Shown piece after piece: positions 1-35,638 of a stretch of DNA of 35,638 nt. This stretch comes from Modestobacter excelsi (GTDB lineage Bacteria > Actinomycetota > Actinomycetes > Mycobacteriales > Geodermatophilaceae): NCBI RefSeq assembly GCF_005930495.1, contig NZ_SJEX01000053.1:1-35638 (forward strand). Direction: 5' to 3'. How positions within the stretch are numbered: the first letter of the stretch is position 1; each line of letters starts with the position of its first letter. The translations under genes and the position numbers were made by a program. Below the pieces are notes generated by a model. It was not told where the DNA came from and did not search any database. It worked only from the letters and a program-made list of their open reading frames with translations.

Positions 1-69
1 GAGCGCCTCCGGCGGCGGGAACCCGCCCTCGGGGTTGGTCAGGCCGTGGGCCTCGGTCGTCTCGCTCAT
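1..69 (-). CDS. N-terminal fragment of an unidentified protein (cut by window edge)
   Basis: Only the first 23 codons are inside the window. The ATG (69-67) overlaps the TGA of the upstream MarR gene in an ATGA junction, and a GGAGGTG ribosome-binding site lies 5-6 bases before it, so this is a real, translationally coupled start. The visible residues are hydrophilic and rich in Pro, Gly and Glu, with no recognisable domain. MarR genes are often cotranscribed with an efflux transporter, but nothing in these 23 residues shows that here. Confidence 0.75.
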   Translation of the reverse strand, partial: MSETTEAHGLTNPEGGFPPPEAL

Positions 70-545
70 GCCGCACCTCCGGATCGGGGAGGACGACCTC
101 GACCGGCGGCGTCCAGCCCGTCGGCGAACTTCTCCAGCAGGGCGGAGAACTGGCGGGCCTCGTCCTCCGTCCAGTCCGACAGCGCCTCGGCCGCCCACTG
201 GCCCCGGGTCTCCCGGGTGTGCGCGAGGGCAGCCGCCCCCGCGTCACTCAGCCGGATCAGGCTGGCCCGGCCGTCGAGCGGGTCGGGACGTCGCTCGACG
301 TACCCCGATCGCTCCAGCGCCGACACCTGCCGGCTGACGACCGAGACGTCGACGCCGGCCTGACCGGCCAGCGCGCTGCACCGCTGCTCACCGTCCTGCT
401 CGAGCGGGACCAGCAGCGCCCAGCCGAAGGACGGGAGGTCGCCGTAGAGGTCCGCGGCGACCCGGTGCCCGAGGTGCTTGGCGGTGCGGACCAGCCGGGC
501 CATCCCGGTGGTGAGCCGTTCGGAGGTCTCCCGGGTCAGCTGCAC
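66..545 (-). CDS. MarR-family transcriptional regulator
   Basis: A 159-residue winged-helix regulator of usual MarR length. The recognition helix lies around VSVVSRQVSALERSGYVER (about residues 67-85), followed by the wing with the family signature DPLDGRASLIRLSDAG (about 87-102). The GTG start (545-543) has an AGAGGA ribosome-binding site about 8 bases upstream; no in-frame ATG fits better. Its stop overlaps the start of the next gene (ATGA), so the two form an operon. A TTGCAT-N17-CATGAT promoter lies upstream with a TTG-N7-CAA inverted repeat over its -35 box, which suggests autorepression. The ligand is unknown. A second MarR gene at 17415-17942 is similar around SRQV and DGRA and may be a paralogue. 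Confidence 0.9.
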   Translation of the reverse strand: MQLTRETSERLTTGMARLVRTAKHLGHRVAADLYGDLPSFGWALLVPLEQDGEQRCSALAGQAGVDVSVVSRQVSALERSGYVERRPDPLDGRASLIRLSDAGAAALAHTRETRGQWAAEALSDWTEDEARQFSALLEKFADGLDAAGRGRPPRSGGAA

Positions 546-605
546 GACGACGTCCTCTGCTCATCGCACCGGGCCCGGTCGGCCCGGTACATGTAGACAG
601 CAACC

Positions 606-635
606 ATCATGCCCCGGTTGGTTGGCGTATGCAAC
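606..635 (-). promoter_or_regulatory. Predicted promoter and operator of the MarR gene
   Basis: Read on the minus strand, TTGCAT (634-629) and CATGAT (611-606) are separated by 17 bases, giving a sigma-70-like promoter with an estimated start near 599 and a leader of about 54 bases. The inverted repeat GTTG-N7-CAAC (621-635) overlaps the -35 box. This TTG-N7-CAA layout resembles many MarR-family operators. Pattern-based prediction. Confidence 0.4.
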
Positions 636-670
636 GAGGCGCGCCGGTGAGCTGTGTCTCGGCTGGGACA

Positions 671-709
671 CCGACGGCCCGCCCCCGCGGTGCGGGGACG
701 GGCCGTCGG
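671..709 (-). terminator. GC-rich hairpin terminator after the D-2-hydroxyacid dehydrogenase gene
   Basis: Arms 671-688 and 692-709 pair over 18 bases with one mismatch around a 3-base loop. The hairpin starts 12 bases beyond the TGA of the dehydrogenase gene. There is no T-run, as is common in high-GC actinobacteria. It separates that gene from the MarR gene's own promoter. Confidence 0.7.
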
Positions 710-720
710 GGGGGCACCGG

Positions 721-3633
721 TCAGCCGGCGAGGGCCTCCAGCACCAGCTCCGCCGGGTGCCACGCCGTCCGCTGGGTGCCGTGGAAGATCTGCTGCCGGC
801 AGGAGACGCCGGTGGCCGCGATGACCGCGTCCGCCGGGGCCGACCGGACCGCCGGGAACAACCGGTCCTCCCCCACCTGCAGCGAGATGTCGTAGTGCTC
901 GGACTCGAACCCGAAGGACCCCGCCATGCCGCAGCAACCGGCGTCGAGCTCCTGCACCGTGACGCCGGGGATGCGGCTCAGCAGCGCCACCGTCGCGGCC
1001 GTACCGGCCTCGGCCTTCTGGTGGCAGTGGCCGTGGAAGACGATCGTCCGCCCGGCCAGCCAGGTGTCGCTGCGCAGCGGCAGACGGCCGTCGTCGATCG
1101 CCTCGACCAGCAGCTCCTCGGGCAGCCGCACCCGGCCGGCGACGTCCCGCACGTTCGGGTCGTCGGGCAGCAGGTCCACGTGCTCGGCCCGCAGCGTGAG
1201 GATGCAGCTGGGCTCGCACCCGACGATCGGCGAGCCCGGCTCGGTGCCCGCGCACAGGTTCGCCGCCAGCTTCTGCGCCTTGCCCCGGGCGTCGTCCAGC
1301 ATGCCCTTGGAGATGCTGGCCCGGCCGCAGCAGCCCTTGCTCTCCAGCCGGACCGGGTGCCCGGCCGCCTCCAGCAGCCGGACCACGGCCTGGCCGATGC
1401 CGGGCTCGGTGTAGCTGGTGAACGAGTCGGCGAGCATGGTGACCGGCTGCTGGGTCGCGCCCGCCGGTGCCTCGTGCTTGCGGAACCACCGGACGAGGGT
1501 CTGCCGGTGGAACGTCGGCAGGTCCCGCTGGCGGGCGATCCCGAGCCGCGAGTCCATCAGCGCCCGCAGCGGCTTCAGCTTCAACGGCAGGTTCGACAGC
1601 GGTGCCGTCGCCGCGCCGAGCCGGTTCAGCGTGCGGATGGCCCCGAAGGCCCGCGAGCGCAGCGGCGTCCCGTGCACGTCGTGCTCGGCCGCCAGCGCCT
1701 CGCTCTTCATCGCCGAGACGTCGACACCCAGCGGGCACTCGCTCTTGCAGGCCTTGCACATCAGGCACAGGTCGAGCACCTCGTGCAGCCGCTCGTCGGC
1801 CAGCGCGGTGTGCGGGTCGGCCTCGCTCAGCGCCTTGACCAGCGCGCCGGCCCGGCCGCGGGTGGAGTGCTCCTCCATCCGGGTGGCGATGTAGGAGGGG
1901 CACATCGCACCGGTCGTGGACTTGCGGCACAGCCCGATGTTCATGCACCGGTCGGCGGCGCCGAACATCCCGCCGACGACGTCGAACTGCAGCCGGGTGC
2001 GCAGCGGTCCGGGCTGCGGCGGGTTCTCGTCACGCAGGTGCTCGGTCATCGACGGCGAGTCGACGATCTTGCCCGGGTTCAGCGTGCCCCGCGGGTCGAA
2101 CAGGCCCTTGACCTGGCGCATGGCCTCGTAGAGCTCGTCCCCGAAGAGCTCCCGGTTGAACTCGCTGCGGGCCAGCCCGTCGCCGTGCTCGCTGGAGTTC
2201 ACCCCGCCGTACTCCCGGACCAGGTCCTTGACCTCCACCGCGACCGAGCGCATGACCTCGACCTGCCCGGGCCTGCTCAGGTCGACGAAGGGCCGGATGT
2301 GCAGGCAGCCGACCGAGCAGTGCCCGTAGAAGCCCGCCTCCAGCCCGTGCCGGTCCAGCACGTCCTTGAACCGCGCCGTGTACTCGGCCAGGTGCACCGG
2401 GTCGACGGCGGTGTCCTCGACGAAGGCCAGCGGCCGCCGGGCACCCTCCGAGTTGGCCATCAGCAGGCCCAGCGCGGACTTGCGCACCTTGAGCAGGGCG
2501 CCCTGCTGGGCGGGGGTGACCGCGCGCAGCGTGTGGTAGCCGTGGCCGTTGCGCTCCCAGCGCTCGACCAGCGCGTCCATCGCCGCGACCAGCTCGGCCT
2601 CGTCGTCCCCGGTGAAGGAGACGAACAGCAGCGCCTCGGGGTCGCCCTGCAGGATCTTCCCGAGCGCGGCGTACTCGATCTTCCGCCGCGACAGGTCGAG
2701 GATCGTCCGGTCCAGCAGCTCGACCCCGGCCGGGGAGAACGCCAGGGCGTCCTCGGTGGCGTTGATCGCGCCCTGCACCGTCTCGAAGTGACCCACCGCG
2801 AACACCTGGCGGGACGGCTTGGGCACCAGGCCCACCCGCGCCGAGGTGACGATCGCCAGCGTGCCCTCCGAGCCGACCAGGAACTTCGCCAGGTCGAAGG
2901 GCTGCCCGTCGGCGAGCCGGTCCAGCCGGTAGCCGCCGGCCCGCCGCCAGAACCGCGGGAACCCGGTCGCGATCGCCCCGGCGTTCTCGGCCACCAGCTC
3001 GGGCAGCCGCCGGTGGATCTCCGCCTCGAGGGTGCCGCCCTGCGCGCGGCGGGCCCGCTCGGTCTCGTCGACCACACCGAAGGTGGCCGTCGACCCGTCG
3101 GCCAGGACGACGTCGACCTCCTGCACGTGGTCGATGGTCATGCCGAAGCGCACCGAGCCGCTGCCGGCGGAGTTGTTGCCGATCATCCCGCCGATCGTGG
3201 CGCGGTTGGAGGTCGAGGTGTCCGGGCCGAACATCAGCCCGTGCGGCGCCGCGGCCCGGTTGAGGTCGTCCTGGACCACGCCCGGCTCGACCCGCGCGGT
3301 GGCCGTGACCGGGTCCAGCTCGGTGATCCGGTGCATGTGCCGGGACAGGTCGAGCACCAGGCCCGGGCCCACGGTCTGCCCGGCGAGGCTGGTGCCGGCC
3401 CCGCGGGCCAGCACCGGGACGCCGGCCTCGGCGGCCAGCCGGACGGCGGCGACCACGTCGGCGGTGTGCGCCGGGTAGGCCACCCCCAGCGGCGTCATGG
3501 TGTACATCGAGGCGTCCTGGCTGAACAGGTGCCGGGTGTAGTCGTCGAAGGCGACCTCGCCGTCCAGCGCGCGGGTCAGCTCGCGCTCCAGGTCCTCCGC
3601 GCCCACACGAGCGCGCTCCGGGGCCGCCGTCAT
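721..3633 (-). CDS. FAD-binding and Fe-S D-2-hydroxyacid dehydrogenase (D-lactate dehydrogenase/YdiJ-like)
   Basis: A 970-residue fusion. The N-terminal half is a PCMH-type FAD domain (GAGTSLAGQTVGPG near 78-91, GGMIGNNSAGSGS near 147-159, FLVGSEGTLA near 250) with an FAD-oxidase C-terminal domain. A ferredoxin-like region carries CMNIGLC (from C563), GAMCPSY and CLMCKACKSECP (from C623), the ligands of two [4Fe-4S] clusters. Two CCG domains follow (GCCGRAS at C768/C769; GCCGMAG near the C-terminus). This is the GlcD+GlcF-type fusion family that includes D-lactate and D-2-hydroxyglutarate dehydrogenases; it passes electrons to the respiratory chain. The ATG (3633-3631) overlaps the aminotransferase stop as ATGA, so the two are cotranscribed. 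The substrate is unproven: D-lactate, D-2-hydroxyglutarate, D-glycerate or another 2-hydroxyacid are all possible. Confidence 0.9.
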   Translation of the reverse strand: MTAAPERARVGAEDLERELTRALDGEVAFDDYTRHLFSQDASMYTMTPLGVAYPAHTADVVAAVRLAAEAGVPVLARGAGTSLAGQTVGPGLVLDLSRHMHRITELDPVTATARVEPGVVQDDLNRAAAPHGLMFGPDTSTSNRATIGGMIGNNSAGSGSVRFGMTIDHVQEVDVVLADGSTATFGVVDETERARRAQGGTLEAEIHRRLPELVAENAGAIATGFPRFWRRAGGYRLDRLADGQPFDLAKFLVGSEGTLAIVTSARVGLVPKPSRQVFAVGHFETVQGAINATEDALAFSPAGVELLDRTILDLSRRKIEYAALGKILQGDPEALLFVSFTGDDEAELVAAMDALVERWERNGHGYHTLRAVTPAQQGALLKVRKSALGLLMANSEGARRPLAFVEDTAVDPVHLAEYTARFKDVLDRHGLEAGFYGHCSVGCLHIRPFVDLSRPGQVEVMRSVAVEVKDLVREYGGVNSSEHGDGLARSEFNRELFGDELYEAMRQVKGLFDPRGTLNPGKIVDSPSMTEHLRDENPPQPGPLRTRLQFDVVGGMFGAADRCMNIGLCRKSTTGAMCPSYIATRMEEHSTRGRAGALVKALSEADPHTALADERLHEVLDLCLMCKACKSECPLGVDVSAMKSEALAAEHDVHGTPLRSRAFGAIRTLNRLGAATAPLSNLPLKLKPLRALMDSRLGIARQRDLPTFHRQTLVRWFRKHEAPAGATQQPVTMLADSFTSYTEPGIGQAVVRLLEAAGHPVRLESKGCCGRASISKGMLDDARGKAQKLAANLCAGTEPGSPIVGCEPSCILTLRAEHVDLLPDDPNVRDVAGRVRLPEELLVEAIDDGRLPLRSDTWLAGRTIVFHGHCHQKAEAGTAATVALLSRIPGVTVQELDAGCCGMAGSFGFESEHYDISLQVGEDRLFPAVRSAPADAVIAATGVSCRQQIFHGTQRTAWHPAELVLEALAG

Positions 3634-4802
3634 GCCTGCTGCAGGCGCTCGAGCGCGGCCTGGATCCCCTGCGGGTCCACCTGCACCCCGGCCCGGACCA
3701 GGCCCATCTGCACCCCGCCCAGGGTGCCGACCAGGGTCAGGTCGTTGAAGTGGCCCAGGTGCCCGATGCGGAACACCTTGTCCGCGAGCTTGCCCAGGCC
3801 CGCGCCCAGCGACATGTCGTACTCGCGCAGGATGACCTCCCGGACGGCGTCCGCCCCGCCGTCGGGCATCCAGATGGCGGTCAGCGAGCCGGAGTACTCG
3901 CGCTCGTCCAGGGCCAGCACCTCCAGCCCCCAGCCGCGGACCGCGGCGCGGGTGGCCTCGGCGTGCCGGGTGTGCCGGGCATAGACCTGCGCCAGCCCCT
4001 CCTCCTGCATCATCGTCAGCGCCTCGCGCAAGGCGTACAGCAGGTTCGTGGCCGGCGTGTAGGGCCAGAACCCGCGCTGGTTGGCGGCCAGGATCGGCTG
4101 CCAGTCGAAGAAGGACCGCGGCAGCCCGGCCGTCTTGCTGGCCTGCAGCGCCTTCTCGCTGACCGCGTTGAAGCTCAGCCCGGGCGGGAGCATGAGCCCC
4201 TTCTGCGAGCCGGCGACCGTGACGTCGACGCCCCACTCGTCGTGCCGGTACTCGATGCTGCCCAGCGAGGAGATCGTGTCCACCAGCAGCAGCGCGGGGT
4301 GGCCGGCGTCGTCGATCGCCCGGCGGACCTCCGCGACCCGGCTGGTGACGCCGGTGGAGGTCTCGTTGTGGACCACCATGACGGCCTTGATCGCATGCCC
4401 GGTGTCCGCCTCGAGCCGCTCCCGGGCCGCGTCGGGGTCGGCACCGTGCCGCCAGTCGCCGGGGACGAACTGCACCTGCAGGCCCAGCCGCTCGGCCATC
4501 TCCCGCCAGAGGGTGGCGAAGTGGCCGGTCTCGAAGGCCAGCACGGTGTCCCCGGGGGACAGCGTGTTCGTCAGCGCCGCCTCCCACGCCCCGGTGCCCG
4601 ACGCCGGGTAGAAGACCACCGGCTGGGTGGTGCCGAAGACCGGCTTGACGGCCTCGAGCACCTCGAGGCCGAGCGCGGCGAACTCCGGGCCGCGGTGGTC
4701 GATGGTCGGCGCCGCCATGGCGCGCAGGACCCGGTCGGGCACGTTCGTCGGGCCGGGGATCTGCAGGAAGTGGCGTCCGCCGGTGGTCGTCGTCGCTGGC
4801 AT
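3630..4802 (-). CDS. PLP-dependent serine/alanine-glyoxylate aminotransferase
   Basis: A 390-residue class V aminotransferase. The N-terminal LQIPGPTNVPDRVLRAM and the GSQKGLMLPPGLSFNAVS motif with the PLP lysine at K201 are typical of serine-glyoxylate aminotransferases, which make glycine from glyoxylate with serine or alanine as donor. The related ureidoglycine-glyoxylate aminotransferase (PucG) belongs to the same superfamily and cannot be excluded by eye. The ATG (4802-4800) has GAGAGGG upstream and gives the normal family length; in-frame sequence further upstream lacks family motifs. It is the first gene of a minus-strand unit with the D-2-hydroxyacid dehydrogenase (ATGA overlap). It diverges from the matC-like operon; malate synthase and glycolate oxidase nearby support a glyoxylate-handling role. 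Confidence 0.9.
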   Translation of the reverse strand: MPATTTTGGRHFLQIPGPTNVPDRVLRAMAAPTIDHRGPEFAALGLEVLEAVKPVFGTTQPVVFYPASGTGAWEAALTNTLSPGDTVLAFETGHFATLWREMAERLGLQVQFVPGDWRHGADPDAARERLEADTGHAIKAVMVVHNETSTGVTSRVAEVRRAIDDAGHPALLLVDTISSLGSIEYRHDEWGVDVTVAGSQKGLMLPPGLSFNAVSEKALQASKTAGLPRSFFDWQPILAANQRGFWPYTPATNLLYALREALTMMQEEGLAQVYARHTRHAEATRAAVRGWGLEVLALDEREYSGSLTAIWMPDGGADAVREVILREYDMSLGAGLGKLADKVFRIGHLGHFNDLTLVGTLGGVQMGLVRAGVQVDPQGIQAALERLQQA

Positions 4803-4915
4803 GCCAGGAGCCCTCTCGTCATGCGGCCTCGGGCGTGACGCCCGAAGTCCACCATGCGGGAGGCTACTACCGGCTGGTGGACACTTCTGGCGGGTCCATG
4901 GATGGGGTGTGACGC

Positions 4916-4945
4916 TTGACACTGGGCAGACGCACAGTGTCTGAT
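4916..4945 (+). promoter_or_regulatory. Predicted promoter of the matC-like operon with embedded inverted repeat
   Basis: TTGACA (4916-4921) and TCTGAT (4940-4945) are spaced by 18 bases, an estimated start near 4952. An inverted repeat GACACTG (4918-4924) / CAGTGTC (4935-4941) with a 10-base spacer overlaps both promoter boxes, as expected of a repressor operator. It does not resemble the neighbouring IclR-like box, so a second regulator may act here. Confidence 0.45.
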
Positions 4946-4965
4946 CCCCGACAGCGGTATGGCAC

Positions 4966-4980
4966 TTCCGTATCGCGGAA
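4966..4980. promoter_or_regulatory. Candidate IclR operator, copy 1
   Basis: TTCCGTATCGCGGAA is an inverted repeat (TTCCG-N5-CGGAA) lying in the leader of the matC-like operon and upstream of the divergent aminotransferase. It matches 12 of 15 bases of the element at 9569-9583 between iclR and aceB, so the same regulator probably binds both. Confidence 0.5.
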
Positions 4981-5028
4981 TCACCCCGACGAGCTCCCGG
5001 CTCGTCGCGACGACCCCAGGGGACGCCG

Positions 5029-6540
5029 GTGTCCGTACAGCTCGTCTTGATCCTGATACTCCTGGCGATCTTCCTGATCGCCACGGTCCTGCCCGTGCAC
5101 ATGGGGGCCCTCGGGTTCGTCGCGACGTTCATCGCGGCGTACTTCATCTTCGGCACCGAGGGGGACCTGCCCTACGACGACGCGGTCTTCGGCTTCTTCC
5201 CCGGGTCGTTGTTCGTCGTCCTGGTCGGGGTGACCTACCTCTTCGCGATCGCGAAGAACAACGGCACGGTCGACTGGCTGGTGCACGCTGCGGTCAAGGC
5301 CTCCGGTGGCCGGCTGTCGGCCATCCCGTGGGCGATGTTCGCGGTGACCGGGGCGCTGACCGCCATCGGCGGCGTCGTGCCCGCCGTGGTGGCGATCATC
5401 GCGCCGGTGGGCATGTCCTTCGCCCGGCGCTACTCCATCAACCCGGTGCTGATGGGCCTGTTCATCATCAACGGCGCCACCGCAGGCGGCTTCTCGCCGC
5501 TGTCGATCTTCGGCGTCATCACCAACACCGTGGTCGAGGACAACGACCTCGCGGGCAGCCCGCTGTTCCTCTGGGGCGCCTCGATCGTCATCAACGTCCT
5601 GCTGTCGATCGGCGTCTTCTTCCTCTTCGGCGGCCGCAAGCTGCTCGGCGGTGGCCGGGTCGACATCGGCGACCAGCACGACGACGACTTCGTGGCGGCC
5701 ACCGTGGCCGGGGACGCGACCGAGGACACCGGCGAGGACATCCCCGGGGGCGCCAGCGCCGCGCGGACGGCCGTGGGCAGCACCAGCACCGGTGGGGCGG
5801 CGATCTCCGGGGGGCGGGTCACCGAGGCGCGGCACGGCCAGCCGGGGCACGAGCACCCCACCGCCGGCGAGCGCGCCGACCAGCGGTCGCTGCAGACGAC
5901 GGCACTGGCGGAGGAGCCGCACGAGGGCCAGGTCACCACGCTCGACCGGGACCGCGCTCTCACCCTGGGCGGGCTGGTGCTGCTGGTCGTCGGCGCACTG
6001 GTCTTCGACCTGGACATCGGCCTGATGGCCATCACCGTCGGCGTGCTGCTGTCGATCGTCGCGCCGCGGGGCGCGAAGGGGGCCGTCGGCCAGATCGCCT
6101 GGCCGACCGTGCTGCTCATCTGCGGCATCGTCACCTTCGTCGGCCTCATGCAGGAGGAGGACGTCCCCGGCTGGCTCGGCGACAACGTGGCCAAGCTCGG
6201 TGTCCCGCTGATCGCCGCGCTGCTGATCTGCTACATCGGCGGCGTGGTCTCGGCCTTCGCCTCGACCACCGGCATCCTCGGCGCCCTGATCCCGCTCGCC
6301 GTCCCGTTCCTGCAGGGCGACAACGCGGTCGGGGCGATCGGGCTGATCACCGCGCTGGCGCTGTCGTCGTCGATCGTGGACTCCAGCCCGTTCTCCACCA
6401 GCGGTGCCCTGGTGGTCGCCAACGCCACCGAGGCCGAGCGGGACAGGACGTTCCGGACCCTGATGATCTGGGGCTTCTCGATGGTCGCGATCATCCCGTT
6501 GGTCACCTGGCTGGTGCTGGTCGTCCCCGGCTGGCTCTAG
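5029..6540 (+). CDS. MatC-like dicarboxylate carrier (SLC13/CitMHS-type permease)
   Basis: A 503-residue integral membrane protein with about 10-12 hydrophobic segments. The N-terminus (MSVQLVLILILLAIFLIATVLPVHMGALGFVA) is like the MatC N-terminal domain of dicarboxylate/malonate carriers, and FIINGATAGGFSPLSIFGVI is the conserved re-entrant-type segment. The C-terminal half has the matching repeat (SSSIVDSSPFSTSGALVVANA). Residues about 212-308 form a long hydrophilic, acidic and Gly/Ala-rich loop between the halves, unusually large for this type. The GTG start has AGGGGA about 7 bases upstream. It heads an operon with a CaiB-type CoA-transferase and a crotonase-fold enzyme, so the imported acid is probably activated as a CoA thioester. 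Malonate, another dicarboxylate or a C4 acid are candidates; the sequence does not decide. Confidence 0.85.
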   Translation: MSVQLVLILILLAIFLIATVLPVHMGALGFVATFIAAYFIFGTEGDLPYDDAVFGFFPGSLFVVLVGVTYLFAIAKNNGTVDWLVHAAVKASGGRLSAIPWAMFAVTGALTAIGGVVPAVVAIIAPVGMSFARRYSINPVLMGLFIINGATAGGFSPLSIFGVITNTVVEDNDLAGSPLFLWGASIVINVLLSIGVFFLFGGRKLLGGGRVDIGDQHDDDFVAATVAGDATEDTGEDIPGGASAARTAVGSTSTGGAAISGGRVTEARHGQPGHEHPTAGERADQRSLQTTALAEEPHEGQVTTLDRDRALTLGGLVLLVVGALVFDLDIGLMAITVGVLLSIVAPRGAKGAVGQIAWPTVLLICGIVTFVGLMQEEDVPGWLGDNVAKLGVPLIAALLICYIGGVVSAFASTTGILGALIPLAVPFLQGDNAVGAIGLITALALSSSIVDSSPFSTSGALVVANATEAERDRTFRTLMIWGFSMVAIIPLVTWLVLVVPGWL

Positions 6541-6554
6541 ACGCACCCAGCCCC

Positions 6555-6597
6555 GCGACCGCGCCCCGGACGGCTCCCGCCGCCGGGGCGCGGTCGC
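6555..6597 (+). terminator. Hairpin between the matC-like and caiB-like genes
   Basis: Arms 6555-6569 and 6583-6597 are perfect 15-base complements around a 13-base loop, 14 bases after the carrier's TAG. It is a strong GC hairpin without a T-run. Because the CoA-transferase gene starts 33 bases later with no obvious promoter of its own, it may act as a partial terminator or mRNA stabiliser rather than a complete stop. Confidence 0.65.
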
Positions 6598-6629
6598 GTC
6601 CGGAACCGACGAGGACCCTGGAGACCCAC

Positions 6630-7841
6630 GTGAGCACACCCGACCCGTCCGAGGACCGACCACCACTGACCGGCGTCACCGTGCTGGAGGTGGGCGTCTT
6701 CATGGCGGCGCCCTACGCCTCCATGCAGCTGGCCGACCTCGGGGCCCGCGTGCTCAAGGTCGAGGACCCCCGGGCCGGCGACCCGGTGCGCGCCAGCGGC
6801 CCGTTCCTGGACGGCGAGAGCTCGCCGTACCTCCGGCTGAACCGGAACAAGGAGTCGGTCGCGCTGGACCTCAAGTCCGCCGCCGGCAAGGAGGCCTTCC
6901 TCGCGCTCGTGCGGACCGCGGACGTCGTCATCGAGAACCTGCGACCCGGCGCGATGGCCCGGCTCGGGCTCGACGCCGCGGCGATCTGGGCGGTCAACCC
7001 CCGGGTGGTCTGCGCCTCCGGGTCCGGCTGGGGCCAGGACGGGCCGCTGGCGCCGCTGCCCGGGCTGGACATCATGGCCCAGGCCCGCAGCGGGATCATG
7101 AGCATCACCGGCACCCCGGGCGGCGAGCCGGTGAAGGTCGGCGTCCCGGTCTGCGACCTGGTGTGCGGGCTGTACCTGGCGCTGGCGGTGACCGCCGCGC
7201 TGCGCGAGCGCGACCGCACCGGTCGCGGCCAGTCGATCGACGTCTCGCTGTTCGAGGCGGGGGTGAGCCTGGCGGTCTGGGAGGCCGGCAAGTACTTCGC
7301 CACCGGCGAGGTCGGCGGGCCGCTGGGCTCGGCGCACCAGAGCCAGGCGCCGTACCAGGCGTTCCAGACCGCGGACGGCTGGATCACCATCGGCGCGAAC
7401 ACGCCCAACACCTGGGCCGGCCTGTGCCGCACGCTGGACATGCCCGACGAGCTGGCCGACGAGGGTCACGGCGACGCCACCCGCCGGCACGCCCGCCGCG
7501 GTGAGCTGCTGGACGTCGTGGAGTCCCGCACCCGCCGGCGCACCACCGCCGAGCTGCTCGCCGCCCTCGGCGCGGCCGGGGTGCCGTGCGCGCCGATCAA
7601 CGACTACGGCGAGGTCTTCACCGACGAGCACCTCACCGCCCGCGCCTTCTTCTGGGACGCCCCCCACCCCGCGCTGGGGCCGGTGCGGCAGATCGGCTCG
7701 CCGATGCGCTTCTCCCGCACGCCGGCCGTCCGCGGGGTCGCCGGTCCACCGCTGGGCGCGGACACCCGCGCGGCGCTGGAACGCTCCGGCGTGCCCGCCG
7801 GGGTCGTCGCCGCGGTGTGCTCCCCGGGGGGTCGGGCATGA
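6630..7841 (+). CDS. CaiB/BaiF family (family III) CoA-transferase
   Basis: A 403-residue protein of normal family III length. The start region LTGVTVLEVGVFMAAPYASMQLADLGARVLKVEDP is the classical N-terminal motif of CaiB/formyl-CoA transferases; NRNKESVALDLKS and the catalytic aspartate in PGLDIMAQARSG (D147) are present. The enzymes move CoA between acids through an aspartyl-CoA mixed anhydride. The GTG start (6630) has GGAG about 10 bases upstream. The stop overlaps the next ATG (ATGA), so it is coupled to the crotonase-fold gene. With the upstream carrier it probably activates an imported carboxylic acid. There is no oxalyl-CoA decarboxylase nearby, which argues against formyl-CoA/oxalate use. 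Confidence 0.92.
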   Translation: MSTPDPSEDRPPLTGVTVLEVGVFMAAPYASMQLADLGARVLKVEDPRAGDPVRASGPFLDGESSPYLRLNRNKESVALDLKSAAGKEAFLALVRTADVVIENLRPGAMARLGLDAAAIWAVNPRVVCASGSGWGQDGPLAPLPGLDIMAQARSGIMSITGTPGGEPVKVGVPVCDLVCGLYLALAVTAALRERDRTGRGQSIDVSLFEAGVSLAVWEAGKYFATGEVGGPLGSAHQSQAPYQAFQTADGWITIGANTPNTWAGLCRTLDMPDELADEGHGDATRRHARRGELLDVVESRTRRRTTAELLAALGAAGVPCAPINDYGEVFTDEHLTARAFFWDAPHPALGPVRQIGSPMRFSRTPAVRGVAGPPLGADTRAALERSGVPAGVVAAVCSPGGRA

Positions 7842-8623
7842 GCGAGCTCGAGATCGGCCAGGACGGCGGCGTCCTCACGGTGCTGTTCAACCGGCCCGAG
7901 GCGCGCAACGCGATGACGTTCGCGATGTACGAGGGCCTGGAGGAGGCGTGCGCGCGGGCCGACGACGACGAGTCGGTGCGGGTGCTGGTGCTGCGCGGCG
8001 CCGGCGGCCGGGCCTTCGTGGCCGGCACCGACATCGCCCAGTTCCTGGACTTCGGGCGCGGGGAGCTCACCAGCGGCGAGGACGGCATCGCGTACGAGGC
8101 GCGGATCGAGCGGGTGGTCAACCGGCTGGAGGACGTGACCGTGCCGACCGTCGCCGCGGTCGAGGGTGCCTGCGTGGGCGGCGGGCTGGCGCTGGCGGCC
8201 GCCTGCGACCTGCGGATCGCGACGACGTCGTCCCGGTTCGGCGTCCCGATCGCCCGCACCCTGGGCAACTGCCTGTCGATGAACTCCTACTCGCTGCTGG
8301 TCCACCACCTGGGCCCCGGCCGGACGCTGGACATGCTGCTGCGGGCGAGGTTGCTGTCGGCCGACGACGCGCACGCGGCCGGCTTCGTCGGCGAGGTGGT
8401 GCCCGACGGAGAACTCGACCCGGCGCTCACCTCCCTGGTGGAGACGCTGCTCGGGCACGCCCCGCTGAGCATGAGGGCAGCCGGCCAGGCGGTGGCCCGG
8501 CTGCGGCGGGCGAGCCTGCCCGACGGCGACGACCTGGTGCGCGAGGTCTTCGGCAGTGCCGACTTCCGGGCCGGGGTGCAGGCCTTCGTCGACCGTGGAC
8601 AGGTCAGCTGGACCGGCCGCTGA
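7838..8623 (+). CDS. Crotonase-fold enzyme (enoyl-CoA hydratase/isomerase family) lacking both catalytic Glu residues
   Basis: A 261-residue crotonase. The acyl-CoA pocket and oxyanion hole are present (AGTDIAQF near residue 64, EGACVGGGLALAAACD at 109-124). The positions of the two acid/base glutamates of enoyl-CoA hydratase are replaced: GGGCE is GGGLA (A118) and FGxPE is FGVPI (I138), followed by ARTLGNCLSM. A standard hydration mechanism is therefore unlikely; decarboxylation, hydrolysis, isomerisation or C-C cleavage of a CoA thioester are possible for this fold. The ATG overlaps the CoA-transferase stop. The 3' end overlaps the convergent iclR gene by 20 bases. It probably acts on the thioester made by the upstream transferase. 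Confidence 0.88.
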   Translation: MSELEIGQDGGVLTVLFNRPEARNAMTFAMYEGLEEACARADDDESVRVLVLRGAGGRAFVAGTDIAQFLDFGRGELTSGEDGIAYEARIERVVNRLEDVTVPTVAAVEGACVGGGLALAAACDLRIATTSSRFGVPIARTLGNCLSMNSYSLLVHHLGPGRTLDMLLRARLLSADDAHAAGFVGEVVPDGELDPALTSLVETLLGHAPLSMRAAGQAVARLRRASLPDGDDLVREVFGSADFRAGVQAFVDRGQVSWTGR

Positions 8624-9419
8624 GCGCGCGGGCACCGTCCTCGCGCAGCTCGGCGGCGAGCGCGGCTGCGGTCTCCTGCAGCTGGGCGACGATCCCCGGG
8701 ACGCTGCCCATCGGCACCCGCCCCTCGGGGCCGGACACCGAGATGGCGGTCATCAGCGGCCCGCCGGGCACCGGCACGGCCACGCAGCGGACGCCGGTCT
8801 CCTGCTCCCCGTCGTCGAGCGCGTAGCCCTGGGCGGCGATCTGCGGCAGCCGGGCCATCATCTCGTCCGGGTCGGTGACCGTCAGCGGCGTGCGCCGGGG
8901 CATGCCGCCGCGGACCAGGAGCTCGCGGGCGGTCGGGGCCGGGAGCTGGGCCAGCAGCGCCTTGCCCACCCCGGTGCAGTGCAGGTGCACCCGGCGGCCG
9001 ACCTCGGTGAACATCCGCATCGAGTGCCGGGAGGGCACCTGGGCGACGTAGACCACCCGGTCGCCGTCGAGCATCGCCAGGTTCGCCGTCTCCCCCGTGG
9101 CATCGACCAGGGTGCTGAGGTGCGGCCGCGCCCAGGTCCCCAGCGTGCGCGAGGAGCTCTCGCCGAGGTGGATCAGCCGGGGCCCGAGCACGTAGCGCCG
9201 GGAGGGCAGCTGCCGGACGTAGCCGCGGGCGACGAGCGTGCGGACCAGCCGGTGGATGGTGGACAGCGGGAGCCCGCTGTCCACCGCGAGCCGGGACAGG
9301 GCGACCTCGCCGCCGTCCTCGGCCATCAGCTCCAGCAGCAGGAAGGCCCGCTCCAGGGACTGCACACCGCCGTCGCTGCCGTTCCCGCCGTTGCTGCCCG
9401 GGCCGCTGGTCTCGGCCAT
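8604..9419 (-). CDS. IclR-family transcriptional regulator
   Basis: A 271-residue regulator. The N-terminal winged helix starts at VQSLERAFLLLELMAE and has the helix-turn-helix LSRLAVDSGLPLSTIHRLVRTLVARGYV (about 42-69). The C-terminal GAF-like effector domain has the IclR signature VGRRVHLHCTGVGKALLA and YALDDGEQETGVRCVAVPV. The ATG has an AGAGAGG ribosome-binding site. It is divergent from aceB, the position of a local repressor, and tandem repeats at 9548-9585 in the shared promoter region are probable binding sites. A similar element lies at 4966-4980. IclR-type effectors of glyoxylate genes include glyoxylate and pyruvate; whether these bind here is inference. The 3' end overlaps the crotonase gene tail to tail by 20 bases. 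Confidence 0.92.
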   Translation of the reverse strand: MAETSGPGSNGGNGSDGGVQSLERAFLLLELMAEDGGEVALSRLAVDSGLPLSTIHRLVRTLVARGYVRQLPSRRYVLGPRLIHLGESSSRTLGTWARPHLSTLVDATGETANLAMLDGDRVVYVAQVPSRHSMRMFTEVGRRVHLHCTGVGKALLAQLPAPTARELLVRGGMPRRTPLTVTDPDEMMARLPQIAAQGYALDDGEQETGVRCVAVPVPGGPLMTAISVSGPEGRVPMGSVPGIVAQLQETAAALAAELREDGARALSGRSS

Positions 9420-9518
9420 GTGTGCCTCTCTTCTGGCTCGCGCCCACTGCTGGGCCGTCCTGCGGGCCAGTGGGGCCCCGGCGGGGTCCAGACGGTCGGT
9501 CGGCGTACCGCCGTCGTC

Positions 9519-9547
9519 TTGACCCGGCTGGTGACCGAGGATACGTT
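9519..9547 (+). promoter_or_regulatory. Predicted aceB promoter
   Basis: TTGACC (9519-9524) and TACGTT (9542-9547) with a 17-base spacer match the actinobacterial housekeeping promoter pattern. The start would be near 9554, leaving a leader of about 95 bases. The candidate IclR repeats begin directly after the -10 box, in a blocking position. Confidence 0.55.
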
Positions 9548-9585
9548 TTCCACATCACAGATGGAACCTTCCGCATCACGGGAGG
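9548..9585. repeat. Tandem candidate IclR operators between iclR and aceB
   Basis: Two direct copies, TTCCACATCACAGATGG (9548-9564) and TTCCGCATCACGGGAGG (9569-9585), share 13 of 17 bases and start 21 bases apart, two helical turns, so proteins on both would face the same side of the DNA. The second copy matches the 4966-4980 palindrome in 12 of 15 bases. They overlap the predicted aceB transcription start. Confidence 0.55.
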
Positions 9586-9649
9586 TTGCCCCGTCCGCCG
9601 GCTCCGTCCCGGGGCTCGTCGCCGGACGGCACGACATCCAGGGAGAGTC

Positions 9650-11251
9650 ATGAGCACGGTCGACGGCGTGGAGATCACCGGTCCGATGGGTCCCCGGTTC
9701 GACGAGATCCTGACCCCCCAGGCGCTCGAGCTGATCGCCCGGCTGCACCGGGAGCTCAACGGCCGGCGGCTGGAGCGGCTGCAGGCGCGCAGGGAGCGGG
9801 TGCAGGCGCTCGCCGACGGCGGCACGCTGGACTTCCTGCCGGAGACCGCGTCGATCCGCGAGGACGACTCGTGGCGGGTCGCGCCGCCGGCGCCCGGCCT
9901 GATCGACCGCCGGGTGGAGATGACCGGCCCGACCGACCGCAAGATGACCATCAACGCGCTCAACTCCGGCGCCAAGTGCTGGCTCGCCGACCAGGAGGAC
10001 GCGAACTCCCCGCTGTGGGAGAACGTCGTCAACGGCCCGCTGAACCTGATGGACTCGATCGACCGGACGATCGACTTCACCAACGAGGCCGGCAAGAGCT
10101 ACACGCTGCGCCCCGACGACGAGCTGCCCACGATCATCGTGCGGCCGCGCGGCTGGCACCTGCCGGAGAAGCACATCACCGTCGACGGCGAGCAGACCTC
10201 GGGCAGCCTGGTCGACTTCGCGCTCTACCTGGTGGCCTGCGGGAAGAAGCAGGTCGACCGCGGCCAGGGGCCCTACTTCTACCTGCCGAAGATGGAGAGC
10301 CACCTCGAGGCGCGGATGTGGAACGAGGCCTTCGTCATCGGCCAGGAGCACATCGGCATCCCGCGCGGCACCATCCGGGCGACCTGCCTGATCGAGACCT
10401 ACCCGGCGGCGTTCGAGATGGAGGAGATCCTCTACGAGCTGCGCGAGCACTCCTCCGGCCTGAACGCCGGCCGCTGGGACTACCTGTTCAGCGTCATCAA
10501 GACCTTCCGCACCCGCGGGTCGGACTTCACGCTGCCCGACCGCAACTCGATCACGATGACCGTGCCGTTCATGCGCGCCTACACCGAGCTGCTGGTGCGC
10601 ACCTGCCACAAGCGCGGCGCGCACGCGATGGGCGGCATGTCGGCGTTCATCCCGAGCAAGGACCCGGCGAAGAACGAGTTCGCGTTCAACAAGATCACCG
10701 AGGACAAGTCGCGCGAGGCCAACGACGGCTTCGACGGCTCCTGGGTGGCCCACCCGGGCATGGTGCAGACGGCGATGGACGCCTTCGACAAGGTGCTCGG
10801 TGACCGGCCGAACCAGCTGGACAAGCTGCGCGAGGACGTGCACGTCACCGCCGCGGACCTGCTCAACGTCAAGGCCACCCCCGGTGAGGTGACCGAGGCC
10901 GGGCTGCGGGCCAACGTCAGCGTCGGCATCCAGTACGTGGAGTCCTGGCTGCGCGGCTCCGGCGCCGCCGGCATCAACGGCCTGATGGAGGACGCCGCCA
11001 CCGCGGAGATCAGCCGCAGCCAGGTGTGGCAGTGGCTGCACAACGGCGTGACGCTGTCCGACGGCGAGCCGGTCACCACCGAGCTGGTGCAGCGGGTCAT
11101 CGAGGAGGAGGTCGCGGCCATCGCCGAGGCCCGGGGAGATGCGTACGCCTCCGGCCGATGGGACGATGCCCGGGCGCTGTTCACCGAGATGGCCCTGGGG
11201 GAGGAGTACAACGACTTCCTCACCGTCCCGGCGTACGAGCGCATGCCCTGA
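9650..11251 (+). CDS. aceB: Malate synthase A
   Basis: A 533-residue protein, the normal length of malate synthase A, which condenses glyoxylate with acetyl-CoA to malate. Family motifs are NSGAKCWLADQEDANSPLWENVV (about 104-126), RPRGWHLPEKH with the catalytic arginine region (about 165-175), GPYFYLPKMESHLEARMWN, GTIRATCLIETYPAAFEMEEILYELR and LNAGRWDYLFSVIK. The C-terminal domain with its acid/base region is complete. The ATG has GGGAGAG upstream. It diverges from iclR, with a promoter and candidate operators between them. No isocitrate lyase is in the window; together with glcDEF downstream, the glyoxylate source may be glycolate as much as the glyoxylate shunt. A hairpin after the stop separates it from glcD. 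Confidence 0.97.
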   Translation: MSTVDGVEITGPMGPRFDEILTPQALELIARLHRELNGRRLERLQARRERVQALADGGTLDFLPETASIREDDSWRVAPPAPGLIDRRVEMTGPTDRKMTINALNSGAKCWLADQEDANSPLWENVVNGPLNLMDSIDRTIDFTNEAGKSYTLRPDDELPTIIVRPRGWHLPEKHITVDGEQTSGSLVDFALYLVACGKKQVDRGQGPYFYLPKMESHLEARMWNEAFVIGQEHIGIPRGTIRATCLIETYPAAFEMEEILYELREHSSGLNAGRWDYLFSVIKTFRTRGSDFTLPDRNSITMTVPFMRAYTELLVRTCHKRGAHAMGGMSAFIPSKDPAKNEFAFNKITEDKSREANDGFDGSWVAHPGMVQTAMDAFDKVLGDRPNQLDKLREDVHVTAADLLNVKATPGEVTEAGLRANVSVGIQYVESWLRGSGAAGINGLMEDAATAEISRSQVWQWLHNGVTLSDGEPVTTELVQRVIEEEVAAIAEARGDAYASGRWDDARALFTEMALGEEYNDFLTVPAYERMP

Positions 11252-11260
11252 TCTCCCCCA

Positions 11261-11290
11261 CGGGGGCCATGTCGGCCAGCATGGCCCCCG
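11261..11290 (+). terminator. Hairpin terminator after aceB
   Basis: Arms 11261-11271 and 11280-11290 are perfect 11-base complements (CGGGGGCCATG) around an 8-base loop, ten bases after the TGA. The remaining 43 bases before glcD contain a ribosome-binding site but no clear promoter, so read-through into glcDEF is possible. Confidence 0.65.
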
Positions 11291-11333
11291 GTGGGCGCAC
11301 TCCCTGCAGGTCCGGCGACGAAGGCGGAACCTC

Positions 11334-12890
11334 ATGAGCGGCACGCACGGCACGCAGACGTCGGCAGGCCCGGTCCTGGGCGACACCCCACCGGAGGCCA
11401 CCGCGGCCACCGGTGAGGTCGGCGACAACGCAGCGGGCATGGCGGCGGTGGGCCGGGTCGCCCGGGCGCTGATGCCCGACACCGGGGTCATCTCCGACCC
11501 CACCCAGCTGCGCACCTACGAGTGCGACGGCCTGGCGCACTACCGGGTCACCCCCGCCCTGGTGGTCCTCCCGGAGACGACCGAGCAGCTCGCCGGGGTG
11601 GTGCGCGCGTGCGCCGAGCACGGCGTCCCCTTCGTCGCCCGCGGGTCGGGGACCGGGCTGTCCGGCGGCGCCCTGCCGCGGGCCGACGGCGTCCTGGTCG
11701 TCACCTCCCGGATGCGCACCATCCGCGAGGTGCGCCGGGCCGACCAGCGCGCGGTCCTCGAGCCCGGTGTCATCAACCTCGACGTCACCCGGGCGGCGAC
11801 CGGCGAGGGCTACTACTACGCGCCGGACCCCAGCAGCCAGCAGATCTGCTCGATCGGCGGCAACCTGGCGGAGAACTCCGGCGGTGCGCACTGCCTCAAG
11901 TACGGCTTCACCAGCAACCACGTCCTCGGCGCCGAGCTGGTCACCCCGCAGGGCGACGTCGTGCAGCTCGGCGGGCTGGCGCCGGACGCGCCCGGCTACG
12001 ACCTGCTGGGCACCGTCGTCGGCTCGGAGGGGACCCTGGGCATCGCGACGACCGCGACGGTCCGGCTGGTCCGGCTGCCGGAGGAGGTCCGCACCCTGCT
12101 CGTCGGCTTCCGCTCCACCGACGACGCCGGCGCGGCCACCTCGGCGATCATCGGCAGCGGCGTGCTGCCGGCGGCGATCGAGATGATGGACGCCCTCGCC
12201 ATCGAGGCCGCCGAGGCCGCGGTGCACTGCAACTACCCCGACGGCGCCGGCGCGGTGCTGGTCATCGAGCTCGACGGCCCCGCGGCCGAGGTGCAGCACG
12301 AGTACGACGTCGTCGAGCGGCTCTGCCAGGAGCACGGCTCGTTCGAGCTGCGGCTGGCCATCGACGCCACCGAGCGGGCGCTGATCTGGAAGGGCCGCAA
12401 GTCCGCGTTCGCCGCGGTCGGCCGGATCAGCCCCGACTACATCGTCCAGGACGGCGTCATCCCGCGGACCGCGCTGCCGGAGGTGCTGCGCGCGATCGCC
12501 GACCTGTCGTCGTCCTCGGGGGTGCGGGTGGCCAACGTCTTCCACGCCGGCGACGGGAACCTGCACCCCCTCGTGCTGTTCGACGACGGCAAGCCGGGGG
12601 CCGGCGAGGCCGCCGAGAAGGTCAGCGGCGCGATCCTGGACCTCTGCATCACCCACGGCGGGGCGATCACCGGCGAGCACGGCGTCGGCGTGGACAAGGC
12701 GGCCTACATGCCGAAGATGTTCACCGACGACGACCTGGACACCATGCAGCTGGTGCGCTGCGCCTTCGACCCCGGCGGGATCGCGAACCCGGGCAAGGTG
12801 TTCCCGACCCCGCGCCTGTGCGGTGAGGTGCCGGGCAAGCGCAAGCACGCCCACCCCCTCGTCGAGGCCGGCCTGGCGGACGCGTTCTGA
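11334..12890 (+). CDS. glcD: Glycolate oxidase subunit GlcD (FAD-linked)
   Basis: A 518-residue PCMH-type flavoprotein, close to the family length of about 500. The FAD-binding region has PFVARGSGTGLSGGALP (about 101-117), SSQQICSIGGNLAENSGGAHCLKYG and LLGTVVGSEGTLGIAT. The C-terminal FAD-oxidase domain has ANVFHAGDGNLHPL and GAITGEHGVGVDKA. GlcD oxidises glycolate (or D-lactate) to glyoxylate (or pyruvate) as a complex with GlcE and GlcF. The ATG at 11334 follows AGGCGGAA and adds about 40 poorly conserved N-terminal residues. Its TGA overlaps the glcE ATG (TGATG), so the subunits are translationally coupled. It follows aceB, the enzyme that consumes glyoxylate. Confidence 0.95.
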   Translation: MSGTHGTQTSAGPVLGDTPPEATAATGEVGDNAAGMAAVGRVARALMPDTGVISDPTQLRTYECDGLAHYRVTPALVVLPETTEQLAGVVRACAEHGVPFVARGSGTGLSGGALPRADGVLVVTSRMRTIREVRRADQRAVLEPGVINLDVTRAATGEGYYYAPDPSSQQICSIGGNLAENSGGAHCLKYGFTSNHVLGAELVTPQGDVVQLGGLAPDAPGYDLLGTVVGSEGTLGIATTATVRLVRLPEEVRTLLVGFRSTDDAGAATSAIIGSGVLPAAIEMMDALAIEAAEAAVHCNYPDGAGAVLVIELDGPAAEVQHEYDVVERLCQEHGSFELRLAIDATERALIWKGRKSAFAAVGRISPDYIVQDGVIPRTALPEVLRAIADLSSSSGVRVANVFHAGDGNLHPLVLFDDGKPGAGEAAEKVSGAILDLCITHGGAITGEHGVGVDKAAYMPKMFTDDDLDTMQLVRCAFDPGGIANPGKVFPTPRLCGEVPGKRKHAHPLVEAGLADAF

Positions 12891-14158
12891 TGACCACGGT
12901 CAGCCTCGACGCGGCGCGCACCGCGCTGTCCTCCGCGTGCGGCGACGTCACCGACGCCGGCCCGGCCGACGCCGTCGACGGGGTGCCCGCCAGGCTGGTC
13001 GCCCGGCCCGGCACGACCGCGGAGACCGCAGCCGTGCTGCAGGCGGCGGCCGGCCACGGGCTCACCGTCGTCCCCCGCGGGCGCGGGACGAAGCTGTCGT
13101 GGGGCCGGCCGCCCGAGCGCGCCGACCTGGTCCTGGACATGAGCCGGATGTCCGCCGTCCTGGACCACGCTGCCGGTGACCTGATCGTGCACGCGCAGGC
13201 CGGCACGCTGCTGGCCGACGTGCAGCAGACCGTCGGCTCGGCGGGGCAGCGGCTCTCCCTCGACGAGTCCGTCCCCGGCACGTCGATCGGCGGTGCCCTG
13301 GCGACCAACACCAGCGGCCCCGGCCGCCTGGTCGTCGGGACCGCGCGCGACCTGCTGCTCGGGGTCACCCTGGTCCGCGCCGACGGGGTCGTCGCCAAGG
13401 CGGGCGGGCGGGTGGTCAAGAACGTGGCCGGCTACGACCTGGGCAAGCTGGTCATCGGCTCGTTCGGCACCCTCGCCGTCATCACCGACGCGGTCTTCCG
13501 GCTGCACCCGCTGCCGGCCGCCCAGCGGTTCGTCACGGTGCCCTTCGGCACGGCCGAGGACGCGGCGGCGCTGGTCCAGACGATGGTGCACTCCCAGGTG
13601 GTCCCCGCGGCGGTCGAGGTGGAGTGGCGGGTCGACGGCGCCGGCACGGTCGGCGTGCTCCTCGGCGGCACCCCCGCCGGGGTCGAGGCCCGGACGGCGG
13701 CCACGCTGGAACTGCTCGGCACCGGCGCCGAGGCGGCCGAGACGCCACCTCCGGGCTGGGGGGCGCTGCCCTGGCGGGACGACGCCGACCTGCCGGAGGT
13801 CGGGCTGAAGCTCACCTGCGCGCTGTCCGGGCTGGCGCCGGTGCTGGACGCGGCCCGCCGCGCCGCCGCCGATGCGGGGGTGCCGCTGACGCTGCGGGGC
13901 TCCGGCGGGTCCGGTGTGCTGTACGCCGCGCTGGCCGCCGACGCCCCGGTCGACGCGGTCGCCGCCGTGGTCGAGCGCACCCGCACCGCGTGCACCGCGC
14001 ACGGCGGCTCGCTGGTGGTGCTCGAGGCGCCGGCTGCGGTGCAGGCAGCCGTGGACACCTGGGGTCCCGTGCCGGCCATCGACCTGATGCGCCGGGTCAA
14101 GGAGCAGTTCGACCCGGAGCGCCGCCTGGCGCCCGGCCGCTTCGTCGGAGGCATCTGA
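12890..14158 (+). CDS. glcE: Glycolate oxidase subunit GlcE (FAD-binding)
   Basis: A 422-residue FAD-binding subunit with a shortened PCMH domain: LTVVPRGRGTKLSWGRPPERADLVLDMSRM (about 57-86), VPGTSIGGALATNTSGPGRLVVGTARDLLLGV and AGYDLGKLVIGSFGTLAVITDAVFRLHPLP, all typical of GlcE. The C-terminus LMRRVKEQFDPERRLAPGRFVGGI matches the family end. It is slightly longer than the E. coli protein of about 350 residues. It works with GlcD and GlcF at the membrane. Both ends overlap the neighbouring genes in TGATG junctions. Confidence 0.95.
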   Translation: MTTVSLDAARTALSSACGDVTDAGPADAVDGVPARLVARPGTTAETAAVLQAAAGHGLTVVPRGRGTKLSWGRPPERADLVLDMSRMSAVLDHAAGDLIVHAQAGTLLADVQQTVGSAGQRLSLDESVPGTSIGGALATNTSGPGRLVVGTARDLLLGVTLVRADGVVAKAGGRVVKNVAGYDLGKLVIGSFGTLAVITDAVFRLHPLPAAQRFVTVPFGTAEDAAALVQTMVHSQVVPAAVEVEWRVDGAGTVGVLLGGTPAGVEARTAATLELLGTGAEAAETPPPGWGALPWRDDADLPEVGLKLTCALSGLAPVLDAARRAAADAGVPLTLRGSGGSGVLYAALAADAPVDAVAAVVERTRTACTAHGGSLVVLEAPAAVQAAVDTWGPVPAIDLMRRVKEQFDPERRLAPGRFVGGI

Positions 14159-15561
14159 TGGGACAACCCACCACCGTCCAGGCCGAGGGGCCGCAGGACG
14201 ACCCGCGCACCGCCGGAGTGCGGGCGAGCGGCCCGGTGCCGGTCGACACGCCGACCGTGCGGCCGGCGTTCGACGACGAGCACCCGCCCTCGGCCGAGCT
14301 GATCAGCGACTGCGTGCACTGCGGCTTCTGCCTGCCGACCTGCCCCACCTACACGTTGTGGGGCGAGGAGATGGACTCCCCGCGCGGCCGGATCGACCTG
14401 ATGAAGGCCGGCCTGCAAGGCGCACCGATGACCGACACGATGGTCCAGCACTTCGACGCGTGCCTGGGCTGCATGGCCTGCGTGACCGCCTGCCCCTCCG
14501 GTGTCCAGTACGACAAGCTCATCGAGGCGACCCGGGTGCAGGTCGAGCGGCACCACACCCGCAGCCCCGGCGACCGGGCGATGCGCGCGTCGATCTTCGC
14601 GCTGTTCCCCTACAAGCGGCGGCTGCGGGCGCTGCGCGGGCCGCTGCGCGCCTACCAGGCCAGCGGGCTGCCGAAGGTGGTCCGCACCAGCGGGCTGCTG
14701 GACCGGCTGGCGCCCAAGCTGGCCGCGATGGAAGGCCTCGCCCCGGTCCTGGAGAAGCGGGAGAAGCTGCCGTCCCGGGTCCCCGCCGTGGGCGAGCGCC
14801 GGGCCGTGGTCGGGATGCTCACCGGCTGCGTGCAGGGCGAGTTCTTCCCCGGGGTCAACGCCGCGACCGCCCGGGTGCTGGCCGCCGAGGGGTGCGACGT
14901 GATCATCCCCAAGAAGCAGGGCTGCTGCGGGGCGCTGTCGGTGCACAACGGCCGGCAGGAGGAGGCCGAGCGGTTCGCGCGGGCGACGATCGACGCGTTC
15001 GAGGCCGCCGGGGTGCAGACCGTCGTGGTCAACGCCGCGGGCTGCGGGTCGAGCATGAAGGAGTACGCCGAGGTGCTCGCCGACGACCCGGCCTACGCCG
15101 AGCGCGCGAAGACCTTCGCCGCCTCGGTGCGCGACGTCTCCGAACTGCTCGCCGAGCTCGGCACCGTCGCCGAGCGGCACCCGCTGGAGGTCACCGTCGC
15201 CTACCACGACGCCTGCCACCTCGGGCACGCCCAGGGGATCCGGCAGCAACCCCGCGCGCTGCTGCGCGAGATCCCGGGCCTGCAGCTGCGGGAGATCCCG
15301 GAGGCCGAGATCTGCTGCGGGTCGGCAGGCATCTGGAACGTGCTCAACCCGGAGCCGGCCCGGGAGCTCGGCGACCGCAAGGCCCGCAACATCGCCTCCA
15401 CCGGCGCGGAGCTGCTGGTGACGGCGAACCCCGGTTGCCTGATGCAGGTGTCCTCCTCGCTGCAGCGGCAGGGCACCCGGATCGGGCTGGCGCACACCAT
15501 CGAGGTGCTCGACGCCTCCATCCGCGGCCTGCCGGTGAGCACCCTCGGGCCGCCCGACTGA
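14158..15561 (+). CDS. glcF: Glycolate oxidase Fe-S subunit GlcF
   Basis: A 467-residue Fe-S protein. Two [4Fe-4S] motifs are visible: CVHCGFCLPTCP (C52, C55, C58, C62) and CLGCMACVTACP (C102, C105, C108, C112). Two CCG domains follow (KKQGCCGALSVHNG; EAEICCGSAGIWNVLNPEPARELGDRKARNI). It takes electrons from GlcD/GlcE to the quinone pool. The ATG overlaps the glcE stop; about 45 acidic and Pro-rich residues precede the first cluster, and no better internal start is evident. The permease gene follows after 39 bases, with its own ribosome-binding site. Confidence 0.96.
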   Translation: MGQPTTVQAEGPQDDPRTAGVRASGPVPVDTPTVRPAFDDEHPPSAELISDCVHCGFCLPTCPTYTLWGEEMDSPRGRIDLMKAGLQGAPMTDTMVQHFDACLGCMACVTACPSGVQYDKLIEATRVQVERHHTRSPGDRAMRASIFALFPYKRRLRALRGPLRAYQASGLPKVVRTSGLLDRLAPKLAAMEGLAPVLEKREKLPSRVPAVGERRAVVGMLTGCVQGEFFPGVNAATARVLAAEGCDVIIPKKQGCCGALSVHNGRQEEAERFARATIDAFEAAGVQTVVVNAAGCGSSMKEYAEVLADDPAYAERAKTFAASVRDVSELLAELGTVAERHPLEVTVAYHDACHLGHAQGIRQQPRALLREIPGLQLREIPEAEICCGSAGIWNVLNPEPARELGDRKARNIASTGAELLVTANPGCLMQVSSSLQRQGTRIGLAHTIEVLDASIRGLPVSTLGPPD

Positions 15562-15600
15562 ACAGACCCGTTCCACCCCTTCTCACAACGAGGTGAGTCC

Positions 15601-17355
15601 GTGTTCGAACAGGTACTGGACCCCGTCGGCGGGTCCCTGGGGCTCTCCGCCCTCTGCGCCGTCCTGCCCCTGCTCACGCTGTTCGTGCTGCTGGGCGCGC
15701 TCCGGGTGAAGGCGTGGATCGCCGGGCTCGTGTCGCTGGTGGTGGCGCTGCTGGTCGCCGTCCTCCTCTACTCGATGCCGGTCGACCAGGCGCTGCTCAG
15801 CGCCACCGAGGGCGCCGCCTTCGGGTTCTTCCCGATCCTGTGGATCGTCCTGAACGCGATCTGGGTCTACAACCTGACCGTCGAGACCGGGCACTTCGAC
15901 GTGCTGCGCCGGTCGTTCGAGAAGGTCAGCCCCGACCAGCGGATCCAGTCGATCATCATCGCCTTCTGCTTCGGTGCACTGCTGGAGGCGCTCGCCGGCT
16001 TCGGCACGCCGGTGGCCATCACCGTGGTCATGCTCATGGCGCTGGGGTTCGCCCCGCTGAAGGCCGCGGCCGTGGCGCTGATCGCCAACACCGCACCGGT
16101 CGCCTTCGGCGCGCTGGCCACCCCGATCGTCACCCTCGCCACCGTCACCTCGGGCGTCAACGACGACGCCGGCCTCACGGTGGACAACCTGGGCGCGATG
16201 GTCGGCCGGCAGACGCCGATCCTGGCGGTCGTCGTCCCGCTGGTGCTGGTGTTCGTCGTCGACGGCAAGCGCGGGGTCCGGCAGACCTGGCCGGTCGCGC
16301 TGGTGTCCGGCCTGGCCTTCGCCCTCGCCCAGTTCGTCGCCGCCAACTACATCTCGGTGCCGCTGACCGACATCATCGCCGCCCTGGTCTCCGCTGCGGC
16401 CATCGTGGCGATGCTCCGGGTGTGGACGCCGTCCGAGTCCCCCGACCTGGCCCGCGAGGCGGTGGCCGCAGGCGGCGGCCCGCGCGGAGGCGGGGTGGGC
16501 GCCGGCGCGACCGCCGGCGAGGAACTCGGCGACCGTCCCGGCAGCCAGGGCCCGCGTGACCCCGGCGCCCCGGCCAGCCGGGAGGACGGCCCGGCCGTGC
16601 CGGACAGCCGCAGCGAGGTGGTCAAGGCCTACGCGCCCTACCTGATCATCATCGTGATCTTCTCGCTGGCGAACATCAGCGCGGTCAAGGAGGCGCTGTC
16701 CGCCGCACCCTGGACGAAGGTCTTCGCCTGGCCTGGGCTCGACGTCTTCGGGCCCGGCTCGGACACCGAGCTCTCCTCGACCAACTACACGTTCAACTGG
16801 CTGCCCGCCGCCGGCACGCTGATGATCCTCGCCGGCATCTTGACCATGATCGTGCTCAAGATCTCCCCGGCGCGCGGGCTGCGGGCCTACGGCCGCACCT
16901 ACGCCGAGCTCAAGTGGGCCATCGTCACGGTCATGGCGGTGCTCGCGCTGGCCTACGTGATGAACCAGTCCGGGCAGACCACCTCGCTGGGTGCCTGGCT
17001 GGCCCAGACTGGCAGCTTCTTCGCCTTCCTCTCCCCCATCCTCGGCTGGATCGGGGTGGCGGTGACCGGCTCGGACACCTCGGCGAACGCGCTCTTCGGC
17101 GCCCTGCAGGTGCAGACGGCGGCGGGAGCGGGGCTCGACCCGGTCCTGCTCGCGGCGGCGAACACCTCGGGCGGCGTGCTGGGCAAGATGGTCAGCCCGC
17201 AGAACCTGGCCATCGCGGCGGCCGCCGTCGGCATGGCCGGCAAGGAGGGCGAGCTCTTCCGCAAGGTGTTCGGCTGGAGCCTGCTGCTGCTGCTGGTGAT
17301 GTGCGTGATCGTGGTGCTCCAGTCGACCGGCGCACTCAGCTGGATGATCCCCTGA
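15601..17355 (+). CDS. L-lactate/glycolate permease (LctP/GlcA family)
   Basis: A 584-residue membrane protein with about 12-14 hydrophobic segments. LctP-family motifs are present: FGALLEALAGFGTPVAITVVMLMALGF (about 125-151), NTAPVAFGALATPIVTLATVT and WIGVAVTGSDTSANALFGALQV, LAAANTSGGVLGKMVSPQNLAIA. The family imports L-lactate, D-lactate and glycolate with protons. Residues about 279-338 are a Gly/Pro-rich hydrophilic loop, longer than usual. The GTG start has GAGGTGAG upstream. Its place directly after glcDEF makes glycolate and lactate the likely substrates, as for glcA in E. coli. A 20-base-pair hairpin ends the unit. Confidence 0.93.
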   Translation: MFEQVLDPVGGSLGLSALCAVLPLLTLFVLLGALRVKAWIAGLVSLVVALLVAVLLYSMPVDQALLSATEGAAFGFFPILWIVLNAIWVYNLTVETGHFDVLRRSFEKVSPDQRIQSIIIAFCFGALLEALAGFGTPVAITVVMLMALGFAPLKAAAVALIANTAPVAFGALATPIVTLATVTSGVNDDAGLTVDNLGAMVGRQTPILAVVVPLVLVFVVDGKRGVRQTWPVALVSGLAFALAQFVAANYISVPLTDIIAALVSAAAIVAMLRVWTPSESPDLAREAVAAGGGPRGGGVGAGATAGEELGDRPGSQGPRDPGAPASREDGPAVPDSRSEVVKAYAPYLIIIVIFSLANISAVKEALSAAPWTKVFAWPGLDVFGPGSDTELSSTNYTFNWLPAAGTLMILAGILTMIVLKISPARGLRAYGRTYAELKWAIVTVMAVLALAYVMNQSGQTTSLGAWLAQTGSFFAFLSPILGWIGVAVTGSDTSANALFGALQVQTAAGAGLDPVLLAAANTSGGVLGKMVSPQNLAIAAAAVGMAGKEGELFRKVFGWSLLLLLVMCVIVVLQSTGALSWMIP

Positions 17356-17358
17356 CCC

Positions 17359-17408
17359 GACCCCGCCGCCCCCACCCTGAGCTCGCCAAGGGTGGGGGCG
17401 GCGGGGTC
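17359..17408. terminator. Bidirectional hairpin terminator between permease and MarR genes
   Basis: Arms 17359-17378 and 17389-17408 are perfect 20-base complements around a 10-base loop. It begins 3 bases after the permease stop and ends 6 bases before the stop of the convergent MarR gene, so one hairpin can serve both. It is the longest perfect stem I found in the window. Confidence 0.8.
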
Positions 17409-17414
17409 CTTCCG

Positions 17415-17942
17415 CTACGAGCGGGTCGCCTCGGCCTCGCGCTCCTCGCCGAGCCGGTTCAGCCGGCCGAGCAGCTGGGCCAGGGTGGCGACGTCGGTGG
17501 TCTCCCAGCCGGCGAGGTCGGCCTCCCACCGCTCGCGCCGCGCATCCCGCAGCTGGCTGAGCCGGCGGTGGCCCTCCGGGGAGGTGGACAGCACCTGGGC
17601 GCGCCCGTCGTCGGGGTCGGCGGCCCGGTCCACCAGACCGAGGGCGACGAGCGAGGCCACCTGTCGGCTGACCGTGCTCTTGTCGAGCCCGAGCCGGGCC
17701 ACGACGTCGCTGGCCCGGAGGGGGCCGGCGTCGTCCAGCAGGACGAGCAGCCCGTACGCGGCGCCGTCGAGGTCGGCGTGCAGCTGGCCGGCCAACCGGC
17801 CCTGGATCGCCCGCGAGCGGCGCAGCAGCAGGGCGATCTCCCGCTCGAGGACGACGAACGCCGCATGGCTGTCCGGCGCGGTGTCCACGAGAGGTCGCTC
17901 CGCGGAGAGGCGAGGTGCACTGTCGACGGTCACATCGTTCAT
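17415..17942 (-). CDS. MarR-family transcriptional regulator
   Basis: A 175-residue winged-helix protein. The recognition region LRASDVVARLGLDKSTVSRQVASLVALGLVDRAADPDDGRAQVLSTSPEG (about 83-132) is typical of MarR. The chosen ATG (17942-17940) has no strong ribosome-binding site, so the exact start is uncertain; nearby in-frame alternatives would change only the poorly conserved N-terminus. It lies 35 bases downstream of hspR on the same strand and could be reached by read-through of the heat-shock operon. It converges on the lactate/glycolate permease gene. Target and ligand are unknown. Confidence 0.88.
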   Translation of the reverse strand: MNDVTVDSAPRLSAERPLVDTAPDSHAAFVVLEREIALLLRRSRAIQGRLAGQLHADLDGAAYGLLVLLDDAGPLRASDVVARLGLDKSTVSRQVASLVALGLVDRAADPDDGRAQVLSTSPEGHRRLSQLRDARRERWEADLAGWETTDVATLAQLLGRLNRLGEEREAEATRS

Positions 17943-17977
17943 CACGTGCAGTGCGCCCACTACGTTCCCGGCGCCGG

Positions 17978-18409
17978 TCACCGATGTCCGCTGGGGCGCC
18001 ACACCACCAGCGCCGAGCTCGAGGTGCGCGGGACCAGGTCGCGCCGGTAGGCGGCCGAGACGGCCGACTCGGCCGCGATCCGGCGGGTCTCGGACAGCTC
18101 GAGCTCGTCGAGCAGTTCCGCGACCCGGCCCTGCAGCGCCTCGACCCGCGACTCGAGCTCGATGATCCGCTTGATGCCGGCCAGGTTGACGCCGTCCTCC
18201 TGGCTCAACCGCTGCACCTCGCGCAGCAGCGCGACGTCCCGGGGGCTGTAGCGTCGCCCGCCGCCGGCGGTGCGGCCGGGGCTGACCAGCCCGAGCCGGT
18301 CGTACTGGCGCAGCGTCTGGGCGTGCATGCCGGCCAGCTCGGCGGCGACGGAGATGACGAAGACCGGCGCGTCCTCGGCGAACCCACGCCCCGGCTCGGG
18401 GAGGGTCAT
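17978..18409 (-). CDS. hspR: HspR heat-shock repressor (MerR family)
   Basis: A 143-residue MerR-type regulator: [71 protein letters not shown] (about 15-85) matches HspR, followed by a short coiled coil ([20 protein letters not shown]). HspR represses dnaK operons by binding HAIR sites (CTTGAGT-N7-ACTCAAG) with DnaK as corepressor. It is the last gene of dnaK-grpE-dnaJ-hspR, and its ATG overlaps the dnaJ stop (ATGA). A degenerate HAIR-like site lies upstream of dnaK at 22481-22501, consistent with feedback control. Confidence 0.95.
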
Positions 18410-19635
18410 CGGGCACCTCCGCTGCGCAACACCTCGGTGATCTCCGGCCTGGGGTCGTCGGGCAGCTCGGCGGCGAGCTTCTCGATCGCCTCCCGAGCAC
18501 CCGGGGTGAGTCGGGCCGGGACCGCGACCTCGACGGTGACCAGCAGGTCACCGGCCGTGCCCTTGCCCTGCACGCCCCGGCCGCGGACCCGGAAGGTGCG
18601 CCCGCTGGCGGTGCCGGCCGGGACCTTGAGCGACACGGACCCGTCCAGGGTGGGGACGGTCAGCGTCGTCCCGAGCGCCGCCTCGGCGAAGGACACCGGG
18701 ACGGTCAGGGTGAGGTCGTTCCCGCTCCGGCCGAACAGGTCCGACCCGGAGACGTGGACGACGACGAACAGGTCACCGGGCGGTCCGCCGCGCCGTCCGG
18801 GTGCGCCCTTGCCGGCCAGCCGGATGCGCTGGCCGTCCTTGACCCCCGCCGGGATCCGGACGGTGATGGTGCGGGTCTGGGTGGTGACGCCGTTGCCCTT
18901 GCACTCCGGGCACGGGTCGTCGACCACCGAGCCGGTGCCGCGGCACTCCCGGCACGGCTCGGAGAACGCGAACGCGCCCTGGCTGCGGCTGGTGACGCCG
19001 GCGCCGTTGCACACCGGGCAGGTGTGCGGGCTGGTGCCGGGCCGGGCACCGTTGCCGTGGCAGGTCGGGCAGGTGCCGGGGCTCTGCATGCGCAGCGGCA
19101 CGGTCACGCCGAGGACAGCCTCGTCGAAGGCGAGCGTGGCCTCGGTCTCGACGTCCTGGCCGCGGGCCGGCCCGGAGGCCGCCTGCTGCCGGCTCCGGGT
19201 GCCGCCGGGGGCGGTGCCGCCGGTGAACAGCCCGCCGAAGATGTCGCCCAGGCCGCCTGCCCGGTTGCCGGCTCCGGGAGCACCGGCGCCGCCGAAGATG
19301 TCGCCGAGGTCGAAGGGCTGCCCACCCGGGGCGCCACCGGGGAAACCGCCCGGGAAGCCGCCGGGGGCACCAGCACCGGGCCGGAAGCCGCCGGAGCCGA
19401 ACAGCCGACGTTGCTCGTCGTACTCGGCGCGCCGCTTGGCGTCCGACAGCACGTCGTAGGCCTCGGAGACCTCCTTGAACCGGGTCTCCGCCTGGGTGTT
19501 CCCCGGGTTCTTGTCCGGGTGCAGCTCACGGGCCAGCTGCCGGTAGGCCTTCTTGATGGCCGCGGCGTCGGCGTCCTTGGCGACGCCCAGGGCCGCGTAG
19601 TAGTCCTTCTCGATGAAGTCCCGGGTGCTGCTCAT
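18406..19635 (-). CDS. dnaJ: Chaperone DnaJ (Hsp40)
   Basis: A 409-residue type I J-protein. The J domain is at about 10-75 with HPD at 39-41. A long Gly/Phe-rich linker follows, in which the motif GDIFGG occurs twice ([10 protein letters not shown] the second time). The zinc-binding domain has four CxxCxGxG-type repeats ([32 protein letters not shown]). The C-terminal substrate domain includes [23 protein letters not shown]. It stimulates DnaK ATP hydrolysis and delivers clients. The ATG has GGAGG upstream. It is coupled to hspR by an ATGA overlap; a hairpin lies between grpE and dnaJ. Confidence 0.97.
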
Positions 19636-19666
19636 CGGGCGCCTCCTCTCTGTCCAGCTGGTGACG

Positions 19667-19705
19667 GGCCGGTCTCCCCTCCGCGCTGCGGAGAGGAGAC
19701 CGGCC
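19667..19705 (-). terminator. Intercistronic hairpin between grpE and dnaJ
   Basis: Arms 19667-19684 and 19688-19705 pair over 18 bases with one mismatch around a 3-base loop. It lies 12 bases beyond the grpE stop and 31 bases before dnaJ. It may be a partial terminator or an RNA-stability element that makes dnaJ-hspR expression lower than that of dnaK-grpE. Confidence 0.6.
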
Positions 19706-19717
19706 GAGGTGTCGTGC

Positions 19718-20452
19718 TCAGCCGACCGCCGGGCCCGCGCCCGGCTGCTCGTCGGCGGGGGCGTCCGCGGTCGCGGGCTCGGCCGCGACGGGCGCCGGGG
19801 ACTCCGGGTCGGTCACCCCGACCATCGCCGTCCGCAGCACCCGGTCACCGCGCCGGAAGCCCGGCCGGAGCACCGTGGTGGCGGTCGGCTCGGACACCTC
19901 GGGGGAGGTGTCGTGCAGCACCGCCTCGTGCAGCGACGGGTCGAAGGGGTCGCCGGGGGCGCCGAACGACGTCACACCGAGCCCCTCGAGCAGGCCCAGG
20001 ACGCGGTCGGCGACGACCTTGAACGCCCCGGTCAGGTCCCCGTGGTCACGCGCCCGCTCGATGTCGTCGACGATCGGGAACAGCTGGCCGGCGAAGCGCT
20101 CCGCGGCCTGGTCCACGACCAGCACCCGGTCCCGCTCGACCCGGCGCCGGTAGTTGGCGTACTCCGCGGTGACCCGCTGGAGGTCCTCGGTGCGCTCGGC
20201 CAGCTGGTGCGTGGCGTCGTCGTCGGTCACCACACCGCCCACCGGCTGGTCGGCGAGGTCCGCCGGGGTGTCGCTGAACTGCTCGCTCATCTGCTCTCCC
20301 TGCTCCGGCGCGGTGTCGGGCTGGTCGCCCTGCGCCGGCCGGGCGCTGATCGGCTCCTGCTCGGCCGGCACCCGGGCCGCACCGCTGGTCGGGTCGATGC
20401 GCCGCTTGTCCCGGATCACGACCCGGGGCGGTTGCTCGTCCTGTTGGCTCAT
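19718..20452 (-). CDS. grpE: Nucleotide exchange factor GrpE
   Basis: A 244-residue protein. The core has the coiled coil [28 protein letters not shown] and the GrpE signature ([21 protein letters not shown] ... [22 protein letters not shown] ... [20 protein letters not shown]). N- and C-terminal extensions are acidic and disordered, as is common in actinobacteria. It releases ADP from DnaK. The ATG at 20452 was chosen because GGGGGAG lies just upstream; an in-frame GTG 18 bases earlier would include that site. It is the second gene of the dnaK operon, 62 bases from dnaK with a hairpin in between. Confidence 0.96.
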
Positions 20453-20466
20453 CGTCTCCCCCCGCG

Positions 20467-20494
20467 CCACCGGCCCGGTTCCCCGGGCCGGTGG
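20467..20494 (-). terminator. Intercistronic hairpin between dnaK and grpE
   Basis: Arms 20467-20478 and 20483-20494 are perfect 12-base complements with a TTCC loop, 20 bases after the dnaK stop and just before the grpE ribosome-binding site. It probably attenuates transcription or protects the dnaK message, so that DnaK exceeds its cochaperones. Confidence 0.65.
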
Positions 20495-20514
20495 GCACGA
20501 TCACGGACGGCGGG

Positions 20515-22392
20515 TCACTTCTTGTCGGAGTCCTCGTCGACGATCTCGGCGTCCACGACGTCGTCGTCGGAGGAGGTGCTCCCGGTCGCCCCGGTGTCGA
20601 AGCCGCCGTCACCGGCGCCCGCGGCACCCGTGGCGCCGGCACCGTCGGCCTGCGCCTGGGCGTACAGCGCGCCACCGACCTCCTGGGAGACCCGGGCGAC
20701 CTTCTCCTGCGCCGCCTTGATCGCGGCGATGTCCGACCCGCCGAGGGAGGAGCGCAGCTCGGTCAGCGCCTCACCCAGCTCCTCCTTCTTGTCGGCCGGG
20801 ATCTTGTCGCCGTTCTCCGCCAGGAACTTCTCGGTCTGGTACTGCAGCGACTCGGCCAGGTTGCGGGTCTCGGCCTCGTCGCGGCGCTTCTTGTCCTCCT
20901 CGGCGTGCGCCTCGGCGTCGGCCATCATCCGGGCGATGTCGTCCTTGGGCAGGGCCGAACCGCCGGTGATGGTCATCGACTGCTCCTTGCCCGTGCCCAG
21001 GTCCTTGGCGTGGACGTGGACGATGCCGTTGGCGTCGATGTCGAAGGCGACCTCGATCTGCGGGACGCCGCGGGGCGCCGGCGGCAGACCGGTCAGCTCG
21101 AACATGCCGAGCTTCTTGTTGTAGGACGCCATCTCGCGCTCGCCCTGGAACACCTGGATCTGCACGGAGGGCTGGTTGTCGTCGGCCGTCGTGAAGATCT
21201 CCGAGCGCTTCGTCGGGATCGTGGTGTTGCGCTCGATGAGCTTGGTCATGATCCCGCCCTTGGTCTCGATGCCCAGGGACAGCGGGGTGACGTCGAGCAG
21301 CAGGACGTCCTTGACCTCACCGCGCAGGACACCGGCCTGCAGCGCGGCACCCACGGCGACGACCTCGTCGGGGTTGACGCCCTTGTTGGGCTCCTTGCCG
21401 CCGGTCAGCTCGCGGACCAGGTCGCTGACGGCCGGCATGCGGGTGGAGCCACCGACGAGGACGACGTGGTCGATCTGGCCGACCGAGACACCGGCGTCGC
21501 GGATCGCCTGGTTGAACGGCGCCTTGGTCCGGTCCAGGAGGTCCTGGGTCAGCCGCTGGAACTCCGCACGGGTGATCGTGACGTCCAGGTGCAGCGGGCC
21601 CTCGGCCCCGGCGGTGATGTAGGGCAGGTTGACGTTGGTCGACTGCGCACCGGAGAGCTCGATCTTCGCCTTCTCCGCGGCCTCGCGGAGACGCTGCATG
21701 GCCAGCTTGTCCTTGGCCAGGTCGATGCCGCTGGTCGCGTTGAAGGTCTGCACGAGGTGCTTGACCACGCGCTCGTCCCAGTCGTCGCCACCGAGCTTGT
21801 TGTCACCGGCGGTCGACTTGACCTCGATGACGCCGTCGCCGATCTCCAGCAGCGACACGTCGAACGTGCCACCACCGAGGTCGAAGACCAGGATGGTCTG
21901 CTCGGTCTCGCCCTTGTCCAGGCCGTAGGCCAGCGCGGCCGCGGTCGGCTCGTTGACGATGCGCAGGACGTTGAGGCCGGCGATCTCACCGGCCTCCTTG
22001 GTGGCCTGGCGCTGCGCGTCCTCGAAGTACGCGGGGACGGTGATGACCGCCTCGGTGACCGGCTCGCCCAGGTAGGTCTCGGCGTCCCGCTTCAGCTTCT
22101 GCAGCACGCGGGCGCTGATCTCCTGCGGGGTGTAGGTCTTGCCGTCGATCTGGCCGGTCTTCCAGCTGGTGCCCATCTCGCGCTTGACGCTGCGGATGGT
22201 CCGGTCGACGTTGGTGACGGCCTGGTTCTTGGCCGACTGGCCCACCAGGACCTCGCCGTTCTTGGCGAACGCGACGACCGAGGGGGTGGTGCGGGCACCC
22301 TCGGCGTTGGCGATGACGGTGGGCTCGCCGCCCTCGAGGACCGAGACGACGGAGTTCGTCGTGCCGAGGTCGATACCGACTGCTCGTGCCAT
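20515..22392 (-). CDS. dnaK: Chaperone DnaK (Hsp70)
   Basis: A 625-residue Hsp70. The ATPase domain begins [22 protein letters not shown] and carries [21 protein letters not shown] and [22 protein letters not shown]. The substrate domain follows the linker [19 protein letters not shown], and the C-terminal lid ends in an acidic tail ([17 protein letters not shown]). The ATG (22392-22390) has AAGGAGAGG upstream. It is the first gene of dnaK-grpE-dnaJ-hspR. The upstream region has a SigH/SigR-like promoter (22517-22543) and a HAIR-like operator (22481-22501), so it is probably induced by heat and thiol-oxidative stress. Confidence 0.98.
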
Positions 22393-22480
22393 GGAAGGCC
22401 TCTCCTTGCTCAGTGACGGGGTGGTGCTGGTCCGGGAGCCGAGGGCCGGGGGGGGCGCTGCCGCGAGGTGCCGCAGGAGC

Positions 22481-22501
22481 CTTGCGCCGGGTCCGCTCAA
22501 C
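22481..22501. promoter_or_regulatory. Degenerate HAIR operator for HspR
   Basis: CTTGCGC-N7-GCTCAAC matches the HAIR consensus CTTGAGT-N7-ACTCAAG at 5 of 7 bases in each half with the exact 7-base spacing. It lies about 10 bases downstream of the predicted dnaK start, where HspR would block transcription. Confidence 0.6.
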
Positions 22502-22516
22502 TTTCCTGCCCAGAGT

Positions 22517-22543
22517 AACGGCAGCCCGCGCGCCGGTGTTCCC
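22517..22543 (-). promoter_or_regulatory. SigH/SigR-like promoter of the dnaK operon
   Basis: On the minus strand GGGAAC (22543-22538), an 18-base spacer and GTT (22519-22517) match the ECF sigma consensus GGAA(T/C)-N18-GTT used by mycobacterial SigH and Streptomyces SigR. Mycobacterium tuberculosis dnaK is known to be under joint SigH and HspR control. The expected start is near 22509, leaving a leader of roughly 117 bases. Confidence 0.6.
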
Positions 22544-22595
22544 GGGGTCCACCGGGTCACCTCTTCCCGGGCGCCGGGTGCCGGGCGACCTGGTG

Positions 22596-22612
22596 TTACT
22601 GACGAGTAGCCT
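22596..22612 (+). promoter_or_regulatory. Inverted repeat over a possible etfD -10 box
   Basis: TTACTGACGAGTAG (22596-22609) is an imperfect palindrome (TACT-N4-AGTA) of TetR-operator type. It overlaps TAGCCT (22607-22612), a plausible -10 box; no good -35 was found. The regulator is unknown. Confidence 0.35.
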
Positions 22613-22679
22613 GCAGCGACCCGGTTATCGTCCGTCCGGGTGGGCGAAGACGCCTGCGCACGCGCACGAGAGGGAGCCC

Positions 22680-24971
22680 ATGGGCCCGTTGCAGATCGTC
22701 CTCGGCACGCTGGCCGTGCTCCTGCTGGTCGTGTCGGTGGTCTACGCCACCAAGGCGGTCCGCGCGATGCTCCGCATCTTCCGGACCGGCCAGCCCGACC
22801 CCACCCGCTCCGGGGACGTCGGCCCGCGCCTGAAGACGCTCGCCGTCGAGTCCCTGGGCCACACCCGGATGCTGAAGTGGTCGGCCATCGGCGCCGCCCA
22901 CTGGTTCGTCTTCCTCGGCTTCTACGGCCTGTTCCTCACCCTGGTCGAGGCGTTCGGCGAGGTCTGGAACCCGGAGTGGCACCTGCCGCTCATCGGCGAG
23001 TGGAGCCTGTGGAACCTCTTCGTCGACGTGATCGGCACTGGGACCGTCCTGGGCATCGTCTACCTGATCATCCGGCGCCAGCTCGACCACCCGCGCCGCA
23101 AGGGCCGCGCCAGCCGCTTCGCCGGCACGAACGAGGGCCGCGGCTACTTCGTCGAGGCCGTCGTCCTCACCATCGGCATCTGCATCCTGCTCATCCGGGC
23201 GGTCAAGATCGCCGCTGGGCTGACCGACGCCCCCGGCTGGTCGCACCCGGTGTCCGGAGCGCTGAGCCACCTCGTCCCGGGCAACCCCGACCTGCTGAGC
23301 GTCATCGCGTTCGTCAAGATCGTGGTGAGCCTGGTCTGGCTGATCACCATCTCCCGCGTGCTCAACATGGGCGTCGCGTGGCACCGGTTCAGCGCCTTCT
23401 TCAACATCTACTGGAAGCGCGAGGCCGACGGCGGTGTGGCGCTGGGCCCGCTGCAGCCGATGATGAGCGCCGGCAAGCCGATCGACTTCGAGGACCCGGA
23501 CGAGGACGACCTCTTCGGCCGCGGCAAGATCGAGGACTTCACCTGGAAGGGGATGCTGGACTTCACCACCTGCACCGAGTGCGGGCGGTGCCAGAGCCAG
23601 TGCCCGGCCTGGAACACCGGCAAGCCGCTGTCGCCCAAGATGGTCGTGATGGACCTGCGGGACCACCTGTACGCCAAGGCCCCGTACCTGACCGGCGCGA
23701 CCAAGGCCTCCGACGACGCCCCGAACTTCGCCGACTTCACCACGCTCGAGCCCAGCGCCGAGCAGGAGTGGGCCTCGGGCTACGCCCGCATCGAGGGCAC
23801 CAACGACGCCCAGGCGCACCGCCCGCTGGTCGGGACGCTGGAGGAGGGCGGGGTCATCGACCCCGACGTCCTGTGGAGCTGCACCAACTGCGGTGCCTGC
23901 GTCGAGCAGTGCCCGGTCGACATCGAGCACGTCGACCACATCATGGACATGCGCCGCTACCAGACCATGATCGAGTCGAGCTTCCCCTCCGAGGCCGGCG
24001 TGATGATGCGCAACCTGGAGAACCGCGGGAACCCCTGGGGCGTGGGCGGCAACGTCCGCGAGGACTGGATGAAGGACCTGGACTTCGAGGTCCGGCAGGT
24101 CGACGGCGCGATCGCCGACGACGTCGAGTACCTGTTCTGGGTCGGCTGCGCCGGCGCCATCGACGACCGGGCCAAGAAGGTCACCAAGGCCGTCGCCGAG
24201 CTGCTGCACATGGCCGGCGTGGAGTTCGCCGTCCTCGGCTCGGGCGAGACCTGCTCGGGTGACCCGGCCCGCCGGATGGGCAACGAGTTCCTCTTCCAGC
24301 AGCTGGCCATGGAGAACGTCGAGACCCTCAACGCGGTGTTCGAGGAGCGCCCGGCCGGCCGGCGGAAGATCGTCGCCACCTGCCCGCACTGCTTCAACTC
24401 GATCAACCGGGAGTACCCGCAGCTGGGCGGCGACTACGACGTCGTCCACCACACCCAGCTGCTCGGCAAGCTCGTCGAGGAGGGCCGGCTCACCCCGGTC
24501 ACCCCGGTCGACCGCAAGGTGACCTACCACGACCCGTGCTTCCTGGGCCGGCACAACAAGGTCTACACACCCCCGCGGGAGATCCTCGACTCCGTCCAGG
24601 GCCTCACCACCCAGGAGATGCACCGCTGCAAGGACCGCGGCTTCTGCTGCGGCGCCGGCGGCGCGCGGATGTGGATGGAGGAGAAGATCGGCAAGCGGAT
24701 CAACGTCGAGCGCACCGAGGAGGCGCTCGACCTCGACCCCGACGTCATCTCCACCGCCTGCCCGTTCTGCATCACGATGCTGAGCGACGCGGTCACCAGC
24801 AAGAAGCAGGCCGGGGAGGCCAAGGAACACGTCGAGGTGCTCGACGTGAGCCAGATCCTGCTCCGTTCGCTGGCCCCGGTCGGGGCACCGGGCACCGAGT
24901 CCGGGCCGGCCGTGGGCACCGAGCCCGACGACCCGGCGGGCACCGGCTCGGCGGCCACCCAGCACGACTGA
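22680..24971 (+). CDS. etfD: Membrane Fe-S oxidoreductase, EtfD/Rv0338c-type (ETF:menaquinone oxidoreductase)
   Basis: A 763-residue fusion. Five N-terminal hydrophobic segments (about residues 3-25, 60-85, 110-130, 155-180, 203-228) resemble a NarI-type cytochrome b membrane domain. Then come two [4Fe-4S] motifs, [12 protein letters not shown] (from C298) and [12 protein letters not shown] (from C401), and HdrD-like CCG domains ([58 protein letters not shown]). Mycobacterium Rv0338c of this type (EtfD) passes electrons from electron-transfer flavoprotein, and thus from acyl-CoA dehydrogenases, to menaquinone. The ATG has AGAGGGAG upstream. It is transcribed alone, divergent from dnaK. No etfAB genes are in the window. 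The C-terminal tail is disordered. Confidence 0.88.
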
Positions 24972-25018
24972 TGGCCCCGGCTCCTGAGCAGTGATCAGGT
25001 CACTCGATGTCAGGCGGT

Positions 25019-25052
25019 CGTCCCCCCGCAGCAGCGTTGGTGCAGGGGGACG
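25019..25052 (+). terminator. Hairpin terminator after etfD
   Basis: CGTCCCCC (25019-25026) pairs with GGGGGACG (25045-25052); after one mismatch three more pairs extend the stem inward, around a 10-base loop. It lies 47 bases past the etfD stop. Its right arm is inside a 20-base tandem repeat. Confidence 0.55.
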
Positions 25053-25074
25053 GCCGTTGGTGCGGGAGGACGGC
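25035..25074. repeat. Two-copy tandem repeat of 20 bases
   Basis: CGTTGGTGCAGGGGGACGGC (25035-25054) is directly followed by CGTTGGTGCGGGAGGACGGC (25055-25074), 18 of 20 bases identical. The first copy supplies the right arm of the etfD terminator. A local duplication is likely; a regulatory role is open. Confidence 0.8.
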
Positions 25075-25103
25075 GCCGGACCGGGCGCGGGGATGATGGA
25101 CCC

Positions 25104-25664
25104 GTGAGCTCCTTCTTCGGCGGGGTCCGCGGGCGGGAGGACCCCGAGCTGGCGGCCGGCAACCGGCGGACCCGGATGCACTACGCCCGCGACGTCAACG
25201 ACCAGCGGGCGCTGGCCAACGACACCCCGCCCATCCGGCGCGGCCGGAACTGGACCTGGTTCGCGGTCGCCGCCGTCGTCATGGGGGTGCTCGGCTTCGC
25301 CGGCAGCCGGGGCGCCGAGGAGGTGCCGATCACCGCCGACTGCGACACCCCGGCCATCGCCGTCGCGAGCAGCCGGGTGACCGCCGGGCAGGCGCTGCGC
25401 TTCCGGCTGACCGGGCCCGACGACACCGACTACGTGCTCACCCTGGACGGCGCCCCGGTCCGCGGGGACGCCGGGAGCACGGTCTCCTACACCCCGACGG
25501 CAGCCGGGCCCGCGCTGCAGCTGCAGCAGTGCCTGAGCCCGACGCTGCTGCTGGCCGCACCGGCCGGGGACGGTCCGCACGAGCTGGCCGTGCTCCGGCT
25601 CGCGCCCGACGGCAGCACCACGCGGGCCGCCGCGGTCACCCTCACCGTGAGCGGGACGCGCTAG
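25104..25664 (+). CDS. Hypothetical protein with one transmembrane segment
   Basis: A 186-residue protein I do not recognise. Residues 1-49 are charged and probably cytoplasmic (RRTRMHYARDVNDQRALANDTPPIRRGRN). Residues about 50-68 (WTWFAVAAVVMGVLGFAGS) are a membrane anchor. The rest is a small extracytoplasmic beta-rich domain with two cysteines (ADCDTP, LQQCLSP) that could form a disulphide; its order and Val/Thr-rich strands suggest an Ig-like fold. The GTG start is preceded at a 6-base distance by GATGAT, a possible -10 box, so the message may be leaderless. It stands alone between etfD and an MFS gene. Codon use is like its neighbours. Confidence 0.75.
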   Translation: MSSFFGGVRGREDPELAAGNRRTRMHYARDVNDQRALANDTPPIRRGRNWTWFAVAAVVMGVLGFAGSRGAEEVPITADCDTPAIAVASSRVTAGQALRFRLTGPDDTDYVLTLDGAPVRGDAGSTVSYTPTAAGPALQLQQCLSPTLLLAAPAGDGPHELAVLRLAPDGSTTRAAAVTLTVSGTR

Positions 25665-25716
25665 CAGCAGGGGCCGTGTCCGGCCGCTCCGCGCGGCTGG
25701 AGGAAGATGGCCGGAC

Positions 25717-27015
25717 GTGACCGCCACCGCGCCGCCGAGACCGCCCGTGCCACGCCGGGTGCTGCTCCTGGTCGGGGTCGCCATCGTGCTCACCGGGCTG
25801 AACCTGCGCACGGCGGTGAACTCGGTCGGGCCCGTCCTGCAGGAGATCGAGGACGGCCTGGGGGTCTCCTCCGCCGCGGCAGGCGTGATCACCACCCTGC
25901 CGGTGCTGTGCTTCGCCGCCCTCGGCTTCGCCGGGCCGCCGCTGGCCGCCCGGTTCCGCGACGGGCACGTGCTCGCCGCGGCACTGCTGATGATGGCGCT
26001 CGGCCTGCTCGGCCGGGCGGCGGCCGGCTCGTTCGCACTGTTCCTGCTGGGCACGGCGGCCGCGATGACCGGCGGCGCGCTCGGCAACGTGATGCTCCCC
26101 AGCCTGGTCAAGCGCTGGTTTCCCACCCGCACCGGGCTGCTGGTCAGCGCGTACGGCACGGCGATGGCGATCGGCGGCGCCTTGGCCTCCGGCTCCACCG
26201 CGGCCATCGCCGGCCGGATCGGCGAGGGCGGCTGGCGGTGGGCACTCGCGGTGTGGGCGGTGCTGGCCCTGGTGGCCGTGGTGCCCTGGCTCGCCGTCCC
26301 GGCCCAGCCGGTCGCCGCCACCGGCCGGCCCGCCTCCGTCCGGATGCGCTCGCTGCTGCACAGCCGGCTGACCTGGGCGATGATCGTGGTGTTCGGGCTG
26401 CAGTCCACGCAGGCCTACATCATCATCGGCTGGACGGCGCAGTACCTCCGCGACCAGGGGATGTCCGCGTCGTCCGCAGGCCTGCTGGTCGGGCTGAACG
26501 CCGTGATCTCGATCCCGGTCAACGCGCTCGTCCCGCCACTCGCCGTCCGCCAGCGCCTGCAGCGCCCCCTGCTCGTCTCCTTCGTCTGCTTCCTCGTGGC
26601 CGGCTGGTCGGGGCTGGCGGTCGCCCCTCTCACCGCCACCTGGGTGTGGGTCGTCCTGCTCGGCCTGGGGCTCGGCACCTTCGCCATGGTGCTCACCCTG
26701 ATGGGGCTGCGCGCCCGGACGCCGGAGTCCACGGCGGCGCTGTCGACCGTGACCCAGGGCGGCGGGTACGTGCTCGCCGCCGCCGGGCCGCTGCTGGTCG
26801 GCGTCCTGCGCGGCAGCACGGGCGGCTACACCGGGATGTTCGTGGTGGTCTTCGCCGGGGCGGTCCTCCTGCTGCTCGCCGGCTGGGGGGTCTGCCGCGA
26901 GCGCTACGTCGACGACGAGGTCGCCGGGCTGGCCGCCGGCGCCGCGGACGGCTCGTCCGGGCCGACCGTCGAGGTCGCCGGCGCCGAGCCCCCGGTGGTC
27001 GTCACGGAGCGCTGA
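25717..27015 (+). CDS. MFS transporter, CynX/NimT family
   Basis: A 432-residue, 12-segment major facilitator. The N-terminal LLLVGVAIVLTGLNLRTAVNSVGPVLQEIEDGLGVSSAAAGVITTLPVLCFAALG matches the cyanate/2-nitroimidazole (CynX/NimT) family, whose signature is NLRxAxxSVGPL. The loop between segments 4 and 5 has PSLVKRWFPTRTGLLVSAYGTAMAIGGALAS. The last 50 residues are a hydrophilic tail. The GTG start lies about 13 bases after GGAGGA, and an AT-richer stretch just before it leaves a leaderless start possible. No cyanase or other partner is nearby, so the substrate is unknown. It converges on the methyltransferase gene with 3 bases between stops. Confidence 0.88.
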   Translation: MTATAPPRPPVPRRVLLLVGVAIVLTGLNLRTAVNSVGPVLQEIEDGLGVSSAAAGVITTLPVLCFAALGFAGPPLAARFRDGHVLAAALLMMALGLLGRAAAGSFALFLLGTAAAMTGGALGNVMLPSLVKRWFPTRTGLLVSAYGTAMAIGGALASGSTAAIAGRIGEGGWRWALAVWAVLALVAVVPWLAVPAQPVAATGRPASVRMRSLLHSRLTWAMIVVFGLQSTQAYIIIGWTAQYLRDQGMSASSAGLLVGLNAVISIPVNALVPPLAVRQRLQRPLLVSFVCFLVAGWSGLAVAPLTATWVWVVLLGLGLGTFAMVLTLMGLRARTPESTAALSTVTQGGGYVLAAAGPLLVGVLRGSTGGYTGMFVVVFAGAVLLLLAGWGVCRERYVDDEVAGLAAGAADGSSGPTVEVAGAEPPVVVTER

Positions 27016-27018
27016 GCG

Positions 27019-27792
27019 TCAGACGGGCAGCTGCAGGGCGCGGAGGAGCTCGGTGGACCGGTCGCGCGGCACCTCGGGCGAGCGGGTGAGCAACGCGACC
27101 GCCACCACGTAGGAGCCCTCGCCCGCCCAGCCGTGGCCCTCGGCGGTGAGCCGGGCGATGTGCTCGGCGACCTTGGGCTCCCCGCTGTACGCGCCGAACT
27201 CCAGCCCCATCGCCAGGAAGTTGGCCACCCGGTAGCCCAGCTCGCCGGCCGCGGCCACGGTCGCCGCCGGGTCGGAGTAGCTGGGCAGCGCCACCAGCAG
27301 GTGGTCGAAGCCGGCCTTGAGCAGCCGCAGCACCAGGTCGTTGCCGTACCAGCCGCCCCACAGCTCCGGCATCAGGATGTCGCCGTCCGGCGCGGGGATG
27401 TAGGGCGGGTTGGCGATGACGGTGGAGGTGTGCGCGCCGTCCGGGGAGTCGGCCCAGGCGAAGAAGTCGCCGAGTTCGACGGTGTACCGGTCGCTGACCC
27501 CCAGGTCGTCGATGGTCCGGCGGGCGCGCGCGACCGAGCCCGCGCTGATGTCGGTGCCGTGCACGGTCAGCCCGGGGACGGCGCGGACGACGTGCGCGAT
27601 GGCCCGGGCGTCACCGCTGCCCAGCTCGGCCACGCCCTCGCTCTGCCACGGGACCACGGCGGCGTACTGGGTGAGCAGCAACTGGACCGAGAACGCGTAG
27701 TGCGCCGACTCCTCGGCACAGTCGAAGGAGCTGTTCCCGGCCCGGTCGCCCGACGGCTGCGGCAGCAGGAGAGCGGTGTCCCGGGGGTCCAT
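27019..27792 (-). CDS. SAM-dependent methyltransferase with NPPY motif (HemK/PrmC-like fold)
   Basis: A 257-residue class I methyltransferase. Motif I is VAELGSGDARA (about 54-64), the ribose-binding acidic end HGTDIS (79-83), and motif IV is NPPY (128-131), typical of enzymes that methylate amide or exocyclic amino nitrogens such as PrmC or N6-adenine enzymes. It lacks the N-terminal PrmC helical domain, so the substrate is not clear. It has a single upstream AGAGG ribosome-binding site. A 14-base perfect palindrome lies 16 bases before the start. It is monocistronic and convergent with the MFS gene. Confidence 0.82.
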   Translation of the reverse strand: MDPRDTALLLPQPSGDRAGNSSFDCAEESAHYAFSVQLLLTQYAAVVPWQSEGVAELGSGDARAIAHVVRAVPGLTVHGTDISAGSVARARRTIDDLGVSDRYTVELGDFFAWADSPDGAHTSTVIANPPYIPAPDGDILMPELWGGWYGNDLVLRLLKAGFDHLLVALPSYSDPAATVAAAGELGYRVANFLAMGLEFGAYSGEPKVAEHIARLTAEGHGWAGEGSYVVAVALLTRSPEVPRDRSTELLRALQLPV

Positions 27793-27808
27793 GGCAGCCT
27801 CTGTACCC

Positions 27809-27822
27809 CGGACAGCTGTCCG
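27809..27822. promoter_or_regulatory. 14-base perfect palindrome upstream of the methyltransferase gene
   Basis: CGGACAGCTGTCCG is a perfect palindrome in the short gap between dcd and the methyltransferase gene, where an operator would sit. No regulator gene is adjacent. Confidence 0.4.
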
Positions 27823-27866
27823 TCATCCGGCCCCGCACCAGAGTTCATCCGGCCGTAGGACGCCCG

Positions 27867-28475
27867 TCAGGTGGGGAGCCCGTCCCCCGAGGCGGCGCGC
27901 CGGGTCTCGGCCCGGCTGAAGTTCCGGAACGACCGGGACGGCGTGGGCCCCCGCTGGTCCTGGTACCGGGAGCCGTAGACCGCCGAGCCGTAGGGGTGCT
28001 CGGCCGCCGAGCTCAGCTGGAACAGGCACAGCTGGCCGATCTTCATGCCCGGCCAGAGCGTGATCGGCAGGTTGGCCACGTTGGACAGCTCCAGGGTGAT
28101 GTGGCCGGAGAACCCGGGGTCGACGAAGCCGGCGGTCGAGTGTGTCAGCAGCCCGAGCCGCCCCAGAGAGCTCTTCCCCTCGAGCCTCGCGGCGAGGTCG
28201 TCGGGGATGCTCACGACCTCGAGCGTCGACCCGAGGACGAACTCGCCGGGGTGCAGCACGAACGGCTCGTCGCCGGCGGGCTCCACCAGCGTGGTCAGGT
28301 CGTCCTGCTGCTGGGCGGGGTCGATGTGGGTGTACCGGGCGTTGTTGAAGACCCGGAAGAACCGGTCGAGCCGGACGTCGATGCTCGAGGGCTGCACCAT
28401 CGCGGCGTCGTAGGGCGCCAGGCCCAGCCGGCCGTCGGCCAGGGCGGCCCGGATGTCGCGGTCGGACAGCAGCAT
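27867..28475 (-). CDS. dcd: dCTP deaminase, dUMP-forming (bifunctional Dcd-Dut)
   Basis: A 202-residue protein nearly colinear with Mycobacterium tuberculosis Dcd (190 residues): [74 protein letters not shown] (99-132, catalytic Glu at 129) and [13 protein letters not shown]. This type converts dCTP directly to dUMP for thymidylate synthesis, combining deaminase and dUTPase. The ATG (28475) was chosen because the family starts MLLSDRD. It is preceded by TAGACT and exactly 7 bases, so the transcript probably starts at the ATG without a leader. A hydrophilic tail of about 15 residues exceeds the mycobacterial end. Confidence 0.97.
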
Positions 28476-28482
28476 GGCGCGG

Positions 28483-28488
28483 AGTCTA
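28483..28488 (-). promoter_or_regulatory. -10 box of a leaderless dcd transcript
   Basis: TAGACT on the minus strand ends 7 bases before the dcd ATG, and no ribosome-binding site is present. This spacing places the transcription start on the A of the start codon. Confidence 0.5.
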
Positions 28489-28614
28489 GGGAGTCCCCCA
28501 CCGGCCACGGCCACCTGCCGACCGGAGCCCACCGGGTTCGGGGGAGGAGCGGGGGTGTTGCTACGCTGTCTGCCGAAGCCACGAGCAGCGCGCGAACGCG
28601 CAGCTCAGGGCGTC

Positions 28615-28685
28615 GCGGGTGTAGTTCAATGGTAGAACATCAGCTTCCCAAGCTGACAGTGCGAGTTCGATTCTCGTCACCCGCT
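28615..28685 (+). tRNA. tRNA-Gly (anticodon CCC)
   Basis: The cloverleaf is clear: 7-pair acceptor stem GCGGGTG (28615-28621) with CACCCGC (28678-28684), discriminator T at 28685, D arm with TTCAATGGTA, anticodon stem TCAGC/GCTGA around loop TTCCCAA, and T arm with GTTCGATT. The loop gives anticodon CCC, which reads GGG. CCA is not encoded. TACGCT at 28562-28567 is a possible -10 box. Confidence 0.95.
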
Positions 28686-28723
28686 CTCTCGCGCTCCCAC
28701 CGCCGTGCGGCCAGGCTGGTGCC

Positions 28724-29272
28724 GTGACCACCTCCGGCGTCCGGCTGCGGGCCGCGCCCACCGCCGACCTCTCCCCGGCCGAGCTCACCGGGCTCCGCGC
28801 CCTGCTGGAGGACGCCTTCGCCGGGCGCTTCGGGGACGACGACTGGTCGCACGCGCTGGGCGGCGTGCACGTGCTCGCCACGGTGGACGGCGAGCTCGTC
28901 GGGCACGGTGCGGTCGTCGTCCGGCAGCTGGTCGCCGCGGAGCGCACGTTGCGCACCGGCTACGTCGAGGCGGTCGCGACGGCCTCCCCCTGGCGCCGGC
29001 GCGGCATCGGCTCGGCGGTCATGGCCGAGGTGGAGCGGCTGGTCACCGGCGGCTTCGAGCTGGGCGCGCTGTCCTCCAGCCGGCAGGCGGTGGGGCTCTA
29101 CGCCGCGCGCGGCTGGCACCGGTGGACCGGCGCCGTCGCCGCGCTCACCCCGGAGGGCATCGTGGACAGCCCCGGCGAGGCGGTGTTCGTGCTGCCGACG
29201 CCGCACACCCCGGCCGGGCTGGACACCTCTGCCCGGCTGGTCTGCGACTGGCGGCCCGGCGACCTGTGGTGA
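28724..29272 (+). CDS. GNAT acetyltransferase, aminoglycoside 2'-N-acetyltransferase (AAC(2')-I) family
   Basis: A 182-residue GNAT protein that aligns by eye along its whole length with mycobacterial AAC(2')-Ic (181 residues). Shared blocks are AFAGRFGDDDWSHALGGVHVL (about 31-51), the acetyl-CoA region YVEAVATASPWRRRGIGSAVM (about 80-100), LGALSSSRQAVGLYAARGW (about 112-130) and the C-terminal LDTSARLVCDWRPGDLW. The family acetylates the 2'-amino group of aminoglycosides and is intrinsic in mycobacteria, where a housekeeping role has been suggested. The GTG start, 38 bases after the tRNA gene, has no clear ribosome-binding site, and CAGGCT ends 6 bases upstream, so it may be leaderless. There is no sign of mobile DNA around it. 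Confidence 0.87.
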   Translation: MTTSGVRLRAAPTADLSPAELTGLRALLEDAFAGRFGDDDWSHALGGVHVLATVDGELVGHGAVVVRQLVAAERTLRTGYVEAVATASPWRRRGIGSAVMAEVERLVTGGFELGALSSSRQAVGLYAARGWHRWTGAVAALTPEGIVDSPGEAVFVLPTPHTPAGLDTSARLVCDWRPGDLW

Positions 29273-29273
29273 G

Positions 29274-29303
29274 GCCGGCCCGGGGCAGGTGCCCCGGGCC
29301 GGC
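29274..29303. terminator. Bidirectional hairpin terminator between acetyltransferase and formaldehyde dehydrogenase genes
   Basis: Arms 29274-29286 and 29291-29303 are perfect 13-base complements with an AGGT loop. It starts 2 bases after the acetyltransferase stop and ends 12 bases before the stop of the convergent gene, so it can serve both. Confidence 0.75.
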
Positions 29304-29314
29304 TGGGACCGTCG

Positions 29315-30541
29315 CTAGGCCGCTGCGCCGCGGACCATCCCGTGCGGGTCGATGACGTACTTCTTCGCCGCTCCCGAGTCGAAGTCCCGGTAGCCCTGCG
29401 GCGCCTCGTCCAGCGAGATGGGTGTCGCGTTCACCGCCTTCGCGATCTGCACCCGGTCGTGCAGGATCGCCATCATCAGGCCGCGGTTGTAGCGCATGAC
29501 CGGGCACTGCCCGGTGGTGAAGGAGATCGACTTCGCCCAGCCCGTGCCGAGCGAGAGCGACAGCGAGCCCACCTTCGCGGCCTCGTCGATGCCGCCCGGG
29601 TCGCCGGTCACGTAGAGCCCGGGGATGCCGATCGCCCCGCCGGCCGCGGTGACCTCCATCAGCGAGTTCAGCACCGTGGCCGGCGCCTCCTTCCCCGCGC
29701 CCTCGCCGTGCCCGCGGGCCTCGAAGCCGACCGCGTCCACGCCGGCGTCCACCTCGGGCACGCCGAGGATCTGCTCGATCTGGTCCTGCGGCGCGCCCTT
29801 GGAGACGTCGACGGTCTCGCAGCCGAAGCTGCGCGCCTGCGCCAGCCGCTCCTCGTTGAGGTCCGCCACGATCACCACGGCCGCGCCGAGCAGCTGGGCG
29901 CCGACGGCGGCGGCGAGCCCGACCGGACCGGCGCCGGCGATGTACACCGTCGCGCCGGGCTTCACCCCCGCGGTGACCGCGCCGTGGAACCCGGTGGGGA
30001 AGATGTCCGAGAGCATGGTCAGGTCCAGGACCTTCTCCAGCGCCTGGTCCCGGTCGGGGAACTTCAGCAGGTTCCAGTCCGCGTAGGGCACCGTCACGTA
30101 CTCGGCCTGCCCGCCGACCCACCCGCCCATGTCCACGTAGCCGTAGGCGGCGCCGGGGCGGGCCGGGTTCACGTTCAGGCAGATCCCGGTCTTGCCCTCC
30201 TTGCAGTTGCGACAGCGCCCGCAGGCGATGTTGAACGGCACGGAGCAGATGTCACCGACGTCGATGAACTCGACGTCCGAGCCCTTCTCGACGACCTCGC
30301 CGAGGATCTCGTGACCGAGCACCAGGTTAGGTGGCGCGGTGGTGCGGCCGCGCACCATGTGCTGGTCGCTGCCGCAGATGTTGGTGGTGACCACCTTGAG
30401 GATCACGCCGTGGTTCAGCTTGCGCCCCACGTTGGCCGGGTTCACCCCCGGCCCGTCCTGCAGTTCCAGCTTCGGGTAGTCGGTCTGCTGTACCTCGACC
30501 TTGCCGGGCTCGATGTACGCAACGCCTCTGTTGCCTGCCAT
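29315..30541 (-). CDS. fdhA: Glutathione-independent formaldehyde dehydrogenase (zinc-dependent, NAD+)
   Basis: A 408-residue zinc medium-chain dehydrogenase close to the Pseudomonas putida enzyme (about 399). [18 protein letters not shown] and the catalytic-zinc residues C56 ([10 protein letters not shown]) and H77-E78 (GHEILGEV) are present, as is the structural-zinc set C107, C110, C113, C121 ([15 protein letters not shown]). The NAD fold has [14 protein letters not shown]. The insert that holds NAD tightly in this type ([12 protein letters not shown]) is also visible. It oxidises formaldehyde to formate without glutathione, or dismutates aldehydes. The ATG has GGAGGAG upstream. It is divergent from glpF-dhaKLM, so a role in the same C1/C3 metabolism is likely but unproven. 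Confidence 0.94.
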
Positions 30542-30727
30542 CAGTGAGCTCCTCCGTGTTGGTTGGACCGCTGCTGGGTCTGCCGCCTCCCCTGGTCCCT
30601 CCTCTCCGGCCGCCCGTCGGGAGGCTCGAATCCGACGAGTGTGCCCTGCCCGCAGCCGCCTCGCAGCACTCCGCCGCCTGGCTGGGCGTTCTCCGGCCGG
30701 CTGTCCGACGATGCGGGACGAACACCA

Positions 30728-30757
30728 TTGCCGTGCGAGCTGGATCACTCCTAGCCT
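30728..30757 (+). promoter_or_regulatory. Predicted promoter of the glpF-dhaKLM operon
   Basis: TTGCCG (30728-30733) and TAGCCT (30752-30757) with an 18-base spacer form a housekeeping-type promoter; the start would be near 30764. The rest of the 267-base gap shared with fdhA shows no clear operator. Confidence 0.5.
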
Positions 30758-30808
30758 TCCCCCGCCAGGCGCATCCCGTGCCCCAACCAGCCTCCAGCGG
30801 AGGACACC

Positions 30809-31708
30809 GTGGTCGAGACCCCGAAGCAGCGCACCCTCGCGGCCGAACTCGCCGCCGAGTTCGCCGGCACGTTCATCCTCATCCTGTTCGGTGTGGGCGT
30901 CGTGGCCCAGGTCGTGGCCGGCGGCATCGGCGACCACGACAGCATCGCCTGGGCCTGGGGCCTCGGCGTGGTCCTCGGCGTGTACGTCGCGGCCCGGATC
31001 AGCGGTGCCCACCTCAACCCCGCGGTTACCATCGCCCTCGCCGCCTTCCGCGGCTTCTCGTGGCGCAAGGTGCTGCCCTACTCGCTCGCGCAGACGGCCG
31101 GCGCGTTCGTGGCCGCCCTGCTGGTGCGCTGGAACTACAGCGAGGTCATCGCCGCGATCGACCCGAACCACACGATCGACACCCAGGGCATCTTCTCGAC
31201 GCTGCCGGGCAACGGCAGCCTGCCGGTGGGCACCTGGGGCGCCTTCCGGGACCAGATCATCGGCACGGCGATCCTGCTGTTCCTGATCCTGGCCATCACC
31301 GACCTGCGCAACACGTCCCCGGGCGCGAACCTGGCACCGTTCATCATCGGCCTGATCGTGGTGGCCATCGGGATGGCGTGGGGCACGAACGCCGGCTACG
31401 CCATCAACCCGGCCCGCGACCTGGGCCCGCGGCTGCTGTCCTACGTCACCGGCTACGGGAGCGCGTGGCGGGACCAGAACGGGGACATCTACTTCTGGGT
31501 GCCGATCGTGGGCCCGATCATCGGTGCACTCGTCGGCGCGCTGCTCTACGACCTGCTCGTCGGCCGCAACCTGCCCGTCTCCGACGAGGACCAGGAGCCC
31601 GGCCGGGCCCCCACCGACCCCGAGCTCGACGAGGCCCGCGGGCGGCACGGGACCCCCATCCCCCGCGAGGCCGACGCCGCCGAGCGGCGCACCGAGTCCC
31701 GCGGTTGA
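30809..31708 (+). CDS. glpF: Glycerol facilitator (aquaglyceroporin, MIP family)
   Basis: A 299-residue channel with six membrane segments and two NPA boxes: [10 protein letters not shown] (NPA 70-72) and [13 protein letters not shown] (NPA 200-202). The Asp after the second NPA-Arg (D204) is typical of glycerol-conducting members rather than strict water channels. The last 45 residues form a hydrophilic cytoplasmic tail. The GTG start has GGAGGA upstream. It heads the dhaK-dhaL-dhaM operon, so it probably admits glycerol or dihydroxyacetone. Confidence 0.93.
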
Positions 31709-31737
31709 CGGCGCCACTCCCAGACCCAGGAGCATCG

Positions 31738-32739
31738 ATGAAGAAGCTGATCAACGACCCGGCCGACGTCGTCGCCGACGCCCTGCGGGGCATGGCGGCC
31801 GCGCACCCCGAACTGCGCATCGACCACGAGAACCGGGTCGTGTTCCGCGGTGACGCACCGAGGCAGGGCAAGGTCGGCCTGGTCTCCGGCGGCGGTTCCG
31901 GCCACGAGCCCATGCACGGCGGTTTCGTGGGCATGGGGATGCTGGACGCCGCCTGTGCCGGGGAGGTGTTCACCTCACCGGTGCCCGACCAGATGGTCGC
32001 GGCCACGAAGGGGGTGGACGGAGGCGCCGGGGTCCTGCACGTCGTGAAGAACTACACCGGTGACGTGATGAACTTCGAGATGGCCGCCGAGCTGGTGGCC
32101 GCCGAGTCCGGCACCGAGGTGGTCGCCGTCGTCACCGACGACGACGTCGCCGTGCAGGACAGCCTCTACACCGCGGGCCGCCGCGGCGTGGGCGTGACCG
32201 TGCTGCTCGAGAAGCTCGCCGGCGCGGCCGCCGAGGAGGGCCGGCCGCTGGCCGAGGTCGCCGACGTCGCCCGCACGGTCAACGCCCAGGGCCGCAGCAT
32301 GGGCATGGCGCTGACCTCCTGCACCGTGCCGGCGGCCGGCAAGCCGACCTTCGACCTGCCCGAGGATGAGATGGAGATCGGCGTGGGCATCCACGGCGAG
32401 CCCGGCCGGCGCCGGGTGAAGCTCGCACCGGCCCGGGAGATCGCCGAGATGCTGGTCGAGCCGGTGCTCAGCGACCTGGAGTTCTCCGGCGGGGACGGGG
32501 TCATCGCCTTCGTCAACGGCCTCGGTGGCACGCCGCTCATCGAGCTCTACCTGATGTACGCGGAGGTCGCGCGGGTGCTGGAGAAGTCCGGGGTGACCGT
32601 CGCGCGGTCGCTGGTCGGTTCCTACATGACGAGCCTGGACATGGCCGGCTGCTCGGTCACGCTGCTGAAGGTGGACGACGACCTCGTCAGGCTCTGGGAC
32701 GCCCCGGTGCGCACCCCCGGCCTGCGGTGGGGGGTCTGA
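31738..32739 (+). CDS. dhaK: Dihydroxyacetone kinase subunit DhaK
   Basis: A 333-residue substrate-binding subunit. GGGSGHEP (H56), NYTGDVMNF (D109) and the covalent substrate histidine in GVGIHGEPG (H219) correspond to E. coli DhaK H56, D109 and H218. It forms a hemiaminal bond with dihydroxyacetone, which DhaL then phosphorylates. CAGGAG lies upstream of the ATG. It follows glpF by 29 bases and precedes dhaL by 2. Confidence 0.96.
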
Positions 32740-32741
32740 GG

Positions 32742-33386
32742 GTGGCGGACCAGCTCGACGTCGCGGCCCTGGGAGCCTGGGTCCGCGAGTTCGCGCGGTC
32801 CATCGCGGAGCACAAGGACGAGCTCACGGCGCTGGACTCGGCGATCGGCGACGCGGACCACGGCGCCAACATGGACCGGGGCATGTCCGCGGCGGTGGCG
32901 GCGCTGGAGGCGTCGCCCCCCGCGGACCCCGCTGCGCTGCTCAAGCAGGTCGGGATGACGCTGGTCAGCAAGGTGGGCGGGGCGAGCGGACCGCTGTACG
33001 GCACGTTCTTCCTGCGGATGGCCGGGGCGCTGGGCCCCGACCCGGCGGACGACCAGACGTTCGCCCGGGCGCTGCGGGCCGGGCTGGACGGCGTCATCGC
33101 CCGGGGCAAGGCCGAGCCCGGGGACAAGACCATGCTGGACGCGCTGACACCGGCCTGCGACGCCCTGGAGGCCGCGCTCGCCGAGGGGCAGCCCTTCGGC
33201 GCGGCGCTCACGGCAGCCGCTGCGGCCGCCGGTGAGGGCCGGGACGCCACCGTGCCCCTGGTCGCCCGCAAGGGCCGGGCCAGCTACCTGGGCGAGCGCA
33301 GCGCCGGCCACCAGGACCCGGGGGCGACCTCGACCGCGCTGCTGCTGGACGCCGCGGTGACCGCGCTGTCCGGCAGCGGGGGCTGA
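32742..33386 (+). CDS. dhaL: Dihydroxyacetone kinase ADP-binding subunit DhaL
   Basis: A 214-residue subunit. LDSAIGDADHGANMDRGM has the three Mg-binding aspartates (D32, D37, D39) as in E. coli DhaL, and KVGGASGPLYGTFF, KAEPGDKTMLDAL and SAGHQDPGATSTALLL complete the nucleotide site. The bound ADP is rephosphorylated by DhaM in PTS-type systems. The GTG at 32742, 2 bases after the dhaK stop with a G-rich ribosome-binding site, was preferred; an in-frame GTG at 32727 lies inside dhaK. Confidence 0.94.
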   Translation: MADQLDVAALGAWVREFARSIAEHKDELTALDSAIGDADHGANMDRGMSAAVAALEASPPADPAALLKQVGMTLVSKVGGASGPLYGTFFLRMAGALGPDPADDQTFARALRAGLDGVIARGKAEPGDKTMLDALTPACDALEAALAEGQPFGAALTAAAAAAGEGRDATVPLVARKGRASYLGERSAGHQDPGATSTALLLDAAVTALSGSGG

Positions 33387-33391
33387 CGCCG

Positions 33392-33802
33392 GTGGCCCGG
33401 GTCGGGCTGGTCGTCGTCTCGCACAGCCGACCGCTCGCCGAGGCCGCCGTCACCCTGGCCCGGCAGATGCTGCCGAGCGCCGAGGTGGCCGTCGAGGTGG
33501 CCGCCGGCACCGACGACGGCGGGCTGGGCACCGACGCGGTCGCCGTCTCCGCGGCCATCACCGCGGCCGACTCCGGCGACGGCGTCGTGGTCCTCATGGA
33601 CCTCGGCAGCGCGGTGATGTCGGCCGAGACGGCGCTGGAGCTCCTGGACGACGACGTCCGGGACCGGGTGGTGCTGAGCTCCGCACCGCTGGTGGAGGGC
33701 CTGGTCGGTGCGGTGGTGGTCGCCGCCGGGGGCGCGGACCGCGACCGCGTGGCTGCCGAGGCCCTCCGCGGCCTGGCCCCCAAGCAGGCCCACCTCGGCT
33801 AG
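33392..33802 (+). CDS. dhaM: DhaM-type phosphotransfer protein (single EIIA-Man-like domain)
   Basis: A 136-residue protein with only the EIIA-Man-like domain of DhaM. VGLVVVSHSRPLAEAAVTLARQM has the phospho-histidine (H11), and GDGVVVLMDLGSAVMSAETALELL is the second family signature. E. coli DhaM also has HPr and truncated EI domains; these are absent, so phosphate must come from separate HPr and EI. The gene starts 5 bases after dhaL. Its stop and that of the convergent polyketide synthase share one CTAG. Confidence 0.93.
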   Translation: MARVGLVVVSHSRPLAEAAVTLARQMLPSAEVAVEVAAGTDDGGLGTDAVAVSAAITAADSGDGVVVLMDLGSAVMSAETALELLDDDVRDRVVLSSAPLVEGLVGAVVVAAGGADRDRVAAEALRGLAPKQAHLG

Positions 33803-34830
33803 CCGGCCGGCAGCAGCAGCGTCGCGTAGAGGGTGAGGCCGGGGCCGAAGGCCATCGCGACCACCGGGCCGTCGACGTCGCCCAGCTCCTCGAGCACGAG
33901 CAGCACCGTCGCCGAGGAGCAGTTGCCGTGCTCGGTCAGCACCTTGCGGGAGGCGCCCAGCTGCTCCTCGGTGAGGCCGAGGGTGTCCCGGACGACGTCC
34001 AGGATCCGCGGTCCACCGGGGTGGACCGCCCAGCCCGCGACGTCCTCGATCCGGAGGCCCGCCCCGCCCAGCAGCTCCTCGACCACCCCGCCGACGTGCC
34101 GGCCCAGCACGTCGGGCACCCGGGGCGACAGGCCCATCCGGAAGCCGAGGTCGGTGACGTCCCAGGTCATGTGGTCGGCGGTGGAGTGGTCGGTGCGGGC
34201 GACCATGCCGGCGACCCGGCGTCCGCCGCCGGCCCCGGGCTCCAGGACGACCGCGGCCGCGGCGTCGCTGAACAGGGCGTGGGTGACCACCTGCTCCAGG
34301 TCGGCGACGGCCGGCTGCACGTGCAGGCTGGTCAGCTCCAGGCAGAGCAGCACCGCCGGCCGGGACCGGGCCGTCACGAAGTCGCTGACCGCGGCGATGC
34401 CGGGCAGCGCCGCGTAGCAGCCCATGTGCCCGATCAGCAGCCGCTGCAGACCCAGCGGCATGCCCAGGTCACTGGCCAGCCGGATGTCCAGCCCCGGGGT
34501 GGCGTAGCCGGTGCAGGTGGCGACGGCGAACAGCCCGACGTCGCCCGGCGCCAGCCCGGCCGCGTCCAGCGCGCCGGCGACCGCCTGCTTGCCCAGCGGC
34601 AGCGCCTCGGTGACGTAGCGCTCCATCCGGGCGCCGGTGCCCCAGCCGGAGACGTCCTCGTCGACCGGGTTGACCACGGCGTGCCGCCGCTGGGCCCCGG
34701 CCGCCCGGAAGACCCGCTCGGCCGCGCGCAGCCCGGCGTACTGGGCGGCGAAGAACCCGTCCCAGACCTGACCCTGCTCGTAGGTCGCCGGCAGCGCGTG
34801 CCCGGCCCCGGTCACGACGGCGGCCGTCAC
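33799..34830 (-). CDS. Type III polyketide synthase (chalcone synthase-like)
   Basis: A 343-residue thiolase-fold synthase. The Cys-His-Asn triad is visible: C138 in LLIGHMGCYAALPG, H270 in GWAVHPGGPRILD, and N303 in LTEHGNCSSATVLLVLEEL. The end has the family motif VAMAFGPGLTLYATLLL. It condenses a starter acyl-CoA with malonyl-CoA, probably to an alkylpyrone, alkylresorcinol or similar ring; the product cannot be read from sequence. The GTG (34830-34828) gives the usual start (VTAAVVTGAGHALP); an in-frame ATG 75 bases upstream would add an unconserved, Pro/Gly-rich N-terminus. A UbiG-like methyltransferase lies 85 bases upstream on the same strand and may modify the product. Confidence 0.92.
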   Translation of the reverse strand: MTAAVVTGAGHALPATYEQGQVWDGFFAAQYAGLRAAERVFRAAGAQRRHAVVNPVDEDVSGWGTGARMERYVTEALPLGKQAVAGALDAAGLAPGDVGLFAVATCTGYATPGLDIRLASDLGMPLGLQRLLIGHMGCYAALPGIAAVSDFVTARSRPAVLLCLELTSLHVQPAVADLEQVVTHALFSDAAAAVVLEPGAGGGRRVAGMVARTDHSTADHMTWDVTDLGFRMGLSPRVPDVLGRHVGGVVEELLGGAGLRIEDVAGWAVHPGGPRILDVVRDTLGLTEEQLGASRKVLTEHGNCSSATVLLVLEELGDVDGPVVAMAFGPGLTLYATLLLPAG

Positions 34831-34900
34831 CAGCCCGCCACCAGCAGAGTCCCGATCATGCCCCGACGGTACGTGCGGGTCCGGACGTGTGCCCTCCGGT

Positions 34901-34930
34901 GGCACCCGGCCGATCTCATCGGCGGGTGCC
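34901..34930 (-). terminator. Hairpin spanning the stop of the UbiG-like gene
   Basis: GGCACCCGGCCGAT (34901-34914) pairs with ATCGGCGGGTGCC (34918-34930) over 13 pairs with one bulged base and a 3-base loop; the gene's TGA lies inside. It may reduce read-through into the polyketide synthase gene. Confidence 0.5.
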
Positions 34931-35608
34931 GTACCCGGCGAAGACCACGGCGGTGGAGCGCACCGGCTTCATCCGGACGACGGCCCGGCGACCGCGCCGC
35001 CAGGCGAGGAGGTCGCGCACCGAGGGCCGCAGCCCCACCAGCCGCAGGTCGATCCCGACGCCGTCGGCGGCGGCGAGCAGCCGGCGCCGGTCGACGAAGA
35101 GCGCCGGGTCGTGGATGCCGGCGGGTGGGCCACCCGGCACGTGCTCGCCGATGCGCACCAGGAGCAGGGCGGCGAGCCAGGTCGCCGGCAGCGCGTCGAT
35201 GACCAGCACGCCGCCCGGCCGGAGCAGCCGCGCGCACTCCTCGATCACCGTGACGTCGTCGGCCACGTGCTCGAGCACCTCACCGGCGACCACCACGTCG
35301 GCGCACCCGTCGGCCAGCGGCACCGCGAGCACCGAGCCGCGCACCGGCCGGACGCCGTGCTCCCGGGCCACCCGCAGCCCGGCCAGGCCGAGGTCGACCC
35401 CGACGTGCCGGTACCCGAGCCGGGCGACGTGCGGCGCCATCAGCCCCCCGCCGCAGGCCAGGTCCACCAGCACGGCGTCCGGGTGCGCTGCCGGCGGGAT
35501 GTTCTCGGCGCGCGAGGCGGCCAGCCAGTGCAGTGCCGCGAAGCCGCCCTGGCCCTCCCACCACTGGTCGGCCAGGCCGTCGTACTGGGCGGGGTCGTTG
35601 CGCAGCAC
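34916..35608 (-). CDS. UbiG-like SAM-dependent O-methyltransferase
   Basis: A 230-residue class I methyltransferase. QYDGLADQWWEGQGGFAALHWLAASR (about 8-33) resembles the UbiG N-terminus (WW, L-H), and motif I is VDLACGGGLMAPHVARLGYRHVGVDLG (about 48-74). DVVVAGEVLEHV (about 104-115) and ARLLRPGGVLVIDALP complete the fold. UbiG methylates ring hydroxyls of quinone precursors; beside a type III polyketide synthase, O-methylation of a polyketide phenol or pyrone is plausible. The GTG start (35608-35606) is preceded by TAGCGT and 7 bases, as in a leaderless transcript. The frame stays open to the window edge 30 bases upstream, so a longer form cannot be fully excluded. Confidence 0.88.
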   Translation of the reverse strand: MLRNDPAQYDGLADQWWEGQGGFAALHWLAASRAENIPPAAHPDAVLVDLACGGGLMAPHVARLGYRHVGVDLGLAGLRVAREHGVRPVRGSVLAVPLADGCADVVVAGEVLEHVADDVTVIEECARLLRPGGVLVIDALPATWLAALLLVRIGEHVPGGPPAGIHDPALFVDRRRLLAAADGVGIDLRLVGLRPSVRDLLAWRRGRRAVVRMKPVRSTAVVFAGYGTRR

Positions 35609-35615
35609 CCGGCAG

Positions 35616-35621
35616 ACGCTA
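35616..35621 (-). promoter_or_regulatory. -10 box of a probable leaderless UbiG-like transcript
   Basis: TAGCGT on the minus strand ends 7 bases before the GTG, the same spacing as at dcd; there is no ribosome-binding site. The -35 region is largely outside the window. Confidence 0.4.
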
Positions 35622-35638
35622 CTTCGTCCCGCCCGACC

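Follow-up and report, generated by a model that had tools for sequence, protein, structure and literature searches.

A carrier, CoA-transferase and crotonase gene unit that may feed a hydroxydicarboxylate, possibly tartrate, into glyoxylate metabolism

Three adjoining genes of Modestobacter excelsi, encoding a dicarboxylate carrier (matC), a family III CoA-transferase (coaT) and an atypical crotonase (ech), may supply the first steps of a larger module, one converting an imported C3–C4 hydroxydicarboxylate, most likely tartrate, to two-carbon acids, a reading to which we give a probability of about one in three. An aminotransferase (AGT) and a 2-hydroxyacid oxidase (FADox), both transcribed divergently from matC, very likely belong to the same module.

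Organization of the locus

The window, the whole 35,638-nt stretch of DNA that was analysed (contig NZ_SJEX01000053.1), carries the three genes on the forward strand in open frames at 5029–6540, one ending at 7841 and 7838–8623, with coaT and ech overlapping at ATGA (Table 1). A MatC-type carrier, a family III CoA-transferase and a crotonase-fold protein had been called at these places in an earlier note, and profile searches bear these calls out: matC scores 163.5 bits against Pfam MatC_N (gathering threshold 23) and 98.1 bits against CitMHS, coaT reaches 416.4 bits against PF02515 on the frame 6573–7841 (gathering threshold 23.3) and ech scores 136 bits against ECH_1. More specific names for coaT were tried and rejected. 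All seven matching NCBIfam models (glutarate, mesaconate, oxalate/formyl, carnitine and 2-methylfumaryl) fall below their cut-offs, and of the Frc, CaiB, succinate–glutarate, mesaconate and YfdE-type oxalate CoA-transferases the best is succinate–glutarate, at 273.4 bits versus 750; the nearest solved chains are succinate–hydroxymethylglutarate and formyl-CoA transferases.

Table 1 Features of the window and their proposed functions
Feature	Position	Strand	Description
FADox	721..3630	-	YdiJ/GlcD-like 2-hydroxyacid oxidase with FAD and Fe-S; proposed to convert glycolate to glyoxylate; start unrefined
AGT	3630..4802	-	Class-V PLP aminotransferase, BhcA-like; proposed glyoxylate to glycine
matC	5029..6540	+	Dicarboxylate carrier, MatC_N and CitMHS; proposed import step
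coaT	6630..7841	+	Family III (CaiB/BaiF/Frc) CoA-transferase, PF02515 (CoA_transf_3); GTG start at 6630 picked by eye
ech	7838..8623	+	PRK06144-type crotonase; proposed C–C bond-cleaving step
IclR-family regulator	8604..9419	-	Convergent with ech, 3′ ends overlapping by 20 bases
Malate synthase A	9650..11251	+	TIGR01344; lineage-specific neighbour, would consume glyoxylate
glcD-glcE-glcF-like glycolate oxidase	11322..15561 (11322-12890, 12890-14158, 14155-15561)	+	
LctP-family lactate/glycolate permease	15601..17355	+	TIGR00795

The divergent genes at 721–4802 had been left out of the unit in the earlier note. AGT was scored on 3630–4757, from residue 16 of its likely start (4802, taken from the frame), and its best NCBIfam model is BhcA by 274 bits (442.9 versus 168.9 for the next family); an identity as the BhcA aspartate–glyoxylate aminotransferase proper was rejected at the equivalog cut-off of 650. 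FADox scores 595.6 bits against YdiJ (cut-off 1350) and 210.9 against GlcD (cut-off 567.9), and contains the Pfam domains FAD_binding_4, FAD-oxidase_C, Fer4_8 and CCG. Downstream, malate synthase A (759.4 bits, cut-off 594.5) and the permease (463.8 bits, cut-off 341.15) pass their models. The glcD-like gene at 11322–12890 scores 540.4 and 490.3 bits against glcD models, below the cut-offs of 897 and 567.9; glcE and glcF were named by eye from their frames and used as search queries.

A crotonase fold without the hydratase glutamates

Enoyl-CoA hydratases use two catalytic glutamates, Glu144 and Glu164 in the rat enzyme. HMMER alignments to hydratases in the PDB place A118 and I138 of Ech at these positions, and none of 103 distinct family members has a glutamate at either, which upholds the description of this crotonase as atypical and led us to reject an identity as enoyl-CoA hydratase (crotonase proper). 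Ech passes the NCBIfam model PRK06144 (NF004796; 351 bits, cut-off 272), and the family has invariant residues of its own: Y86, E87, G143 and N144 are the same in all 103 relatives, and Arg or Lys is kept at position 140 in 102. We propose a non-hydrating enzyme that would split a CoA ester by a retro-aldol reaction, with Y86 and E87 as candidate catalytic residues and Arg/Lys140 as the proposed holder of the distal carboxylate.

The same positions bear on a reading in which CoaT activates the substrate, Ech only hydrates or isomerizes it and other enzymes finish the conversion. CaiB and CaiD of carnitine metabolism are a known pair of this kind, sharing with the present locus a family III CoA-transferase, a crotonase and a transporter, and some ech relatives adjoin MaoC-type hydratases. 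However, Ech and its relatives lack both hydratase glutamates and coaT scores 120.7 bits against the L-carnitine CoA-transferase model (cut-off 413), and we judge this reading very unlikely. A chemical parallel is p-hydroxycinnamoyl-CoA hydratase/lyase (HCHL), a crotonase-fold enzyme that performs the type of retro-aldol split of a β-hydroxyacyl-CoA proposed here for Ech; unlike Ech, HCHL acts on an aromatic substrate and retains a glutamate, and the ech relative at locus L129 scores 110.6 bits against its model (PRK09120; cut-off 276).

AGT and FADox recur beside ech

Several lines of evidence connect these genes. First, the trio is co-conserved in a survey of gene order, a check proposed in the earlier note. 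Close ech genes (at least 79% identity) occur in 17 of 96 Geodermatophilaceae genomes and close coaT genes (at least 84%) in the identical 17; matC adjoins coaT in 15 of the 17 short loci (L018 and L025 do not reach that far); the two genomes concerned show the same adjacency in their longer loci, L053 and L061. The exceptions are one relative (G071, L146), where matC is retained at a site that has lost coaT and ech, Nocardiopsis trehalosi, with matC and coaT–ech on separate contigs, and L073, where matC is followed directly by ech.

Second, AGT accompanies ech across several phyla: 31 of the 80 named loci have it nearby, 27 of them with coaT adjoining ech. Among 95 ech loci typed for both genes, 30 carry AGT and FADox, 4 AGT alone and 61 neither, so that FADox without AGT was found in none of the 61 typed loci lacking AGT. 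A quick tree built from 119 ech sequences shows a minimum of 12 changes of state for the AGT neighbourhood and 9 for FADox; on its starred branches, 5–6 independent pairs agree and none disagree (sign test, p 0.03–0.06, median 0.0625).

Third, the association extends to whole genomes. AGT is present in 18 of the 96 Geodermatophilaceae genomes, all 18 of which have ech (24 of 96 overall; Fisher 1e-14, uncorrected for kinship). At the class level, 4 of 296 genomes have AGT and each of the four also has ech, in one case on a separate contig (ech in 14 of 296 overall; p 7e-5, own genome left out).

AGT, usually with FADox, recurs beside ech in Actinobacteria, Solirubrobacter and several proteobacterial classes, and the transporters vary. 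The order is GntR-FADox-AGT-TRAP-ech-coaT in Limimaricola, FADox-aldolase-AGT-MFS-coaT-ech in Methylobacterium, FADox-GntR-AGT-Bug-ech-coaT in an order-mate of a Rubrivivax MAG, ech-coaT-AGT-FADox in Halomonas (with glcDEF-like genes 6–10 kb off) and, with FADox missing, coaT-ech-BASS-AGT in Acidiphilium.

Glycolate or glyoxylate rather than acetyl-CoA as the probable output

The earlier note suggested that the trio could end in acetyl-CoA, a co-substrate of the nearby malate synthase. A malate synthase (at least 150 bits) lies near ech in 10 of the 80 named loci, every one from Geodermatophilaceae, with an additional partial match of ~105 residues in L061. Because this neighbour is confined to one family and AGT and FADox accompany ech more widely, the output of the conserved module is probably glycolate or glyoxylate, not acetyl-CoA, and we lean towards a C2 hydroxy- or oxo-acid as the product. 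What stands of the original proposal is a co-conserved import, CoA-transfer and crotonase unit in a glyoxylate cluster; neither for it nor for the larger module did we find a named pathway or paper in the open-licence literature.

That output in turn weakens the malonate route suggested in the same note, in which CoaT would form malonyl-CoA and Ech decarboxylate it to the acetyl-CoA used by malate synthase. The MatC_N carrier fits malonate and crotonase-fold decarboxylases exist, but AGT, the 2-hydroxyacid oxidase and the tartrate dehydrogenase found beside some ech genes are left unexplained, and no malonate-specific gene was recognized by eye in the listed loci; we hold this route to be quite improbable. 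Another reading is a lyase acting on malate, D-malate or citramalate, with CoaT forming malyl-CoA and Ech yielding acetyl-CoA and glyoxylate in place of a CitE-type enzyme. Such a lyase would account for the glyoxylate aminotransferase and the dicarboxylate carrier, malate synthase adjoins the unit in Geodermatophilaceae, and tartrate dehydrogenases of the TIGR02089-type family can use D-malate. Yet malate cleavage followed by malate synthase is circular, no glycolate would be made for the recurrent oxidase, and the genome encodes four proteins of clear HpcH/HpaI type, besides two marginal matches, that might do the job, so that we consider the lyase unlikely.

Links to glyoxylate and tartrate

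The glyoxylate connection appears in the best models of AGT (BhcA) and of the IclR-family regulator (BhcR, 195.9 bits, followed by PcaR/PcaU at 161.2 and IclR at 149.9), and elsewhere ech neighbours a BhcC-like aldolase (L158, 376.3 bits versus a cut-off of 690) or a GntG-type aldolase. One study (PMC11323563) describes both IclR and BhcR as responsive to glyoxylate. As a candidate for BhcR proper, the regulator was rejected at the equivalog cut-off of 350.

Tartrate is a tentative assignment of the substrate. In Caballeronia, two plasmids encode a tartrate dehydrogenase immediately 5′ of ech, one passing TIGR02089 and the second by annotation, with glcFED-glcC also alongside in the first; in one Rhizobiales genome a TIGR02089 enzyme lies ~0.4 kb from ech on the opposite strand (557 and 519.9 bits for Caballeronia and Rhizobiales, cut-off 470.4). 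Within Geodermatophilaceae, ech is present in 7 of the 9 genomes with TIGR02089 and in 17 of the 87 that lack it (uncorrected p 0.0007). The window has no TIGR02089 match, and one copy lies elsewhere in the genome (G000, contig C14).

These dehydrogenases would be left unexplained if the substrate were tartronate (hydroxymalonate), converted by CoaT to tartronyl-CoA and by a methylmalonyl-CoA decarboxylase-like Ech to glycolyl-CoA, with CoA recycled and glycolate passed to FADox and AGT. The conserved Arg/Lys would also be needless if the sole free carboxylate leaves. The L129 relative scores 119.7 bits against methylmalonyl-CoA decarboxylase (ScpB; PRK11423), far under the cut-off of 257, and this model is absent from the best 25 of 71 for Ech, the 25th at 105.1 bits, Ech scoring lower or in a near tie by E-value. 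We regard tartronate as improbable.

Proposed pathway

For tartrate, each chemical step below is our inference from gene content and homology. MatC would import the diacid, CoaT would transfer CoA to it from glycolyl-CoA, and Ech would cleave tartryl-CoA by a retro-aldol reaction to glyoxylate and glycolyl-CoA, which would hand its CoA to the next tartrate and release glycolate. Because CoA would come from glycolyl-CoA, no ATP would be spent after priming. FADox, and in the window genome GlcDEF too, would oxidize glycolate to glyoxylate; AGT would aminate glyoxylate to glycine, and in Modestobacter malate synthase could use the remainder. More speculatively, the PRK06144 family might comprise crotonase-fold β-hydroxyacyl-CoA lyases for dicarboxylates, counterparts of CitE-type malyl/citramalyl-CoA lyases, which with CoaT, AGT and FADox would give an ATP-saving route from tartrate to two glyoxylate through tartryl-CoA and glycolyl-CoA, a generalization we think doubtful. 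We found no published description of such a use of these thioesters; in the papers found, tartryl-CoA and tartronyl-CoA belong mainly to designed CO2-fixing pathways.

If the proposal is true, the annotation ‘enoyl-CoA hydratase’ is wrong for a large crotonase family, whose members would be C–C bond-cleaving enzymes; bacteria of soil, leaf surfaces and rock would turn a plant acid into glyoxylate through CoA esters while saving ATP, and natural enzymes would exist for tartryl-CoA or tartronyl-CoA. Even with another substrate acid, the recurrent AGT–FADox–CoaT–Ech module is a unit of glyoxylate metabolism that occurs in several phyla and lends itself to testing.

Comparison with known systems

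Oxalate is degraded by formyl-CoA:oxalate CoA-transferase (Frc) and oxalyl-CoA decarboxylase, a thiamine-diphosphate enzyme. There, as proposed here, a family III CoA-transferase recycles CoA from the product to the incoming diacid and a second enzyme breaks a C–C bond of the acyl-CoA; here, by contrast, the second enzyme is a crotonase, and coaT scores 192.9 bits against an Frc cut-off of 504.2. To our knowledge the β-hydroxyaspartate cycle, the source of the nearest models for AGT and the regulator, involves no CoA chemistry, unlike the present module, whose two proteins fall below the BhcA and BhcR cut-offs. That cycle (BhcABCD, BhcR) handles glycolate-derived glyoxylate, as the study cited above describes (PMC11323563).

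The rhizobial malonate operon matABC encodes a MatC carrier, a CoA ligase and MatA. The present locus likewise pairs a MatC-type carrier with CoA chemistry, except that a family III transferase replaces the ligase and a crotonase replaces MatA.

Gene content of the module

The carrier, CoA-transferase and crotonase genes that the earlier note had grouped as one unit are confirmed in the window, with an 89-base gap between matC and coaT and a 4-base overlap between coaT and ech.

Genes of the module and its surroundings in the window
Gene	Position	Strand	Remark
marR	66–545	-	
FADox, FAD/Fe-S oxidase	721–3630	-	969 residues
AGT, class-V aminotransferase	3630–4802	-	
matC, MatC-type carrier	5029–6540	+	
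coaT, family III CoA-transferase	6630–7841	+	
ech, PRK06144-type crotonase	7838–8623	+	
IclR regulator	8604–9419	-	
malate synthase A	9650–11251		
glcD/E/F-like genes	11322–15561		glcE, glcF assigned by eye
LctP-family permease	15601–17355		

The module extends beyond the trio and very probably includes AGT and FADox. Among 80 ech loci in named genomes (the best 80 of 238 relatives), coaT lies within 2.5 kb of ech in 64, and a radius of 8.5 kb takes in AGT in 31, FADox in 24, matC in 23 and malate synthase in 10. In the 95 rows typed for both genes, AGT and FADox occur together in 30 and are both missing from 61; the other 4 have AGT alone, and FADox never stands without AGT. An independent-pairs test found 5–6 concordant pairs and no discordant one (median p = 0.0625). 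AGT occurs in 18/96 Geodermatophilaceae genomes and 4/296 genomes of the class, always with ech (18/18 and 4/4; ech overall 24/96 and 14/296), although kinship among genomes inflates the significance of this co-occurrence. On a quick tree of 119 ech rows (named loci plus added plasmid and genome loci), the AGT neighbourhood state switches no fewer than 12 times, implying repeated gain or loss of the ech–AGT linkage. AGT is absent from 61/98 typed ech loci, and the ech family is therefore broader than the proposed pathway.

Three arrangements tie matC at least as closely to AGT–FADox as to coaT–ech. In one relative (genome G071, locus L146), the order is FADox–AGT–matC–iclR–malate synthase–glcD; between matC and iclR lies only a brief GC-rich segment containing direct repeats (L146 12440–12860), as if coaT–ech had been deleted there, and a diverged coaT–ech pair adjoins a GntP permease on another contig. 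Nocardiopsis trehalosi has matC–AGT–FADox on one contig and coaT–ech on another, and at locus L073 matC is followed by ech without an intervening coaT. All three genomes still hold an ech somewhere. Separately, a contig labelled Gemmatimonadetes MAG (L059) carries matC–coaT–ech 78–84% identical to those of Modestobacter, with no AGT or FADox in the stretch, reflecting either recent transfer or mis-binning.

Gene order and transporter differ between lineages, MatC being one of several types: MFS at Methylobacterium and delta-proteobacterium loci (the latter without FADox), TRAP in Limimaricola, BASS in Acidiphilium (without FADox) and a Bug-type binding protein at locus L162. Halomonas has ech, then coaT, AGT and FADox, with glcDEF-like genes 6–10 kb off.

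Crotonase fold, divergent active site

The ech product scores above the PRK06144 cut-off, with nearest relatives at 94% in Geodermatophilaceae bacterium URHA0031 and Modestobacter altitudinis, which place the window's genome in Modestobacter. It is indeed atypical: among 103 distinct relatives, neither of the two hydratase Glu positions ever holds Glu (0/103; mostly Ala/Gly and Ile), Y86, E87, G114, P137, G143, N144 and F243 are invariant, and T141 and Arg/Lys at position 140 are each conserved in 102. The AlphaFold2 model (pLDDT 95.4) has an ordinary crotonase fold. With both Glu lost and other residues invariant, the ech product is thus a crotonase whose active site differs from that of the hydratases; we infer C–C cleavage as the family's activity.

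Metabolites and candidate substrates

Judged by sequence, the enzyme set points to glycolate and glyoxylate as the module's metabolites. AGT scores 442.9 bits against BhcA (runner-up 168.9) and the IclR protein is nearest to BhcR, both below cut-off, making them relatives rather than members of these families; FADox matches profiles of FAD/Fe-S proteins of the YdiJ/GlcD kind; and in other lineages the surroundings of ech include BhcC-like or GntG-type aldolases. The GntG-type PLP aldolases at L095 1308–2354 and L106 8929–9993 (Methylobacterium and Brevibacterium) are perhaps hydroxyaspartate aldolases.

A route yielding glycolate or glyoxylate is thus favoured over the earlier proposal of malonate conversion to acetyl-CoA for malate synthase, which is weakened: malonate yields neither compound, and malate synthase is near ech at only 10/80 loci. 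The window's own genome (5.26 Mb) also encodes four clear HpcH/HpaI-type proteins and has an isocitrate lyase-type frame; malate synthase and malyl-CoA cleavage could therefore each operate independently of the module. The isocitrate lyase profile matches in two pieces within one 645-residue open frame (contig C146 109646–110872), profile positions 255–351 being unmatched between them.

Substrate and chemistry are put forward as hypotheses, among which tartrate fits best: cleavage of tartryl-CoA would give glyoxylate and glycolyl-CoA, the transferase would return CoA from glycolyl-CoA to tartrate, and each C2 product would be served by an enzyme in the module. Tartronate would explain the C2 part equally well, whereas malate would form no glycolate. 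For tartrate, tartrate dehydrogenase gives a hint: it immediately precedes ech in two Caballeronia plasmids, one also with glcFED and glcC alongside, and lies ~0.4 kb from ech on the opposite strand at a Rhizobiales locus. The first Caballeronia and the Rhizobiales proteins pass TIGR02089, the second Caballeronia one being identified by its annotation. The hint is indirect, as neither coaT nor AGT is near ech at these loci. TIGR02089 is found in 9/96 Geodermatophilaceae genomes, with ech in 7/9 of these versus 17/87 of the remainder. The window genome's own tartrate dehydrogenase is near a GntP permease ~41% identical to those beside coaT–ech in three relatives.

Other ech neighbourhoods contain MaoC-type hydratases, glycerate kinase and 3-oxo-tetronate kinase. 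Relatives of coaT–ech adjoin a MaoC/FAS1-type hydratase pair at L060 2025–2782, and a FAS1-type dehydratase, DapA-like aldolase and glycerate kinase at L144 11646–15385; they may mark a sister pathway whose substrate is a sugar diacid or an unsaturated one.

The operon appears, as first suggested, to match no named pathway: literature searches, covering mainly open-licence papers, found no paper on the trio or on PRK06144 function, and no catabolic tartryl-CoA or tartronyl-CoA. Such absence is weak evidence. One transcriptomics paper (PMC10213633) does mention 'tartryl-CoA'.

Elsewhere in the window, 30809–33386 holds by eye an aquaporin-like frame followed by dihydroxyacetone kinase subunit-like frames, and a zinc alcohol dehydrogenase-like frame lies on the opposite strand; this is probably an operon for glycerol or dihydroxyacetone. 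At 33799–34905 (-), a type III polyketide synthase-like frame adjoins a methyltransferase-like frame, likewise by eye.
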